A program made the translations under genes and the position numbers. A DNA stretch of 64,000 bases from Paragemmobacter ruber (GTDB lineage: Bacteria > Pseudomonadota > Alphaproteobacteria > Rhodobacterales > Rhodobacteraceae). The stretch covers positions 186,001 to 250,000 of the forward strand of contig NZ_JAAATW010000001.1 in assembly GCF_009908315.1 (NCBI RefSeq), in the 5' to 3' direction. Positions 1 through 64,000 of this stretch are shown one piece after another (within the stretch, counting starts at the first letter, position 1; every line of letters starts with the position of its first letter). A model generated the notes under the pieces. The model did no database searches. It was not told where the DNA came from and worked only from the letters and a program-made list of their open reading frames with translations.

Positions 1-123
1 GGGGATCGAAACCGGGGATATAGAAGACGCGCCGCCGCCGCACCTGTCCGGTCTCTCTTGCCGTCAACCCCGCCATTGCACGCCCCGCACCCGTTACCCC
101 GCCACTATGGCGCGTCCCGGGCC

Positions 124-894
124 TCAGCCCAAGAGCGGAATACCGAACCGGTCAAAGGTTTCCAGCAGCCACCAGCTGAAATCGGTGAAGGCCCCTGTCA
201 GCAGCGCCAACCCCACAACCACCAGCAGCAAACCCATGGCCCGCTCGATCCAGCGCATATAGGGCTTCAGCCGCTGCATGATCCCCATCGCGCGCTCGAT
301 GAACAGCGCGGCCAGCAGGAAGGGGATGCCCAGACCCGCCGCGTAGATGCCCAGCAGCACCGTCCCCCGCTCCACCGATCCCTCCTGCGCAGCCAGCGAC
401 AGGATGGTGCCAAGCTGCGGCCCGATGCAGGGCGTCCAGCCAAAGGCAAAGGCAAGGCCCAGAACATAGGCCCCAAAGGCCGATCCGCCCCTGTCCCCCG
501 CATCCAGCCGCGCCTCGCGGTCCAGCAGACCGATGCGGAACACGCCAAGGAAATGCAGCCCGAACACCAGCACCACAAGACCCGCCACCTGCGAGAACCG
601 TTCCTGATTGGTCAGGAAGAAGGCGCCGAACGCGCTCGCCGTGAACCCCAACAGAAGGAACACCGTCGACAGGCCCAGCACGAAGAACAAGGCAGGCAGC
701 ATCACCCGCCGCCGCGCCGCACCGGCCGCGGCCGCAGGCCCGCTGACCTCGCGCAGGCTGATCCCGCCCATATAGGCCAGATAGGGAGGCACGATGGGCA
801 GCACGCAGGGGCTCAGAAAGGACAGAATCCCCGCCGCCAGCGCCACCAGCATCGCGGGAAGCAAGCCCGCATCTATGATGTCCAACCCGAACAT
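124..894 (-). CDS. ccdA: CcdA-type cytochrome c biogenesis / thiol-disulfide transporter
   Basis: Polytopic membrane protein of 256 residues that passes reducing equivalents from cytoplasmic thioredoxin across the membrane, feeding apocytochrome c maturation. The N-terminal transmembrane segment carries the family motif LSFLSPCVLPIVPPYL and the matching half carries WTPCIGPQLG; the two cysteines are the redox pair of the family. Hydrophobic segments fill the rest, and the length suits the short CcdA class, without the periplasmic domains of DsbD. An upstream in-frame extension exists, but the start at 894 (MFGLDIIDAG) puts the first membrane segment at the N-terminus as in the family and leaves a 93-bp divergent promoter region to the tusA-like gene. 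Family assignment is firm; the exact partner (CcmG or another thioredoxin-like protein) is inference. Confidence 0.9.
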   Translation of the reverse strand: MFGLDIIDAGLLPAMLVALAAGILSFLSPCVLPIVPPYLAYMGGISLREVSGPAAAAGAARRRVMLPALFFVLGLSTVFLLLGFTASAFGAFFLTNQERFSQVAGLVVLVFGLHFLGVFRIGLLDREARLDAGDRGGSAFGAYVLGLAFAFGWTPCIGPQLGTILSLAAQEGSVERGTVLLGIYAAGLGIPFLLAALFIERAMGIMQRLKPYMRWIERAMGLLLVVVGLALLTGAFTDFSWWLLETFDRFGIPLLG

Positions 895-987
895 GCCCCT
901 CTGATACCCGCTTCCCCCCGTTCCGTCACCACGCCGGATTGTCACATTGCCGTGGCCGCGCTGCAACGATTGCGCTATCTGCCCCGT

Positions 988-1221
988 ATGGACCGTTGGG
1001 ATGTAGAGATTGATTGTGCGGGGCTGCTCTGCCCCCTGCCCGTGCTCAAGGCGCGCAAGGCCCTTGCCGCCATGCAGCCCGGCCAGATCCTGCGCCTGAC
1101 CGCGACCGATCGCATGGCCGCGATAGACCTGCCGCATTTCTGCACGCAGGCCGGGCACCGCTTCCTTGCAACCCGGGACGAAGGCCCCGTCACCGCCTAC
1201 CTGATCGCGCGCGGCGACTGA
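988..1221 (+). CDS. TusA-family sulfurtransferase-like protein (SirA/YedF type)
   Basis: Small 77-residue protein with the hallmark N-terminal motif of the family: a D-C-x-G-L-x-CPLPVLKARKAL stretch in which the CPxP cysteine (about residue 15) would carry a persulfide. The rest follows the usual beta-alpha-beta pattern (ILRLTATD, then IDLPHFCTQAGH). TusA-like proteins pass sulfur to tRNA thiolation, molybdenum cofactor or other acceptors; which one applies cannot be told here. The ATG at 988 is chosen because the family motif begins right after it; the reading frame stays open far upstream only because of high GC. It is divergent from ccdA, and both work on thiol chemistry, which may explain the pairing. 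Confidence 0.85.
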   Translation: MDRWDVEIDCAGLLCPLPVLKARKALAAMQPGQILRLTATDRMAAIDLPHFCTQAGHRFLATRDEGPVTAYLIARGD

Positions 1222-1236
1222 CCTGCCCTTCCGCCA

Positions 1237-1300
1237 CGGGTTTCATCTTGGCCCAAATACCTGGGGGTCCGGGGGGCACCCCCGGGCGGAGCCAAGCGGC
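1237..1300. repeat. Intergenic GC-rich repeat-like element with hairpin
   Basis: In the 200-bp convergent gap between the tusA-like gene and rne lies a block starting TTGGCCCAAATACCTGGGGG, followed by runs of G and C that can fold (GGGGG arm near 1263, CCCCC arm near 1280). I recall near-identical text repeated in many Rhodobacter and Paracoccus intergenic regions, so it is probably a dispersed repeat that may also serve as a bidirectional terminator. Only one copy is seen in this window. Confidence 0.45.
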
Positions 1301-1422
1301 GAAGGCCGCGCAGGCGACCCAAAAGAATTGCGCCGCAAGGCGCGCCGCTTGGCTGGCGTTGACCAAAGCGAAGGGGGCCGGAACACGCGCCCCGGCCCTC
1401 CCGTAGTCCTGCGCCACCCGCC

Positions 1423-4380
1423 TCAGCGGCCGAGCGACCACCAGCCCTTCTTGCGCGGCTTGTCGGCCTCGGCCTTGCGTTCGGCCTCGGTCTGCGCTGG
1501 CGCGGCTGCGGGGGCCTGCGGTTCGATCGCCGCCACGGCCGCCTCGCCCGGATCGGCGATCAGCGCCGCCGTCGGCGCCGGTTCCATCCCCGGATCGGCG
1601 GGGAAGGCTTCCGCTGCCGGAGCGGGCGCCTCGGCAGGCGCCACGGCCACAGCTTCGGCCTCGGCAGCCTTGGCCTTGCTCGTGCTGCTGCGGCTGCGCG
1701 AGGTGCCTGCCTTCGGCGCACCGTCCGCGTCAGCCTTGCTAGCCCCGGCTTTGCCGCCCTCAGCCTTACCGCCCTCAGCCTTGCCACCCTCAGCCTTGCC
1801 ACCCTCAGAGTTGCCGTCCTCTGCCTTGGCGGTCTTGCTGGCGGCGGCCTTGCTCGGCGCGGCCTTTGCTGCCCCGGATTTCGACGCCGCCGTCTTCGAC
1901 GCCGTCGATCGCGATGTCGTGGTCTTCTTCGGCTTACCCTGCGCCGGGTCCTCCGCCGCAGCGTCAGTCACGGCCTCGGCCGCCGGGGCCTCGGCAACCA
2001 CCGTCGCTGCTTCGGGCTTCTTGGCCCGCGATGCCGCGCTGCCCCCACGGGTCCGGGTGATCTTCTTCTTGGGCTCTTCCCCGGCCTCGGCCTCTGGCGC
2101 CTGCGCGCCCTCTGCCGCGCCTACCGCCCCGACAGGCGCATCCTCAGCACTGGCTGCGCCGCCCTCATCCGCCTCGTCCTCGCCATCGTCGGCACCATCG
2201 TCAGCGCCCTCATCAGACCCGTCATCAGCCTCAAACTCGCCACCTTGCGCGCCCGATCCATAGCCCGATCCGCTCTTCTTGCGCCGCCGACGACGGCGCT
2301 TCTTCTTTGGCGCCCCCTCACCCCGCGGCTCACCACGCGTCTCGCTCCGGCCCTCGGTGCTGTCCTCGGCCCCCTCTTCGGCCTCGTCCAGTTCCTCGTC
2401 CAGCGGCAGATCGTCATCCTCGTCCTCGTCCACCGGCGCGCCCATTAGCCCGGCATGGCCCGAGATGACCGACGAAATCTCCGGCACCACGCGGGTGGCG
2501 GTCTTGAACTTCTCGATCACGAAATCGGGGCTCACCAGCGACGGGTCGCCCTCGATCCGCACGCTCATGCCATAGCGCGCCTCGATCAGCGCGATATGTT
2601 CGCGCTTCTGGTTCATGAGGAAGTTCACGATGCCGACCGGCGCCTTCAGCAGCACCTCCTTCGACCGCTTCCGCGTGCCTTCCTCTTCCAGCGCCCGCAG
2701 GATCTGCAAGCCCAGCGAATCGTCCGACCGGATCAGCCCCGTGCCATGGCAATGCGGGCAAGGCTGGGTGGTGCTTTCCAGCATCCCCGGCCGAAGGCGC
2801 TGGCGGCTCATCTCCAACAGGCCAAAGCCCGAGATGCGCCCCACCTGAATCCGCGCCCGATCCGTTTTCAGCTTTTCCTTCAAACGCTTCTCGACGGCGG
2901 CGTTGTTCTTGCGCTCTTCCATGTCGATGAAGTCGATCACGATCAGACCGGCCAGATCGCGCAGGCGCAATTGCCGCGCGATCTCTTCCGCCGCCTCGAG
3001 GTTGGTCTTCAGCGCGGTGTCCTCGATGGACCCTTCCCGCGTCGACCGGCCCGAGTTCACGTCAATGGCGACCAGCGCCTCGGTGATCCCGATCACGATG
3101 TAGCCGCCCGACTTCAGCTGCACCGTCGGGTTGAACATCCCGCCCAGATAGCTTTCCACCTGATAGCGGGCGAAGAGCGGCATCTGCTCGTCATAGCGCT
3201 TCACCAGCTTGGCATGGCTGGGCATGATCATGCGCATGAAGTCCTTGGCGGTGCGATAGCCCGCCTCGCCCTCGACCAGCACCTCGTCGATCTCGCGGGA
3301 ATAGAGATCCCGGATCGACCGCTTGATCAGGTTGCCTTCCTCGTAGATGGCCGCCGGCGCGATGGATTTCAGCGTCAGTTCGCGGATCTGCTCCCACAGC
3401 CTCATCAGGTATTCGTAATCGCGCTTGATCTCGGGCTTGGTCCGCTTGGCGCCCGCCGTGCGGATGATCAGGCCCGCACCTTCCGGCACCTCGATCTCGC
3501 CCGCGATTTCCTTCAGCTTCTTGCGATCCGCCGCCACCGTGATCTTGCGGGAAATCCCGCCGCCCCGCGCCGTGTTGGGCATCAGCACGCAATAGCGGCC
3601 CGCCAGCGACAGGTAGGTGGTCAGCGCCGCACCCTTGTTGCCGCGCTCTTCCTTGACGACCTGCACCAGCATGATCTGCCGGACCTTGATCACTTCCTGA
3701 ATCTTGTAGCGGCGATGGCGCGGCTTGCGCGGCGCGCTGATTTCCTCGGCCACATCCTCTTCGGCGACCGACTCGATCTCGTCATCGGTCTCGCTGGCAT
3801 GGTCCATGGCACGATAGGCGCGCTCGCCATTCTCGGCGCCCCCCTCGGCCTCGGCGGCCGGCTCATGCGCGTGGTCATGGCGGTGCGCGTTCCCGCCTTC
3901 GGGCGCCGATGCCTCGGCCGGGCCCGCGCCGCCTTCGTCCACCAGCGTGGCCGCGCCCTCATCCTCGTCCAGATCGACGACATCCATCCCGCCGATCTCG
4001 GCGGTCTTCACCTCGTCGCGCTTGGCCGTCTCGGGGCGCGGGCGCGGCTTGGGGCGCGACCGGCGGTTGTCCTCTTCATCCTGCGCACGGTTATAGGCGC
4101 GCTCTTCCTCGAGCAGCGCCTTCCGGTCCGCGACGGGGATCTGATAGTAATCCGGGTGGATTTCGGCGAATGCCAGAAACCCGTGACGGTTCCCGCCATA
4201 ATCCACAAAAGCCGCCTGGAGTGAAGGCTCCACCCGCGTCACCTTGGCAAGGTAGATATTCCCCGCAAGCTGGCGCTTGTTTACGGTTTCAAAGTCAAAC
4301 TCTTCGACCTTGTTCCCATCCACCACCACGACGCGGGTTTCTTCCGCGTGGGTGGCGTCGATCAGCATTTTCTTGGCCAT
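1423..4380 (-). CDS. rne: Ribonuclease E
   Basis: Endoribonuclease E of 985 residues, the core of the RNA degradosome. The N-terminus (MAKKMLIDATHAEETRVVVVDG) and the following S1-type RNA-binding region match the RNase E/G family. As in other alphaproteobacteria an acidic and basic low-complexity insert splits the S1 region (about residues 110-240). The catalytic part holds ITEALVAIDVNSGR and LAGLIVIDFIDME, whose aspartates bind magnesium. The Zn-link CPHC motif is at Cys541 and Cys544, used to dimerise the protein. From about residue 660 the tail is disordered, with a basic KKKRRRRRRKK stretch and long Ala/Lys/Glu-rich runs, the usual docking platform for degradosome partners. The start at 4380 is fixed by the conserved N-terminus. 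It has a long upstream leader, which fits autoregulation known for this gene in other bacteria. Confidence 0.97.
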   Translation of the reverse strand: MAKKMLIDATHAEETRVVVVDGNKVEEFDFETVNKRQLAGNIYLAKVTRVEPSLQAAFVDYGGNRHGFLAFAEIHPDYYQIPVADRKALLEEERAYNRAQDEEDNRRSRPKPRPRPETAKRDEVKTAEIGGMDVVDLDEDEGAATLVDEGGAGPAEASAPEGGNAHRHDHAHEPAAEAEGGAENGERAYRAMDHASETDDEIESVAEEDVAEEISAPRKPRHRRYKIQEVIKVRQIMLVQVVKEERGNKGAALTTYLSLAGRYCVLMPNTARGGGISRKITVAADRKKLKEIAGEIEVPEGAGLIIRTAGAKRTKPEIKRDYEYLMRLWEQIRELTLKSIAPAAIYEEGNLIKRSIRDLYSREIDEVLVEGEAGYRTAKDFMRMIMPSHAKLVKRYDEQMPLFARYQVESYLGGMFNPTVQLKSGGYIVIGITEALVAIDVNSGRSTREGSIEDTALKTNLEAAEEIARQLRLRDLAGLIVIDFIDMEERKNNAAVEKRLKEKLKTDRARIQVGRISGFGLLEMSRQRLRPGMLESTTQPCPHCHGTGLIRSDDSLGLQILRALEEEGTRKRSKEVLLKAPVGIVNFLMNQKREHIALIEARYGMSVRIEGDPSLVSPDFVIEKFKTATRVVPEISSVISGHAGLMGAPVDEDEDDDLPLDEELDEAEEGAEDSTEGRSETRGEPRGEGAPKKKRRRRRRKKSGSGYGSGAQGGEFEADDGSDEGADDGADDGEDEADEGGAASAEDAPVGAVGAAEGAQAPEAEAGEEPKKKITRTRGGSAASRAKKPEAATVVAEAPAAEAVTDAAAEDPAQGKPKKTTTSRSTASKTAASKSGAAKAAPSKAAASKTAKAEDGNSEGGKAEGGKAEGGKAEGGKAGASKADADGAPKAGTSRSRSSTSKAKAAEAEAVAVAPAEAPAPAAEAFPADPGMEPAPTAALIADPGEAAVAAIEPQAPAAAPAQTEAERKAEADKPRKKGWWSLGR
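1751..1810 (-). repeat. Four 15-bp tandem repeats inside the rne tail
   Basis: Four head-to-tail 15-bp units (consensus on the + strand TTGCCACCCTCAGCC) lie in frame within rne and encode repeated EGGKA pentapeptides in the disordered tail. Units two to four differ by only one or two bases, pointing to recent slippage. Unit number probably varies between strains. Confidence 0.85.
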
Positions 4381-4906
4381 GTTGTCCTGTCGCGCCCCGG
4401 CACGGCCTTCCCCTGCCGGAGCAAGCTCCAGGATCGGGGTCGGACGGGTCAAGGCGGCTTGTCTGGGCAATGTGGCGCGGGGCGAAAAGCCGGGCCATGC
4501 CCTGTGGGCATCCCTCGGCTTTCGTCATCAAAATCGCGCGCATCATCGCGGTTCTCTTTCGGGCACCCTGCGGCACCCACCTGATTAAGCCCGCTGCGTC
4601 CTGCGACCTGACGGGCAAACTGACGACCTTTCGGCCGATCCGACTGCCCCCCGGCGCGGCAGCGCTAACGGGCTGCGGCACAAGGGGCAGAGAATTCCAC
4701 GGCGGGGCAAACCCCGCATCAGGCGACCCTAGCGGCAAAGTCGCGGAAAACACAATGGGGGAATTTAACGAATGACCCCAAACCTTCACAGGGGTTGCAG
4801 CGGCCCCGCCGCTTTCAACCCCCGATCTGCGCCGCCCGGCCCGCATCGCTGCACCACCCGCGCGCTTCCGCCGGGTGCAGCCCTGCGGCCCGGACGGCAC
4901 ACGATG
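4381..4906 (-). other. Long rne leader / dctD-rne intergenic region
   Basis: A 526-bp stretch without a convincing gene lies between the stop of dctD and the start of rne. Several long frames cross it, but none has family resemblance. Its size fits a long 5' untranslated region of rne, which in enterobacteria is the target of RNase E autoregulation; that role here is inference. Confidence 0.4.
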
Positions 4907-6235
4907 TCAGGTGTAATCAGACCGGCTCAACGCGTATTTGGCCATCTTTTCGTTCAGCGTCCGGCGCGGCAGGCACAGCTCATCCATCACGGCCACGATG
5001 CTGCCCTTGTGGCGGCGCATCGTGTTGTCGATCAGCATCCGCTCGAACGCCTCGACATATTCCTTTAGGGGCTTGCCTTCCGTCGTCATCGCAGGCCCCG
5101 ACGCCTCGTTATCGGCCATCAGAAGGCTGGCGATCGACCCCGATCCCCGGCGGTTCTGCAACACCGCGCGCTCGGCGATGTTCACCAGCTGGCGCACATT
5201 GCCCGGCCACGGCGCCTGCAACAGCTGCGCCGCCTCCTGCGCGGTCACCTGCGGCGCCTCGCAGCCGTATTCCTCGGCGAACTGTTCCGACATGCGGGTG
5301 AACAGCGTCAGGATATCCTCGCCCCGCACCCGGAGCGGCGGGCACAGGATCGTCATCGCCCCCAGCCGGTAGTAGAGATCCGACCGCAGCACATCCTCCA
5401 GCGTCTTGTCCGGCGCATGCGCGTTGCAGATGGCGATGATGCGCGTCTCGGGCGGCGTGCCCTGATCGTTGATCAGCGTCAGAAGCCGCGCCTGCAAGGG
5501 CTGGCTCAGCGCTTCCACATCCTCAAGGCACAGCGTGCCGCCCCGCGCCTCTTCCACCAGCGGGATCTGGCCATCCTCGCCGGGGCCGAACAGCTTGGCC
5601 GCCAGCTGATCCTCCGACCACGCCGCGCAAGAGATGGTGACGAATTTCTTCGTCGCCCGCGGCCCCACGGCATGCAGCGCATGGGCCACCAGCGTCTTGC
5701 CCGTGCCGGTTTCCCCGTCGATCAGCACATGGCTATCCGCCTGCCCCAGATCGAGGATGTCCTCGCGCAGCCGCTCCATCACCGGGCTCGACCCGATCAG
5801 CTTCTTCATTAGCACCGACCCGTCCGACAATTCCTTGCGCAGCGCGCGGTTGTCCAGCGTCAGGCGGCGGGCCTGCGTCGCGCGCTTGGCCAGTTCCGTC
5901 ATCCGGTCCGGGTTGAACGGCTTTTCCAGAAAGTCATAGGCGCCCACCCGCATCGCCTCTACCGCCATGGGCACGTCGCCATGGCCCGTGATCATGATGA
6001 CGGGCAGCCCCGAATCCATGCCCATCAGGCGCTTGAGGAACGCCATGCCATCCATGCCGGGCATCTTGATGTCGCTGACCACCACGCCCGGAAATTCCGG
6101 CCCGATGCCCTTCAGCGCGTCCTCGGCACTGGCATAGGTTTCCGTGTCAAACCCGGAAAGCGCCAGCCACTGGCTGATGGACTGCCGCATGTCCGCTTCG
6201 TCATCGACGATCGCCACCTTCATCGCCCGCGCCAT
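4907..6235 (-). CDS. dctD: DctD-type NtrC-family response regulator lacking GAFTGA
   Basis: Response regulator of 442 residues paired with the DctB kinase. Order: receiver domain (DDE at 11-13, phospho-acceptor Asp55 in SDIKMPGMDG, Lys in FLEKPF), AAA+ domain (Walker A GETGTGKT at about 174-181, Walker B LCLEDV near 235-240) and a C-terminal Fis-like helix-turn-helix. The stretch between Walker A and B (about 208-230) reads LFGPGEDGQIPLVEE, with no GAFTGA loop; that loop is what couples ATP hydrolysis to sigma-54. DctD normally drives C4-dicarboxylate uptake genes, but no dctPQM genes are in view. The start at 6235 lies 7 bp after the dctB stop; a second ATG four codons on is possible. The alternative, an NtrC-like regulator of another target, cannot be excluded. 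Confidence 0.85.
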   Translation of the reverse strand: MARAMKVAIVDDEADMRQSISQWLALSGFDTETYASAEDALKGIGPEFPGVVVSDIKMPGMDGMAFLKRLMGMDSGLPVIMITGHGDVPMAVEAMRVGAYDFLEKPFNPDRMTELAKRATQARRLTLDNRALRKELSDGSVLMKKLIGSSPVMERLREDILDLGQADSHVLIDGETGTGKTLVAHALHAVGPRATKKFVTISCAAWSEDQLAAKLFGPGEDGQIPLVEEARGGTLCLEDVEALSQPLQARLLTLINDQGTPPETRIIAICNAHAPDKTLEDVLRSDLYYRLGAMTILCPPLRVRGEDILTLFTRMSEQFAEEYGCEAPQVTAQEAAQLLQAPWPGNVRQLVNIAERAVLQNRRGSGSIASLLMADNEASGPAMTTEGKPLKEYVEAFERMLIDNTMRRHKGSIVAVMDELCLPRRTLNEKMAKYALSRSDYT

Positions 6236-6242
6236 TCCAACC

Positions 6243-8006
6243 TCATTCCGCTGCTTCAACTTCTCGGCCCAAAAGGGGCAACTGCATCTCGAAAACCGCC
6301 CCGCCGCCTTCGGCATTGCGCGCCGTCAACCGGCCGCCCAGATCCGTCACGATCCCGGATGAGATGGCAAGGCCAAGCCCCACCCCCTCACCCGGCTTCT
6401 TGGTGGTGTAGAACGGCTCGAACAGGTTATCCAAATCCACGATCCCGGTGCCGTTGTCGCGCACCGCAAGCAACGCCACATCGCCCGATGACAGGATCAG
6501 GTCGATCTGCGCATCCGCCCGGTCGCGCGTCGCATCCAGCGCGTTGCGCAACAGGTTGATGATCACCTGCTCCAACCGGATCCGGTCGGCCATCACCATC
6601 ACCGGCGTGCGCGGCAGGGTGCGGGTGATCTTGACCACCCGCTGCTTCAACTGCGGCTCCATCATCGACAGCGCCCCCGACAGGGCCGATCGCAGATCGA
6701 CCGGCTCGAAGGCCTCGCCGCCCTTGCGGGCATAGGATTTCAACTGCCGCGTGATCGCTCCCATGCGTTCGATCAGGTCGTCGATGCGCTGGAAGGACGA
6801 CAGCGCCTCCTCCGGGCGCTTGCGCTGCAACAAAAGGCGCGCGCCCGCGAGATAGGTCTTCATCGCGGCCAGCGGCTGGTTCAACTCATGGCTCACCGCC
6901 GCCGACATCTCGCCCAGCGCGGCCAGCTTGGACGATTGCGCCAGCGTCAGTTCGGCCACCGCAAGATCCTTCTGCACCTTCTCGCGCTCGGCGATCTCGC
7001 GCTGCAGCCGCGCGTTCAGCATCCTCAGTTCCGCAGATTCCCGCTGAAAGCTCACGCTCTGCGACCAGGCCTTGCGCGACAGGAAATAGAACGTCAGCGC
7101 CATCAGGATGGCAAAACCCATGATCTCCAGCGCAAGGATCCCGTTCACCCGTTCGCGGACGGAATCATAGGCGGTGAAGGTCACCATCCGCCAGCCGCGG
7201 AACGGCACCCGCGCCTCGGTCTTCATCACCGCCTCGCCGCGCACATAGGCATCGGGCGGCGATTGCGCCCAGTCAGCCGTGGCCTGCAAGGCGCGGCTCA
7301 GGGCCGAAGGCGCATCGCGCACGGCCAGCGCCTCTTCCATCGGCAGGCCGCGCCAGCGCGGCTCGGTCGCAAGGATCACCGTTCCCTCGCTGTCGGTCAC
7401 CATCACCGCATCCTGCAGGCCCGCCCAGGCGCGTTCGTATTTCATCAGATCGACCGCGACGACGATCACCCCCCCGGCCCGGCCATCCATGATCACCGCA
7501 CGCGAATAAGTGAAATCGAACCCGCCCCCTTCGCGCGCCTGCGCGGTAAAGACCGTGTCCTTGTTGCGCACCGCTTCCACGAAATACCCGCTGGAGCGGT
7601 GGTTGGTGCCCAGAAGGTTGCGGTTGGTCGCCGCCACCGTGCGCCCGTCCGCATCAATCAGCATGATCGACGCCACGCCGATCTCGGCCTGCACGCGGAT
7701 CAGTTTCTGCGACGTGTCAGGAAAGTTGCGCGTCCGCAGCGCTTCGACCAGCGCCGGATCGCCCGCCAGCAACAGCGGCACGACCGACGTACGCTGCAAC
7801 TCCGACACCATGTTCCCGGAATAAAGCGCCAGCCGCAATTCCGCCCGGTTGCGCGTCGTTTCCGTGAACCGGTCCGACAACCAGCGATTGGTCACCAAGA
7901 CGACGCCGATCGCCAGAATCACCATCAGGGCGATGGCCAGCTTCACCCGCCAGGAAATGCCCGGCGCGGTTTCGGCGTCATTCAGCGGGGTTGCGGCGTC
8001 ACTCAT
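6243..8006 (-). CDS. dctB: DctB-type C4-dicarboxylate sensor histidine kinase
   Basis: Membrane sensor kinase of 587 residues. One transmembrane helix lies near 22-40 and a second near 290-310, and between them is a periplasmic double-Cache-like domain that would bind the ligand (LIDADGRTVAATNRNLLGTN region). A coiled-coil linker follows, then the phospho-acceptor box with His373 (AVSHELNQPLAAMKTYL), which is very typical of DctB, and a HATPase domain with N, G1 (DNGTGI) and G2 (GVGLGLAISSGIV) boxes. It is the first gene of a dctB-dctD operon. Substrate assignment (succinate, fumarate, malate) rests on family resemblance, because no transporter is adjacent. Confidence 0.88.
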   Translation of the reverse strand: MSDAATPLNDAETAPGISWRVKLAIALMVILAIGVVLVTNRWLSDRFTETTRNRAELRLALYSGNMVSELQRTSVVPLLLAGDPALVEALRTRNFPDTSQKLIRVQAEIGVASIMLIDADGRTVAATNRNLLGTNHRSSGYFVEAVRNKDTVFTAQAREGGGFDFTYSRAVIMDGRAGGVIVVAVDLMKYERAWAGLQDAVMVTDSEGTVILATEPRWRGLPMEEALAVRDAPSALSRALQATADWAQSPPDAYVRGEAVMKTEARVPFRGWRMVTFTAYDSVRERVNGILALEIMGFAILMALTFYFLSRKAWSQSVSFQRESAELRMLNARLQREIAEREKVQKDLAVAELTLAQSSKLAALGEMSAAVSHELNQPLAAMKTYLAGARLLLQRKRPEEALSSFQRIDDLIERMGAITRQLKSYARKGGEAFEPVDLRSALSGALSMMEPQLKQRVVKITRTLPRTPVMVMADRIRLEQVIINLLRNALDATRDRADAQIDLILSSGDVALLAVRDNGTGIVDLDNLFEPFYTTKKPGEGVGLGLAISSGIVTDLGGRLTARNAEGGGAVFEMQLPLLGREVEAAE

Positions 8007-8064
8007 GGGCGCAATCTAGGCCCGCCCCGCCCCCGCCTTCAAGCGCAGGGGGCAAAAGCCCCCG

Positions 8065-8733
8065 TCAGGCAAGCGCCAACCCGCCCAACAGGCCCTTGAA
8101 CAGCGCCGCGCCATCGGTTCCGCCCTGCGCCGGATCCACCACCCGCTCGGGATGGGGCATCATGCCCAGCACGCGGCGATTCTCCGACAGGATGCCCGCG
8201 ATATCCCCCATCGACCCATTGGGATTGTCCGCATAGGTAAACGCGATGCGATCCTCGCCCTGCAGGCGTGCCAGACCCTCGGCATCTATGGTGAAATTGC
8301 CGTCGTGATGGGCCACGGGCAGCACGATCTCCAACCCGCGGGCATAATCGGCGGTAAAGGCCGTCTCGGCCGTGGCCACCCGCAAGGTGACCATCCGGCA
8401 GACGAATTTCAGCCCCGCATTGCGCATCAGCGCGCCGGGCAGAAGCTGCATCTCGGTCAGCACCTGAAACCCGTTGCAGATGCCCAGCACATAGCCGCCC
8501 CGCGCTGCATGCGCCCGGATCGCCGCCGCGATGGGCGATTGCGCCGCAATCGCGCCGCAGCGCAGGTAGTCGCCAAAGGAAAACCCGCCGGGCACGCCCA
8601 CCACATCCACACCGGCGGGAAGCGCGGTGTCCTTGTGCCAGACCCGGGTGACCTGCCACCCCGCCCGCTCAAAGGCCACGGCAAGATCGCGGTCGCAGTT
8701 GGAACCGGGGAAGGTGACGACGGCGGCCTTCAT
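8065..8733 (-). CDS. purQ: Phosphoribosylformylglycinamidine synthase subunit PurQ
   Basis: Glutaminase subunit (222 residues) of FGAM synthase in purine biosynthesis; it releases ammonia from glutamine for PurL. Class I glutamine amidotransferase signs are plain: start [15 protein letters not shown], the [12 protein letters not shown] oxyanion strand, the nucleophile Cys in VLGICNGFQ and the His-Glu pair in MMPHPERV. Length matches PurQ exactly. The usual neighbours purS and purL are missing: upstream is tdm, downstream dctB. It may be transcribed alone from the 71-bp gap behind tdm or by read-through. Confidence 0.96.
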
Positions 8734-8804
8734 CTTGGCATCCTTTCATGTCGGGCGGGATGGTTCGCGCCATAGCGCAAACCGCCCCGCCCCGCCACCC
8801 GGAA

Positions 8805-11180
8805 TCACGATTGCGGGCGCGTCTTCTTGGGGTCGTAATGCGACAGGGGCACGATCACCGCAGGCAGCCGCTTCTGCTGGCCGTCCAGCTTGCCCACCTC
8901 CAGCGCCGTGCCCACCTCGGCATGGGCCACATCCACCCGCGCCAGCGCGATATTCTTGCCCAGAAGCGGCGACCGGGTGGCCGAGGTGACCACCCCCACC
9001 TGCGCGCGGCCCAGATGGATCGTGTCGCCATGCCCCACATCCACCGCCGCGTCGATCTCCAGCCCCACGAACTTCCAGCGCGGGTTCTCTTTCCGCCGGA
9101 TCAGCGCGTCCCGCCCGATGAAATCATCCGTCTTGGATTTCAGCGGCACGGTGAACCCGATGCCCGCCTCGAACGGATCGGTCTGATCGCTGAAATCATA
9201 TCCCGCGAAGATCAGCCCCGCCTCGATCCGCACCATGTCCAGCGCGGCAAGGCCCATCGGCCGCAGCCCCAGATCGCGCCCATGGTTCCATATCGCATCA
9301 TATAGTGCGATTCCGTCCTTCGGGTGACAGAACAGCTCATACCCCAATTCGCCGGTATAGCCGGTGCGCGACACCACCAGCGGCGCCCCCTCCGGCCCGC
9401 CCAGCCGCGCCACCGTGAAACGGAACCATCCCAGCTCTTCCACCGTCGGCTGATGCGGCGCGGTCCAGATCATCCGCCGCAGGATCTCGCGGCTGTTTGG
9501 CCCCTGCACAGCCAGATTGTGCAACTGATCGGTCGATGACCGCACCATCACCTTCAGGCCCAGCTTTTCGGCCTGTTCGCGCAGCCAGATGCCGCCGTAA
9601 TCATCCCCGCCGATCCAGCGGAAATTGTCGCGCCCCAGCCGGAACAGCGTGCCATCGTCGATCATCCCGCCATGTTCGTAACACATGGCGGAATAGACGA
9701 CCTGCCCCACGCTCAGCTTCTTGACGTCCCGCGTCAGCGTCCACTGCATCAGCGCCTCGGCATCCGGCCCCGTCACCTCGAACTTCCGCAGGGGCGACAG
9801 GTCCAGCACCACCGCCTTCTCGCGGCAGGCCCAATATTCCTGAATCGCACCATCCGCCGCATAGACCTGCGGCAGCCAGTATCCCTTGTATTCCACCACA
9901 TGGCGCGTCAGCGCCCCCGTGCGTTCGGAAAAAGCGGTGTCCTTGGTCATCTTCGGCTCCGAATCCGGGGTGGCGCGCCAGGCGACGGCGCGGCTGAACT
10001 TCTCCTCACCCGAATAGGTGCGGACATGGATATCGCTGAGGTACCAGCCATTGGCGGGCGTCGTGTCATCGGGGCAGGCAGAAGAGACACAGACCAGATC
10101 GGTCAGCGCCCGGAACAGAACGTAATCCCCCGGGCGCGACCACGGCTCATCGGCGTAAAGCACGCCATGCGCGTCGATCCCCGTATTGAAGAACAGGTTC
10201 ACCGCCATCCAGCCCGGCCGGGCGGTCACGCCATACTCTGTTAAGGCGCCGTTGAAATTCTCGGAACAGTTGGCATGGCCCGGATAGCCGATGTCGTCAT
10301 AATATTTGGCTGTGCAGGCCATGGCAAAGGCATCATGCCGCCCAACCGTATCCTGCACCACCTCCAACAGGGGCAGCATGTCGTGATCGTAGTATTTCGA
10401 GTGAAGCCCCGGCATCGAATAGGCATGACCCATCAGCGTGCGCGAGGTGGTCACATCCAGCGCATGTTCAATGCCACGGTCCAGCTTGCGCGCGGAAAAG
10501 GCCTGAAAATCCGTGCATTGCCGCCCGTCCACGTCGAGGATCTGGATATAATCCCCCGCCTTCACGAAATAGGCCCGCGCCGTGGCGGATTTCACCCGCA
10601 GATCCAGCACCGGATCGGCCAGCGGATCGGGCAGGTCGAACTGCCCCACGGTCATCAGCGCCGACCGCTGCACCAGCACCGTGATGGGCGTGGCCGTGTC
10701 CTGCCCGTCGGGCGCCATGTCGCCGCCCGGCGCGGCGATCACCAGCACCCCGTCCCGCGTGATGGTAAAGGTTTCCTGCGTGCCCGCCGGCGTCTCGGCA
10801 CCGAAGATCGCCACCGCGCCCGCCTTGGCCAGGTCCATCCCCCGCCGCTCCAGCCCCAGCCGCAGGCCCCCCATGCCCGATCCCAGCCGCGGCCCCGCCG
10901 CAAGCAGCGCCTTCAGCCCGCCCGCATCGGAATTGGCCGCCACGCCCAGCAATCCCGCATCAATCCGCCCGGCCCCATCCGCCGCCACAAGCTCGGCCCG
11001 CTGGCCCCCTTCCGGATTGCCGATGGTCACGCGGTCGCCCGTCCCCACCCGGATCAGGATCGCCCCGTTGCCCACCACCTCATACCGCTCCCGTCCCGCC
11101 CGCGCCGTGACCGTGGCAGGCGTCAGGATGCGGCTGGGGCGCGGCGGGCCGGACATCACCTTGGGATAGAGATCGAGCAT
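8805..11180 (-). CDS. tdm: Trimethylamine N-oxide demethylase Tdm (DUF1989-GcvT fusion)
   Basis: Large 791-residue protein matching the two-part build of TMAO demethylase, which splits TMAO into dimethylamine and formaldehyde. Residues about 190-400 form a DUF1989-type metal-binding domain. It holds Cys305 (GHANCSENF) and the Cys364/Cys369 pair (VCVSSACPDD), likely metal ligands, and an HSKYYDHDM stretch. Residues about 410-790 form a GcvT-like folate-binding domain (SRTGYTGELGYELF, LDMVRIEAGLIF), which would trap formaldehyde as methylene-tetrahydrofolate. The first 180 residues are a further region that looks like a second, decayed DUF1989-type fold (inference). Its place in a cluster with tmm and dmm genes supports the call. 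A second ATG at codon 9 is a possible start. Confidence 0.88.
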   Translation of the reverse strand: MLDLYPKVMSGPPRPSRILTPATVTARAGRERYEVVGNGAILIRVGTGDRVTIGNPEGGQRAELVAADGAGRIDAGLLGVAANSDAGGLKALLAAGPRLGSGMGGLRLGLERRGMDLAKAGAVAIFGAETPAGTQETFTITRDGVLVIAAPGGDMAPDGQDTATPITVLVQRSALMTVGQFDLPDPLADPVLDLRVKSATARAYFVKAGDYIQILDVDGRQCTDFQAFSARKLDRGIEHALDVTTSRTLMGHAYSMPGLHSKYYDHDMLPLLEVVQDTVGRHDAFAMACTAKYYDDIGYPGHANCSENFNGALTEYGVTARPGWMAVNLFFNTGIDAHGVLYADEPWSRPGDYVLFRALTDLVCVSSACPDDTTPANGWYLSDIHVRTYSGEEKFSRAVAWRATPDSEPKMTKDTAFSERTGALTRHVVEYKGYWLPQVYAADGAIQEYWACREKAVVLDLSPLRKFEVTGPDAEALMQWTLTRDVKKLSVGQVVYSAMCYEHGGMIDDGTLFRLGRDNFRWIGGDDYGGIWLREQAEKLGLKVMVRSSTDQLHNLAVQGPNSREILRRMIWTAPHQPTVEELGWFRFTVARLGGPEGAPLVVSRTGYTGELGYELFCHPKDGIALYDAIWNHGRDLGLRPMGLAALDMVRIEAGLIFAGYDFSDQTDPFEAGIGFTVPLKSKTDDFIGRDALIRRKENPRWKFVGLEIDAAVDVGHGDTIHLGRAQVGVVTSATRSPLLGKNIALARVDVAHAEVGTALEVGKLDGQQKRLPAVIVPLSHYDPKKTRPQS

Positions 11181-11289
11181 CGCCGCAGCCTCCGGCAGAG
11201 TTGCATCAGTGTAAAATCTGTTTCACAAAAAGAATATGCGGCGGATCCCTTCGGGGCAAGCGCCATGATGCTGGAAATGGGGCGCCACC

Positions 11290-12132
11290 GTGATTGCACT
11301 TTCCTTGGGTCTTGTCGCGGCGCTGTTCTGGGGCCTGCATGATTTCACCATCCGCCGCGTGGGCGGCAAGGCCGATGTGGCGGCGATCTTCGCGCTGGTC
11401 ACGGTCTTTGGCCTGATCCCGCTTGTCCCCATCGCGCTGCTGGCGGGGGGATGGGGGGCCGTCGGGCCGCAACAGGCCCTGCTCGCCGTGGCGGCGGGTC
11501 TGGGCGCCGTCTGCGCGAATGTCGCCCTTTACCGCGCCTTTACCATTGGCCCGGTCGCGCTGGTGGCGCCCATCTGCGGGTCTTACCCGGTGCTTTCGGT
11601 CCTGTTCGCCATCGCCCGGGGGCGCGAGGCGGGGGTGCAGGAATGGCTGGCCGTGCTGGCCGTGGTCGCAGGCGTTGCCATCGTGGCGCGCGGCGAAGGC
11701 GGCACCTCCTCGGGCAGCCGCGCGGCGGCCATCGGCTGGGCGGCGCTGGCCTCGGTCTCCTTCGCCGTCACCTTCGGGCTGGCGCAATGGTCGGCGGAAA
11801 CCGGGGCGCATATGCCCGTGGCCGCCATCACCCGCGCCACCGCGCTGGTCATCGCGGTCCTGTGGCTCTGGCAGCGGCGCCCGAACCTCGGCGGCTTGGG
11901 CGCGATCTGGCCTGCGCTGTTCCTGATGGGGCTTCTGGATGTGGGCGCGATCAGCGCCGTCACCCTCGCCGGTGGGCTGGAGAATGCCGAATATGCCGCC
12001 GTCGCCTCGTCCATCTTCGGGATCGTCACGATCCTGCTGGCATGGCGCTTCCTGCGCGAACCGATGCGCCCCGTCCAATGGGGCGGCGTGGCGCTGGTCT
12101 TTGCGGGGATCGCGGCGCTCGGCCTGTCGTGA
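11290..12132 (+). CDS. DMT-superfamily (EamA) transporter
   Basis: Membrane protein of 280 residues with about ten hydrophobic segments in two repeated EamA halves (ALFWGLHDFTIRR at the start, FAVTFGLAQW opening the second half). It starts with GTG at 11290, 109 bp divergent from tdm, and its TGA directly abuts the stop of the convergent AraC-type gene. DMT proteins export or import small metabolites. Its place inside the methylamine region suggests an amine or osmolyte substrate, but nothing in the sequence shows which. Confidence 0.8.
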   Translation: MIALSLGLVAALFWGLHDFTIRRVGGKADVAAIFALVTVFGLIPLVPIALLAGGWGAVGPQQALLAVAAGLGAVCANVALYRAFTIGPVALVAPICGSYPVLSVLFAIARGREAGVQEWLAVLAVVAGVAIVARGEGGTSSGSRAAAIGWAALASVSFAVTFGLAQWSAETGAHMPVAAITRATALVIAVLWLWQRRPNLGGLGAIWPALFLMGLLDVGAISAVTLAGGLENAEYAAVASSIFGIVTILLAWRFLREPMRPVQWGGVALVFAGIAALGLS

Positions 12133-13140
12133 TCATTCCGACGGCGGCAAGGCCCCGGCCAACCCCCGCAACCCCACCAGCCGCCGCCGCTCATCCGCCG
12201 GGTTCACACCGAAGGCTTCGGCATAGTGGCGCGTCATGGGCGTGGAACTGGCATAGCCCACCGACAGGGCAATCTCGGTGATCGACTGGGTGGAATACAG
12301 CACCTTCTGCCGCGCCTTCTTCAACCGCATCAGGCGATAGTATTTCAGCGGGCTCTGCCCCGTCGCCTGCTTGAAGCTGCGTTCCAGATGCCGCTCCGAC
12401 ATGCCCAGCGCGCTCGCCACGTCCGAGATCTGCACCGGATCCTCGATATGATCGGAGAACACCTGAATCGCCTGCCGGATCGCGTCGGGCAGCATGTCAT
12501 CCGTCCCGCCCCGCTTCTGCACCGGCACCTTCTGGCTGGCATCATCGGCGCGCACGAAGGGGTGCTGGAACCAGCAGGCGACCTCCGTCATCGTGTCGCG
12601 CCCCAGCTTTTCCTCGATCATCCGCAGCATCAGATCGAACACCGCCCCCGCGCCCGATGCCGTATGCCGCCGCCGATCCCGGATGATCACCGACTGGCTG
12701 GCCGCGATATCGGGAAATTCCGCCTTGAAGGCCGCCTCATAGCACCAATGCACCGAACAGACATGCCCGCCCATCACGCCCGACCGCACCAGCGGAAAAA
12801 TCCCGCCTGAAAACCCGCCCAGCACAACGCCTGACCGATCCATCCGCCGCACCTGCGCGTTCGACCGTTTGGGATGGGCGAAATTCGACTGCGGCATCGA
12901 CAGGAAAAACAGGCAATCCAACCCTTCCGCCTCGGCCAAGGTGGCATCGGGGTCAAACTTCACTTCGGCCGAAGACCGGACCGGACCCGCCTCCTCGGCC
13001 AGCAGGCGCCACGCGAATTCCCGCCGCCCCACGATCTCATTCGCCGCCCGCAAGGGTTCGATGGCCGAGGTAAGGCAGGCCATCGGAAAGCCCGGAAACA
13101 GCAGGAAGCCCAGGCTTGTGGGCTGCCCAGTCTCCGCCAT
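12133..13140 (-). CDS. GATase1-like AraC-family regulator (GbdR/GlxA type)
   Basis: Transcription regulator of 335 residues. The N-terminal half is a DJ-1/PfpI-like amidotransferase-fold domain (GFLLFPGFPMACLTSAIEPLRAAN, then VVLGGFSGGIFPLVRSGVMGG) that binds ligand. The C-terminal half is an AraC HTH_18 domain (DVASALGMSERHLERSFKQ, ALSVGYASSTPMTRHYAEAFG). This build is shared with GbdR, CdhR and ArgR-type regulators that sense betaine, dimethylglycine and related methylated amines. It starts 2 bp after the dmmC stop on the same strand, so it is probably the last gene of the dmm operon and the likely controller of tdm, tmm and dmm. A start 18 bp further upstream would overlap dmmC. Confidence 0.85.
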   Translation of the reverse strand: MAETGQPTSLGFLLFPGFPMACLTSAIEPLRAANEIVGRREFAWRLLAEEAGPVRSSAEVKFDPDATLAEAEGLDCLFFLSMPQSNFAHPKRSNAQVRRMDRSGVVLGGFSGGIFPLVRSGVMGGHVCSVHWCYEAAFKAEFPDIAASQSVIIRDRRRHTASGAGAVFDLMLRMIEEKLGRDTMTEVACWFQHPFVRADDASQKVPVQKRGGTDDMLPDAIRQAIQVFSDHIEDPVQISDVASALGMSERHLERSFKQATGQSPLKYYRLMRLKKARQKVLYSTQSITEIALSVGYASSTPMTRHYAEAFGVNPADERRRLVGLRGLAGALPPSE

Positions 13141-13142
13141 TG

Positions 13143-14186
13143 TCAATCCTCCGGCCACCAGCCCGGCGAGGTGGGGGCGCCGTCGTCATATTGGGCAAGC
13201 CATGCCGTCATCAGATCGCGGTTGCGCAGGAACCCCTTATAGGCCGCCAGTTCGGGGTGGATGTCGCGCACCACCCGGTGCATACGCCGCGCCCATTTCG
13301 GGACCGTCACCAATTCGTCATACTTGATCAGGTAGCAGCGGATCGGGAAGGCGATGGCATTGGATCGCGGCAGCCGCCACAGCGTCTGCAACTCCACCCG
13401 CAGATGCATCCGCTGGCCCAGATTTTCCATCGTCATCTCGGTCCGGGTCGGGCCCCATTTGGGATAGTTCTCGGGGCTCGTATCCAGCAGCGGGTCCACC
13501 GTATGGGTCCAGTTGAACCGCCGCACCGGGGCGCCATGCTGCAGCTTCAGCAGGAATTTCAACGCCCGGTCAAAAACCCCCTTCTCATGCGCCAAGGGCA
13601 CGGGGGCGTGCCATTCGTGAAACCCCATCCCGATGTCGAAATCCAGCGACCAGTCGGCCTGCGTCGTCACCATCCCCGCTTCGATCCAGAGGTTGTCATC
13701 CCTCTGATCCTGCAAGGTGAAATCGCCTTGCGTCTGGCGGGTGATGTATTCCATCGGGCCATAAGGCAGCGTGGAGGGATCGAGGAAGGTGAAGGTCTGC
13801 TCGATCTCCATCGGCCGGTTGATCCAGGTCCAGCGGTTGCCGGTCTTGTGCAACGCAAACCAGTGCGGATAGTCCCGCGCCTTGCTTTCCATGATCAGTT
13901 CCAGCAGGTCCCACCCCGCCAGTTCCATATGCGGCAGCGACTGGCAGCGCAGCGGGTCTTCCTTCAACACCAGATCGCGGTCGCGCATCTCGGCCAGGTA
14001 ATGCTCATCCACGTCGAAGGCGTGCTCGAACACCGATCCGGGCCGCCCCGGCACATGCGGCTCCATATTGACCGAATACATGTAATCGTCCCGGTCGAAG
14101 GGAAAGGGAAAACGCCTGATCGCGCGTTCCGAGTTCTTGAAGGTGAAATCGTTGCGGAACGTCTCGTTGTTGAACTCGAAACCCAT
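13143..14186 (-). CDS. dmmC: Dimethylamine monooxygenase heme subunit (DUF3445, HDOD family)
   Basis: Protein of 347 residues of the DUF3445 / heme-dependent oxidative N-demethylase family, the catalytic subunit that oxidises dimethylamine to monomethylamine and formaldehyde. The heme sits in a PAS-like fold in the studied Pseudomonas enzyme. Family marks include the N-terminal FNNETFRNDFTFKN, LEL(I)MESKARDYPHWF and the WTHTVDPLLDTSPENYP region. The order dmmD, dmmA, dmmB, dmmC on this strand is the order of the described dmmDABC operon, which fixes the subunit letter. The start at 14186 leaves 11 bp after the dmmB stop, so the two are probably translationally linked. Confidence 0.87.
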   Translation of the reverse strand: MGFEFNNETFRNDFTFKNSERAIRRFPFPFDRDDYMYSVNMEPHVPGRPGSVFEHAFDVDEHYLAEMRDRDLVLKEDPLRCQSLPHMELAGWDLLELIMESKARDYPHWFALHKTGNRWTWINRPMEIEQTFTFLDPSTLPYGPMEYITRQTQGDFTLQDQRDDNLWIEAGMVTTQADWSLDFDIGMGFHEWHAPVPLAHEKGVFDRALKFLLKLQHGAPVRRFNWTHTVDPLLDTSPENYPKWGPTRTEMTMENLGQRMHLRVELQTLWRLPRSNAIAFPIRCYLIKYDELVTVPKWARRMHRVVRDIHPELAAYKGFLRNRDLMTAWLAQYDDGAPTSPGWWPED

Positions 14187-14197
14187 GGCTTCCCCCC

Positions 14198-15163
14198 TCA
14201 GCGGTCGATCACGAGGGATCTGCCCTCGAACCGCGACACGCATGGCATGATCTTGGTGTTCCCGGCCTTCTCGTCATCGGAAAGCCAGTGGTCGTGATGA
14301 TGGATATGCCCGTCGCAGCGGATCACAGCCGTCTCGCACTGCCCGCAAGCCCCGCCCCGGCACAGGTAGGGCGCATCCACGCCTGCGGCCTCCATCGCCT
14401 CAAGGATCGACTGCGCCGCCCCCACGGTGATGGACCGGCCGCTTGCCGCAAGCTCCACCGCAAAGGGCTGGCCGACCGGGGGGGCAAGGAATTCTTCGGA
14501 ATGAACCGTATTCTTAGGCCATCCCATCCCGGCTGCCGTGGCCTTCACCCAGTCGATCATTCCCTTCGGCCCGCAGACATAAAGATGCGTGCCAAGCGGC
14601 TGGGTGGACAGCAGCGATGTCAGGTCGATCGCCTCGCCCCGGTCGTCCACATAGATGTGCACGCGTTCGGCATATGCACTTTTCAAACGCTCCACATAGG
14701 CGCCCAGCGCTTCTGACCGCACGGAATAGTGCAATTCGAACCTTTGGCCCATCGGCTGCAACTGCGCCATCATCGACATGAACGGCGTGATCCCGATGCC
14801 GCCGGCAAGGAACAGATGCTTCCGCGCCCGTGCATCCGGGGGAAAGAGGTTCACCGGATGGCCGATCTGCATCCGCATCCCTGGCACGACATGGCGATGC
14901 AGGAACAGCGATCCGCCCCGCCCCGCCTCATCCCGGCGCACCGAAATCTCATAGCCCTTGGTGTCCGATGGATCGGACATCAGCGAATAGGGATTCATCC
15001 GCCGCGTGCCGTGATCGTCCATCTCCACCACCACATGCGACCCGCCCGAGAAATGGGGCATTTCTCCCCCATCCACGCGCTCGAAACGGAACCGCTTGAT
15101 GAGCGGGTTCACCTCCACCACCTCGGTCACGACGACATCCAGTCTGGGGGCTCCGACGCTCAT
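14198..15163 (-). CDS. dmmB: Dimethylamine monooxygenase reductase subunit (PDR/VanB-like)
   Basis: Reductase of 321 residues that feeds electrons from NAD(P)H to the heme subunit. It has an FMN/FAD-binding barrel (RRMNPYSLMSDP), an NAD-binding domain (LFLAGGIGITPFMSM, YVCGPKGMIDWV) and a C-terminal plant-type 2Fe-2S domain with ligands in CRGGACGQC plus a fourth Cys in KIMPCVSRF. This is the phthalate dioxygenase reductase/VanB order. A His-rich HIHHHDHW stretch sits in the ferredoxin domain. The start overlaps the dmmA stop (ATGA), showing translational coupling. Confidence 0.88.
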   Translation of the reverse strand: MSVGAPRLDVVVTEVVEVNPLIKRFRFERVDGGEMPHFSGGSHVVVEMDDHGTRRMNPYSLMSDPSDTKGYEISVRRDEAGRGGSLFLHRHVVPGMRMQIGHPVNLFPPDARARKHLFLAGGIGITPFMSMMAQLQPMGQRFELHYSVRSEALGAYVERLKSAYAERVHIYVDDRGEAIDLTSLLSTQPLGTHLYVCGPKGMIDWVKATAAGMGWPKNTVHSEEFLAPPVGQPFAVELAASGRSITVGAAQSILEAMEAAGVDAPYLCRGGACGQCETAVIRCDGHIHHHDHWLSDDEKAGNTKIMPCVSRFEGRSLVIDR

Positions 15164-15783
15164 TTGAATCGCTCCACCGGCGGGGGCACGTTGCCCGGCT
15201 CCTCGGCGTCGATGCACACGCCCTGAAACGCCGCAAGGCGGCGGGAATAATGGTCGCGGACAAACAGGTTCAATCCGCAATGCGAACAGGTGAAGGGATC
15301 GGTCCTCACATTCTCCGTCACCCCCTTGCAATGCACGCATTGCACCCGACGGGCCAGCGATCCGCGATGTTCCGTCTGCACCGCGTCATGGGGCAGCCCC
15401 GCCTCCATCACATCGCGCTGCGCCAGACCGATCAGCGTCTCCGTCCCGGCGAGATAGACCTGCAGCCCCATATGGGCATCGGCCAGCACCTTGCGCAGCC
15501 GCGGCTCCGCCGCCCAGAAAGATGGCGAGCGGTGGCATTGCGCCGCCCCCAGCGCCTCCAGACTGGCGAATTCATCGGTGCCGTTCGCGCTGCTCGGGAC
15601 ATAGATGATATGCGTCCGCGCCAGCATCGCGGGCGCCCCCGCCCCCACCTTGGCAAAGAGGTCGCGGATCGCCCCTGCCCCCTCGCCATCGGCCACGCAA
15701 AGATGCGCGGTGCCCGCGCGCGGCTGCAACACGCCATAGACCGGGCGGCTGCGGATCGACTTTTCGAAAACGGTCTGGCTCAT
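15160..15783 (-). CDS. dmmA: DmmA-family dimethylamine monooxygenase subunit
   Basis: Protein of 207 residues matching the family annotated as dimethylamine monooxygenase subunit DmmA. The C-terminal third carries two CxxC knuckles (CVHCKG and CSHCGLNLF) that should bind one zinc or iron, in a rubredoxin-like layout. The N-terminal two thirds resemble a nucleotide-fold domain and have no catalytic motif I can name. Its role in the complex is thought to be structural or in electron transfer. It lies between dmmD and dmmB and overlaps dmmB by 4 bp. Length and order match the described operon. Confidence 0.85.
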   Translation of the reverse strand: MSQTVFEKSIRSRPVYGVLQPRAGTAHLCVADGEGAGAIRDLFAKVGAGAPAMLARTHIIYVPSSANGTDEFASLEALGAAQCHRSPSFWAAEPRLRKVLADAHMGLQVYLAGTETLIGLAQRDVMEAGLPHDAVQTEHRGSLARRVQCVHCKGVTENVRTDPFTCSHCGLNLFVRDHYSRRLAAFQGVCIDAEEPGNVPPPVERFK

Positions 15784-15816
15784 GGTCCTGTCAGTTCCGC
15801 CTGGCCCCGGTTGCAG

Positions 15817-15852
15817 AAAGGGGCGCGCCCTGCGGGATGGCGCGCCCCCCTT
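15817..15852. terminator. Intercistronic hairpin between dmmD and dmmA
   Basis: A near-perfect inverted repeat (AAAGGGGCGCGCC and GGCGCGCCCCCCTT arms, about 9-nt loop) sits 4 bp behind the dmmD stop and 33 bp before dmmA. In the transcribed direction the stem is followed by only a short T-run. It could end part of the transcripts or protect the dmmD message, letting dmmD be made in excess of dmmABC. Confidence 0.6.
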
Positions 15853-15856
15853 CGTG

Positions 15857-16993
15857 TCAGTCCTTCGCCGTGCGGCGTTTCTTTTCGACATCGTAGAAGG
15901 GCATGGAATGGGTAACCGCCGGGATTTCCCCATGGGTGGCGCAATTGACCACCAGCTTGGTCCCATTGTTCGCGCAATCCACCGGGATGCGGGCGATGGC
16001 GATGTTGTGCTTGTTCAGCGGCGAATACATCGCCTGCGTGACCACACCCACCTTCTTGCCGTCACGGAAAACCGGCGCACCGTTGCCCGGCACATTGGTG
16101 CCTTCCATCTTCAGGCCCCAGATCTTGAACCGCTCCTTCCCCTTCAGACGGTAATGCTCTTCCGCCCCACGGAAGCCCACCTTGCCGGGGCTGACGGTGA
16201 AATCCAGACCCAGTTCCCACAGCGTATCGCCCGGGCCTTCATCCTCGAACGGGTACATCTCGGAATTGTCGAAGGGGAAGAACAGCAGATAGCTTTCGGT
16301 GCGCAGCAGGTCGAGCGTGGTGAAACGGCAGGGGATGATCCCCATCGACTTGCCCTCGTCCAGAATACGGTCCCAGATCATCGGCGCATCTTGCCCGCGC
16401 ACGAACAGCTCATACCCCCGCTCGCCGGTATAACCGGTGCGCGAGATCATGGCAGGCTTGCCGAAAAGCGAGGTCTGCATCTGCGAGAAATAGGGCAACT
16501 GCCGGATGCCGGGGACGTGCTTTTCCAGATAGTCCACCGCCAGCGGCCCCTGCAGCGACAGGTCATGCGTGTTGTCGTCAAAGCGGACGGAAACATCACG
16601 CCCCGTCGCGGCCATGGTCAGCTGTTCATGCCCCTGCCCCGATCCATGCACCACCATGAAGCTGTTCGGCGCAAGGCGGTAGATCACGCAATCCTCGATG
16701 AACTTGCCCGCATCGTTCAACATGCAGGCATAGACCGACCGGCCCGGCATCAGCTTTTCCATGTTCCGGGTGGTGGCGCGTTCGATCACATGGCTTGCGG
16801 CAGGCCCGGTGATATGCACCTTCTTCAGCCCCGACACATCCATCAGCCCGGCCTTGGTGCGGATCGCCATATATTCCGCATCCGGATCACCGTCATAGGA
16901 CCAGGCGGTTCCCATCCCGCTCCAATCCTCAAGGTTCGATCCCAGCGCACGGTGCCGGTCCCCCAGCGTGGAAAAGCGCCACGAGTTCGTCAT
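15857..16993 (-). CDS. dmmD: GcvT-like folate-dependent subunit DmmD
   Basis: Aminomethyltransferase-fold protein of 378 residues that binds tetrahydrofolate and should take up the formaldehyde released by dimethylamine oxidation. GcvT marks: MDVSGLKKVHITGPAA, SRTGYTGERGYELFVRG and the C-terminal beta-barrel with VGVVTQAMYSPLNKHNIA. It is not the glycine-cleavage T protein: it is divergent in sequence, lies in the dmm operon and no gcvH or gcvP is near. It resembles the folate domain of Tdm in the same region. The start at 16993 follows the conserved N-terminus; the next gene upstream is the APC permease behind a terminator. Confidence 0.84.
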   Translation of the reverse strand: MTNSWRFSTLGDRHRALGSNLEDWSGMGTAWSYDGDPDAEYMAIRTKAGLMDVSGLKKVHITGPAASHVIERATTRNMEKLMPGRSVYACMLNDAGKFIEDCVIYRLAPNSFMVVHGSGQGHEQLTMAATGRDVSVRFDDNTHDLSLQGPLAVDYLEKHVPGIRQLPYFSQMQTSLFGKPAMISRTGYTGERGYELFVRGQDAPMIWDRILDEGKSMGIIPCRFTTLDLLRTESYLLFFPFDNSEMYPFEDEGPGDTLWELGLDFTVSPGKVGFRGAEEHYRLKGKERFKIWGLKMEGTNVPGNGAPVFRDGKKVGVVTQAMYSPLNKHNIAIARIPVDCANNGTKLVVNCATHGEIPAVTHSMPFYDVEKKRRTAKD

Positions 16994-17173
16994 CTCCGTC
17001 CCTCCCGATGGACTTATTGATTGCCAATACTCTCCAACCATCCCCCATTGAAATCAACCTTCATGTGCAAAAAGTTTTCCTCTCAGGGAAAGTTTTTCAC
17101 CGCGCGCGCCCTTCGCCCGGTCCTTGGGCAGAAGGGGCCACAGGACGGGCGGCATGCAAAGAACGCATGCGAA

Positions 17174-17199
17174 AAGGGGCGGCCACCGGGCCGCCCCTT
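17174..17199. terminator. Rho-independent terminator behind the APC permease
   Basis: Perfect 11-bp inverted repeat (AAGGGGCGGCC / GGCCGCCCCTT) with a 4-nt loop. On the minus strand it ends in a TTTT tract, so it terminates the permease transcript and isolates it from dmmD, whose promoter must then lie between here and 16993. Confidence 0.8.
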
Positions 17200-17220
17200 C
17201 CCCTGATCGCTGCGCCCGGT

Positions 17221-18987
17221 TCAACCCGGCAGCACGAAGAACCAGTTCGACCAGAGCACGACCGCCGCCCCCGCGATCAGCGCGAGATAGGGCAGCATCC
17301 CGGCCCGGCGCGGCCCCAGATCGCCATGATCGGACAGGCCCAGATCCTCCATCGCTTCCTTGGGAAAGCGCCCCTTGTCCACGATGTAATGCCGCCAATA
17401 GAAGACAGGCAGGATCAGCGCGGCAAAGATCAGCCCCGCCCACAGCGCGTTGGAATAGCCCCAGACCTTCGCCCCTGCGCCAAGGAACAGCGCGTTCACG
17501 AAGGCCAGCACGGTGTTGATCCCGATCAGCACCGTCGGCGCCTTCCACGGGCGTTCCATATGGGGCGAGTCGATCCGATGGATCCAGCCCGCGTTCAGGT
17601 TCAGGAAGTTGAACAGGATGTATCCGACGTTCGAGATGGCAAGGACGTAGAAATACCCCCCCACATCCGACGCCAGCGCCAACAGGATCAGGTTGAAACC
17701 GTAATCCGTCCACATCGCGCCGGTGGGCGCGCCGTTATTGTTGACGCGGCCCAGATACTTGGGCAGCCAGCCATCCCGCGATCCCTGATAAAGGGTGCGC
17801 GACGATCCCGCCATCGCCGTCATGATGGCCAGGAACAGCGCCATGATCATCAGGATGACGAACAGCTGGATGATGACGTTGGACGATCCAAGGAACCCGC
17901 CCAGCGCCGCCGCGATCCCCGTGCCGTCCACGATCCCTGTCTCGAGCATCCCGGCATGTCCCAGAACCCCCTGGAACGAGAAGGGGATCAGGAAGAAGAA
18001 AACGATGCACAGAAGCCCGGAATAGAAGATGGCCCGGAAGGTGTCGGTCTTGGGGTCCTTCAATTCCCGCGTGTAGCAGACGGCGGTTTCGAACCCGTAG
18101 GTGGACCAGGCGGCGATATACATGCCCCCCAGAAACAGCGTCCAGCCGCCGATGTCCCATGCCCCGTTCTCACCCGAATAGGCGGCCGTGGGTGGCACGA
18201 TGTTGGTGACGTTCATGCTGTCGATCTGTCCCGTCAGGATCGGAACGATCCCCACCAGCAAAAGCGGGATCAGCACGACCACGGCCAGCACCTTCTGCGC
18301 GCTGGCGGTCGAGGCGATGCCGCGATGCTGGATGACAAAGATGATCGACATCAGGATAACGCCGATCACGAAGGTGGAATTGAAATGCAGCGTCCCCAGC
18401 CCCGGCACGGGGATGTTGAAGGCCTCCCAAACCCGGAAGGCGGGGGTGAGTGCTGCCACACCATCCGCCGTAGCCACCGCCGTGATCGCGGCATCCACCG
18501 TCGATCCGGCATTGGCGGCCATGTATTCGGCCACGGCGGGCGTCTCGGCCGTGTAATTGGCAAGGTTGGCCGCCACCCAATCCAGCACCGGCTGGCTTTC
18601 GGCCAGCGGGATCGGGAACAGCGCGTTCAGGATATAGCCCGCCGCGATGACGCAGCCCAGGCTCAGCACCGGCGACCAGGCGAACCAGTTGCACCACACC
18701 GACAAGGGCGCGATCAGCTTGGAATAGCGCAGCCACGCGGTCGCGCCATAAACCGATGCACCGCCCGACTTGTTGCCGAACATGCCGGCCATCTCGGCAT
18801 AAGTGAAGGATTGCAGGAACCCCATGCACATGGACAGCATCCAGACGACAAACGCCGCCTGACCCGCCACACCCGCGATCCCACCCAGCGAAAACAGAAC
18901 CAGCGGGGGCACCCCCGCGGCAACCCAGAAGGCACCCTTCCAATCGAGCGCGCGATGCAGCTCGCCATTCGTTGTCGTTGACGACAT
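17221..18987 (-). CDS. APC-superfamily amino acid/amine permease
   Basis: Integral membrane protein of 588 residues with about 12-14 hydrophobic helices. The first shows the APC pattern VLFSLGGIAGVAGQAAFVVWML, and STYGFETAVCYTRELKDPK fits the substrate-helix region. A roughly 100-residue insert around 130-200 is likely extracytoplasmic. It sits between amt and dmmD in the methylamine cluster, so the substrate is probably a methylated amine or a downstream N-methyl amino acid such as N-methylglutamate; this is inference from place only. The start has a GGGAG-type ribosome site just upstream, and the gene has its own terminator. Confidence 0.83.
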   Translation of the reverse strand: MSSTTTNGELHRALDWKGAFWVAAGVPPLVLFSLGGIAGVAGQAAFVVWMLSMCMGFLQSFTYAEMAGMFGNKSGGASVYGATAWLRYSKLIAPLSVWCNWFAWSPVLSLGCVIAAGYILNALFPIPLAESQPVLDWVAANLANYTAETPAVAEYMAANAGSTVDAAITAVATADGVAALTPAFRVWEAFNIPVPGLGTLHFNSTFVIGVILMSIIFVIQHRGIASTASAQKVLAVVVLIPLLLVGIVPILTGQIDSMNVTNIVPPTAAYSGENGAWDIGGWTLFLGGMYIAAWSTYGFETAVCYTRELKDPKTDTFRAIFYSGLLCIVFFFLIPFSFQGVLGHAGMLETGIVDGTGIAAALGGFLGSSNVIIQLFVILMIMALFLAIMTAMAGSSRTLYQGSRDGWLPKYLGRVNNNGAPTGAMWTDYGFNLILLALASDVGGYFYVLAISNVGYILFNFLNLNAGWIHRIDSPHMERPWKAPTVLIGINTVLAFVNALFLGAGAKVWGYSNALWAGLIFAALILPVFYWRHYIVDKGRFPKEAMEDLGLSDHGDLGPRRAGMLPYLALIAGAAVVLWSNWFFVLPG

Positions 18988-19314
18988 TGATTACTCCCTC
19001 GTTCCCTGTTGTCCCGGCTCCCGTGGCGTTTGCCGCTCTCTGGTCCGGGTTTCTGATATCGCCCCGCCGCACCCCCGCGCCGGAACGGTGTTCTTGCCGT
19101 GCCAATCCGCGCGCGCCCCTATGGACGGCGGCGCCACGACGCTGCGACTGCGGGGGAAACCCGCCATCGCGGAAGACCGCAGCCACGGCAGCTGCGACCT
19201 GCTGTCGCTGAGAAAAGCACGGCCCATCCCGCATGGCGAGAGGAATTTCATTCAGGCGAAAATTTGTTTCCTTGTCCGCCCGGGGCCTGCAGCACTCAAA
19301 CGGCACGACGACAA

Positions 19315-19350
19315 AAGGCCCGGGCGTTTGGCCCGGGCCTTGTTTTCTTG
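19315..19350. terminator. Strong bidirectional terminator between amt unit and permease
   Basis: Perfect 11-bp stem (AAGGCCCGGGC / GCCCGGGCCTT) with a 5-nt loop, flanked by T-runs on both strands. It lies about 35 bp behind the small membrane ORF that follows amt. The rest of the 18988-19383 gap shows no gene and should hold the permease promoter. Confidence 0.85.
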
Positions 19351-19383
19351 GCTTACTGCCCCGGATTGGGTGCCTCAGCGCGG

Positions 19384-19548
19384 CTATTTTGCCTTGCTGT
19401 AGGCCAGCTTTTCATGCCGCAACCCGGCCGCCAGCGCGGCGACCACAAGGATCATCGACAGGAAAAGCCAGATGCCTTCCGTTCCCATGCCTGCATAATA
19501 GGCGCCTTCGACTGCGCTCCAATCCGTGATGTCGGTTCCGACCAGCAT
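19384..19548 (-). CDS. 54-residue single-span membrane protein downstream of amt
   Basis: A short gene: 54 residues starting MLVGTDITDWSAVEG, with one transmembrane helix (about 25-43, IWLFLSMILVVAALAAG) and a basic C-terminal tail ending HEKLAYSKAK. A strong AAGGAGAG ribosome-binding site sits 5 bp before the ATG, and the gene starts 22 bp after the amt stop, ahead of a shared terminator. The topology predicts the N-terminus outside. Function is unknown; co-transcription suggests an accessory to the ammonium channel. I recall similar unnamed small proteins behind amt in related bacteria. Confidence 0.75.
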   Translation of the reverse strand: MLVGTDITDWSAVEGAYYAGMGTEGIWLFLSMILVVAALAAGLRHEKLAYSKAK

Positions 19549-19570
19549 GTTTCTCTCCTTTCCTTGGGTT

Positions 19571-20959
19571 TCACTCGGCGGGGGTCTTGGCGGGGATGCC
19601 GCCCGGGAAGAACTCAGGATAGGCCTCGACAGGGACCTTGACCTTGTCCAGCCCGATCAGTTCCGCCTGCTTCGGCACGCGCAGAAGACCCATCTTGTTC
19701 AGGATCAGCGACACGACATAGCCCGGCACAAAGCCCAGAACCGCCATCACCAGCGCCCCGCCGATCTGCCCGAACAGGGTGATCGTCGGCGCCCCTTCGG
19801 CGGGCAGGGCCGGATAGCCAGCCGCGAAGATGCCCACCGCGACCACGCCCCAAAGGCCCACCACGCCATGCAGCGCCACGGCACCCACGGCATCGTCGAT
19901 GCGCATCCGTTCCACAAAGCGCGCGACCACTGGCATGATCAGGCCGCCGATCACCGCGATGACAAAGGCCATGGGCGGCCAGTAGAGATCCAGCCCCGCC
20001 GCGACCGAGATGATCCCGCCCAGCGCGCCCGACATCATCCAGAACGGATCATGCGTCAGGACCCAGGCCGCGATGGCCCCCCCGGCAAAGCCCATCAGGA
20101 TGTTGAACGTCATGGCCGACAGCGTGACCGGCGTGCCGTAGATGGAATGGAAGATGCCGGTCCCCCAGCTCCATGCCTCACCGGGGAAGATCACGCAGCC
20201 CATCAGGAACCCCCAGAAGCCCGCGATGATCAGCATCAATCCCACCAGTGCGGCCGGCATCGAATGGCCGGCGATGGCGTTCGCGCTGCCGTCCGGGTTG
20301 AACTTGCCTACCCGCGCGCCAAGGTTGATCAGCACGCCCAGCGTGAAGAAGCCCGCGATGGCATGAACCACGCCCGACGCGCCGAAATCGTGATAGCCCA
20401 GCGCCGTCACCAGCCAGCCATCCGCGTGCCAGCCCCAGGCCGCGCCGAGGATCCAGACGAAACTGCCCAGAACGATGGCGAGGATCGTGAACCCCACGAT
20501 CTGCACCCGTTCGATCAGCGACCCCGACATGATCGACGCCGTGGTTGCCGCGAACATGGCAAAGGCGCCGAAGAACACGCCGGTCGCGCTGTCGGCCACG
20601 TTGGGGCCCATGGCAGGGCCGACCGGGCTGGCGGCGGCCAGCGCATATTCAAGGCCCGAGGTGCCGATGGGACCGGGCGTCATCGAAAATCCTGTGGGGA
20701 AGGCCCAGTAGATGAACCAGCCGGCATAGTAAAAGGTCGGGATGATGAAGGCAAAGGCGAGGATGTTCTTGATCCCCGAGGCCAGCGCGTTCTTGGCGCG
20801 CGAGGCGCCCATCTCATAGGACAGGAACCCCGCATGGATCAGCACCATGAGCGGGATCGTCAACCAGTAGAAGGTTTCGGCCGTTGTCTTGTTCAATCCG
20901 GCCGTCGCGTCCTTCAGCGCGGCCAGTTCCGCCGTCAAGGCGGCAATCTGTTCTTCCAT
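19571..20959 (-). CDS. amt: Ammonium/methylammonium transporter Amt
   Basis: Amt/MEP/Rh channel of 462 residues with about 11 membrane helices. The pore twin histidines are visible: one in GASGVVHAIAGFF (equivalent of E. coli His168) and one in DDAVGAVALHGVVGLWG (equivalent of His318). The N-terminus (MEEQIAALTAELAALKD) is a short heptad-like extension not present in E. coli AmtB, and no glnK precedes the gene. A GGGGAG ribosome site supports the start at 20959. Lying between tmm and the dmm operon, it probably recovers ammonium or methylammonium released during amine breakdown. Confidence 0.93.
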   Translation of the reverse strand: MEEQIAALTAELAALKDATAGLNKTTAETFYWLTIPLMVLIHAGFLSYEMGASRAKNALASGIKNILAFAFIIPTFYYAGWFIYWAFPTGFSMTPGPIGTSGLEYALAAASPVGPAMGPNVADSATGVFFGAFAMFAATTASIMSGSLIERVQIVGFTILAIVLGSFVWILGAAWGWHADGWLVTALGYHDFGASGVVHAIAGFFTLGVLINLGARVGKFNPDGSANAIAGHSMPAALVGLMLIIAGFWGFLMGCVIFPGEAWSWGTGIFHSIYGTPVTLSAMTFNILMGFAGGAIAAWVLTHDPFWMMSGALGGIISVAAGLDLYWPPMAFVIAVIGGLIMPVVARFVERMRIDDAVGAVALHGVVGLWGVVAVGIFAAGYPALPAEGAPTITLFGQIGGALVMAVLGFVPGYVVSLILNKMGLLRVPKQAELIGLDKVKVPVEAYPEFFPGGIPAKTPAE

Positions 20960-21186
20960 GCGTAAACTCCCCAGCTGTTGTGTCGCCCCCATGTGACCCG
21001 GGGGCTGACGGCCAAAGTTAAGCACGGGCGGGCAGAGCCACGGCCGCAAAAGGTGATGTGAAGCAACTTTGTTTCGCGGCAAGGCGTAGTTTTGTCATAA
21101 AATGATCAATGATCATGCAGTTTCGATCCGAATGGGCCAAGATTTCAGCATTTTACGCCTGATCGGAAACACCGCGGCGGGCAAAG

Positions 21187-21215
21187 GAAAACGGCCCCGC
21201 GCAGAAGCGGGGCCG
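21187..21215 (-). terminator. Terminator behind tmm
   Basis: Perfect 9-bp stem (CGGCCCCGC / GCGGGGCCG), 6-nt loop, and on the minus strand a TTTT tract at the end. It separates tmm from amt, so amt has its own promoter in 20960-21186. Confidence 0.85.
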
Positions 21216-21261
21216 CAGAGGCCGAACCATTGTCGCGCCACGGCCGGGCTGGCCGGGCGCC

Positions 21262-22605
21262 TCAGTTCCGCAGATAGCTTTCCATCGAATCCTCCAGCGC
21301 GTCCTTCCACGGCGTATGATGGACGGGCGCCATGGTGCCGGTGATGACCGACCGATAGGCATTGTTGCGGAAACCCATGATGTCCTTCTTCTTGTGTTCC
21401 TTCCACTCGAAGAAAGCCTCGCAGGCACCATCCACGTCAAAGGACGGATAATCCGTCTCTTCGATCAGTTCCTTCACATAATCGCCCTGATAATGGATGG
21501 CGTCATGCGCGTCCTGGCCCGCATCCTCGGCCGCGACCCGGTCTGCCACGTCCTTGAGCAGCACCGCCTTGTCCGTCGGGATCGCGATACGCCCCATGAT
21601 CGCATCGCGCACCCACCAGGCCTGCGCATCGAACATGTTGAAGGTGAACCACTGATCCTGCATCCCCAGATAGAACAGCTTTGGATTATGGACCCAGACC
21701 ACCCCCTTGTAGAGGTCCGCCGTCGCCAACCTGTTGGCGGTCTTCAGACGCAGGTCATCGGGCAGGAAGGGGAAGTGGTGTTTGTAACCCGTGCACAGAA
21801 TGATCGCGTCCACCTTCTTGGACGAACCGTCCGAGAAATAGGCCGTATCCTCATCGACATGGTCCAGTCTGGGCACCTCTTTCCAGTTATCCGGCCAGTT
21901 GAAGCCCATGGGCGCATTGCGATAGGCGACCGTCACTGACTTTGCCCCGTATTTCCAGCATTGCGACCCGATATCTTCGGCCGAATAGGACGAGCCAAGG
22001 ATCAGGATGTCCTTGCCGCTGAACTCACGCGCGTCGCGGAAATCGTGGGCGTGCAGGACACGTCCGTTGAACCTGTCAAAGCCCGGATATTCCGGCACGT
22101 TCGGCACCGAGAAATGGCCCGATGCGACAACGACGTTGTCGAACTCCTCTTCATACACCCGGTCGTTCTTCAGATCATGCGCCGTCAGGGTGAAGTTGCC
22201 CTTCTCGGCATTGTAGCGCACGAAGCGGACCGGCGTGGAGAAGCGCACCCAGTCACGCACGCCGGCCTTTTTCACGCGCCCCTCGATATAGTCGAACAGC
22301 ACCGCGCGGGGCGGATAGCTGGCGATCTGCTTGCCGAAATGTTCCTCAAAGGAATAGTCGGCGAATTCCAGCCCTTCCTTCGGGCCGTTGGACCACAGAT
22401 AGCGATACATGGAGCAATGGACCGGCTCGCCATATTCATCCAGCCCGGTGCGCCACGTATAGTTCCAAAGCCCACCCCAGTTCGACTGCTTTTCAAAACA
22501 GACCACTTCGGGAATGTCGGCGCCCTTGGCCTTGGCGGACTGGAACGCCCGGAGTTGGGCCAGACCCGACGGCCCGGCACCGATGACTGCAACACGCTTT
22601 TTCAT
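21262..22605 (-). CDS. tmm: Trimethylamine monooxygenase Tmm (flavin-containing)
   Basis: Flavin monooxygenase of 447 residues that oxidises trimethylamine to TMAO with NADPH and oxygen. It shows the FAD Rossmann motif GAGPSG (9-14), the FMO signature [12 protein letters not shown], the NADPH motif [10 protein letters not shown] and the ATG-like [12 protein letters not shown]. Length and the Tmm-typical [23 protein letters not shown] stretch match the bacterial enzyme. The start at 22605 is chosen because GGAGGG lies just ahead; another ATG 12 bp upstream overlaps that ribosome site. It sits alone before its own terminator and is divergent from the signalling cluster across a 408-bp gap. It supplies the substrate of Tdm. 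Confidence 0.95.
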
Positions 22606-23013
22606 TCTACCCTCCATGTTCGTTCTTTTTTGTCGTGTTGCCGGGAAGGCTAATCGCGGCAAGCAATGCGCGTCAAATAATTTTCCTTGGATGAAATTAT
22701 CCGCCTGCGCCGCCTCTGGCAGATCCGGCAGAGATGCGGCCAACCCTCTGGAGGGGGCGAGGATGAACAGCCGGACCTGTCTGCAACCGCCGGGCCGCCG
22801 TTTTCGGCCCCTTGGGGAAACAAACCGCGGCTCGCCCCCGTCATTTCCTGCCCAAACAGGCAAATGGCCGGATTTATGCCCTTCTGTGGCCATCATTTCC
22901 ACAGACACGGACGTCTAGGTTGTGTGGGTAAGTATGTGCCGTGCGGAAGTCCGACCGTGCGTTTCGTGTTTGTGCCAGTACCAGACGGACGCCCTCAGGC
23001 AGCTGGTTGCAGC
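22606..23013. other. Divergent promoter region tmm / receiver gene
   Basis: 408 bp without a supported gene. It must carry the promoter of tmm (leftward) and of the receiver-GGDEF gene (rightward). I see no clear operator dyad. Confidence 0.5.
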
Positions 23014-24120
23014 ATGAAAATACTAGCCGTCGATGACGACGAAACGATCCTCGATCTGCTGGCAGAGGCCTTGGCCCTGTCCGGGCATGAACGGATGGCG
23101 CGCGCCCGTTCGGCGCATGAGGCGCTTGGCGTGATCGCCGCGACGACCACACCGTTCGACTGTCTTCTTCTGGATATCCAGATGCCCGGGATGGACGGCA
23201 TCGCGCTCTGCCGCGAGGTGCGCAGCCTGCCCGGCTATACCTATACACCCATTCTCATGCTGACGGCCATGTCGCAGCGCGAATACATTGAACGCGCCTT
23301 CATGGCGGGCGCGACCGACTATGTGACCAAACCCTTCGATCTGCTGGAACTCAGCGCCCGCATCGGCATGGCCTATCGCCTGGTCGAAGAGCGCAACCGG
23401 GTTGAGGACGGGCTGACAACGATCGAGCGGCTGAAACGCGAATTGCGCACCTTGCCTGCCCTGTCGCTGAGCGATCCGCTGGATCTCGGTCAGGTTCCCC
23501 GGACAATCGCCTATCTGTCCTTCGAGAATTACATCCTGTCGCTGACGCGCGCGAAACTGTTCACCTCGAATGTGATGGCGGTGAAGATCGTCGATATCGA
23601 ACGGATCCATGCCGAAAACCGGCCGGCCGAGTTTCTGGCCCATCTGCGCCTTGTCGGGCAGGCCCTGGCCGAGGCGACCGAGGGCGAAGGCAGCATCCTG
23701 TCCTATCGCGGGAACGGAACCTTCCTCTGTGTCAGCCACCATCGCAGCCGCCTGACGCCCGAAGACATCGAAACGCATATCAACGATTCGATCCTCGTCG
23801 GCCAGGGCGTATCGGTCATGGTGGGCGACCGGCTGTCGCTGGGCTCCTTCACGCGGTTCGGATCGCTGCAGTCGATCAACAAGGCGGCCGCAGCGGTGGA
23901 GCGCAAGCTCGAGACGATCGGCAAGGCACCCGCCCTGCCCCGGTCGCTGCCACAAAGATCACTGGCGCGCTATCGCGGCGAACAGGAGCGATCGGCCTAT
24001 GAGGGCCTGCTGCGGCAGGTGCTGAACGAAGACCTCGCCCGCCTGCGCGGCGAACTTAATGCAGGCGCGGGTCGAGGTTCATCACAGCGACCTGAACCTT
24101 CACGCCGTCCAGCACCATGA
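23014..24120 (+). CDS. Response regulator with degenerate GGDEF-like output domain
   Basis: Protein of 368 residues. Residues 1-120 are a receiver domain (DDDE at 7-10, phospho-acceptor Asp54 in LLLDIQMPGMDG, TKPFD lysine loop). Residues about 150-310 have the layout of a GGDEF fold, but where GGDEF should stand the sequence is RGNGTF (232-237), so cyclase activity is very unlikely. The C-terminal 20 residues are Arg/Ser/Pro-rich and read through the 3' end of the luxI gene on the other strand (65-bp overlap), as if an older stop had been lost. It may act as a c-di-GMP or protein-binding relay output. The start is taken at the ATG directly before the receiver fold. Confidence 0.8.
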   Translation: MKILAVDDDETILDLLAEALALSGHERMARARSAHEALGVIAATTTPFDCLLLDIQMPGMDGIALCREVRSLPGYTYTPILMLTAMSQREYIERAFMAGATDYVTKPFDLLELSARIGMAYRLVEERNRVEDGLTTIERLKRELRTLPALSLSDPLDLGQVPRTIAYLSFENYILSLTRAKLFTSNVMAVKIVDIERIHAENRPAEFLAHLRLVGQALAEATEGEGSILSYRGNGTFLCVSHHRSRLTPEDIETHINDSILVGQGVSVMVGDRLSLGSFTRFGSLQSINKAAAAVERKLETIGKAPALPRSLPQRSLARYRGEQERSAYEGLLRQVLNEDLARLRGELNAGAGRGSSQRPEPSRRPAP

Positions 24121-24643
24121 CCGGCCCTGCGGGATCCGCCCGCAGGCCGAGCCTGCCGATCCAGCGTGGCCAGACCGCCGGACCAAAGGCGATGATCTTA
24201 TGCGCGCCGAGCGAACGCGCGGTGCGAATCATCTCGTACATCAGATCGCCCTGAACCTTCTTGCGCAGCCGCGCCGGCACCGCGTTCGACACGAAGATGC
24301 GCGATGCCTCCCAGATCTTGGGATCGACGGGAGCTTCGAAATCCATCAGGTCGGACGGAATGGAATCAAGCATCCCGCGCTGCGCGTCACGGATCATGTA
24401 GGTATACATGCCGACGCGAGCCGTGGTCGGGGTCAGCCGCACGCCTGCCAGCACCTCGCCATTCTCGTGCACGGCGATCCAGCGGCTGGCCGGGGTGTCG
24501 TACTGGTCGAACTCCATCCCTTCGGCTTCGGGAAGGCGCCAGTTGTTCCTGACGATAAAGGACTTGCGGCGCGCGCGCAGCAAATTGACGAACAGGTCAC
24601 CGTGCTGATGCATGTTCTGGAAGGAAAGGGTCGTCGTCAGCAT
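24056..24643 (-). CDS. LuxI-family acyl-homoserine lactone synthase
   Basis: Autoinducer synthase of 195 residues. The conserved N-terminal residues of the family line up: Arg25-x3-Phe29, Trp35, Asp46, Asp49 and Arg69, then Glu112 and Arg115 in IWEASRIFV. It would make an N-acyl-homoserine lactone from S-adenosylmethionine and acyl-ACP. The start at 24643 (MLTTTLSFQNMHQHGDLF) is chosen over an extension beginning at 24790, since the family begins here and an AGGA site precedes it. No luxR lies in the window. It is convergent with, and overlaps, the receiver-GGDEF gene. The acyl chain cannot be predicted. Confidence 0.88.
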   Translation of the reverse strand: MLTTTLSFQNMHQHGDLFVNLLRARRKSFIVRNNWRLPEAEGMEFDQYDTPASRWIAVHENGEVLAGVRLTPTTARVGMYTYMIRDAQRGMLDSIPSDLMDFEAPVDPKIWEASRIFVSNAVPARLRKKVQGDLMYEMIRTARSLGAHKIIAFGPAVWPRWIGRLGLRADPAGPVMVLDGVKVQVAVMNLDPRLH

Positions 24644-25214
24644 TGCAGGTCCTGGTATCGTCGTATCAGTGGTGCCGGCCACGGGCCGCCCGTCGGGCTG
24701 TTGCGGTCCGTCGTTCACCGGCAAGTCGGCCTGCCGCAGGTTCGTTCGGTGCGGAGGAAGGCTGACCATAGCATTCTCAAGCATAAACAATCGTTAAGCA
24801 CATTCAGTCACGCAGCGTGAAAAAAACAACTCAAAACAACGCGCCCGGATGAATCTGGCAAAACTGTGGCAAATCGGCAAAGCAAAAAATCCTTAGCTTA
24901 CAGTGTTTTGTTGCACATTCTTTACGCGGATCACGGCCTGCGCCCTTGTCAAATCGCAACATAAGAGCCGCGCCGTCCTGTCTGCATTGTTACGCAAACA
25001 CAGACAATCCCGCCATGCGGGAAAATTCAAGAATCATTTCTACCATCGCGCGAAACACGTCGGCAGCGCGCATCCACGCCAGAAATCACCGCAGGACCAC
25101 CATAATATGGTCCAACTGCGCGGGTAGCTTTCCAGGAAGTCCGCGCTGCACAGGCCCCTATGGGCCGAAATCCCTACGGGACATGTCATCGCGGAAGCGT
25201 TTCGGAGGGCTGGC
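24644..25214. other. Intergenic region between luxI and the kinase operon
   Basis: 571 bp with no convincing gene and a lower GC content than its neighbours, as expected for a double promoter region. It contains a 20-bp dyad at 25094-25113 (GGACCA, 8-bp spacer, TGGTCC), about the size of a lux box, 101 bp before the next gene, and three close copies of GGCAAA near 24856-24883. Confidence 0.5.
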
Positions 25215-25598
25215 ATGCGTCGCTATTTTCAATGTTTCAAGGTATTTGGCGAAGTTGCCGATCTGATGCTGCTCGAACGGCCCGAGCGGCGTCTGCTGAT
25301 CGACGTGTCGCTGGAACCCGCGAATCATGGGCCGGGGCGTAACCCCTATCCGCTGCGCACGACATTCTGCATCACCGACAGCGCCCTGATGGAGCGGTTC
25401 CTGTCCGAAATCGCGATCGGTGATGCCATTGACGCCCAGGGAACTTTCGTTCAGTCCGACTACATCCCTCACCGCACCACCTGCATCGACACGACCTTCC
25501 TCATGCTGGATTTCAGACGCCTCGCCGATCCGGAACAGCTGATCCCGGCACCCGCCGAATTTGCGAAGGATGCGCTGCGCAGGATGCGGCTGCATTGA
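25215..25598 (+). CDS. Unknown small protein ahead of a histidine kinase
   Basis: Protein of 127 residues with a strong GGAGGG ribosome site. I do not recognise the family. The composition and the segment GDAIDAQGTFVQSDYIPHRT followed by TTFLMLDFRRLADP suggest a small beta-rich, possibly OB-like fold; this is a guess. There is no signal peptide or membrane span. Its TGA overlaps the earliest possible start (TTG at 25595) of the kinase gene, so the two are almost certainly made together, and it may be a ligand-binding or regulatory partner of that kinase. Confidence 0.7.
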   Translation: MRRYFQCFKVFGEVADLMLLERPERRLLIDVSLEPANHGPGRNPYPLRTTFCITDSALMERFLSEIAIGDAIDAQGTFVQSDYIPHRTTCIDTTFLMLDFRRLADPEQLIPAPAEFAKDALRRMRLH

Positions 25599-25618
25599 AC
25601 GAAAGGCTCGACCAGAGC

Positions 25619-27052
25619 ATGACATCCGCCCCCTACAGCGCGGCAACGGCCTCGACCCGCGGCAGTCGTCTGACGACCGCGATGCGCGTGCGCCGGTATC
25701 TGCGCGCGGCGCTTCGCCTTGAAACCAGCGCCACCCGGCTGGAAAAGCAGGTGCGCGACTATGTGAACGGCAGCCTGGAGCTGTTCTGGAAGCGCCAGAC
25801 GATCTATGCGGCGGCCGCGATGCTGTGCGGGTTCTACTATGATCTGCAGGTGGCGGTGCTGTGCTACCTGTTCATCCAGTTCACCGAGTTTTGCGACACG
25901 TGGCTGTCGCTGCGGATCGTGAAATGGAAGGGCGGCGGCCTTCGCGAGGCGCGGCGTTACCGCGACCTTCTGCTGCTTTCAGCGGTGCAAAGCACGACCG
26001 CGATCGTTCTCTGGGCGGGCATCGTTGCGCATATGGAGGGGATCTCCTCCCACTTCATGCCCCTGTTCTTCCTTTTTGCGGCGGGGCTTTTCGCCGCCGT
26101 GAACAACCATCAGATCCCGCAGATCCTTTTGCTGCGGCTCATCATGTATACGGGGGTGTTCCTCTACATCCCCATCGCCGATCTGCTTCACGTGCGCCCC
26201 CCGATCCAAAGCTTCCTTTGGCTGCAGCTGTTCACGGTGGTGTTCGTCCTGTTCTTCGTGATCGAATGTTCCGTCATCTTCCTGCGGCTGTATCGGCGCG
26301 GGCTCGATCAGCTGGATGAACTGCGCCTTGAGCGTGACCGCGTGCAGGCCGCCTATGAGGTGAAATCGCAGTTCGTCTCGGTGGTCAGCCACGAATTGCG
26401 CACCCCGCTTACTTCCATCAACGGGGCGCTTGGCTTGCTGCGGACGGGCGCCTATGACGCCGATCCCGCGAAGGCGCGCAACATCCTTGAAATCGCGCAT
26501 AAAAACAGCATCCGCCTGTCCGCACTGATCAACGATCTTCTGGACCTTCAGAAGATCGAATCGGGGCAGATGAGTTATAACTTCGAAGAGATCGACCTGT
26601 CCGATACCATCGACGAATGCATCGGCTCGATGGAAACATTCGCGCAGGCCTACGGGATTACCATTGATTTCAAACCGCCTGAGCGATCGGCCATCGTCGT
26701 CGGCGACCGGGACCGCCTGCATCAGGTGCTGGATAACCTGATGTCGAACGCGATCAAGTTCTCACGGCGTGGCGAAAAGGTGCATGTGCGCGTCCGCAGA
26801 GACGCCGACCGTATCCTTGTCGAAGTGGAAGATCGGGGGATCGGCATCCCACCGGATTCGCGCGACAAGGTGTTTGGCAAGTTCACGCAGGTGGATTCGT
26901 CGGATCGGCGCAGCCACGGCGGCACCGGCCTTGGCCTGTGCATCGCGCAAGAGATCATGGCCGCACATGGTGGCAGCGTGGATTACAGCAGCACCCTTGG
27001 CGAAGGCACCACCTTCGTGATTGATTTTCCCCTGAAGGACAGAACGAAATGA
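25619..27052 (+). CDS. Membrane histidine kinase
   Basis: Sensor kinase of 477 residues with about six transmembrane helices (roughly 60-220) and no large periplasmic domain, so it probably senses membrane state or a membrane-soluble signal. The kinase core has the phospho-acceptor His258 in VVSHELRTPLTSING, then NLMSNAIKFS (N box), DRGIGIP (G1) and GGTGLGLCIAQEI (G2). It has no receiver domain of its own. The ATG at 25619 is preferred; a TTG at 25595 overlapping the upstream stop is an alternative. It overlaps the Hpt gene by 4 bp (ATGA), defining a kinase-Hpt pair. The signal could be the lactone made by the adjacent synthase, but that is speculation. Confidence 0.88.
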   Translation: MTSAPYSAATASTRGSRLTTAMRVRRYLRAALRLETSATRLEKQVRDYVNGSLELFWKRQTIYAAAAMLCGFYYDLQVAVLCYLFIQFTEFCDTWLSLRIVKWKGGGLREARRYRDLLLLSAVQSTTAIVLWAGIVAHMEGISSHFMPLFFLFAAGLFAAVNNHQIPQILLLRLIMYTGVFLYIPIADLLHVRPPIQSFLWLQLFTVVFVLFFVIECSVIFLRLYRRGLDQLDELRLERDRVQAAYEVKSQFVSVVSHELRTPLTSINGALGLLRTGAYDADPAKARNILEIAHKNSIRLSALINDLLDLQKIESGQMSYNFEEIDLSDTIDECIGSMETFAQAYGITIDFKPPERSAIVVGDRDRLHQVLDNLMSNAIKFSRRGEKVHVRVRRDADRILVEVEDRGIGIPPDSRDKVFGKFTQVDSSDRRSHGGTGLGLCIAQEIMAAHGGSVDYSSTLGEGTTFVIDFPLKDRTK

Positions 27053-27408
27053 CGTTTCAAGCAGATGTTCCCCAGCACGCTGACATGGCCGCCCGGCTTG
27101 CGCCAATCCGTGCGCATTTCGTGGGAACCCTGCCGCCCCGGCGCGACCGGTTGGTGATGTTCCTCGCCCTGTCCGGCGAGCGCGCGCCAGATCCCGCGGT
27201 GATGCGGCAGTTGCAGGAAGATGCTCACAAGATCAGGGGTGTGGCACCGACGCTGGGTTTTGATGCGCTGGGACAGGTTGCCGCGAAAGCGGATGAAATC
27301 CTCGAACCCTGGCGCGACAGTGTGGACAGCGCACCCCTCACCGAGGATGTCATCCGCGCCCTCGCCAACCTTCTGGCCGAGGTTGAAAAGCTGATCGTTT
27401 CCGCCTGA
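27049..27408 (+). CDS. Hpt-domain phosphotransfer protein
   Basis: Protein of 119 residues, all-helical, with the histidine phosphotransfer motif AHKIRGVAPTLGF, phospho-acceptor His60. It overlaps the kinase gene by 4 bp and ends directly against the convergent receiver gene. It would shuttle phosphate between the kinase partner and one or both receivers of the cluster (the 23.0-kb GGDEF-like protein and the 27.4-kb receiver). Confidence 0.85.
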   Translation: MTFQADVPQHADMAARLAPIRAHFVGTLPPRRDRLVMFLALSGERAPDPAVMRQLQEDAHKIRGVAPTLGFDALGQVAAKADEILEPWRDSVDSAPLTEDVIRALANLLAEVEKLIVSA

Positions 27409-27807
27409 TCAGCCGGCGCTGCCGTCTTTCCGCGATTTCCATATCCGCCGGATGTCGGCAGGCAAAGACACAGGATCGAAGGGCTTGGTGATGCGCCCCA
27501 GCACGCCCAAGCCGCCGAACTCTGCCTCGACCGTATCCATCGCCTTTGCCGTCATGAAGATGGCGGGTGTCTGGGCAAGTTCAGGTTGTTCCCGCAAGGC
27601 CTGCAGGGTCTGCAACCCGTTCATCTCTGGCATCATGTAATCAAGAAGAAGAAGGTCGGGGGCGAAGGCCGCAGCCTGAACCACGGCCTGCGCGCCGGAC
27701 GAGCATTGCAACACTTCAAAGCCGCCCAGATCTGCAAGGGCAAGCCGTGCGATCATCAGGATATCCTCATCGTCTTCGACGTGAAGGATACGGTTCAGAA
27801 CAGTCAT
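27409..27807 (-). CDS. Single-domain response regulator (CheY-like)
   Basis: Receiver domain of 132 residues with EDDE at 11-14, phospho-acceptor Asp56 in LLLDYMMPEMNG, MTAKA and the TKPFDP lysine. There is no output domain. Its stop abuts that of hpt, so it is transcribed toward the kinase operon from its own promoter in the 27808-28362 gap. It may act as a phosphate sink or as the second station of a kinase-REC-Hpt-REC relay. Confidence 0.87.
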   Translation of the reverse strand: MTVLNRILHVEDDEDILMIARLALADLGGFEVLQCSSGAQAVVQAAAFAPDLLLLDYMMPEMNGLQTLQALREQPELAQTPAIFMTAKAMDTVEAEFGGLGVLGRITKPFDPVSLPADIRRIWKSRKDGSAG

Positions 27808-28362
27808 CGGCACCCCCCGCAGCGCCCGGTAGCCGGTTATCCCCAACCGTCACCCTCGACAGAGCCTGACGATCCGGTGACGTTGCGTCAATCGCCCCGT
27901 GTGGAAAAGTTATCCAATTGTGCAAACGAAATGTTTCCCGATCGCGAACGACAGGGCACAAACGCCACAACGGATCGCCGACTTTGCATTTTCGAGCGTG
28001 CCATAACGGGCGCCGTTCCGCCACCGCTTCCGTTGCGTAATGGGCCGTCCGAAACCTGATCTGCACCTCCGCAAGGCATAATCATCCAACGCGCCTCGGG
28101 CAGCTTCCGGCTGAAGTGAAACATCGCAAACATACAACAAGCCGCCGACCCGCAAAGGACGGCACCTGCCAGAATGCCTGAAATTGAACAGTCCCCGTCT
28201 TCGGCGGGCCGGAACCGAAAAGCGCGGTCTCGGCCCTGCAACTTGGGTTGCAGAGCCGAGACATGCGATCGGGGTGCAATGGCGCGAGGTGCGGACAAGG
28301 CACTTGGATAGATCGGCGCAGACAGCGCGATCAATCACCATTCCAGAACAGAACCAAAGCCA
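27808..28362. other. Intergenic region between receiver and eptA
   Basis: 555 bp without a recognisable gene. It contains a short dyad TGACG-TTG-CGTCA at 27878-27890 in the receiver promoter region and a long hairpin near 28245. Open frames here lack family resemblance. Confidence 0.5.
28227..28262. promoter_or_regulatory. 36-bp imperfect palindrome upstream of eptA
   Basis: Arms GTCTCGGC-C-CTGCAAC and GTTGCAG-A-GCCGAGAC close on a TTGG loop: 15 paired bases with a single C/A mismatch. It lies 100 bp before the eptA ATG. On the minus strand it is followed by a GCGCTTTTC stretch, so it could be a terminator of a leftward RNA, a leader hairpin of eptA or a regulator site. Confidence 0.7.
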
Positions 28363-30030
28363 ATGTCGACAATCCCAGACCTGCTGGCCACCCTGCCGCT
28401 CAAGGCGGACCGCCCCCTTGGCTGCCCCTTCCCGCGTCCGGTGATCGGAAGCGTGCCGTACAGCCTCGCGGTCACGGCGTTCATCATGGCTGCGGACAAT
28501 CAGACGTTCTGGCGACGCAGTCTGGAGGTCTTTGACGGCAACCTGCTGCAGCTTGCAGGCTGGGGTGGCGCCGTTTCCATGCTGACGCTTCTGACCCTCA
28601 GCTTGCCCGGCTTCCGTTGGCTGCTGCGGCCGATGGCGGCTTTCCTGCTGATCCTCGCCTCGGTCACATCGTATTTCATGGACAGACTCGGGATCATCAT
28701 CGACCGCGAGATGATCCAGAACGCCATGCTGACGACCATGTCCGAATCCAAGCATCTGATGACATGGAGTTTCGTGGCACAGGTGATCATCTGGGGCGTC
28801 CTGCCGGCTGTCGTGGCGCTTTGGGTGCGCGTGCGCCGCGGGCCATTGCTTGGCGATACGCTGCGCTGGGGGCTGACGGTGGCCGTGACGCTGGCCGTCT
28901 TCGCGGGCCTGCTTTTCAGCGACTTCAAGGCCTATTCTGCTGTGGCACGCGAACATAAGGAAGTTCTCGCCAGCTATCAGCCGGGTGCCGCCCTCAGCGG
29001 TGCCGTGCGCTATGCCAAGATGATGCTGAAGGCAAAGAACGTCGTGGTCAGCCCGGTCGGCCTGGACGCGCATAAGGGACAGCGGATCAGCACGCTGGCA
29101 AAGCCCGTGCTGACGGTGGTCTTTGTGGGGGAAACCGCACGGGCGCAGAACTTTGCCCTGAACGGCTATGACCGCCCGACCACACCAGAACTGGAACGGC
29201 GCGGCGTGATCAACTTCACCGATGTCACCTCTTGCGGAACCTCGACCGCGGTATCGGTGCCCTGCATGATGTCGAACCTTACGCGGGATGGCTATTCCTA
29301 CAACCGTTCGATCCGGCAAGAGAACCTGATCGACGTGTTGCATCATGCCGATGTAGACGTCCTCTGGTGGGACAACAATACAGGCGATCAGGGTGTCGCC
29401 GCGCGGATCACCAAGGCCCGCCGCATGACCGCGGCCGACGACCCAGAGGCCTGCGTCGCAGGCGAATGTACGGATGCGGTCTTTCTCGGCCCGCTGAAAC
29501 AGGCCCTGCCCACGATCACCCGCGATACGGTGCTTTTCGTGCATATGATCGGCAGCCATGGACCGAGCTACTACCTTCGCTATCCGCCGTCTGCTGAATA
29601 CTTCACCCCGGCCTGCCGCACCGCCGAGTTCGCCGACTGCACGGTTCAGGAAATCGTCAATGCCTATGACAACTCGATCCGCTTCACGGATACCGTGATC
29701 GCCCGGACGATTGACCTGCTGTCGGCGCAGACGAACATTGCCCCCGCGGTGCTGTATCTGTCAGACCACGGGGAATCGTTGGGCGAGGATGGCCTCTATC
29801 TGCACGCCGCGCCCTATTTCATGGCCCCTGCGACCCAGACCACGGTGCCCATGATGATGTGGTTGCCCGACAGCTACACCTCCGGGCTGGCGGTCCAGCG
29901 CAACTGCATAGAGGCCAAGGCCGGGCAATCCCAAAGCCATGACAACCTGTTTCACACCGTTCTTGGCCTGATGGACATCGAGACGGAGGCACGCGATCCG
30001 TCGCTCGATCTGATCAGCGGCTGCCTCTAG
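28363..30030 (+). CDS. eptA: Lipid A phosphoethanolamine transferase (EptA/MCR family)
   Basis: Inner-membrane enzyme of 555 residues that moves phosphoethanolamine from phosphatidylethanolamine to lipid A, lowering negative charge and binding of cationic peptides. Four to five N-terminal membrane helices (about 30-190) precede a periplasmic sulfatase-fold domain. That domain has VVFVGETARAQNFALNGY (metal-binding Glu), the nucleophile threonine in SCGTSTAVSVPCMMSN, HMIGSHGPSYYLRYP and LSDHGESLGEDGLYLHAAP. Cysteines in the domain fit the usual disulfides. No PmrAB-type two-component pair is adjacent; the nearest regulators are the relay genes upstream. The last base pairs are shared with the convergent oxidoreductase gene: both stops lie in one CTAG. 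Confidence 0.92.
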   Translation: MSTIPDLLATLPLKADRPLGCPFPRPVIGSVPYSLAVTAFIMAADNQTFWRRSLEVFDGNLLQLAGWGGAVSMLTLLTLSLPGFRWLLRPMAAFLLILASVTSYFMDRLGIIIDREMIQNAMLTTMSESKHLMTWSFVAQVIIWGVLPAVVALWVRVRRGPLLGDTLRWGLTVAVTLAVFAGLLFSDFKAYSAVAREHKEVLASYQPGAALSGAVRYAKMMLKAKNVVVSPVGLDAHKGQRISTLAKPVLTVVFVGETARAQNFALNGYDRPTTPELERRGVINFTDVTSCGTSTAVSVPCMMSNLTRDGYSYNRSIRQENLIDVLHHADVDVLWWDNNTGDQGVAARITKARRMTAADDPEACVAGECTDAVFLGPLKQALPTITRDTVLFVHMIGSHGPSYYLRYPPSAEYFTPACRTAEFADCTVQEIVNAYDNSIRFTDTVIARTIDLLSAQTNIAPAVLYLSDHGESLGEDGLYLHAAPYFMAPATQTTVPMMMWLPDSYTSGLAVQRNCIEAKAGQSQSHDNLFHTVLGLMDIETEARDPSLDLISGCL

Positions 30031-32009
30031 ACGGCGCACCCGGCCTTCAGCCCCTCGAACACCGCTTCTTCCGCGGTGCGGGGGGCAAGACAATCGCCCG
30101 CCATATGCAGCTCGATCCCCAGCGCCTCCACCGTCGCTGCCAGATCATCGACAGGCCGATGCCCGAGGCAGAGCACCAGCGTGTCGATCTCGGCCAATTC
30201 GACCGCCTCGGCAGAGGGCACATGCTGAAGGAACACGCTGCCTTCCGCCGTGCCGAACAGGCGCATGTAGGGGCGCACCTCGACCCGCAGGCGATGGAGT
30301 TCGGCGGCGATGTTGTCGCGCACATAAAGCGGCAGCACCTCGCCCGCATGAAGCCCGTTCACCGCCAAGGTGACCGCGGATCCTGCCTTGGCCAGCATTT
30401 CCGCCACCCCGGGACCGATCCAGTCGCAACGCCAATCCGCCACGACGACGCGCCCGCCGGGGCGCACCTCGCCGCGCAGCACCTGCCACGCGGTCACGAC
30501 CTGCACCGATCCGTCATGGGGCATGTCGGCGGGCAGGTGCGGCTCTGCGCCGGTGGCCAGGATCACCGCATCGGGGCGCTCGGCCCGCAGGACGGCCTCT
30601 GTCACCCGCGCGCCCCGCCGCAGCGGGATCTGCGCGCGCTCCACCTCGCGCAGAAGGTTGGTGACCAGACCACCGAATTCGGCCCGTCGGGGAAGCAGTT
30701 GCGCAAGCAGGGCCTGCCCCCCCGGTTGCCCCCCAGCCTCGTGGATGGTCACGGAATGGCCGCGCCGCGCGGCCGTCACGGCAGCCTTCATCCCGGCAGG
30801 ACCGCCACCGACGACAAGCACCTTCTTGCGCTGCGGCGCAGGCGGCAGGCTTGCATAGGCCAATTCGCGGCCGGTTTCGGGATGCTGAATGCAGGACACG
30901 GGCAATCCCTTGTGGAAATGCCCGATGCAGGCCTGATTGCAGCCGATGCAGGCGCGGATGTCGTCCACCGCGCCGCGCGCTGCCTTGGCCGGCATTTCGG
31001 GGTCTGCGATCAATGCCCGCGTCATGCCGCAGACATCCGCCAGCCCCGCCGCGAGGATGGCCTCGGCCTCATGCGGCTGGTTGATCCGGCCCGCCACGAA
31101 GACCGGCACGCGCAGCGCCCGGCGAAAGGCCCCGGCATCCTGTGCAACATAGCCCGGCGCATAGGCCATCGGTGGCGCGATATGCACCGCCCCCCCAACC
31201 GAGGCCGAGGTGCCCGTCGTGACATTCACATAATCAAGATCGCCCTGAAGGGCGATGCAGGCCTCCAGCGCCTCGGGGATGGTCAGGCCCTCATCATCAC
31301 GCTCGCCCGCGCTGATCCTCAGGCCGATCACGAAATCCTCATCCGTCTCGGCCCGGATCGCCTGCAGCACTTGGCGCAGGAATGCCTGCCTCCGCGGGGC
31401 ATCACCGCCATAGGCATCTTGGCGGCGGTTCACCCGGGGGTTCAGGAACTGCGCCGGCAGATAGCCATGGCTTGCCACAACCTCCACCCCGTCCAGCCCC
31501 GCCGCATGCATACGGCGCGCGCCGGCGGCATAGCCTGCGATAATCTCGTCGATCAGCGGCACCGTCAGGGCGCGGGGCATGACATGGAACCGCTCATTCG
31601 GGCTGATCGAGGGCGCATAGGCCACCGCCAGCAATCCATCCGCGCTTTCCATGATTTCGCGCCCGGGATGAAAAAGCTGCGAGATGACCGTGGCCCCCGC
31701 GTCATGCAGGGCCTCAGCCAGCCGTCGATAGCCCGGGATACAGCCATCCGTCGTCGCCATCAGCAGATGCGATGTGTAGCGCGCGGTTTCATGCACGCCG
31801 GCCACCTGCGTGACGATCAACCCCGCCCCACCCCGCGCGCGCGCCAAGTGATAGGCGATCAGCGCGTCATTTACGGTGCCGTCCTTTGGCAGAACCGTGT
31901 CATGGCCGGTGGACATGATGCGGTTGCGGATCGTTGCGCCGCGAATGCGCAGCGGAGAGAAGAAATGCGGAAACGCTGACGCTCTGCCGGTCCGTTCGTC
32001 CGCGATCAT
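30027..32009 (-). CDS. Fe-S flavin oxidoreductase, trimethylamine dehydrogenase family
   Basis: Protein of 660 residues with the three-part build of trimethylamine dehydrogenase, histamine dehydrogenase and 2,4-dienoyl-CoA reductase. It has an FMN-binding TIM barrel (FSPLRIRGATIRNRIMSTGH, VEVVASHGYLPAQFLNPRVNRR), a 4Fe-4S site (CIGCNQACIG then SCIQHP) and a C-terminal FAD/NAD domain (KVLVVGGGPAGMKAAVTAARRGH). Several homologues are annotated as N-methylproline or stachydrine-type demethylases. With a complete methylamine pathway 8 kb away, an N-demethylating role is attractive but unproven. The start at 32009 follows the family N-terminus; the long open frame upstream is not coding. It is divergent from the Tat-peptide gene. 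Confidence 0.82.
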   Translation of the reverse strand: MIADERTGRASAFPHFFSPLRIRGATIRNRIMSTGHDTVLPKDGTVNDALIAYHLARARGGAGLIVTQVAGVHETARYTSHLLMATTDGCIPGYRRLAEALHDAGATVISQLFHPGREIMESADGLLAVAYAPSISPNERFHVMPRALTVPLIDEIIAGYAAGARRMHAAGLDGVEVVASHGYLPAQFLNPRVNRRQDAYGGDAPRRQAFLRQVLQAIRAETDEDFVIGLRISAGERDDEGLTIPEALEACIALQGDLDYVNVTTGTSASVGGAVHIAPPMAYAPGYVAQDAGAFRRALRVPVFVAGRINQPHEAEAILAAGLADVCGMTRALIADPEMPAKAARGAVDDIRACIGCNQACIGHFHKGLPVSCIQHPETGRELAYASLPPAPQRKKVLVVGGGPAGMKAAVTAARRGHSVTIHEAGGQPGGQALLAQLLPRRAEFGGLVTNLLREVERAQIPLRRGARVTEAVLRAERPDAVILATGAEPHLPADMPHDGSVQVVTAWQVLRGEVRPGGRVVVADWRCDWIGPGVAEMLAKAGSAVTLAVNGLHAGEVLPLYVRDNIAAELHRLRVEVRPYMRLFGTAEGSVFLQHVPSAEAVELAEIDTLVLCLGHRPVDDLAATVEALGIELHMAGDCLAPRTAEEAVFEGLKAGCAV

Positions 32010-32209
32010 GTGCCTGCCTCCGCCTTCGGTCCTTCCGCGCCGCGTGAACGATGGCGGCTTTCGCCCTTTCCGGCCCGCTCGCCGCCGACGGCAAACCAGC
32101 ATGAGGCGACATGCGATGCCCGCGCCTCCCTGTCGGTGCGCCGCGATCACCCGGGACAGCCCCCCTTTTGCGCAGGCCGACGCGGCGGCGAAAAACTTTC
32201 GCGGGCCGC

Positions 32210-32234
32210 GGAATAAGTCGGCGACGCCTGCGTT
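32210..32234 (+). promoter_or_regulatory. Possible ECF-type promoter of the Tat-peptide gene
   Basis: GGAAT at 32210-32214 and CGTT at 32231-32234 with a 16-bp spacer resemble promoters of group IV (ECF/EcfG-type) sigma factors, 58 bp before the ATG of the Tat-exported small protein. The match is short and could be chance. Confidence 0.3.
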
Positions 32235-32291
32235 GTATCTGCGTCGGCATGACCGGCCAAGGTCACAGCAACATGCATGAAGGATACGAAG

Positions 32292-32666
32292 ATGCAGAAC
32301 GATGACACGAAATCCAACGTCATGACGCGCCGCAACCTGCTCCGCCGCGTCGGTCTGGCAGCGGGCGCCGCCTATATCGCGCCGGCCATGGTCGGGTTCA
32401 GCGCGGCGCGTGCCAGCAGCGGCGGTTCGGGCGGTGGCAACTCGGGCGGCGGCAATTCGGGTGGCAACTCGCGGGGGAACTCCGGCGCCTCGCGGTCGGG
32501 GTCCAGCGGCCAGTCGTCGGGCGCATCGCGTGGCCGCAATTCCCGGCCGTCGAACGACTTCAGCGCATCGCGCGGCACGTCGAACACGTCGGGCCCGTCG
32601 CGGGGCCGCGGCCAGGGCGCGGGCGCCAACCCGGCCTGGGTCGATCGGATCATGCAGGGCCTCTGA
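32292..32666 (+). CDS. Tat-exported Gly/Ser/Arg-rich small protein
   Basis: Small protein of 124 residues. Residues 11-45 form a twin-arginine signal (TRRNLLRRVG, then a hydrophobic stretch AAGAAYIAPAMVGFSAARA), with a likely cut after ARA. The mature part, about 85 residues, is low-complexity: repeated GGNSGG blocks, then SRG/SGS units with many serines and arginines, one NDF, and a distinct tail NPAWVDRIMQGL. No enzyme fold is expected. The start at 32292 is preferred over 32277 because AAGGA lies at the right distance before it. It is followed after 52 bp by the HprK-PqqD fusion, which has the domain set of a peptide-modifying kinase, so this protein is a candidate substrate or precursor peptide. 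I know no named family for it. Confidence 0.78.
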   Translation: MQNDDTKSNVMTRRNLLRRVGLAAGAAYIAPAMVGFSAARASSGGSGGGNSGGGNSGGNSRGNSGASRSGSSGQSSGASRGRNSRPSNDFSASRGTSNTSGPSRGRGQGAGANPAWVDRIMQGL

Positions 32667-32697
32667 TTTGGGCGCGCACCGATCCCACAAGAACGCA

Positions 32698-32723
32698 GGC
32701 ACGGGAGAGTTCTCTCCCGTGCC
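32698..32723 (+). promoter_or_regulatory. 26-bp perfect palindrome over the RBS and GTG start of the kinase gene
   Basis: GGCACGGGAGAG, TT, CTCTCCCGTGCC: two perfect 12-bp arms. The GGGAG ribosome-binding site (703-707 of this kilobase) is in the left arm and the GTG start (32719) in the right arm. In RNA the stem would hide both, so translation of the fusion gene should be low unless the stem is opened or ribosomes arrive from upstream. There is no T-run, so it is not a standard terminator. It could also be a dimeric repressor site. Confidence 0.75.
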
Positions 32724-33960
32724 GCTGCTCTGGAGGCTGCAGTTCGACGGCATCGCCGCGCCGGTCCTTCTTCCGCAACAGGCGGAGTTTCTGGCCGCGC
32801 TGGACCAATGCATCACTGGATGGCGTCACAGAGTTTCGAATTTCGATCCCGACGATCCGGCCAGTGAACGCCCGCTCTGCATCATCGAGGCGCGTCCGGG
32901 CGGCACCTATCGCGCGCATTCCCGCTTTATCGAGGGGCCGCTGGATGGGCTGGGTGTTGCGACCGCCGTCTGCGTGATCTTGGCCGACCTGTCCCAGCAT
33001 TACGCCGATCTCGATCTTGGACATGCGTTCGGCCTGCATTGCGGCGGCGTCATTATGAACGACCGCGCGATCATCCTTGCGGGTGAGAAACGCGCTGGAA
33101 AATCCACCCTCGTCGCGCGGCTTGCTTGCGACGACGGGGTCACGGTGCTGAGCGATGATGTCCTGCCCATCGATCATTCGGGCACCATCACAGGCCTTGG
33201 TCTGGCACCCCGCCTGCGCCTTCCTCTGCCGGTCAATGCCTCGTCTGCATTTCGGGCGCAGGTGGATCGGCTGCTCGGCGCGGCGGATGATCGTTACGGC
33301 TATCTGCTGACGCCCGGCCTCGCCCCGCATGGGCGGCGCGCCAAGGCCCACGCCTTCATCCTGCTGGACCGGCGCCCGGACGGCCCGGCCGCGTTGCATC
33401 ATCTGGCCGAGGATGAGTTGCTGCAGGCAATCATCGCCCGCAGCATTGCCGGCCCGGATGGGCCCGAGGCCGTGCTGGATGCGGCGGAAAGTCTGGCCGT
33501 CGGAATGGTCGGGCTGCGATTAGTCTATTCCGATCTTGAAGAGGCCACGCGCCTGCTGCACCGGGCCTTTGCCGCGACCACGGACCAGAGGCAGCCAAGG
33601 GTGGACATCGGCCCCCCCCTTTCCCCCCGATCCGCGCCGGACAGGCGCGATCCCGCCCAACTGGACCCTGCCCAGCGCCTTGCACGCCAGCCCGATACCG
33701 CGATCCGGCACGTCGGTGGTGCCGCCTTTCTCTGGCGTCCCGGCGATGCCATGCTTTGGCACCTCAACCCGGCGGCACAGGCCATCTGGGCCCTTCTGGA
33801 CCGAAGCGCCACCGCCAACGAGATCACCGATGACATGACCGTGATCTTCCCCGAGGTGCCCGCCGCCCAGCTGTTTGCAGACACGCGCCAGATGCTGGCG
33901 CAACTCTGCGAGGAAGGCTTTGTGCTGCCCGCGCCGCCAAACGGCGCCGATGGCGCTTGA
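32719..33960 (+). CDS. HPr kinase-like and PqqD-like domain fusion protein
   Basis: Protein of 413 residues joining two domains. Residues about 100-300 resemble the P-loop half of HPr kinase/phosphorylase: LHCGGVIMN, Walker A AGEKRAGKST (121-130) and the SDDV acidic pair near 145-148. Residues about 330-405 resemble PqqD, the small winged-helix domain that binds leader peptides of ribosomally made, modified peptides (FLWRPGDAMLWHLNPAAQAIW ... LCEEGFVLP). HprK homologues phosphorylate lasso-peptide serines in some gram-positive clusters, and PqqD domains deliver precursor peptides, so a peptide-serine kinase is the natural guess, with the Ser-rich Tat protein upstream as candidate substrate. 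The GTG at 32719 is the best start; TTG at 32668 is possible. A 14-bp-stem terminator follows. Function is not established. Confidence 0.8.
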   Translation: MPLLWRLQFDGIAAPVLLPQQAEFLAALDQCITGWRHRVSNFDPDDPASERPLCIIEARPGGTYRAHSRFIEGPLDGLGVATAVCVILADLSQHYADLDLGHAFGLHCGGVIMNDRAIILAGEKRAGKSTLVARLACDDGVTVLSDDVLPIDHSGTITGLGLAPRLRLPLPVNASSAFRAQVDRLLGAADDRYGYLLTPGLAPHGRRAKAHAFILLDRRPDGPAALHHLAEDELLQAIIARSIAGPDGPEAVLDAAESLAVGMVGLRLVYSDLEEATRLLHRAFAATTDQRQPRVDIGPPLSPRSAPDRRDPAQLDPAQRLARQPDTAIRHVGGAAFLWRPGDAMLWHLNPAAQAIWALLDRSATANEITDDMTVIFPEVPAAQLFADTRQMLAQLCEEGFVLPAPPNGADGA

Positions 33961-33961
33961 C

Positions 33962-33994
33962 CAGCGTCCGGGGCGGGCAACGCCCCGGACGCTG
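33962..33994. terminator. Bidirectional terminator, HprK-PqqD gene / dabA
   Basis: Perfect 14-bp inverted repeat (CAGCGTCCGGGGCG / CGCCCCGGACGCTG) with a 5-nt loop between two convergent stops, only 1 and 8 bp from them. There is no T-run, but its position and strength fit a shared terminator. Confidence 0.8.
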
Positions 33995-34002
33995 TGGCGA
34001 TG

Positions 34003-36384
34003 TCAGACGGGGTCACCCGGAAGAATGGCGTGTCTGTCCCAGTCCAGCGACTTGCGGTAACGCGCCACGACCCGACCTTCCTGCAAGGCCAGAAGGTGCA
34101 GCCACCCATTGTCGAACAAGGCTCGCACCCCGTCATGCTTGCGCAGAACGTCGGTCATTGCATCCAGCGGCGCTTCGATCATCACAGTCAGGCGCAGCGG
34201 CTCATGCCCTGCCGCGGTGCCGTCATGCACCGCCTGCCACGGCAGCCCCGCGCGCAGGATGCCACCGTTCCCCTCGACCACGCCAATGCCGCCCACGACA
34301 TTGTGGATCAGCTTGTTGCCACCGCCGAAAACCTCGGGCGTGATTGTCGATGCATAGTATTGCAGGCTGATCCAGCTTGCCACCACAACCGGCGCGGTCA
34401 GGATCAGCTCCAGCGTGCCAAATCCGCCATCCGCCTGCCAGTCATAGCTGTGCAGGAAGGCCCTGCCCCCCAGATTCTTGCCTTTCGTCACGCGGCGCGG
34501 CGCAGCGATGAAGGCCGCGCATCCCGCAAGGCCCCATTCTGGGCGCACCTCAGACCAGTCAGAGGCGCGCTTGGCCAAGGTATCGGTAGTTGCGCCGGGC
34601 AGACGCAGCGCACGCTCAGCCCGCGCGACCTTTCCTGCCGCAGCCAGCCAGCCTTCGGCCCGGGCAATATCCGCTAGATGGCCGGGGGCCTCACTGTCCT
34701 TGTAAAGCTGCACCCGATCCGTCACCGTGTCGTGCAGCCCGGCCAGGAAAAGCGTGTCGCTGGGCAATTCAATCCCGAAAGTGGAAAGCCCGGCCCGCGT
34801 CTCAGGATCATTCAGCAGCGCTGCCAGAAGACGGGCCGAAACCTCGCCCGTCTGGCCGCAGCAGGCGCCGCAGTGATAAGCGCTTTCATGCGGATTGTTG
34901 GTCACCTGCGCACCGTGACCAAGCAGCAGCACCAGCCGCGCGTGACCTTGGGTCAGGCTCATTGCCCGCAGCACAGCGGCCGCCGTCTTGGCCTTCTGTT
35001 CCCCCGTCAGCCCGTCCTCAAGACGCGGCATGGGTGATGCGGCCAGCCCTTCGCCACCGGCGCGCAGTGCATCACGCACCAGCTTGCCGCCGTAGAAGGG
35101 ACCGGTCGCTTCGACAAAAGCAAAGGATGACACGGCCGCCTGCCGGAACCGCCCCCAGGCACGCTTTGCGCGGGCGGCGATGCGTCTGGCCTCCTCTGCG
35201 GCATCGTCCCCGTGGCTGGTAGAGATGAGCGCAGGGTTCAACAGCGCGGGCAGGTGCGCCTGAACCTCATCCGTCCCGGCGGGCCGATGCCCGATCGGAA
35301 GGCCGAAGAACCCGGCAAAGCCGATCGTTTCGATGCCGTCGTTCTGATCTTCCAGCGCCCGGCGCAGGATTTCCGAGCGGACGTCGATGCAGAAGGCCGC
35401 CTGCAGCAAGGGGCGCCCCGCCTGCGGCGCCGGCCCAGACAGCAGCCCGGCCAGATGCCGCTGGTGGGCACGCTCTGCCGCCTCTTGCAGGATGGCATCC
35501 AGCGTCTGATCCGGCGATGGCGACAGCGCCGCCCCGTGCAGGGCGACCGTGGCCTGCCAATCCGCCGCGATCTCGGGACATTGCGCCAGCAACGCCTCTT
35601 CCCAGACCAGACGGATCGCCAGAAGATCGGTCAAGGTCGTCTCTGCCTGTCCCTTCAGCTCTGCCTGCCACAGCAGCCAGCGCGCATGCATGGACCACCC
35701 CCCAAGATCAAGCAGCAGCCGGTGGAACACCGTCTCGGCCGCCTCGACCGTCAGTCCCAGCTTCTCGCTGGCCCGCAGGACCGCGCGATCCGCCGTGTCG
35801 GGGGCCGCTGCCACATGGGCGCAGAACTCGGCCAAGCCCGCGATTTCAGGCGTCAGGTCATGCGTCGCCCATTCCCGCCACGCGGCAAAGGCCCCCTGTC
35901 CCGACCGCGGTGTCCAAAGCGCCTGACCACGGTCAAAGTATCCCGCCGCCCACAGGCCGAAGCTGCGCGCGATCACCGCGGGCCAGTCGCGCCCGGTCAC
36001 CAGCGCGGCAAGTTCGGCCACCGTCGGCAGGGCCGCAGGTGCTTCGGCAGGCCCATGCATGCGGGCCTTGAGCATCGCCAGATCCAGCGGCTTGACCGGC
36101 GACGCGCTGGCGATCAGCGCGGCGGCAAGATCATCATCGGTGATCTCGCCTCTTGCGACCTTGGCCGACAGGTCCGCGCGCGGTTGCGTCAGGCCGATGC
36201 CCGCAACGCGGGCCAGCCGGGCCGAGGCCTGCGCAAGGTCTTCCCCGGTCTGCCCGAGGAACGGGTTCACCGCCACCGTGGCGTCCAGCGGAAAGGCGGG
36301 CGGGATCGCGCGCGCCGCTGCCTCTGCCGCCCGCAGCAAGTGCGATGCAAAGGAGGGTGCGATCTGCGTATGTTTCAGAAACAT
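34003..36384 (-). CDS. dabA: Inorganic carbon uptake protein DabA
   Basis: Protein of 793 residues of the DUF2309 family, the cytoplasmic carbonic-anhydrase-like half of the DAB energy-coupled bicarbonate accumulation system. The zinc-site residues are in place: Cys332 and Asp334 (FCIDVRSE), His490 (LLGHGAQV) and Cys505 ([10 protein letters not shown]), with the same 2- and 15-residue spacings as Cys351/Asp353 and His524/Cys539 of the Halothiobacillus protein. It should hydrate CO2 in one direction, driven by the partner DabB. It starts 15 bp after dabB, in one operon. Organisms carrying it often fix CO2 or need bicarbonate for anaplerosis. Confidence 0.94.
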
Positions 36385-36399
36385 GCTTGCCTCCAGAAA

Positions 36400-37944
36400 T
36401 CAGGATTTTGCCGAGGTACGGAAACCGCCGATCATCCGATCGAGCAGCGCGTTGAGATAAAGCCCGTTGGCCAGATGCACGCGCAGCCCCGCCATCGACG
36501 GGTGATGCGCCCAGATCGGAAACAGGGCCTGCGCAAAGGCGACCAGCCCGAAAGACAGGACCGCCACCACGATCAGCGCCCATTCCAGCGGGCCAGCCAC
36601 CGGCGTGACGGGCAGTGACGGCCCCCAGATGGCCTGCGCCAGCACCTGAAAGCTGAAATATGCCAACGCCGCCGCGATCGAAGCCCCCACCGTGCGCCGC
36701 GTCAGCGCACCCGGAGCGGCATCCGCCAGCCCCTGGGCGATCAGATAGGACACCCCGAAGATTAGGATCGCCCCCAGCGCCAGCGCCTGCGGCGACTTCT
36801 CACCCACCAGCGCTGAAAACCCGGCGGCAACACCGATGTAAAGCGTCAAGGCCAGCGCGAAGGACCGCCCCACCGCCAGCAGGCCCGGCACGGCCACCGG
36901 CCCGGGCTTGCGCAGCGCATTCACCGCGCGCACCGCACCGCCCGAAGACAGGAAGGCATGGGCCTTGTAAAGCGAATGGGCGATGATGTGCAAAAGCGCC
37001 AGTGCCCAAAGACCCAATCCGCATTGCAGCAGCATGAACCCCATCTGCGATACGGTGGACCAGGCCAAAGCCGTCTTCACGGCGCTCTGCGTCAGCATGA
37101 CCAGCGCCCCGAACAGGGCCGTGAAACCGCCCAGCACAACCAGTGCGGCCATCGCGCCCGGGCTTTGCTGCACCAGCCCAGACAGGGTGATCAGCAGCAC
37201 GCCGCCGGAATTGATGATGCCTGCGTGCAGCAGGGCGGAAACCGGCGTCGGCGCCTCCATCACCTCGGTCAGCCAGCCGTGCAGCGGAAAGGCCGCTGTC
37301 TTCAACGCCGCAGACAGCACGATCAGCGAAACCGCGACCTGCGCCCCCGTCGGCAGCGCATCGGCAGAGATCAGCGTCGCGATTTCGACCGATCCTAAGC
37401 CGTGCCAAAGGAGGATCGACGCGGCCACAAGGGCCATATCGCCAGCCGCCCAGACACGGATAAACTTGGCCGCCGCCCGCTGCGCCTCGCGCCGGTCGGC
37501 ATAAAACAGCAGAAGTTGGCGCAGAACCAGACCGGTCGCGACAAAGGACAGGACGAGGACCGGCAAGCTCGCCGCCTGCACCAGAACCAGAACCGACGCG
37601 ACGGCGGTCAAGGTCAGGGCATGGAAGCGGCCCTCCCGCGCCTCGCCGTCCAGATAACGGCGGGCATAACGCAGGACCACCCAGCCGACGAAAGCCACCA
37701 GAAGGGCAAGGGTCACGCTGACCGGATCCAGCCGGACCAGATCCAAGCCGAACAGCGCAAGGGTTTCTGGCCCCGTGATCCAAAGCCGCACGGCCGCCGC
37801 AAGCGCAAATGCAACTGACACAAGGGCGGCGGTTTCAGCCAGCACAGGCAGCCGACCGGGGCGGCGGCCCGGATGCAGGGCGAACGGCATGGCTGCTGCC
37901 AAAAGGATCAGCGGGCCAAGGGCTAGGATCGGCACAGTCATCAT
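36400..37944 (-). CDS. dabB: DabB, NuoL-like cation-coupled membrane subunit
   Basis: Membrane protein of 514 residues with about 13 helices, homologous to the antiporter-like NuoL/MrpA subunits (proton-conducting transporter family). Marks include LKTAAFPLHGWLTEVMEAPTPVSALLHAGIINSGG and KTALAWSTVSQMGFMLLQCG, containing the lysine and glutamate channel residues. It anchors DabA and supplies proton or sodium flux. Two adjacent ATG codons at the start make either possible. It is divergent from a LysR regulator across 96 bp. Confidence 0.93.
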   Translation of the reverse strand: MMTVPILALGPLILLAAAMPFALHPGRRPGRLPVLAETAALVSVAFALAAAVRLWITGPETLALFGLDLVRLDPVSVTLALLVAFVGWVVLRYARRYLDGEAREGRFHALTLTAVASVLVLVQAASLPVLVLSFVATGLVLRQLLLFYADRREAQRAAAKFIRVWAAGDMALVAASILLWHGLGSVEIATLISADALPTGAQVAVSLIVLSAALKTAAFPLHGWLTEVMEAPTPVSALLHAGIINSGGVLLITLSGLVQQSPGAMAALVVLGGFTALFGALVMLTQSAVKTALAWSTVSQMGFMLLQCGLGLWALALLHIIAHSLYKAHAFLSSGGAVRAVNALRKPGPVAVPGLLAVGRSFALALTLYIGVAAGFSALVGEKSPQALALGAILIFGVSYLIAQGLADAAPGALTRRTVGASIAAALAYFSFQVLAQAIWGPSLPVTPVAGPLEWALIVVAVLSFGLVAFAQALFPIWAHHPSMAGLRVHLANGLYLNALLDRMIGGFRTSAKS

Positions 37945-37989
37945 CGCGATCTCCCATTGAACGACAAAGGGCGATGTAGCGCTTGCAGA

Positions 37990-38009
37990 ATATGCAGAAA
38001 ATTACATAT
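37990..38009. promoter_or_regulatory. LysR-type operator candidate between dabB and lysR gene
   Basis: ATATG, 10-bp spacer, CATAT: a dyad that contains the T-N11-A core of LysR-type sites, in the middle of the 96-bp AT-rich divergent gap. It is well placed to control both dabBA and the regulator. Confidence 0.6.
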
Positions 38010-38040
38010 ATTCGACGATATCATTCCACAAAATAGAACA

Positions 38041-38913
38041 ATGTCACAGATCAACCTGCATCACCTGCGCCTCTTCCGGGCGGTCGCCAGCGACGGGACA
38101 CTGACCGGCGCGGCGCGCGCGCTGAACCTGTCGCAATCCGCGCTGTCCACGCAACTCAAAGCGCTGGAGGCGTCGCTCGGGCAGGATCTGTTCGAAAGGC
38201 GCGGCCGCGGCCTTGTGCTGACCGAAGCAGGCCGCATCGCGCTCGACCATGCCGAAGCGATCTTCCGCACCGCCGATGACCTGACCGCCACCCTGCGCGA
38301 AACCGGCAGGGCGCGGCGCGCGCTGCGCGTGGGCGCGCTTGCAACCCTGTCACGCAATTTCCAGATGCAGTTCCTGCGCCCCCTGCTCGGACGCGCGGAT
38401 GTAGAGGTCGTCCTGCGCTCGGGATCGCAAGAGGAACTGTTGCAGGGCCTTGAAGAACTTGCGCTCGACGTGATCCTGACAAATGTCGCGCCTGCGCGCG
38501 ATGCCACAAGCCACTGGCTGATCCACCGGCTGGACGAACAGCCCGTCAGCCTGATCGGAACGCCCGCCCGTGCAGGTTCTGCACCCTATCAGCTGCGCCA
38601 GTTGCTCGGCACGCAACCGCTGATCGTGCCGACGCGGACCACAGCCCTGCGCGCGGCCTTCGATGCGCTGGCGGCACGGCTGAACGTCGCCCCGATCCTT
38701 GCCGCCGAGGTGGATGACATGGCCATGATCCGCCTTCTCACCCGCGCCGATGCGGGGCTGGCGATCATTCCCCCTATCGTGGTGCGTGATGAGTTGCAGG
38801 CCGGCTCGCTGGTCGAGGTCAGCCGCCTGGACGGCATCAGCGAAACCTTCTTCGCCGTCACCCGCGAACGCCGCTTTCCCAACCCGCTTCTGGGGGATGT
38901 CTTGAAGGCTTGA
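38041..38913 (+). CDS. LysR-family regulator of the dabBA operon
   Basis: LysR-type regulator of 290 residues. The N-terminal winged helix-turn-helix is textbook (LHHLRLFRAVASDGTLTGAARALNLSQSALSTQLKALEASLGQDLFERRGRGLVLTEAG, residues 5-62) and is followed by a substrate-binding domain (RVGALATLSRNFQMQFLRPLL, LGTQPLIVPTRTT). The closest familiar type is NhaR/CbbR-like. It is divergent from dabBA with a candidate operator between, so it most likely responds to inorganic carbon status; the ligand is unknown. Confidence 0.88.
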   Translation: MSQINLHHLRLFRAVASDGTLTGAARALNLSQSALSTQLKALEASLGQDLFERRGRGLVLTEAGRIALDHAEAIFRTADDLTATLRETGRARRALRVGALATLSRNFQMQFLRPLLGRADVEVVLRSGSQEELLQGLEELALDVILTNVAPARDATSHWLIHRLDEQPVSLIGTPARAGSAPYQLRQLLGTQPLIVPTRTTALRAAFDALAARLNVAPILAAEVDDMAMIRLLTRADAGLAIIPPIVVRDELQAGSLVEVSRLDGISETFFAVTRERRFPNPLLGDVLKA

Positions 38914-38924
38914 GGGATCAAGAC

Positions 38925-39743
38925 GGTGCTGTCAGACGAATGCGAACGCGTCTCCATTCGCCCTACCCATGGCTTACGTCAGGCAACGAGGAGACCGCGC
39001 CACTCGGCAACGGCGGCGGCGCGGTTGGCCTTGTAGTGGTCTCGTGACGTTAGCGTTCGCTCCAAGTTGAAGTGGCCGCAGACAGAGGCGTGGACGGTAG
39101 CGAACTTCTGCAGACTTCGCATGCGCCGGAACCGCAGCATCGCGCGCTCCCGCCTTCGGAAAGGCGGATGAGAGCTCTCTGCCCTGTTGTTTGCCCACCG
39201 GGCGATCTCCTGGTCATCGCCACGGCCGAGGTCTTTCAGCGCTGCCCCGTAGGAGCGCAGCTTGTCTGTGACGATTGTTTCAGGGCGCCCATGCCGGCGC
39301 ATGGATTTCTTCAGAAATTTCAACGCAAACTTGCGATCCCGTGTCTTTGTCACGAAGCTTTCGAGGACCTCGCCCTCGTGATCGACGGCCCGCCAGAGGT
39401 AGTGCATCGCGCCGTTGATCTTCACGCACATCTCGTCGAGGTGCCACTTCCACTTGCGGCACTGGCTCATGCGATCGACGCGCTTTCTGCGGATTTCGGC
39501 TGCGAAGATCGGGCCGAAACGGTTCCACCACCAGCGGACAGTTTCATGGCTGATCTCGATGCCCCGCTCGTGGAGGAGATCCTCCACGTTCCGCAGCGAC
39601 AGCGGGAAGCGGATTTAGAGCATCACCGCGAGGCGGATGATCACGGGGCTGGTCTTGAAGTATCGGAAGGGGGATCGTTGGGTCATCTGGGCAGTCGAGT
39701 GGCGTCCACTCCGCAGAGCAATGCAAGCTCCTCTGACATTGCC
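38925..39743. mobile_element. IS6-family insertion sequence, inactive
   Basis: About 819 bp containing one transposase frame. Possible terminal inverted repeats are GGTGCTGTCAGA (38925-38936) and TCTGACATTGCC (39732-39743), pairing 9 of 12. Size and gene fit the IS6 family. I find no 8-bp target duplication. It starts 12 bp behind the lysR stop, so ends are approximate. Confidence 0.65.
38979..39686 (-). pseudogene. IS6-family transposase with internal stop
   Basis: The frame from ATG at 39686 reads MTQRSPFRYFKTSPVIIRL and has TAA at codon 24 (39615-39617), then stays open for 211 codons to 38979. Without the stop it would be 235 residues, the normal IS6 length. The DDE catalytic triad is visible downstream: Asp in WHLDEMCVKING, Asp in IVTDKLRSYG, Glu in NRAESSHPPFRRRE. 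The family usually has a tyrosine codon where TAA stands. A shortened protein could start inside, but it would lack the N-terminal DNA-binding helix. Confidence 0.85.
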
Positions 39744-39844
39744 TCCGCGCCCAAGGATCGTTCGGATCAGTCCAGCCCATCGCTTGGCGCAGTATCTGGC
39801 GAGAGCGAGCGGAGACGCGAAGGATCCGACCTAACAACTCTGCG

Positions 39845-41218
39845 CTAACCGATCCATGTGTCCTCGTTCAGACTGCTACCCAGAAAAGACAGGCCAGACC
39901 GAAGCCCCTCTCGCGTGATGGAGCCGCCGAGGCAGATGCGCAGATGTTCGTTCGGCGCGCCCGAAACGGTAAAGGCATCCGACGGCATCAGCCCGATCCC
40001 CCGCCCGTTCATGCGGCCCATGATCTCGGCCCGGCCCATGCCTGCGGGCACCGTGAGCCAAAGGTTAAAGGCATGGCGATCCGAGGTGAACTCAAACCCC
40101 TGCAAAAGACGCGCGGCGATATCCTGGCGGGCGGCGCTTTCGGCGCGGATGAAACGGCAGATTCGATCGGCCGTGCCATCCTCGATCCAACGCGTCACCA
40201 GCGCCATCGCAAGGGGAGAGGCCATGACATTGGCCACCCGCAGATTTTGGGCCAATTGAAACGCGGCCCGGCTGTCGGGCGCGATGGTGAAGGCCAAGCG
40301 CAGACCCGCGCCGATGCATTTGGCCAGCCCGGTGATATGCCATGTCAACTCGGGCACCAGCGTGGCAAAAGGCGCAGGGGCGTGGGGATGCACGAAACCG
40401 TAGGCATCATCCTCGATCAACGGCAGGCGATGGCGTTGCAGGGTTTCGGCGATCTCCATCCGGCGGGCGGCGGGGATCGTCAAGGTGGTGGGGTTGTGCA
40501 AGGTGGGGTTCAAATACAGCGCCTTGGGTTTGTGGCGCTGGATCGCGTCGGCAAGCGCATCGGGAAGGATGCCCTCCGCATCCATCGGCAACCCGACCAG
40601 CACCAGCCCAGCCCGCGCGGCGATGGCCCTGATGCCGGGATAGGTGATCGCCTCGCACAGGATCGTGTCGCCGGGGGCGGCCAGGATTTGCAGCACCGCC
40701 GCCATCGTGGCATGGGCGCCCGGCGTCACGGCGATGCGATCTAGGTTGGGCACCATCCCGCGCATCGACAGCCATGACAGCGCGGCCGAGCGGTCCATTT
40801 CCGACCCGACCGTGGATTGATAGCGCAACAGCGCCACCAGATTGGCACCCACCGTGTCCAGGCCCTGGCGCATCGCCGCCAGAAGCGCCGGATCGTCGGG
40901 TTCCGGCGGCAGGTTCATCGCCAGATCCTGTTCGCGCGCCCGTCGGGGGTCGGACACCGGCCCCGTGGCACCGGGGCGCGCACGCACAAAGGTGCCACGC
41001 CCGACATGGCTGTCGACCAGACCGCGCGACTGCGCCTCGGTATAGGCGCGGCTGACTGTGGTGAAATCCAGCCCCAGCACATCCGCCAGCCGCCGCTGCG
41101 GCGGCAGTTGTGCGCCCGCCTTCAAGACACCGCTACTGGCATCCCGCTCGATCGCGTCGGCGATTTCCAGATAGCGCGGCTTGCCGCTTGTGCTGAAGCT
41201 GGGCACCCAGGATGTCAT
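39845..41218 (-). CDS. MocR-type GntR/aminotransferase regulator
   Basis: Protein of 457 residues: an N-terminal GntR winged helix (SGVLKAGAQLPPQRRLADVLGLDFTTVSRAYTEAQSRGLVDSHVGRGTFV, about 30-80) fused to a class I aminotransferase fold that binds PLP. The PLP lysine is in HITGLAKCIGAGLRLAF, and the aspartate in LPLIEDDAYGFV. Such proteins regulate genes with an aminated ligand as cue. It is divergent from the Nit1C cluster across 260 bp and is its most likely regulator. The IS6 relic lies behind its stop. Confidence 0.87.
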   Translation of the reverse strand: MTSWVPSFSTSGKPRYLEIADAIERDASSGVLKAGAQLPPQRRLADVLGLDFTTVSRAYTEAQSRGLVDSHVGRGTFVRARPGATGPVSDPRRAREQDLAMNLPPEPDDPALLAAMRQGLDTVGANLVALLRYQSTVGSEMDRSAALSWLSMRGMVPNLDRIAVTPGAHATMAAVLQILAAPGDTILCEAITYPGIRAIAARAGLVLVGLPMDAEGILPDALADAIQRHKPKALYLNPTLHNPTTLTIPAARRMEIAETLQRHRLPLIEDDAYGFVHPHAPAPFATLVPELTWHITGLAKCIGAGLRLAFTIAPDSRAAFQLAQNLRVANVMASPLAMALVTRWIEDGTADRICRFIRAESAARQDIAARLLQGFEFTSDRHAFNLWLTVPAGMGRAEIMGRMNGRGIGLMPSDAFTVSGAPNEHLRICLGGSITREGLRSGLSFLGSSLNEDTWIG

Positions 41219-41478
41219 TGCACACTCCGGTCATCACAAATTGACTGCATATGTATGCATCCCGGCAAAGGGCCGAAAGCGCAAGCCGATTCTCATGGGA
41301 ACGTTGCAATAACCTAGGTCGATGCTGCATTTCCGTGCAATTCTGTGTGGATTTCGCCCAGCATTCCAGCGATCAGCAGAAATTGCCTGCTAAATTGTAT
41401 GGATAATTGATTCAGATATTGGCTGCATGGCCCGCGCGAGCATCCTTCTCCCATATCCCATCCAGACAGGAGAGGCCG
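41219..41478. promoter_or_regulatory. Divergent promoter region MocR gene / Nit1C cluster
   Basis: 260 bp, AT-richer than the flanks. A near-palindromic stretch around CATATG (ACTGCATATGTATGCAT, 41244-41260) lies 26 bp before the MocR gene start, and ATGGATAATTGATTCAG lies near 41399. Either could be a MocR binding site; direct repeats are common for this family. Confidence 0.45.
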
Positions 41479-41961
41479 ATGCCCACAGTCACCAAAGACG
41501 CCCACAAACCCGGCGACTATTTTGTCGATTACGAGAGCAAGGTTTTTGAGGATGTGAAGGCCGACCCGGGCGAAAAGGCGCTGGTGACCTTTCACACCAT
41601 GGCCTTCGAAGGCTCCATCGGTCTGGTCAACATCCTGAACGCGATCCGGCTGAACAAGAAGGGCTATGAGACGTCGATCCTGCTCTATGGTCCCGGTGTT
41701 CTGCTGGGCGTACAGCGCGGCTTCCCCAAGATCGGCGACGAGGCCTTTCCCGGCCACCAGAACTTCAACAAGAACCTCGAACGGTTCATGGCTGAAGGCG
41801 GCAAGGTCTATGCCTGCCGTTTTGCGCTGCAGGCGCTTTATGGCAGCGGCGAACCCGCGCTGATCCCGGGGATCACCCCGATCATGCCGCAGGACGTGCT
41901 GGACTGCATCCTGCTGCACAAAAAGGCCAATGCGGTGATCATCGACACCTGGACAGTCTGA
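41479..41961 (+). CDS. MSMEG_0572/Sll0783-family nitrogen starvation response protein
   Basis: Protein of 160 residues that matches the conserved first gene of Nit6803/Nit1C clusters (Synechocystis sll0783, Mycobacterium MSMEG_0572). It has a DsrE-like alpha/beta feel ([41 protein letters not shown]), with a single Cys in [14 protein letters not shown] that may be functional. Its biochemical role is unknown; sll0783 is induced by nitrogen starvation and affects polyhydroxybutyrate in Synechocystis. The ATG at 41479 follows an AGGAGAGG ribosome site. Confidence 0.87.
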
Positions 41962-42019
41962 CATCTCCGGCCTGCCCCCATCCCGGGGCAGGCCAATCCC
42001 CCGCACGCCGGAGAAGACC

Positions 42020-42991
42020 ATGCCCGCCAAACCCGTTGTCCGCGCCGCCGCCGTGCAGATCGCACCCGACCTAACCTCGCGTGCGGGCACGATGGAACGG
42101 GTGCTGAACGCAGTCACCGAGGCGGCAGACAAAGGGGCGGAGTTCATCGTCTTCCCCGAAACCTTCGTGCCCTTCTACCCATATTTCAGCTTTGTCCTGC
42201 CCCCCGTGCAGCAGGGGCCGGAACATCTGCGCCTGTATGAAGAGGCGGTCACCATCCCCTCGTCAGAAACACGAGCCTTGGCCGAAGCGGCGCGCAAGCG
42301 CGGCGTCGTGCTGGTGGTGGGGGTCAACGAACGCGACCACGGCTCGCTTTACAACACGCAACTGATCTTTGATGCCGATGGCACGCTGGCGCTGAAACGG
42401 CGCAAGATCACGCCAACCTATCATGAGCGGATGATCTGGGGCCAAGGCGATGGTGCGGGGCTTAAGGTGGTCGATACCACCGTGGGCCGCGTGGGCGCGC
42501 TGGCCTGTTGGGAACATTACAACCCGCTGGCGCGCTATGCGCTGATGACCCAGCATGAGGAAATTCATGCGTCCCACTTCCCCGGCAGCCTTGTCGGGCC
42601 GATCTTTGGCGAACAGATCGAGGTGACGATGCGCCATCATGCGCTGGAGGCCGGGTGTTTTGTCGTCAACGCCACCGGCTGGCTGTCCGAAGATCAGATT
42701 GCGTCGATCCACTCCGACCCAAAGCTACAAAAAGGCCTGCGCGATGGCTGCATGACCTGCATCATCACGCCCGAAGGCCGACATGCCGCGCCGCCCCTGA
42801 CCGGGGGGGAAGGCATGGTCATCGCAGACCTCGACATGAAGCTGATCACCAAACGCAAAAGGATGATGGACAGCGTGGGCCATTATGCCCGCCCCGAACT
42901 TCTTCGCCTGTTGCATGACACCCGCCCCGCCCAGCCCAGGCAAGATTGGGCCCCCGAACCGATAGACGTTGAGGAGCCGAGCGATGCTTGA
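42020..42991 (+). CDS. Nit6803-type nitrilase
   Basis: Nitrilase-superfamily enzyme of 323 residues hydrolysing a nitrile to a carboxylate and ammonia. The catalytic triad is present: Glu47 (IVFPETFVP), Lys129 ([11 protein letters not shown]) and Cys163 ([11 protein letters not shown]). Length and the start [11 protein letters not shown] fit the Nit6803 subclass, whose natural substrate is not known. The cluster as a whole (Nit1C) has been linked to growth on cyanide in Pseudomonas fluorescens. Its stop overlaps the next start by 8 bp. Confidence 0.93.
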
Positions 42992-44087
42992 TGCAGACCT
43001 GATCAACGAGTTGCAGACGCGCGGCGCGCGGCTGGTGGACCCCTCGGTTGGGCATGAAAGCCGACGTGGCGGCGCGGGCCCGTCGGACCACAAGGCGATG
43101 ACGCTGGCGGGGCAGACGGTGATGGTGCCCGTGCACACCGCCCCCGCCTTTGACAGCCCCTATGTGATCGACGCGCCCGACGGCACAAAGGGCGAGGCGC
43201 GCGTGCTGCGCGACGGGGCCGAGGTAGGGCGCATCAGCTTTCCCACGCGGCCCAAATTCTATGACCTGACCACCGCCGATGGCACCCCCTATTCAAAGAT
43301 CGCTGTGCTGCATGGCCGCGATGTGCTGGCAACGACGGTGTTGCAGACATGCATCCGTTACGAGTCCCGCAAGAAGACCTGCCAGTTCTGCGCCATCGGC
43401 CAAAGCCTTGCCGCCGGGCGCACGATTGCCCACAAGACACCCGCTCAACTGGCCGAGGTGGCCAAGGCGGCGGTCGAATTGGACGGCGTCAAGCATATGG
43501 TCCTGACCACCGGCACACCCAAAGGGTCGGACCGTGGGGCCGCCGTGCTGGCCGACAGTGCGCGCGCCATCAAGGCGGCGGTCGATCTTCCCATCCAGGC
43601 GCAATGCGAGCCGCCCGAGGATGACGTCTGGCACCAACGCATGTTCGACGCGGGCGTCGACACGCTTGGGATGCATCTGGAGGCCGTGACGCCAGAGGTG
43701 CGCGCCCGGATCATGCCGGGCAAGGCGACGGTGCCGCTTGAGAAGTACTTCTCCAGCTTCGCGGCGGCGGTCCGGGTCTTCGGGCGCGGGCAGGTATCGA
43801 CCTATATCCTGGCAGGTCTGGGCGATACCGCCGAGGCGATCCTTGAAATGTCGGAAAAGCTTGTGGCCATCGGGGTCTATCCCTTTGTCGTGCCCTTCGT
43901 CCCGATCTCGGGCACCCCATTGGAAAGCCATCCGGCCCCGTCATCGGCCTTCATGGCGTCGATCCTGAACCCGCTGTCTCGGATGACGGTCAGCGGCGGC
44001 ATGCAGGCCAGCCACATCAAGGCCGGCTGCGGCAAATGCGGCGCATGCTCGGCCCTGTCCACCTACGAAAAGCTGAGGCAGGCATGA
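42984..44087 (+). CDS. Radical SAM protein, MSMEG_0568 family
   Basis: Protein of 367 residues from the conserved Nit1C set. The iron-sulfur cysteines are Cys123, Cys133 and Cys136, giving C-x9-C-x2-C instead of the common C-x3-C-x2-C. A second cysteine cluster, CGKCGAC, stands near the C-terminus and may bind another cluster. Barrel elements follow ([35 protein letters not shown]). The reaction is unknown. The ATG at 42984 follows GAGGAG and lies inside the nitrilase 3' end, so the genes are translationally coupled. Confidence 0.87.
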
Positions 44088-44638
44088 CCCACCAGACATC
44101 CGAGGCGCGGTTCCTGCAAAGCTATCGCATCTGCGCGGCGCAGGGTGAATGGATGAACCAGGGCGCTGCGCGGTTGCGTGCACAGGTCTTCGTGCAGGAA
44201 CAGGGCGTGTTTGCGGGCCATGACCGCGACGCGATAGACGCGGTTGCGCTGCCCCTCGTGGCGATTGCCGAGGATGCAACGGGCGGGCCGCGCGTGGTGG
44301 GCACGGTCCGCATCCATGAGGCGGAGCCGGGCGTCTGGTGGGGATCGCGCCTCGCCGTAGCGCCAGAATGGCGGCGGGTCGGAAAACTGGGATCGGAACT
44401 GATCCGGCTGGCCGTCGGCACGGCGCGGGCACGGGGCGCGGTGGAATTTCACGCCCATGTGCAGCGCCAAAACGTGCCGCTGTTTCGCCGCCTCCATTGG
44501 GCCACGACGGCCGAGGTTGAACTGCACGGCCGTCCCCATGCGCATATGCTGGCCAGTCTTGTGCATTATGCCCCGATCGCCGACCCGACGACTGGCTGGC
44601 AGGTGCAGGCCCCCGGCGCCGTGGAGGACGGGGCATGA
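44084..44638 (+). CDS. GNAT-family acetyltransferase, MSMEG_0567/Sll0786 type
   Basis: N-acetyltransferase fold of 184 residues. The acetyl-CoA loop is approximated by LAVAPEWRRVGKLGSELIRLAV, and VFVQEQGVF at the N-terminal side is a common GNAT opening. It matches the nitrogen-starvation GNAT protein of the cluster (sll0786). The start overlaps the radical SAM stop (ATGA) and the stop overlaps the next start. The substrate is unknown. Confidence 0.87.
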   Translation: MTHQTSEARFLQSYRICAAQGEWMNQGAARLRAQVFVQEQGVFAGHDRDAIDAVALPLVAIAEDATGGPRVVGTVRIHEAEPGVWWGSRLAVAPEWRRVGKLGSELIRLAVGTARARGAVEFHAHVQRQNVPLFRRLHWATTAEVELHGRPHAHMLASLVHYAPIADPTTGWQVQAPGAVEDGA

Positions 44639-45609
44639 GCCTTCAGGCCTTGGCGGCAGGCCTTGCGGTGCATCCGTCGATCCTGGGCAAGCTGGACATT
44701 GCGCAAGCGACGCGTGCCCTGCAGCTGACCGGGGACAGCACCGGCCAGCCCGGCGATGATGCCGCTGCCCTGCCAAGGCCTGACGGCGGCTGGGATCTGT
44801 TTGCTGCCGAAGGCTTCATCCCCGGCTTTGTTGGGGATGATCCGTGGTTCGCTGGCTGGTGCGGGGTCATGGTCAACCTGTCTGACATCGCCGCGATGGG
44901 CGGGCGCGCCACCGCCATCACCGACATGATCTGGGCCCCCGATGCCGACTGCGCCGCCCCCATGCTGGCCGGGCTGAAACAGGCCGCACAAGCTTATGGC
45001 GTGCCCATTGTGGGCGGGCATACGAACCTGCACGCGCCGGCGCTGAACCTTGCCGTGGCGGTGACAGGGCGGGCGGACGCCCTGATTTCCAGCTTTGACG
45101 CTCAGCCCGGTGATGCCTTGATCGCGGCGGTCGATCTGCGCGGCGCGTGGCGCCCCCGGTTCGACAACTGGTTTGCCGCCGCTGACGCGCCCCCGTCCCG
45201 CTTGCAGGGCGATCTAGCCCTGTTGGCCGATCTGGCGGAAGCGGGACTTGTGCGCGCCGGTAAAGACATCAGCCAAGGCGGTATCGTCGGCACCAGCCTG
45301 ATGCTGGCCGAATGCTCCGCCTGCGGGTTCGAGATTGACCTTGCCGCCGTGCCAATGCCTCCAGGCACGGACCCCGCCCGCTGGCTGCGCGCTTTCCCCA
45401 GTTTCGGCTTTCTGCTGTCGGTCGCTCCCGACAGGGCTGCCGAGGTTTGCGCCCGTTTCGCCGCGCGCGATCTGGCGGCTGCGATCATCGGCCATGCCAC
45501 CGGGACACCTGCCATCGACCTGCGCCAAGGCACCGACCGTGCCCGATTCTGGGATTGGCAGGCCCAGCCCTATCTGGGCCTGCACGCCAAGGCGGTGGCC
45601 CATGCCTGA
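44635..45609 (+). CDS. AIR synthase-related protein, Sll0787 family
   Basis: Protein of 324 residues with the PurM/ThiL/SelD fold: a GDDAAALPRPDGG motif near 40, DDPWFAGWCGVMVNLSDIAAMGG for metal-ATP binding, and KDISQGGIVGTSLMLAE in the second domain. Such enzymes use ATP to activate an amide or carboxyl oxygen. It is the fifth conserved gene of the Nit1C set and overlaps both neighbours by 4-8 bp. Confidence 0.88.
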   Translation: MSLQALAAGLAVHPSILGKLDIAQATRALQLTGDSTGQPGDDAAALPRPDGGWDLFAAEGFIPGFVGDDPWFAGWCGVMVNLSDIAAMGGRATAITDMIWAPDADCAAPMLAGLKQAAQAYGVPIVGGHTNLHAPALNLAVAVTGRADALISSFDAQPGDALIAAVDLRGAWRPRFDNWFAAADAPPSRLQGDLALLADLAEAGLVRAGKDISQGGIVGTSLMLAECSACGFEIDLAAVPMPPGTDPARWLRAFPSFGFLLSVAPDRAAEVCARFAARDLAAAIIGHATGTPAIDLRQGTDRARFWDWQAQPYLGLHAKAVAHA

Positions 45610-45883
45610 GGTGATCTTTCACATCCGCTGGCCCGATGGCGTGGAAGAACGCTGCTATTCGCCCTCGACAATCATCCATGACCATCTGACCGCCGGGCAT
45701 AGCTATCCGCTGCCGGATTTTGTCGCCCGTGCCCGCGCGGGCCTGAACGCCGCATCTGACCGGGTCGCCGCCCGTTATGGCTATGCCTGTTCCAGTGCGA
45801 TGGACCAACTGGCCCGGATCGAGGCCACCGCGAAACGCCACAGCGCTGACGGCCCGCCGGTCGTCTGCCTGTCCCTGTCATGA
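45602..45883 (+). CDS. MSMEG_0570-family small protein
   Basis: Protein of 93 residues starting MPEVIFHIRWPDGVEERCYSPS, typical of the small nitrogen-starvation protein of Nit1C clusters. It has no catalytic motif; the two-strand start followed by helices suggests a small alpha/beta carrier or adaptor. It overlaps the AIR synthase-like gene by 8 bp and the oxidoreductase gene by 4 bp. Confidence 0.85.
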   Translation: MPEVIFHIRWPDGVEERCYSPSTIIHDHLTAGHSYPLPDFVARARAGLNAASDRVAARYGYACSSAMDQLARIEATAKRHSADGPPVVCLSLS

Positions 45884-47154
45884 AAGCGATCCCCATGCCG
45901 CAGAGCCAATCATCCCATGTGTCGGTCGTCATCATCGGTGGTGGGCAAGCGGGCCTATCGGTCAGCTGGTATCTGACCCGAGACGGCATCGACCATGTGG
46001 TGCTGGAACGCCACCGCGCCTTTCATTCCTGGCGCGAAAACCGCTGGGACAGCTTCTGCCTCGTCACTCCGAACTGGCAGTGCCGCCTGCCGGGCCACCC
46101 TTATCAGGGCAACGATCCCGACGGGTTCATGCTGCGCAACGAAATCGTGGACTATCTGGACGGCTTCGCCGCCAGCTTTGACCCGCCCCTGCGCGAAGGC
46201 GTGTCGGTTACCCGCGTCAGCCCGATGCCGGGCGGCTACCGCGTGGAGAGCACTGCCGGGGTCTGGACCTGCGAACAAGTGGTGGTGGCGACGGGCGGCT
46301 ATGACCAGCCCATCGTGCCGCCCTATGCCGGTGCTATTGCACCGGATGTAATGCAGATGCATTCGGCCCAATATCGCCGCCCCGCACAACTGCCCGCGGG
46401 CGGCACGCTGATTGTAGGCACCGGCCAGTCAGGCGTGCAGATCATGGAGGATCTGCACCGCGATGGCCGCGACGTGCATCTGGCGGTTGGCCCGGCCCCG
46501 CGCAGCCCGCGCAAGTATCGCGGGCGCGATGCCACCGACTGGCTTTATGACATGGGCCATTACGCCATCACCATCGACCGCCACCCCGACCCGATCAAGG
46601 CGCTGACCCAGACCAATCACTACATGTCCGGCCGTGATGGCGGCAAAGAGATAGACCTGCGCCGCTTTGCGCTGGACGGCGTGCACCTTTATGGATCGCT
46701 TTCGGGGGCAGAGGGCACGCGGCTGCGCTTCCTGCCCGATCTGGAAAAGAACCTCGATGATGCTGACCGCAGCTATTGCGGCATCCGCGACCAGATCGAC
46801 GCCTGGATCGCAGCCCAAGGCATCGACGCCCCGCCTGCCCCGATTTTCCACAAAGTCTGGCGACCAGAGGCAGAGGTGACCGAGATCGACTGCGCCGCGC
46901 TTGGCATTACCTCCATCGTCTGGGCCATCGGCTTCCGGCCCGATTATAGCTGGCTAGAGGTTGATTGCTTTGATGCCCAGGGCCGCCCGCTGTATCGGCG
47001 CGGTGTGACGGATGTGCCGGGCGTCTACTTCATCGGTCTGGGCTGGCTGAACACTTGGGGATCAGGCCGGTTCCTCGCCGTGGCGGATGATGCGCGTCAC
47101 CTTGCCGAACAGATCGTGCAACGCACCCACGCCGGGGCTCAGGCGGCCGAATGA
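45880..47154 (+). CDS. Flavin-dependent oxidoreductase, MSMEG_0569 family
   Basis: FAD enzyme of 424 residues resembling flavin monooxygenases: VVIIGGGQAGLSVSWYLTR at the start, WDSFCLVTPNWQCRLPG, a second dinucleotide motif LIVGTGQSGVQIMEDL and VWAIGFRPDYSWLEVD near the end. It is the last core gene of the Nit1C cluster. It probably oxidises a nitrogen compound before nitrilase action; this is inference from cluster logic. A GGGG-free short N-terminal extension (MKAIPMPQ) leaves a second start at 45895 possible. Confidence 0.88.
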   Translation: MKAIPMPQSQSSHVSVVIIGGGQAGLSVSWYLTRDGIDHVVLERHRAFHSWRENRWDSFCLVTPNWQCRLPGHPYQGNDPDGFMLRNEIVDYLDGFAASFDPPLREGVSVTRVSPMPGGYRVESTAGVWTCEQVVVATGGYDQPIVPPYAGAIAPDVMQMHSAQYRRPAQLPAGGTLIVGTGQSGVQIMEDLHRDGRDVHLAVGPAPRSPRKYRGRDATDWLYDMGHYAITIDRHPDPIKALTQTNHYMSGRDGGKEIDLRRFALDGVHLYGSLSGAEGTRLRFLPDLEKNLDDADRSYCGIRDQIDAWIAAQGIDAPPAPIFHKVWRPEAEVTEIDCAALGITSIVWAIGFRPDYSWLEVDCFDAQGRPLYRRGVTDVPGVYFIGLGWLNTWGSGRFLAVADDARHLAEQIVQRTHAGAQAAE

Positions 47155-47957
47155 AGCACGAATCCTTCTCCAACGCCCCGCGTGTGGCCCAGCATCGGTT
47201 GGGCATGGCCGAATGCGGCTGGCGCGGCCTGTCAGAAGGCTGGCTCTTGCGGCATCTGGGCGATGTGCACTGGTCCCAGATCGCGCAGGCCATGGGCCAG
47301 CCCGTCGCGGTGTTTCGAGATGAAGCGGGCGCTCCGGTCTACGCCGCCTTTTGCGCCATCGGGATCGACATTGCACAGCCCTTGGCGGCGCAACCCGGCG
47401 TGGTCCTGACGATCGCCTCCCGCTTGCAGCGCCTGTCGACCACGCGGCTGATCTCTTTCCACGACCTGTCCGTGGAGGATGCCACCTTCGGCAAGGTAAC
47501 GATGATCACCACCTTCGTGCGCCATGATCCGACAGGGCGCAATGCCCAGATCCAGAGGGTGCAGCCGCGCGGCGTTCTGACCGTGCCGATGATGGACCCC
47601 GATGCCGATGCCGGCTTGGTCGATGAGGCAACGCGCCTCGCGCGCCAGACACCCGACCGCAAAGCCGGACTTCAGGCTGACGTAACCCCCTGCCCCACAA
47701 CCGATTTCAACGCCGCAGGGCTTCTTTATTGCGCAAGCTACCCGGCCCTTGCCGACCGTGCCGAATGGGCGCTGTCGCGCGCTTCGGCGCAAGGTTTTCT
47801 CACCCGTCGTCGGATCGTCTTTCTGGGCAATGTCGATGCGGCAGAACCCGTCACCGCGCGGCTGTGGCACGACACGGCACAGGTGGGGCAGCATCACATC
47901 ACCCTGTCCTCCCGCGACCGCCTGATTGCACAGATCACAACGCAGAAGCGGGTCTGA
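47151..47957 (+). CDS. LnmK-like hot-dog protein (Pnap_2097 type)
   Basis: Protein of 268 residues with double hot-dog character, resembling the N-terminal part of LnmK (an acyltransferase/decarboxylase) and proteins annotated as Pnap_2097 family. Typical pieces are RLGMAECGWRGLSEGWLLRHLGDVHW and TDFNAAGLLYCASYPALADRAEWA. It overlaps the oxidoreductase gene by 4 bp, so it belongs to the Nit1C operon here although it is not one of the seven core genes. An acyl-thioester substrate is likely. No acyl-carrier protein is next to it. Confidence 0.75.
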   Translation: MKHESFSNAPRVAQHRLGMAECGWRGLSEGWLLRHLGDVHWSQIAQAMGQPVAVFRDEAGAPVYAAFCAIGIDIAQPLAAQPGVVLTIASRLQRLSTTRLISFHDLSVEDATFGKVTMITTFVRHDPTGRNAQIQRVQPRGVLTVPMMDPDADAGLVDEATRLARQTPDRKAGLQADVTPCPTTDFNAAGLLYCASYPALADRAEWALSRASAQGFLTRRRIVFLGNVDAAEPVTARLWHDTAQVGQHHITLSSRDRLIAQITTQKRV

Positions 47958-48219
47958 GGGTGGCGCCACGGCAAGCCCGGCCCTCTCTGACGCGCGCCCT
48001 CTAACGCGATTGTGATGACGCAAATCCCCTAGACCAAAGCCGCATCGACGCGCGGCACATAGGGCAGTAACCCCTTTGCTGCTCTGATCCACAGCGGGTT
48101 GCTCACCTTTCGTCCAACCCGCCCACCCGCAGCGCGAAGGGAAGGCAAAGACAGACCCATCGTTGATCGACACCCCCGTTGCGCTAATTGACCATCCTCA
48201 AAATGACATAAGGCATATC

Positions 48220-49194
48220 ATGAACCCGAACTTCTCTCGCCGCACCGCGCTGTTCGGCGGCGCTCTTGCCCTCGGCGCACCGCTTCTAAACGCGCGCGTC
48301 GCCATCGCGCAGGAAAGCGAAACACCCAAGGTCGCCTTGCCCAGCTTCTATGACCGGATGGTTGGCGATCTGCGGGTGACGGCGCTGGTGGACGGGTATT
48401 TCGATCTTGGCCGTCCCCTGATCACCAACGCGACGGCCGAACAGATCGACACGGGCATGGCACAGGCATACCTCCCCCCCGGCGACTTGATCCGCCTGCC
48501 CATCAGCATCCATCTTGTGCACGGCCCGGACGGCATCACCATGATCGACGCCGGATCGGGCAGCGCCTTTGGCCCCACCGCCGGGCGGGTTGCAGGTGCG
48601 CTTACCGCCATGGGCATCGACCCCGCCAGCGTGACCCGCATCGTCCTGACGCATATGCATCCCGATCACATTGGCGGTCTTCTCGCTGCGGATGGGGCAG
48701 CGGCCTTCACAGGCGCCTCCCTGCATGTCCACGAGGCCGATTTGAAGTTCTGGACGGATGAGTCCATCGCCGCCTCCGTCCCGGACGATTCAAAGCCTTT
48801 CTTCGGATTGGCACGCGGCGTCGCAGCCGCCTATGGCGGGCGCTTGGCGCCGTTCTCCGGTGCCGCCGATCTTGGCGGTGGACTTTCCACCCTTGAGGCG
48901 TTCGGGCACACCCCAGGGCATTCGGCGGTGCGCGTGTCCAGCGGGTCGGATCAACTCATGATCCTTGGTGACGCGGTGGCCATCGCGGCCGTGCAATTCG
49001 CGCATCCGGACGCCGGAATTGCGTTTGATGCTGACGGCGCGCAGGCGGCGGTGACGCGCAAGGCGATCTTTGACATGGTCTCGGCCGATAAGATCGCTGT
49101 GGCCGCCACCCATCTTCCGTTCCCGGGTGTCGGGCATGTGGAAAAGAAGGATGGTGCCTATGCCTGGGTGCCAGAACATTGGCAGGTGATGTGA
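48220..49194 (+). CDS. Tat-exported metallo-beta-lactamase-fold hydrolase
   Basis: Protein of 324 residues. The N-terminus NFSRRTALFGGALALGAPLL is a twin-arginine signal, with a likely cut near AIAQES. The metallo-beta-lactamase motif LTHMHPDHIGG and later GHTPGHSAV and LGDAV supply the metal ligands. The group is close to the AHL-lactonase/quorum-quenching and alkylsulfatase-like subfamilies, but the periplasmic site argues for another ester or lactone substrate. AAGG stands 7 bp before the ATG at 48220. It is a single gene followed by a strong terminator. Confidence 0.85.
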   Translation: MNPNFSRRTALFGGALALGAPLLNARVAIAQESETPKVALPSFYDRMVGDLRVTALVDGYFDLGRPLITNATAEQIDTGMAQAYLPPGDLIRLPISIHLVHGPDGITMIDAGSGSAFGPTAGRVAGALTAMGIDPASVTRIVLTHMHPDHIGGLLAADGAAAFTGASLHVHEADLKFWTDESIAASVPDDSKPFFGLARGVAAAYGGRLAPFSGAADLGGGLSTLEAFGHTPGHSAVRVSSGSDQLMILGDAVAIAAVQFAHPDAGIAFDADGAQAAVTRKAIFDMVSADKIAVAATHLPFPGVGHVEKKDGAYAWVPEHWQVM

Positions 49195-49210
49195 AGATAC
49201 TTTGAAAATC

Positions 49211-49240
49211 AAGCTGGGCGGCACCAGTCGCCCAGCTTTT
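49211..49240 (+). terminator. Terminator behind the MBL-fold gene
   Basis: Perfect 10-bp stem (AAGCTGGGCG / CGCCCAGCTT), 8-nt loop, ending in TTTT, 17 bp behind the stop. Classic Rho-independent shape. Confidence 0.9.
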
Positions 49241-49571
49241 GCGGTTATGTTTCCGAACGGCGCTGCATCTGATGCAATGTAATCCGTCGGATGACTCCAG
49301 AATCCGCAGAACAGGGATTTGTTCAATTCAGTGACAAACCTATGGGGCTGGTTGGTCAGAAGATCTCCACTCTTCCGGTCAAGAGAACACGCTTTCCACC
49401 TCGAAGCCGCTTCCACTGCGGAAATCAGCGAATGACTGCTCTTCCGCCCTCTCGGACGCTCCCGCTACAGGCTTCTTTCGGCCCAGAGCGGGCAGTCGCA
49501 CGAGGCCTGGGTCATCCGTGTGTCTTGCCCTAAAAGAGAAACAAGATACCTCTGGCCGCCACCAGAACAGG
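49241..49571. other. Intergenic region, no gene seen
   Basis: 331 bp between the terminator and the 3' end of the ABC operon. Open frames show no family likeness and base composition is lower in GC than the flanks. Nothing definite is seen. Confidence 0.5.
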
Positions 49572-50636
49572 TTAGCCGAGATGCAGACGGCGGCCGTCCA
49601 GGAACACGCATAGACGATTTGTCGGCACGGCTATCGAAACTGCCTCGCCAATACGGGCCGGGCTTGTGCCGCTGACGCGCACCTTAACGCGATGGGCGTT
49701 CCAATCGATACCCAAAACCTCGTCCGCCCCCTCGAACCAGATCCGGGTTACCTTGCCCTCCAGATCGCCAGCCATTGGGCTAAGCGTGGCGTGTTCCGGG
49801 CGGAATCCGATTTTCAGATTGCCCTGAGGCAAGGCTGCAGGGGCGGCGACGGATAGATCGGTGCCTGGCACGATGATCCGATCCTTTTCAAGCAAAGCCG
49901 GCAGGAAATTCATGGCGGGTGATCCGATGAACCAGCCGACATGCTCGGTTTCTGGGCGTTCGAACAATTCGGTCGGGCTGCCCATCTGCACCACTTCGCC
50001 GTGGTTCATCACCACGATCTCTTCGGCGAATGTCAGCGCTTCGGTCTGGTCATGGGTGACCAGCACCATGGTCAAGCGGAATTCCTCGTTGATTTCCTTG
50101 AGGATACGGCGCAGGTCGAACTTTAGCTGCGGGTCGATCACCGTCAGCGGCTCGTCGAGCAGGATGGCCGCCACATCCTCGCGCACCAGCCCGCGGCCCA
50201 GCGACACCAGCTGTTTCAGATCCGCCGTCAGCGCGTTGGCGGGTTTCGACAGGATCGGCGCAAGGCCAAGGCGCTCAGCCACAGCCTCCACCCGCGCCTT
50301 GATCTTGGCGGCAGGCGCGCCGCGGCACACTAGCGGAAAGCCCAGGTTTTCGCCCACTGTCATCGACTTGTAGATCACCGGCACCTGAAACACCTGCGCG
50401 ATGTTGCGCACGCCGGTATCAAGCGCTGTCACGTCGCGCCCGTCGAACAGCACCCGCCCCTCGGACGGGCGGAGCAGCCCCGAGATGATGTTGAGCATGG
50501 TGGATTTGCCGCAGCCGGACGGCCCCAGCAGCGCATAGGTGCCGCCGTTGCGCCATGTCAGCTGAAGGGGCTTCAGCGCATAGGGCGCGCCCGGCGCATA
50601 GGCATGGGCAAGACGTTCCAGCACGATTTCAGCCAT
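49572..50636 (-). CDS. ABC transporter ATPase with degenerate signature (GlpS-like)
   Basis: ATPase of 354 residues of the polyol/sugar importer class. Walker A GPSGCGKS and Walker B ILLDEPLTVID are intact and a C-terminal TOBE/OB domain is present (IGFRPEHATLSPM). The ABC signature LSGGQ is replaced by LTADLKQ, a form I recall in GlpS-like ATPases of glycerol importers in rhizobia. With one normal and one altered ATPase, the pair probably works as a heterodimer with one catalytic site weakened. It is the last gene of the operon and overlaps the second ATPase gene by 8 bp. Confidence 0.87.
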   Translation of the reverse strand: MAEIVLERLAHAYAPGAPYALKPLQLTWRNGGTYALLGPSGCGKSTMLNIISGLLRPSEGRVLFDGRDVTALDTGVRNIAQVFQVPVIYKSMTVGENLGFPLVCRGAPAAKIKARVEAVAERLGLAPILSKPANALTADLKQLVSLGRGLVREDVAAILLDEPLTVIDPQLKFDLRRILKEINEEFRLTMVLVTHDQTEALTFAEEIVVMNHGEVVQMGSPTELFERPETEHVGWFIGSPAMNFLPALLEKDRIIVPGTDLSVAAPAALPQGNLKIGFRPEHATLSPMAGDLEGKVTRIWFEGADEVLGIDWNAHRVKVRVSGTSPARIGEAVSIAVPTNRLCVFLDGRRLHLG

Positions 50637-51693
50637 GAACCGGCTCCTTTTCGATCAGACGGCCATGGGGGTCGAAGATCAGCGCATCATCCAGATGCAG
50701 GGCCAGATGCAGAGTGCTGCCGATGGCATGGTTGGTCACCGTGCGTTCCAGCATCACCAGCGCCTGACCCGCGGCCTGCAAGTGCGTGACTGTTTCCGAC
50801 CCCGACACCTCGGACAGTGCCACGCGGGCCGGGAGGGTGCCGCCCTGGCGCAGGCAATGGGCGCGCAGGCCCAGCGTATAGCGGCCCGGCGGCAGATCGC
50901 GCCCCAGGGCCGTGCGCGGCAGATCGGCCAGCCGCTCAAGGCGCAGCGCGTCCCCGGTCACCTCCAGCCCGATCAGATTTATCGGTGGGTCGCTGACCAC
51001 CTCGGCCGCGCGGGTGGTGGCAGGGTGGGCATAGACGGTCTGCGGCACGCCGGACTGGATCGCCCTGCCCTCGGCCATCAGGATGATGTCATCCCCCATC
51101 TGAAGCGCCTCTCGCGGGTCGGTCGAGGCATAGATCACGATGGTGTCACGCTCGGCCTGCAACAGGTCGATCAGTTCCTCGCGCAGGCCTTCGCGCAGCT
51201 TGTAGTCCAGATTGACGAAGGGCTCATCGAGCAGGACCACGGGGGCTTTTTTCACCAGAGCGCGGGCGATGGCGACGCGCTGTTGCTGGCCGCCCGACAG
51301 CTGGCTGGGGCGGCGGTCGACCATCGCGGCAAGGCCGACCCGGCCCAGCATGTCGCGCGCTGCCTCACGCGCGCGGTCTTGCGGGACGTTTCGGCGCACC
51401 AGCGGGAAGGCCACGTTATCCAGCACCGACAGATGCGGATAGTTGATGAACTGCTGCGTCACCATCGCAACCGGGCGCTGCCACGGCGCCAGCCGCGACC
51501 AATCGGCCCCGTCCAGCCGCACCTGGCCTGCATCGGGCAGCGCCAGCCCCGCGATGATACGCATCAGCGTGGTCTTGCCCGCGCCGGTGCGACCCAACAG
51601 CGTGGTCAGCCGCCCCTTGGCAAAACGCACCGACACATCGGCCAGATGTGGCACGCGGCCTTCGGTCAGGGAAATTCCAGTCAGTTCAAGCAT
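50629..51693 (-). CDS. ABC transporter ATPase (GlpT-like/UgpC-like)
   Basis: ATPase of 354 residues with Walker A GRTGAGKT, a full signature [15 protein letters not shown], Walker [13 protein letters not shown] and a C-terminal regulatory domain. The D-loop is followed by [12 protein letters not shown] instead of the usual H-loop THD, so the switch histidine seems to be replaced by Thr/Asp; this is read straight from the sequence. It starts in the last base of the permease stop. Partner of the ATPase with the degenerate signature. Confidence 0.88.
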
Positions 51694-52535
51694 CAGCGCA
51701 CCGCCCCGGCCAGACCGCCGCGCGACAGGAACCGCTCGACCACAAAGGCCAGCACCGCCAGCGGCGCGACAGAGACAATCGCCGCTGCCGACAGCGACCA
51801 CCACGGCGTGACGGATGAATTCAACGCCACGATGGAGACGGGCAGCAATTGCACCTCGGTAAACGTCATGGTGAAGGCAAAGAAAAAGTCGTTCCAGCCA
51901 AAGATCACGCAGAACATCGCCGCCACCACCAGCCCCGGCACCGCATTGGGCAGGATTACCCGCACAAAGGTGGTGACCGGCGCGCAGCCATCCATCCACG
52001 CCATCTCGTCAAGGCCCCGCGGCACCGAGTTGAAAAAATCAACCATCACCCAGACCGCAATCGGCATCAGCATCGCCACATAGATCAGGATCAGCCCCGG
52101 CAGCGTGTCGAGAAGCCCGAGGAAGCGCAGCATCAGAAAGAACGGGATCGCCAGCACGATTGGCGGCATGATCCGCTGGCTGATGAAGAAGAATGTGATG
52201 TCGCCATTGCCCAACGGCCCCGCCTTGAACGTGAACCGCGACAGCCCGTAGGCCGCCAGCGTGCCCAGCACCAGCGCAATGGCCGACCCTGACAGGGTGA
52301 CGATGCCGGAATTGAGATAAGGCTTGACGATGTTGATCCCGCCTACCCCACCAAACAGTGATTGCCAGCCGGCCAGCGACGGCTCGAACTGCACCCAAGG
52401 CAGCCATTTCGCCCCCGCCGTCACCGCATTGGCGGTCTTAAAGCTGGTAGACAGCATCCACAGGAACGGAAAGATAACGAAGGCCGACCACAGAACAACG
52501 GCAAGGTATTTGAGGGAAAGGTAAAAGGTTCTCAT
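51693..52535 (-). CDS. ABC transporter permease, CUT1 MalG-like
   Basis: Membrane protein of 280 residues with six helices and the inner-membrane EAA loop (LDEMAWMDGCAPVTTFVRVILPNAVPG). It matches the second permease of sugar and polyol importers. It is coupled by overlap to both neighbours (4 bp with the first permease, 1 bp with the ATPase gene). An upstream in-frame extension is not used, since the family N-terminus begins at MRTFYLSLKY. Confidence 0.9.
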   Translation of the reverse strand: MRTFYLSLKYLAVVLWSAFVIFPFLWMLSTSFKTANAVTAGAKWLPWVQFEPSLAGWQSLFGGVGGINIVKPYLNSGIVTLSGSAIALVLGTLAAYGLSRFTFKAGPLGNGDITFFFISQRIMPPIVLAIPFFLMLRFLGLLDTLPGLILIYVAMLMPIAVWVMVDFFNSVPRGLDEMAWMDGCAPVTTFVRVILPNAVPGLVVAAMFCVIFGWNDFFFAFTMTFTEVQLLPVSIVALNSSVTPWWSLSAAAIVSVAPLAVLAFVVERFLSRGGLAGAVR

Positions 52536-53398
52536 GTCCGGTCCTTCACCATAAGACGGATCAGCGCCTTGGCGATCAGCGTCAGGGCCACGCTCATCAC
52601 GATCAGGTAGGTCAGCGACAGCGAGGCCGAATAGCCGATCTGAAAGTCGCGCATCCCGCGGATGTAGATGTAATAGCTGGTGGTTTCGGTCGCGGTCCCT
52701 GGCCCGCCCGAGGTCAGCACATAGACCGTCTCCATCAGCTTTGACGCCTCGATCAGCCGGATCAGGATGGCCCCGACCGAGATCGCCCCCATCATCGGTA
52801 ATGTGACTGACAGAAAGGTGCGGATCGGCCCCGCGCCGTCGATCCTCGCGGCCAGAAATGGCTCGTTCGGCAAGGACAGCAGGCCCGCAAGAAGCAGAAG
52901 GAACATGAAGGGGGTCCATTGCCAGACCTCGACGATCATCACCGCCGCCAGCGCAAAGCCTGCATCGCTCAGCCAGGGCTGCGCATCGATGCCGATGGCC
53001 TCGAGGATCGGGTTCAGGGGGCCGAGGCTTTCATGAAAGATCGTGCGCCAGATCACCGACATCACCACCGGCGTGGTCATCATTGGCACAAGAAACAGCA
53101 CACGGAAAAACCGCCGCGCCGCGATGTCGCGCCACACGAGAAGCGCCAGCGCAAAGCCGAGCGTATATTGCAGCGTCACTGTGGCCACAGTCAGAAAGGT
53201 CAGCCGGATCAACGCCTCCCAATAGCGGGCGTCCTCCCACAGGCGGGCGTAATTCTCGCCGCCGATCCAGTTCAGGCCGGGGTTGTAAACATCCCAGGAC
53301 GAAAAGCTGACACGGATGGTGAACAGCAGCGGAAACAGGATAATCGCCACAAGGACCAACAGGCCCGGCAGCAGGAAGATGTATTTCTGGCGATACAT
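52532..53398 (-). CDS. ABC transporter permease, CUT1 MalF-like
   Basis: Membrane protein of 288 residues with six helices and the EAA-type loop (LAARIDGAGPIRTFLSVTLPMMG). It pairs with the next permease to form the channel. The start at 53398 follows the hairpin that separates it from the binding-protein gene. Family membership is clear; the substrate is not. Confidence 0.9.
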   Translation of the reverse strand: MYRQKYIFLLPGLLVLVAIILFPLLFTIRVSFSSWDVYNPGLNWIGGENYARLWEDARYWEALIRLTFLTVATVTLQYTLGFALALLVWRDIAARRFFRVLFLVPMMTTPVVMSVIWRTIFHESLGPLNPILEAIGIDAQPWLSDAGFALAAVMIVEVWQWTPFMFLLLLAGLLSLPNEPFLAARIDGAGPIRTFLSVTLPMMGAISVGAILIRLIEASKLMETVYVLTSGGPGTATETTSYYIYIRGMRDFQIGYSASLSLTYLIVMSVALTLIAKALIRLMVKDRT

Positions 53399-53415
53399 GG
53401 GGCCCCCCAAGGCAA

Positions 53416-53439
53416 GGGGGCCGCGTGATGGCGGCCCCC
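53416..53439 (-). terminator. Hairpin between binding-protein and permease genes
   Basis: Perfect 9-bp stem (GGGGGCCGC / GCGGCCCCC) with a 6-nt loop, 16 bp behind the binding-protein stop. Such hairpins stabilise or partly end the message, so that the binding protein is made in excess over the membrane parts. Confidence 0.75.
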
Positions 53440-53454
53440 CTGATGCGGTCAGGA

Positions 53455-54987
53455 TCAGTTGTCTTCGAGTGCGACCACGTTGGCATAAGCCTCGCGCACA
53501 CGGTCGACGCCGATACGGTCGACAATCGCCTTCCACTCGGCGGCAACACCGTCGAGTGCCTCTTGCGCCGAGGCCTCGCCCGATTGCGCCCGCGCCACAC
53601 CGGCGGCCAGCGACGACATGAACTCGCCCACACCCGGCACGCGCAGGTCAAAGACCTGGTTCTGGCCGCCATCAATGGCTTTCAGCGTGTCGGTGTAGGT
53701 GGTCGCCACATTCGCATCCCAGCCCAGCTCAGTCTGATAGAACGCCGGGTCGAAATGCGCCTCGCGGTAGGGGTTCACGCCGAACCGGCCGATCTGCAGG
53801 TCAGCCAGCGTGTTGGCCTCGTTCGAGAAGAAACACAGGTAGTCGAACGCCATGTCCTGATTTTGCGACCCGGCCGCCACCGCCGACGACCAGCCCCAGG
53901 TGACATAAGGCGCGGTGTTGGGCGTCTCGAACGTATCCCACTGGCCGGTGGTGCGGTTCCAGACCTCGCGCGCGCCGGGCAAGGGGGCTGCGGCCACCTT
54001 GTTACGGATCGGGCTGTCAGCCTGCATCGCCTGGATGAACGCGTCATCCCAGCTGTAGGACATCAGGGTCTGCCCACCGCCGAACGAAAAGATCTCGTCG
54101 CCCAGACCAAAGGACGTACCACCCGGCGGCATCGAGGCTTGGGCCGCCACGAATAGCTCCAGCCCGCGCACCCAGCCAGGGGTGTTGACGAGGGGTTCCA
54201 TCGTTTCAAGGTCAAAGAAGAAGCCGCCCTTCACGTCCGGGTGCTTGGCATAGGGTGCGACCCGGCTGATGAAGGCCGAGAACATCAGGTCGTCGCGTTT
54301 GGTGACCTCGGCGGTGCCGAAGTTTGGCGCGCCGTCGCCGTCCCAGTCCATGTTGTTGAACACGGCGGCAACCTCGTTGTATTCCTCCCACGTGGCGGGA
54401 ACGGTTAGGTCGCGCCCGGTCTTTTCCTTGAACAGCGCCTGCATCTCGGGGTTGTCGAACACATCCGAGCGGAACTTCAGGTAATGGCGGTCGCCGTCCA
54501 TCGTGTAGTTAAGCATCTTGCCGTTCCAGCTGGCGACGCCCTTGTAGGTGGGGGTCACCGACTGCATGCCCGACACCTCTTGATAGGCCTGCGGCACCTC
54601 GGCGAGGTAGGCATTGAAATCCCCCAGCCAGAGCGAGGCGAAGAACAGCACATCATAGGCCTGCTGCCCGGTCTGGAACGGGATCATGATGCGCTGGAAC
54701 AGATCGCCAAAGGGCACATGCACCACATTCACCGTCGCCCCGGTCAGTTCCTGGAACTGCTGGGCGTGCAGCGCGGTCGGCTCACCGATCACCGGGATCG
54801 CATGGGTGATGATGTTCAGTGTGCGGCCCGAATAATCCTTGGCATCAATCGAGGCAAAGGAGCACGCGCCCGGCACATCCTCCTTGATGCCAAAACGGGT
54901 GTAATCCTCGGCGAGTGCCGCGCCCGCCGAGATCAGGATGGCCGACGTGGTCAGCATGGCCCCCCGAAGGGTGGTCTTGGTCTTCAT
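53455..54987 (-). CDS. ABC transporter solute-binding protein (family 1)
   Basis: Periplasmic binding protein of 510 residues with a Sec signal (MKTKTTLRGAMLTTSAILIS, cut after ALAED region) and two-lobe extracellular binding-protein family 1 layout (VNVVHVPFGDLFQRIMIPFQTGQQAYDVLFF; later YVTWGWSSAVAAGSQ). It is larger than maltose-binding proteins, as are polyol and glycerol-type binders of alphaproteobacteria. A GGGAGGAGAG ribosome site fixes the start at 54987. It lies 52 bp behind the alcohol dehydrogenase gene, so an alcohol or polyol substrate is likely; inference. Confidence 0.88.
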   Translation of the reverse strand: MKTKTTLRGAMLTTSAILISAGAALAEDYTRFGIKEDVPGACSFASIDAKDYSGRTLNIITHAIPVIGEPTALHAQQFQELTGATVNVVHVPFGDLFQRIMIPFQTGQQAYDVLFFASLWLGDFNAYLAEVPQAYQEVSGMQSVTPTYKGVASWNGKMLNYTMDGDRHYLKFRSDVFDNPEMQALFKEKTGRDLTVPATWEEYNEVAAVFNNMDWDGDGAPNFGTAEVTKRDDLMFSAFISRVAPYAKHPDVKGGFFFDLETMEPLVNTPGWVRGLELFVAAQASMPPGGTSFGLGDEIFSFGGGQTLMSYSWDDAFIQAMQADSPIRNKVAAAPLPGAREVWNRTTGQWDTFETPNTAPYVTWGWSSAVAAGSQNQDMAFDYLCFFSNEANTLADLQIGRFGVNPYREAHFDPAFYQTELGWDANVATTYTDTLKAIDGGQNQVFDLRVPGVGEFMSSLAAGVARAQSGEASAQEALDGVAAEWKAIVDRIGVDRVREAYANVVALEDN

Positions 54988-55039
54988 TCTCTCTCCTCCC
55001 AAGTCTGTCTTTTCAGTGATGGTCTGTCAGGGGTCAGCC

Positions 55040-56092
55040 TCAGGGCACGAGAACCGCGCGCCCCTTGATCAGCCCGTTATGCAGGTCTTTCAGCGCCTGA
55101 TTGGCATCGGCCAGCGCATAGTGCTTGGTGTGCAGCTCCACGAGGCCACGGTCGGCCAGCGCCATCAGCTCGGTCAGCTCGGCCCAGGTGCCGACAAGGT
55201 TGCCGATGATGTTCTTTTCGGTGATCACCATGTCGACAGTGGGCACCTGGATGTCTTCGCCGTAGCCGATGACGTAATAGCTGCCCGCGGACCGGGTCAT
55301 GTCGATGCCCTTCTTCGTGGTGCCCTTTTCGCCCACGAAATCCAGCACCGCCTCGGCGCCCTTGCCGCCCGTCAGCGCCTTGACCGCCTCGACCTCGCCG
55401 CCGTCCGCCTTGACCAGATGATCCGCCCCGCCCATGGCCGCCAGCTCCAGCGCCTTGTCCGAGATATCGACGACGATGATGCGCGCGGCACACATCGCCC
55501 GCAGCACCTGAATGCCGATATGGCCAAGGCCGCCCGCACCGATCACCACCGCCGACTGGTCGGGCAGCAATTGCTGGGCGGCCTTTTTCGCCGCGCGATA
55601 GGCCGTCAAGCCCGCATCGGCATAGGGTGCCACATCCTTAGGCGCCAGCGTCTTTGGCAGCGCGATCAGGTTGCGCGACGCGGTGTGCAGATATTCGGCA
55701 TAACCGCCATGCGAGTCGAGGCCCGGAAACTTGCCGTCGCCATGCATGTCATGGCCCCGGCGGCAGGCGATGCAGGTTCCGCCCGTCACCTTGGGGTGCA
55801 CGATCACCGGATCGCCCTTCTTGAAGCCTTCGACCTCGGGGCCAATCTCTTCGATCCAGCCCGCGTTTTCATGCCCCATGATCAGCGGCAAGAGCGCGCT
55901 GCCGGTCGGGTCGGTGTGCGGCCGCCAGATGCCTTCGATGATGTGCAGGTCGGTGCGGCACACGCCCGCGCCACCGATCCGCACGATCACGTCGGTCGAT
56001 TTGTGGATTTTGGGGTCAGCCACATCCTGCATCGTCACCCAGGTTGGTGCGGTCAGGGCGGGATCGTAATGGTGAAGAACCTGTGCTTTCAT
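55040..56092 (-). CDS. NAD(P)-dependent zinc-type alcohol dehydrogenase
   Basis: Medium-chain dehydrogenase of 350 residues. Catalytic zinc ligands are seen in GAGVCRTDLHIIEG (Cys) and IMGHENAGWIEEIG (His-Glu). The coenzyme site is VVIGAGGLGHIGIQVLRAM, with Asp in IVVDIS favouring NAD. The structural-zinc lobe is reduced: only TCIAC is left, and the first and fourth cysteines are Gly or Gly/His (HDMHGDG), as in some relatives. ATG at 56092 is preferred over 56098 because AAGG stands 9 bp before it. First gene of the operon with the importer, divergent from the AcoR-like regulator. Confidence 0.9.
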   Translation of the reverse strand: MKAQVLHHYDPALTAPTWVTMQDVADPKIHKSTDVIVRIGGAGVCRTDLHIIEGIWRPHTDPTGSALLPLIMGHENAGWIEEIGPEVEGFKKGDPVIVHPKVTGGTCIACRRGHDMHGDGKFPGLDSHGGYAEYLHTASRNLIALPKTLAPKDVAPYADAGLTAYRAAKKAAQQLLPDQSAVVIGAGGLGHIGIQVLRAMCAARIIVVDISDKALELAAMGGADHLVKADGGEVEAVKALTGGKGAEAVLDFVGEKGTTKKGIDMTRSAGSYYVIGYGEDIQVPTVDMVITEKNIIGNLVGTWAELTELMALADRGLVELHTKHYALADANQALKDLHNGLIKGRAVLVP

Positions 56093-56226
56093 CGTCATGC
56101 GCCTTGGATAGACCGCCCCGAACCGGCGGCACGGCGGCTGGTATGGCCCAGGGTGCCGCGATCCCAAACGCCGCGCCGCAGCATAGGCCGCGCGCGCACA
56201 ATCGCTGGACAGAGGCCTGCGCGCGG

Positions 56227-56315
56227 TGTTCAGAAAGCGGACAGCCATGCCATCGCCCGGCCCGCGCCCGGCCCGCGCGCGGCGTTCTGCGACCCGACTG
56301 TCCAGTTTCTGAACA
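56227..56315. promoter_or_regulatory. Two TGTYC-N7-GRACA operator candidates
   Basis: TGTTC-N7-GGACA (56227-56243) and TGTCC-N7-GAACA (56299-56315) are the same 17-bp dyad in opposite orientation, centres 72 bp apart, in the divergent gap between the dehydrogenase and the AcoR-like gene. Two spaced dyads are the usual binding layout of Fis-type enhancer-binding activators. I find no TGGC-N7-TTGC type (-24/-12) promoter nearby. Confidence 0.65.
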
Positions 56316-56403
56316 GATCGTCCGCGAATCAGCCCGCGCATTGACTTTGGCCCGCAAACCGCCACCTTCCCCGCACGGCCGAGGATCGGGGAGGTGACTT
56401 GGC

Positions 56404-58284
56404 ATGGAAGTCCGCACCACCGCGCTGATGCGCGCGCGTCACATGCTGGAAAGCCAAGGCCGGTTTCCCGGCGGCGCGCTGCCCGGCGATATTTCGGACA
56501 GCTGGCTGCGCAGCCTGTCGCACGGGCTTGACCCTCTGGCCCGCCACGAGGCGATGACGCTGACCGATACCGAGTTTCGCCTCTCGCAGGACCGGCATGC
56601 CGATCTGATCCGCTTTGCACGGCCCGAACTGGAGCTGCTCTTTGACCAGATCGCCGGGTCGAATTTCATGATCGCGCTCGGTTCGCCCGAGGGCGTGGTG
56701 CTGGAAACACTGGTCGACACGCAATTTGCCGACAGCGATGCGGGCAAGGCGGTGGTGCCCGCATCGGTCTGGACCGAGGAGTTGCGTGGCACCAATGCGC
56801 TGGGTCTGTGCATCTCGACCCGCCGTCCGGCGCAGGTTTACGGCGGCGAGCATTTCCTGCGCGCGCATTCCGACGTGTCGTGCATCAGCGCCCCGATCTT
56901 TGACGGGCGCGGCGGGCTGGCGGGGGTGCTCGATGCGTCCTCGCGGTCCACGGTGCGCCAGCAGCACACGGCGGCGCTGGTGCAGATGTCGGCCAGCAAT
57001 ATCGAGAACTGCCTGATCCGGTCGGCGCATGACCGGCGGATCGTGCTGCAATTTCACCCGCGCCCCGAATACCTTGGCACCCTGTCGGTGGGCATGCTCG
57101 TGCTGGAAGATGACGGCGCGGTGCATGCGGTCAACCGCAAGGGCGAGATGTTTCTGGCTGGCATCCGCAACTTGATCGGCACCGGGTTCAACGCGATCTT
57201 CGAACAGCGGTTCGAGGATGTGGCGCTGCGTCTGGCGCAGGGCGAAACCTTGCGGGTGCGCGATCGCATGGGGTCGGCGGTGTCGATGCGCTGCGTGGCC
57301 AACCGCGCCAGTTTTGCGCTGGCGGTGCGGCTGTTCTCGGCCGCCAACCTGCCACAGGCGCGCCCCACCCCGTCTCACCCGCCCGAGACGAGGAACCTGT
57401 TTCGCGATGTGGTGATCGAGGACGAAGAGCTGATCCGCCGCCTGCGCCCCCTGCCAAAGGTCGCCACCACCGGCACGCCGATCTTCATCATGGGCGAGAC
57501 CGGGACCGGCAAAGAGATCACGGCGCGCCTTGCGCATGCGGCCTCGGGGCGCAGCGGTCCCTTTGTGGCGGTCGATGCCCGCACCCTTGGGGCCGAGGCC
57601 GAGGCGGCGCTGCTCGGCCGTCCGAATGGCGCAAAAGGGCTGCTGGAGCAGGCCGCATCCGGCACGTTGTGTATCGACGAGGTGTCATGGCTGCCGCATC
57701 CGGCCCAGGCCACGCTGTTGCAGGTGCTCGATCACGGGTCCTTCCGCCACCCCGCCGATGGACGAGAGATCCGCTGCCCTCTGTTTTTCATCAGCACCTC
57801 GGTCAGCAGCCTGACCGAGGCGGTGGCGTCAGGGCGGCTGCTTCCGGCACTGCGGTTCCGGATCGAAGGCTTCTCGATCCAACTGCCACCTTTGCGTGAC
57901 CGCAGCGATATGGACGCGCTGGCGCGGCGGTTTGTGCGGGCACAGGATGATCGCGCCGACATTGATGCCGACGCGCTTTACCTGCTGGGACGGCATGACT
58001 GGCCCGGCAATCTGCACGAGCTGCGCTCGGTGATCGCGCAAGCGGTCCTGCGGGCCAGCGGGCTTTGTCTTACGGTCGAGGATTTTGGGGGGCTGGTCCC
58101 GGTCGCGGCCGAGCCCCTCGCGCATGCGGCGGCCTGCCCGCAGTGTGCGGGCGTCCCGTGGAAGGAAAGCCAGTGCCGTTCCATCCGCGATACGGTGCGC
58201 CAAAGCGGCGGCATTGCGCAGGCTGCCCGCACCCTGGGCATCTCGCGGACGACGATCTACAAACACCTTCTGGCGCAAGCCTGA
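56404..58284 (+). CDS. AcoR-like Fis-family activator lacking GAFTGA
   Basis: Regulator of 626 residues. An N-terminal GAF-type sensor region (about 75-215, with RGTNALGLCI and VSCISAPIFDGRGGLAGVLDAS as in AcoR), a PAS-like segment (about 220-320), an AAA+ domain (Walker A GETGTGKE at 364-371, Walker B TLCIDEV at 421-427, DWPGNLHELRSVI) and a Fis helix-turn-helix (GIAQAARTLGISRTTIYKHL). Between Walker A and B the loop reads LLGRPNGAKGLLEQ (403-416), without GAFTGA. AcoR-like proteins control acetoin, diol or alcohol breakdown, which suits the divergent alcohol dehydrogenase-importer operon. The start at 56404 lies at the end of a 311-bp divergent gap. Confidence 0.87.
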   Translation: MEVRTTALMRARHMLESQGRFPGGALPGDISDSWLRSLSHGLDPLARHEAMTLTDTEFRLSQDRHADLIRFARPELELLFDQIAGSNFMIALGSPEGVVLETLVDTQFADSDAGKAVVPASVWTEELRGTNALGLCISTRRPAQVYGGEHFLRAHSDVSCISAPIFDGRGGLAGVLDASSRSTVRQQHTAALVQMSASNIENCLIRSAHDRRIVLQFHPRPEYLGTLSVGMLVLEDDGAVHAVNRKGEMFLAGIRNLIGTGFNAIFEQRFEDVALRLAQGETLRVRDRMGSAVSMRCVANRASFALAVRLFSAANLPQARPTPSHPPETRNLFRDVVIEDEELIRRLRPLPKVATTGTPIFIMGETGTGKEITARLAHAASGRSGPFVAVDARTLGAEAEAALLGRPNGAKGLLEQAASGTLCIDEVSWLPHPAQATLLQVLDHGSFRHPADGREIRCPLFFISTSVSSLTEAVASGRLLPALRFRIEGFSIQLPPLRDRSDMDALARRFVRAQDDRADIDADALYLLGRHDWPGNLHELRSVIAQAVLRASGLCLTVEDFGGLVPVAAEPLAHAAACPQCAGVPWKESQCRSIRDTVRQSGGIAQAARTLGISRTTIYKHLLAQA

Positions 58285-58329
58285 GAAAGGGAAATAGTCA
58301 CAATCATGAGGCTCCAGACTCATGGATCG

Positions 58330-59177
58330 TCAAAGCCAGAACAGGACGGTAGCGGCCAGGGCGACGGCGGATAGGAAGGTCTTCGCGCACCTGTCATAGC
58401 CTGTGGCGATGTCGAGCCATTGTGGCGCCATTGGTTCAAGCCCAATGGCGAGGGCCAGTCCTTCAACCTGCCGAACATGATCTCGATGCGGTTGCGGCGT
58501 TTGTTGCGGCGCTTGTCGTAGCGGACGGCCTTGCCGCGAGACTTCCGGCCTGGGGTGAAGGGCGATCAGATTTGATCCAGTGGATCAAATCAGCCCTGAA
58601 CGGGCTCTATCCCTCTGTCTTTCGAAGACTCCCTGAACCAGTCGGCATCGTAGCCCCGGTCGGCAATCCGCCATTCGGCAGCCGGCAGGCTGCCCAGCAG
58701 GGCGGCGGCACCGGTGTAGTCATTGACCGCGCCCGCCGTCATGAAGAACCGCAACGGGCGGCCATCGCGTCGGTCACGGCGTGCAGCTTGGCATTCAACC
58801 CGCCCTTGGTCCGCCCGATGAGGCGGCCGCGCTTGTCGTCGGGCCCCCCTTTTTACCAACAGGTTTGAGGCCGTGCGGTGCGCCTTCAAATACGTCGCGT
58901 CTATCATGACGACCTTCTCCCCGCCGCCTTCGGAGGCCAGCCCCTCCATCATCCGAGCGAAGACCCCCATATCGCCCCACCGCTTCCATCGGTTATAGAG
59001 CGTCTTTGGGGGGCCATACTCACGGGGCGCATCACACCACCGCAACCCATTGCCATTGATGAAGATTATGCCGCTCAAAACGCGCCGGTCATCCACCCGC
59101 GGCTTGCCATGGCTCTTCGGGAAGGACGGCTTCAACCGCTGCATCTGTTCGTCGGCAAGCCAGAAAAGGATGCACAT
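58330..59177 (-). pseudogene. IS5-family transposase, multiply disrupted
   Basis: Reading leftward from ATG 59177 (MCILFWLADEQMQRLKP) the frame resembles IS427-group transposases to VKRGARRQ, where it leaves the family frame at an A5G6 run near 58848. It returns at DGRPLRFFMTAG and meets TGA at 58590. The family sequence resumes in other frames (PGRKSRGKAVRYDKRR, then IEIMFGRLKDW, then ATGYDRCAKTFLSAVALAATVLFWL) to a stop at 58330. DDE pieces are seen in MIDATYLKAH, DRGYDADWF and RIEIMFGRL. The A5G6 run could once have been a programmed frameshift site, but the later breaks make it inactive. Confidence 0.85.
58569..58591. repeat. 23-bp perfect palindrome inserted in the IS5 transposase
   Basis: GATTTGATCCA, G, TGGATCAAATC: 11-bp perfect arms around one base. 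It lies where the transposase should run directly from GIEP to PGRKSR, so it seems to belong to a short insertion of about 30-40 bp. AT-rich arms in high-GC DNA suggest a mobile or repeated palindrome (REP-like) or a leftover of an attachment site. Confidence 0.6.
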
Positions 59178-59250
59178 CTTCACCCCCGTCAGTTCACGGG
59201 CTTGAATCACGCAGGCCGGGCAGCCTCAACCAGATGAATGGGTCCTGACC

Positions 59251-60090
59251 CTAGGGGCCTGCGACAGGCATTTTTTCCTTCACCAAGTCTGCAAGCTTTC
59301 GATCAACCTCAGTACACCCCTCATCATACCGACGGAAATACTCCATATCCCGTACATGTTCGTGCCTTGGCGTTGCCGCATCACCTCGGGTCATCTTGAC
59401 CGAGGTGAAGAAACTCAAGCTCTGTATTGGATAATGGTTCAATTGAAATCGAGTGATGTCAGACACCGTGCGGCTCGAATCGGCTCCTTTGACCTTATGT
59501 ATGCCAACTGAGGATTGACGCTTCAGAACGCTGGTCCGGCACATATACTTCGTATTGATATGCCAGTTCACTCCCGGCTTTCGCAACACAAAGGACATCC
59601 TGACACTTTCTGGCTGCTCAACAAAACCACCGCTTCCAAACATCACCCAATTGGAATAAATCACGTCGAAATTGCTAAACTCCCGCAAAGCATCTGGGAT
59701 GCTATCACCACTTGGACAGAACCAGTACTCGTCAAGATCAGCGACCAGCAACCAATCACAGTTTTGCTTGATTTTGAAATGCTTTATTGCAGTCCAATAA
59801 TGCTGAGTCTGTTTATACTTTTCGGGCAACTCAATTACGCGAACACGACCGCCTTTCTCCCATTGCCGTGCTTTCTGCAAAGTATCGTCTGTGCTTCCGT
59901 TGTCGATGAGATAAATCATGTGAGCACCAACCCAGAGGTAGTGCTCAATCCATTCATCAATACTGATGGATTCATTCTTCATAATTGCCAAGACGCCAAA
60001 TTTAATTGGACGCGCTAAAGTTTCTTCGCGCCTCTTAGCGAGCCATTCACGTCTCCGCCTCTTTGCATAAGAAATAAGTCCTTGAAGCAA
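59251..60090 (-). CDS. Glycosyltransferase family 2/92-like protein
   Basis: Protein of 279 residues with a GT-A-like fold: FGVLAIMKNESISIDEWIEHYLWVGAHMIYLIDNGSTDDT at the start and the DxD-type LLVADLDEYWF motif in the middle, as in Glyco_tranf_2_4 and family 92 proteins that often build surface polysaccharides. It starts with TTG, supported by GGAG at 7 bp. Base composition is much lower in GC than the flanking genes, so it was probably acquired. Its TAG stop coincides with the presumed edge of the IS5 relic, so the C-terminus may have been cut and closed by the insertion. Confidence 0.82.
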   Translation of the reverse strand: MLQGLISYAKRRRREWLAKRREETLARPIKFGVLAIMKNESISIDEWIEHYLWVGAHMIYLIDNGSTDDTLQKARQWEKGGRVRVIELPEKYKQTQHYWTAIKHFKIKQNCDWLLVADLDEYWFCPSGDSIPDALREFSNFDVIYSNWVMFGSGGFVEQPESVRMSFVLRKPGVNWHINTKYMCRTSVLKRQSSVGIHKVKGADSSRTVSDITRFQLNHYPIQSLSFFTSVKMTRGDAATPRHEHVRDMEYFRRYDEGCTEVDRKLADLVKEKMPVAGP

Positions 60091-60764
60091 AATATTTCTC
60101 CAGCTTCCTTTGAACGACTACGCACTTATCAGATAGATTAGTTGGGGTACTGAGTGGTTAACATGCGGCGCAACCCACCGAAGAACTAAGTGTTGATGAC
60201 GTAAACAGTGTTCTCTGCGATTCGACAAGTTTAGGATAGCTTGTCGCCAAGCTAATTGGATCGGGCCAGTTTAAAAAGCGCTTTTCGCCCCGAGCGCCCT
60301 CGGTATCCTTGCAACCAACTGCATTCGGAGGATTCAACCGTACTTCCGAAAAAATCTCACACGGCATGCCATCTTTTCACAGCGCAGAACAACTCCATGC
60401 GGCTACTATTACCTGTAGGAACTAGTTTGCCAAACGGCAATCAAAATGACCCGCGTAAATTTGACAAAGCAGACAAAAGTCCCACGTAACCGCCGCTTTG
60501 GGCGCGGCGGGGATACACGCTAACCTGACCTGTTCGGGGTAGGCCGGGGGGTGGGGGTGGCCCCGCCCCTGCCGGACCAGCCCCGCGTCCGGTGTCTACG
60601 TCCGCAGCCGAGACGCCACCGTTGGCTAGCCCAGCCACGTTCGCGCCCCTCCCCGGCGCGGCAGCCGTCCGAGGAGGGGGAAATAGCCTTAACCGGGCAA
60701 CGTCCGGGGAATGACAAGGCCGCCCCTGCCGGATAGCGTGGAGGGATAGTCAGGAGGAAATTGG
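60091..60764. other. Gene-free stretch with a composition break
   Basis: 674 bp without a supported gene. The first about 400 bp continue the low-GC composition of the glycosyltransferase; from about 60490 the sequence turns abruptly to very high GC with G- and C-runs (60540-60600). The break looks like a junction between DNA of two origins. Confidence 0.5.
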
Positions 60765-61226
60765 ATGCTGCGCCGGTTGATCGCCCCCGCCTTGGCCCTT
60801 GACCTTCTGCCCGGCATGGGCGCTGCCAGCGAAGAAGGCGCGAAGGCCCCGCGGGCGATGTGGACGGCTTTTGAGTGCGGCACCTATGCTGAGTTGGCAA
60901 GGAAGGCAGATCGAGCCAGTGACCACTACGCGACCGGGCTAGACGCCGGGCGGCGGTTCTATGCTGCCTTGGAAGCTGGGACGATCACCGACGAAGAACT
61001 CAGCCAGCATGCCCCCATGATCCTCGGTTCTCTCAACGCCGGGCCTTCGGTGGACTTCATCCTGGGCAGAGTGTTCCATTATGCGACGGACGCAGCACGA
61101 TCCGACGTGTCGCAAGAAGACCAACACGGGCTTCCACTGCCAATCAAAGACTGGCTTCTTGAGCCGGAACTGATCGCTACGAAAGCGAACATGCTCTACA
61201 GCGCGGGCAACTGCGACCTTCTCTGA
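60765..61226 (+). CDS. Unknown small protein with signal-like N-terminus
   Basis: Protein of 153 residues I do not recognise. MLRRLIAPALALDLLPGMGAAS resembles a short, weak Sec signal. The rest is mostly helical and acidic (ALEAGTITDEELSQHAPMILGS), with two cysteines (FECGTY and the near-terminal NCDLL) that could pair in the periplasm. AGGAGG precedes the ATG by about 8 bp. It stands alone between a composition break and the tRNA gene, like cargo of an island. Confidence 0.6.
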   Translation: MLRRLIAPALALDLLPGMGAASEEGAKAPRAMWTAFECGTYAELARKADRASDHYATGLDAGRRFYAALEAGTITDEELSQHAPMILGSLNAGPSVDFILGRVFHYATDAARSDVSQEDQHGLPLPIKDWLLEPELIATKANMLYSAGNCDLL

Positions 61227-61414
61227 CGGCCCGGCAGTGCGCCCAGATCGGGCCGGGCTGCCCAACTGCCCCTGCCGGGGAAAGGTGCGACAGCCTGCCA
61301 CACCCAAGCCCAGAGCCGCCCGACACGGCAGACACGGCCCAGCGCATGCGCCTTTAGTGCCCATTTAGTGCCCCTAGCGGGAAGCGCCAAATTTCTCAAT
61401 CATTTCGATAGTAT

Positions 61415-61504
61415 TGGCGGACAGTGAGGGATTCGAACCCTCGAGACGGTTCCCCGCCTACACACTTTCCAGGCGTGCGCCTTCGACCACTCGGCCAACT
61501 GTCC
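61415..61504 (-). tRNA. tRNA-Ser (anticodon GGA)
   Basis: A 90-nt tRNA with CCA encoded. Acceptor stem GGACAGT/ACTGTCC, D-arm GGCCGAGTGG, anticodon loop CTGGAAA (GGA at 61468-61470), a long variable arm typical of class II tRNA-Ser, and a T-arm with GGTTCGAATCC. It reads UCC/UCU serine codons. tRNA-Ser genes are common integration sites, and the unusual DNA on its 3' side fits this. Confidence 0.96.
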
Positions 61505-61555
61505 TTGCGGCACTCCTTAAGCGGTGAAACTTGGCGGCGCAAGGGGCTCGACGGA

Positions 61556-62275
61556 TCAATCCATCAAGGTGATCGACACGCGGCGGTTCTGGCGGCCTTT
61601 CTTTTCGATCCGGCCAATCTCCACCCGGCCGATTTCGGCCGTGCGGGCGACATGGGTTCCGCCGCAGGGTTGCAGGTCCACCTGCGTCGCGCCCTCGCCG
61701 ATCCGCACCAGCCTGACCCGCCCCTGCCCCATCGGCGGCTGGACCGACATGGTCTTCACCAATCCCGGATTCCTCAGCAACTCGTCATCACTGATCCAGC
61801 TGTCGGTCACCGGCAGATCCAGCCCGATCAGCGCATTCAGCCGATCCTCCAGCATCTGCACATCCGCCGGCGGATCAGGCATATCGAAATCCAGCCGTCC
61901 CCGTTCCGTTCCGATCTGTCCACCTGTCACGGGCAGCGGGATCACGACCGACAGGAGGTGCAGCGCCGTGTGCACGCGCATGTGGCGATGACGGCGGTCC
62001 CAATCCAGGATCTGGGTCACGATCGCGCCCATAGGCGGCATGCCCGCCGGTTCGGCCGGCACCAGCGCGATGCGGCCGCCCTCGGCCTTGACGGCGGTCG
62101 CGATGGGCAAGCGCCCGCCCTCCCAGACCAACCAGCCGGAATCTCCCGGCTGCCCCCCGCCGGTGGCGTAAAAGAGGCTGCGGTCGCAGATTACGCCGCC
62201 CTCGGCGGTATGGGCGATCACCGTCGCCTTGGCCTCGCGCAGATAGGCGTCGCTGCGAAACAACGGCTCGGTCAT
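61556..62275 (-). CDS. alaX: Alanyl-tRNA editing protein AlaX
   Basis: Stand-alone editing protein of 239 residues that removes serine (or glycine) from mischarged tRNA-Ala. Zinc ligands are visible: HxxxH at 102-106 (VHTALHLLS) and CGGTH near the C-terminus (LQPCGGTHVARTAEIG), plus the FYATGGGQPGDSGWL strand of the AlaRS editing fold. It belongs to the longer AlaX type with part of the C-terminal extension. Its start overlaps the stop of the mechanosensitive-channel gene upstream by 4 bp, so both are in one operon. Confidence 0.93.
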   Translation of the reverse strand: MTEPLFRSDAYLREAKATVIAHTAEGGVICDRSLFYATGGGQPGDSGWLVWEGGRLPIATAVKAEGGRIALVPAEPAGMPPMGAIVTQILDWDRRHRHMRVHTALHLLSVVIPLPVTGGQIGTERGRLDFDMPDPPADVQMLEDRLNALIGLDLPVTDSWISDDELLRNPGLVKTMSVQPPMGQGRVRLVRIGEGATQVDLQPCGGTHVARTAEIGRVEIGRIEKKGRQNRRVSITLMD

Positions 62276-64000
62276 CCTGCGGCCTCCTCACTCCCGCTGT
62301 CGCGCGCCCGGGTGGCGGTGCGTGGCATCGGATCCCCGGCCTCTTGCGCCGGCGAGGCAGGTGCCAACCCGCGCAGTGCGCGACCCAGGGCATCCACGTT
62401 GCGCAGGTAAACCTCGGTCTGCGCGAAGGGGATCTCGATCCCTTCTTCTTCGAAACGCTTGACGATCTGGTGGTTCACCTCGGTGCGCACCGACAGCGAG
62501 AAGTTCACATCCCGCAGGATCATGCGGATTTCGAAATTCATCGCATCGGCGCCAAATCCCATGAAGGCCACCAGTGGCGGCGGGTTCAGCACGGCCAGTG
62601 GTTGCGCCTCGGCAATCTCGCGCAGGACACGCTCCACCTTGCGGGTGTCGGTCCCGAAAGCCACCGAAACGGGCACGATCAGCCGCCCGGAAAGGTTGAA
62701 CCTTGTCCAGTTCGTCACCTGCTGCGTCACCAGATCGGCATTGGGTACGATGACATCCGAACGGTCGAAGGTCTGGATCCGCGTGGAACGGACCGAGATG
62801 GATTTCACCGTCCCCTGAACCTGCCCGACCTCGATCCAGTCGCCTTCGCTGACGGGGCGTTCGATCAGAAGGATGATGCCCGACACAAAGTTCGACACGA
62901 TGTTCTGCAGGCCGAAACCGATGCCCACAGACAGCGCACCGGCAACGATGGCAAGGCCCGACAGATCAATCCCGGCAAAGTTGATGGCGATGAGCGCGGC
63001 AAGGAAAATGCCGATATAGCCCACCCCCGACACGATCGCATTCTGCCCGCCCTGATCCAGCGTCGTGCGGGGCAGCACCGATCCGCGAAGCGCCCCCTGG
63101 AACAGCCGCGTCACGGCATAGCCCACGGCGAAGATCACGGCAAAGATCAGGAAATCGGTGGGCGAGACGCGCGTCTGGCCGATCTGGAACCCGTTCAGGA
63201 AGCGCTGCCACAACTCGGTGATATCGGCCAGCCGCGCCCCCCAGACCAGCGCGAACAAAGGCAGCGATGCCAGCGTCATCGCAAAGCCGATCAGCACGGG
63301 GATCAGCCCGTCCTGATCCGCGGCATCGGATTTGGTGACCAAGCCGTAAAGATCGCCCACCAGACGTTGGGCTACGAACAAAAGCGCCACCAGACCCAGC
63401 GAGATCACCGAAGGGAAAACAAGCGCGGTCGCGGCTGCAATATAGCCGATCGCCCCCAGCACCACGCCGGCAAGGCCCGTCAGCATCACCCCCCGCGCCA
63501 AGAGGCCCAGCACGCGCAGGCCGATGCTCGGCCCTTCTTCCCCGGCCGCCACGCTGCGCACATGGCGGCGCAACAGCTGCCCCATGCGGAAGATCAGCAC
63601 CGCCATCGTGGCAAGCAACGGAAAACCCAGCACCGCATTCGCGGTATCGCTGGCCCGCAACTCGGCCATGACAACCTGCAAGACAGCCTCAACCCCCAGC
63701 ACAAGGCCAATGGTGCGGGCCAGAAACCGCCCCTCGGCCCTGCGCTCGGGCACCTCGATGCCGGACAGGTCGATCCCGTCATCGAAGGGAAAGATCGTGG
63801 TGCCCAGCCAGTTCGCCGCCACCATCGTGAAGACGACGCCCGGCAGCAGGACGGCCAGTTCCGATCCGACCCGCCCGAACAGCCCGGTCAAAAGCAAGGC
63901 CTGGCTCAGGGCAATCGCGCCAAGCGTGGGCAGTACGACCTGCATCATAGAAAGAAGCAGCAGCACGACCCGCCGCCCGCGCGCCGTGCGCGGCAGGGGC
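62272..64000 (-). CDS. MscS-family mechanosensitive channel, 5' end outside the window
   Basis: At least 575 residues of a large MscS-type channel; the frame stays open to the right edge, so the N-terminus is missing. Several hydrophobic helices (roughly ten in view) precede the pore helix and the conserved core: GLQNIVSNFVSGIILLIERPVSEGDWIEVG, SISVRSTRIQTFDRSDVIVPNADLVTQQVTNWT, then a C-terminal domain ending in EVNHQIVKRFEEEGIEIPFAQTEVYLR. The size fits the DUF3772/MscK-like group with an added N-terminal domain. It should open at low osmolarity. Overlap with alaX shows an operon. Confidence 0.92.
   Translation of the reverse strand, partial: PLPRTARGRRVVLLLLSMMQVVLPTLGAIALSQALLLTGLFGRVGSELAVLLPGVVFTMVAANWLGTTIFPFDDGIDLSGIEVPERRAEGRFLARTIGLVLGVEAVLQVVMAELRASDTANAVLGFPLLATMAVLIFRMGQLLRRHVRSVAAGEEGPSIGLRVLGLLARGVMLTGLAGVVLGAIGYIAAATALVFPSVISLGLVALLFVAQRLVGDLYGLVTKSDAADQDGLIPVLIGFAMTLASLPLFALVWGARLADITELWQRFLNGFQIGQTRVSPTDFLIFAVIFAVGYAVTRLFQGALRGSVLPRTTLDQGGQNAIVSGVGYIGIFLAALIAINFAGIDLSGLAIVAGALSVGIGFGLQNIVSNFVSGIILLIERPVSEGDWIEVGQVQGTVKSISVRSTRIQTFDRSDVIVPNADLVTQQVTNWTRFNLSGRLIVPVSVAFGTDTRKVERVLREIAEAQPLAVLNPPPLVAFMGFGADAMNFEIRMILRDVNFSLSVRTEVNHQIVKRFEEEGIEIPFAQTEVYLRNVDALGRALRGLAPASPAQEAGDPMPRTATRARDSGSEEAAG

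Follow-up and report, generated by a model that had tools for sequence, protein, structure and literature searches.

Two adjoining genes were analyzed in a 64,000-nt stretch of Paragemmobacter ruber DNA (contig NZ_JAAATW010000001.1, positions 186,001 to 250,000), the whole of which is called the window here. One gene encodes a small protein with a Tat signal, the other a fusion of an HprK-like kinase with a PqqD domain. The features of both genes are as follows.

32292..32666, + strand: precursor peptide gene, 124 aa, with Tat signal/leader, Ser/Gly/Arg-rich body and amphipathic tail (from translation and leader profile)
32322..32414, + strand: Tat signal and predicted RRE leader, MTRRNLLRRVGLAAGAAYIAPAMVGFSAARA (from translation and profile A5, built from 34 such leaders)
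32373..32390, + strand: YIAPAM, of the form YxxPx[LM] and like the lasso leader motif YxxPxL (from the leader alignment; motif as given in the available text of PMC10368454)
32415..32627, + strand: Ser/Gly/Arg-rich tract, predicted modification region, with Ser/Thr at a spacing of three
32628..32663, + strand: C-terminal tail, NPAWVDRIMQGL, with Trp-containing counterparts in some relatives only
32698..32723, + strand: perfect 12-bp inverted repeat (hairpin) overlapping the GTG start
32719..33960, + strand: kinase–PqqD fusion, 413 aa from GTG 32719 or 430 aa from TTG 32668
33037..33039, + strand: His107, invariant, counterpart of the His of HprK and lasso kinases
33082..33108, + strand: Walker A, GEKRAGKST (residues 122–130), AGKS being invariant in alignment A1
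33154..33159, + strand: Asp146-Asp147, invariant, corresponding to the Asp pair of HprK and lasso kinases
33739..33924, + strand: PqqD (RRE) domain, residues 341–402, modeled as strands and then three helices
33962..33994, + strand: 14-bp hairpin 3' of the kinase gene, lacking a T run

Translation of 32292-32666 confirmed the 124-aa protein of the preliminary description, with its twin-arginine signal and Ser/Gly/Arg-rich mature part. The RR motif, hydrophobic stretch and AxA (here ARA) of a Tat substrate are all present; the curated Tat model TIGR01409 scored the peptide at 12.5 bits, under its cut-off of 16.7. When the 34-leader profile was run against the window's genome, the precursor peptide (E 1.0e-15, its own leader being a row of the profile) was the only match below E 0.9, and the runner-up had E 0.98. 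Whether the two genes are separated by 52 bp, as previously described, depends on the start codon. The gap holds for GTG 32719 and vanishes for the in-frame TTG 32668, one base past the peptide stop. The nearest relative, from Rhodobacter sp. SY28-1 (L107; 54% identity), has ATG at the place of this TTG. It also has a hairpin, of partly different sequence, at the place of the window's 32698-32723 hairpin. Strong hairpins of varied sequence follow the peptide stop in 31 of 70 loci (at most 1 in 30 mononucleotide shuffles as good; 2 of the 70 were later discarded as spurious), and the element is therefore frequent, not general. Judged by sequence, it is a possible transcript-balancing element. 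The strong terminator once placed behind the fusion gene was not borne out: the hairpin at 33962-33994 has no T run, and an intrinsic terminator was rejected on this ground.

The second gene proved to be the HprK-like kinase–PqqD fusion it had been taken for. Its C-terminal domain is PqqD, as had been described: it matches Pfam PF05402 (E 8e-11; 42.5 bits versus a cut-off of 23.4) and shows strands and then three helices in the AlphaFold model. The model has a pLDDT of 91.8, and its kinase half has the HprK/PEPCK fold. A fold search with the whole fusion model gave PEPCK and HprK chains among the matches listed, the PqqD half not being covered. For that half, a profile search of the PDB gave the lasso RRE TbiB1 as the closest match (E 1.9e-7), with other RRE chains matching as well. 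No HprK family was among the matches in the Pfam scan of the fusion, and the kinase half scored far under every cut-off of the curated family models. Residues H107, A126-G127-K128-S129 and D146-D147 are invariant in 21 sequences; in 41 sequences, those invariant are H107, G127, K128, D146 and D147 (S129 is absent from that list).

Only the kinase was used to gather homologues, from a family search, a class search and 44 named loci. The family search yielded 23 strong kinase matches (E <= 1e-15) in 295 genomes. None of the 18 other genomes of the window's genus has a kinase match, which indicates a patchy distribution, and a contig scan with the single protein as query gave no match. The preliminary description had proposed asking whether a small Ser-rich ORF with a Tat signal always stands beside HprK–PqqD fusions. 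In this kinase-only collection, a Tat-signal ORF, usually rich in Ser/Thr repeats, is found directly upstream and on the same strand in 62/62 loci with enough upstream DNA. RR, a hydrophobic stretch and Y-x-x-P are present in each upstream ORF, and a low-complexity tract containing Ser/Thr generally comes after them. Chance ORF pairing was rejected by this linkage. The 62 loci are the window, L037-L056, L087-L090, 30 of L107-L143, L144-L148, L177 and L178. Separate kinase and PqqD profiles identified 61 of them as confirmed fusions; L115, whose contig stops before PqqD, and L178, whose kinase frame is broken and peptide intact, are both counted. Set aside were repeats of records already included (L108, L124, L126, L133, L137), loci with too little upstream DNA (L111, L125, L149) and spurious pattern matches (L102, L106). 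A screen that did not require YxxP found the peptide in 17/21 loci; the remaining four were read by eye, and YxxP is present in all 21.

The set extends beyond this collection. A phylum search gave five extra loci, of which four, all fusions from another class, are new (L234 being the Mesorhizobium record of L146), and the peptide is present in 4/4. Two of six plasmid matches were examined. A Shinella plasmid carries the complete set, and a plasmid of Paracoccus marcusii CP157 has kept the kinase, subtilase and sigma genes and lost the peptide reading frame. In these two records the kinase is annotated as 'PqqD family protein', and the peptide as 'hypothetical protein' or not at all. L179 and L180, with weak kinase matches, have no peptide. 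In the tree, one fusion clade goes with basic peptides (38 rows, support 100/99; rows L111 and L125 lack a peptide sequence) and a second with acidic or neutral peptides (14 rows, support 99/98). Hosts include Rhodobacter, Paracoccus, Roseovarius, Loktanella, Gemmobacter, Mesorhizobium, Guyparkeria and Shinella.

Inside the Tat signals we found a shared motif, YxxPx[LMFVI]xx[LMFVI]. Among 68 leaders (62 from fusion loci, six from split-gene loci, described below), a hydrophobic residue occurs 68 times out of 68 at both +5 and +8 after Tyr, with Leu at +5 in 29/68. Ala is found at +11 in 65/68 and at +13 in 61/68. YxxP was part of the collecting expression, and none of these four positions was. 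In the window's genome, YxxPx[LMFIV] occurs in 0/24 signals of other Tat-model matches, 14 of them above the model cut-off. As the motif overlaps the hydrophobic core of the Tat signal, part of its conservation may reflect the needs of Tat or signal peptidase.

The leader and the kinase co-occur almost exclusively. In the family, the leader is present in 23/23 genomes with a strong kinase versus 1/272 others, at limits set after the lists were seen (kinase E <= 1e-15, leader E <= 1e-7). The sole exception, G237, has the leader and a kinase whose N-terminus is cut by a contig end. All 23 kinase genomes gave rows to the profile, so the informative part of this comparison is G237 and the absence of the leader from the other 271 genomes. 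Ten genomes with weaker kinase matches were counted as without, and none has the leader at the limit; five genomes without a strong kinase (G025, G061, G148, G227, G276) have leader matches of E 1e-5 to 1e-3. Across 385 alphaproteobacterial genomes, with limits again set after the lists were seen (kinase E <= 1e-20, leader E <= 1e-5), the leader is present in 33/36 strong-kinase genomes versus 2/349 others (Fisher 7e-42, descent ignored), and 30 of the 33 have no row in the leader profile. Twenty genomes with kinase E values of 1e-10 to 1e-20 were counted as without, none having the leader at the limit. The exceptions are G414, G495 and G620, where kinase or PqqD is strong and the leader has no match (G620 was counted through its PqqD match), and, in reverse, G424 and G683. 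With the leader nearly confined to kinase genomes and the motif found in 0/24 Tat-model matches, an ordinary Tat protein was rejected. The leader profile predicts candidate substrates genome-wide, also far from the kinase.

In many alphaproteobacteria, kinase and PqqD are two adjacent genes. At such split-gene loci the peptide lies upstream in six (L091-L095, L101) and downstream in one (L096), and seven have none nearby (L097, L099, L100, L103-L106); L098, L102 and L150 are outside these counts. The leader is present in 19/20 split-gene genomes searched, in seven of which it was already known beside the kinase. Six of the seven loci with no nearby peptide are in genomes that have the leader elsewhere, the exception being G414. 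The distance from the kinase is ∼37–43 kb in G608, G606, G338, G396, G519 and G685 and ∼119 kb in G506; in G392, G377, G432, G615 and G598, leader and kinase are on different contigs. P[ST]x(x)C directly follows the leader in 15/15 script-matched trans peptides, and in 4/15 the mature part has no hydroxyl residue other than this Ser. The trans peptides of L230 and L231 have PSRPC and PTPC, both outside the script's expression.

In the longer tracts of the fusion-linked peptides, Ser/Thr recurs at a spacing of three. Over the set, the conditional frequency at lag 3 is 0.574 versus 0.292 in shuffles (z 25.9), with harmonics at 6, 9 and 12. This periodicity is individually significant (p < 0.05) in 47/62 peptides, including the window's (p 0.02), and non-significant in 15/62; Ser/Thr content is as low as 10% in some. 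The spacers vary (SGG, SRP, SEP, SAA, TRP), and peptides from the other class have YSRP repeats, several being rich in His. By comparison of the sequences, what is kept in the tract is the hydroxyl residue and its spacing, not the tract sequence itself. The C-terminal tail had been suggested as a binding site for the kinase. By eye, some relatives have Trp-containing amphipathic ends, others two cysteines and the rest neither. Because the tails differ in this way, the suggestion is not supported, and the tail was rejected as the binding site.

The leader is found on three kinds of exported protein. In the window's clade, a ∼450-aa upstream protein with the same leader occurs in 19 loci and forms one similarity cluster, whose L107 member is a subtilase (Pfam S8, E 3e-23); in G068, a leader-bearing protein of this type is located elsewhere in the genome. 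Near it, on the opposite strand, are genes for an ECF sigma factor and an anti-sigma-like protein (families tested for L107 only). In the second clade, another leader-bearing Ser-rich protein lies downstream in six loci, five of which have response-regulator and histidine-kinase genes behind it (families tested for L048). The L048 protein matched no Pfam family and nothing informative in NCBIfam. By eye only, it has a PepSY-like look. Finally, a nucleotidyltransferase-like cluster is represented near seven split-gene loci (L091, L093-L096, L102, L104), the L093 member matching NTP_transf_5 (E 2.3e-27); in the neighborhood set, none of its members comes within ∼5 kb of a fusion locus. In the window, the two core genes adjoin alone, without sigma, subtilase or two-component partners. 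The S8 homologue of the window's genome (G000:C3:256311-257498) has, by eye, an Asp-rich N-terminus and no Tat leader, which suggests that this genome lacks the subtilase partner. The earlier term 'two-gene' system thus takes in too little: the set of near relatives also has a leader-bearing subtilase with ECF sigma/anti-sigma genes, that of others a two-component system, and that of split-gene relatives a nucleotidyltransferase.

Starting from the linkage and the motif, which are observed, we infer how binding, phosphorylation, export and function might fit together. A kinase of HprK/PEPCK fold, fused to a PqqD-type RRE, is encoded with a small Tat-signal protein. The PqqD domain would bind the Tat signal at its YxxPx[LM]xx[LF] stretch, as the motif and the near-exclusive co-occurrence with the kinase suggest, in which case the export signal would double as a RiPP leader. 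The kinase, tethered in this way, would phosphorylate Ser/Thr of the tract after the leader, a step predicted from its conserved catalytic residues and the precedent of the lasso kinases; in split-gene systems, the target would be the Ser/Thr of P[ST]xC in short peptides. The modified peptide would then leave the RRE, be carried across the membrane by Tat and have its signal cut at AxA. Tat rather than Sec would fit, since the product must be finished where ATP is. More speculatively, spaced phosphoserines outside the cytoplasm could make up a charged or metal-binding polymer of the envelope. The sigma-factor and two-component links and the His-rich variants suggest, with low confidence, a role in envelope stress or metal binding.

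We regard it as reasonably probable that these genes form a minimal export-coupled peptide-modification system, in which PqqD holds the peptide by a Tat signal that serves as RiPP leader, Ser/Thr of the attached tract are phosphorylated by the kinase, and export follows through Tat. A broader proposal is put forward tentatively, as one that may well fail. It holds that this is an undescribed class of system in Pseudomonadota, in which the Tat signal is the RiPP leader and is masked by PqqD, such that only molecules already phosphorylated on a Ser/Thr array reach the translocon, a form of proof-reading. The same leader-plus-tract module would mark small peptides, subtilases and two-component-linked proteins for phosphorylation before secretion.

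Other explanations can be envisioned. Dedicated signal-binding proteins such as NapD and TorD serve the Tat redox enzymes, and the fusion might mainly be an ATP-driven chaperone or proof-reader of this kind, holding the peptide until it is export-ready and modifying nothing. The placement of the predicted binding motif inside the Tat signal would suit such a role, as would the presence of the same leader on larger exported proteins such as subtilases. Yet the catalytic residues of the kinase are invariant and spaced Ser/Thr is kept in most bodies; moreover, proof-reading of this sort usually exists for the sake of a folded cofactor protein, which is absent in this small peptide. We consider this explanation unlikely. 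A role for the kinase reaction as only a first step, or in other chemistry, is about as improbable. Here, the phosphoserine would go on to be nucleotidylated, glycosylated or lost by elimination, much as happens in phosphoglycosylated lasso peptides. According to the available text of PMC8498205, lasso peptides that carry a phosphate are extended by nucleotidyltransferases, and the nucleotidyltransferase-like cluster near seven split-gene loci, with its NTP_transf_5 member at L093, points the same way. But no such enzyme is among the seven window neighbors, and none lies within ∼5 kb of the fusion loci in the set.

That the peptide is a regulator and not a substrate, its binding to PqqD switching a kinase that in fact acts on another protein, for example HPr, seems quite improbable. 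The fold is that of HprK, and several operons adjoin sigma-factor or two-component genes, both of which fit this explanation. It is harder to reconcile with a leader shared by three kinds of exported protein and with Ser/Thr kept directly after the leader in short trans peptides. Least probable, and very unlikely, is an ordinary low-complexity exported protein that shares an operon incidentally. Low-complexity Ser/Gly/Arg proteins are common and the tract sequence is not conserved, whereas the 62/62 linkage and the near-exclusive co-occurrence of leader and kinase, in trans too, argue against this explanation.

If the favored reading, export-coupled phosphorylation, is true, this would be a natural RiPP-like system exported by Tat, with modification recognized through the export signal. 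It would give bacteria, Rhodobacter, Paracoccus and Mesorhizobium among them, a means of making secreted poly-phosphorylated peptides. The role of RRE-guided kinases beyond lasso peptides becomes testable, as does the timing of cytoplasmic modification relative to export. The exported Ser-rich protein and its neighboring kinase–PqqD probably represent, to judge from the genes, an undescribed family of secreted, phosphorylated bacterial peptides.

The closest known relatives are the lasso tailoring kinases (BsfK with BsfB1; PadeK, ThcoK, SyanK), which, in the available text of PMC10368454 and PMC8498205, are likewise HprK-homologous and have the H, GKS and DD set. For BsfK, PMC10368454 (available text) reports that H148, G163, K169, S170, D186 and D187 matter, and that the kinase by itself is poor at phosphorylating its precursor, on Ser or Thr, but does so well once the RRE BsfB1 is present. 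The lasso systems share with ours a PqqD-type RRE partner, which boosts the kinase in the case of BsfB1, a YxxPxL-type leader, and Ser/Thr as the target, predicted here. YxxPxL is a conserved leader motif of lasso precursors in the same text, and YIAPAM of the window corresponds to it with M for L. Joint Ala exchange of Y, P and L in BsfA left phosphorylation unreduced (same available text), so the motif may be dispensable for the kinase step while serving binding, or may have its role in another step. Unlike in the lasso systems, kinase and RRE are one protein here, and a long low-complexity tract takes the place of the lasso core. A Tat signal with AxA at its end serves as the leader; if the leader does end there, at ARA in the window, the lasso Thr (or Ile/Val) at –2 is lacking. 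The preliminary description was right that no cyclase, radical SAM enzyme or B-type peptidase adjoins the pair, as judged by Pfam for seven neighboring window proteins (25595 to 39587), and an ordinary lasso cluster was rejected because these include no asparagine-synthetase-like cyclase or B2 peptidase, in which they differ from lasso systems.

Similarity to other systems is more limited. The NCBIfam HPr-rel-A cassette (HprK_rel_A, TIGR04352; PqqD_rel_X, TIGR04353), on which we found no paper, also pairs an HprK-related kinase with a PqqD-family protein. However, the window's fusion scores 26 bits versus a cut-off of 200 for TIGR04352 and 13.9 versus 35 for TIGR04353, and no model in that NCBIfam scan covers the Tat peptide. 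Relative to HPr kinase/phosphorylase and the PEP carboxykinase superfamily, the fusion has an extra N-terminal part and the C-terminal PqqD. Bufferins (MNIO/DUF692 RiPPs; PMC12452194) and the DUF2063-associated RREs (PMC12710340) resemble the present system, in the available portions of both sources, in having an export signal as the precursor N-terminus, an RRE-associated modification, and sigma-factor genes counted among the cluster genes. The differences are a Tat rather than Sec signal, a kinase rather than an MNIO oxygenase, a Ser/Thr tract rather than Cys motifs, and the presence within the signal of a motif like YxxPxL; the DUF2063-linked precursors have Sec signals with no specific motif, as far as the available text of PMC12710340 goes. 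For the two genes and seven neighbors, Pfam gave no match to an MNIO enzyme or a DUF2063 partner. The main text of that structural RRE survey, in its available portion (PMC12710340), does not contain the word 'kinase'. In the portions of the literature examined, Tat export of RiPPs appears in engineering contexts only, as preliminary attempts that failed (PMC5686179) and as nisin display through Tat (cited in PMC11048544). The earlier statement that no named system is of this kind agrees with our search, which found neither a description nor biochemistry of any member in the literature covered (most subscription papers lie outside it, and absence is not proof). As in RiPP loci generally, an encoded precursor adjoins a modifying enzyme with a leader-recognition domain, which would recognize it here. 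By its parts, RRE-guided peptide modification, the system therefore falls within a known kind. What is surprising is that leader and Tat signal are united, and that this leader is spread over several secreted proteins.

Four features of the window frame or lie within the system formed by the Tat-signal, Ser-rich peptide gene and the kinase-PqqD fusion gene:

28363-30030, plus strand, EptA/EptB-type phosphoethanolamine transferase, close upstream of the system
32698-32723, strong hairpin where the kinase gene begins
34003-37944, minus strand, genes for DabA and for a DabB-like protein of the proton-antiporter type, oriented towards the system
38982-39587, minus strand, ORF of an IS240-type DDE transposase

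The nearest relative, Rhodobacter sp. SY28-1 (locus L107), also has ORFs that by eye resemble the DabA/DabB-like pair 3' of the system. Its kinase gene likewise starts with a strong hairpin (L107 4977-5005), common to both in position and partly different in sequence. Strong hairpins were found in this region at 31 of 70 loci.

Two loci carry apparently damaged copies. On the Paracoccus marcusii CP157 plasmid (L244, about 3472-3935), the reading frame of the Tat peptide breaks off past the YxxP motif, yet the kinase-PqqD, subtilase and sigma genes are retained; the feature table, itself incomplete by nature, lists no CDS there. This loss may reflect either a natural pseudogene or a sequencing slip. 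At L178 (G164:C1, around 5300-5970), two frames share the kinase half and the adjoining leader peptide is intact, indicating either a broken kinase or, again, a sequencing error.

The window's own genome also encodes an S8 subtilase homologue (42% identical; G000:C3:256311-257498, locus L175/L176), with an Asp-rich N-terminus and without a Tat leader.

In several alphaproteobacteria (L097, L100, L103 and L106), kinase and PqqD are separate adjacent genes, immediately preceded by an ORF that by eye resembles a RegA-like response regulator. Three of these four genomes carry the leader peptide elsewhere. At L214 (G247:C6:52509-52598), a small Ser-rich protein with a leader-like start lies on a different contig from the kinase; it reads YVAT, the proline of YxxP being substituted.
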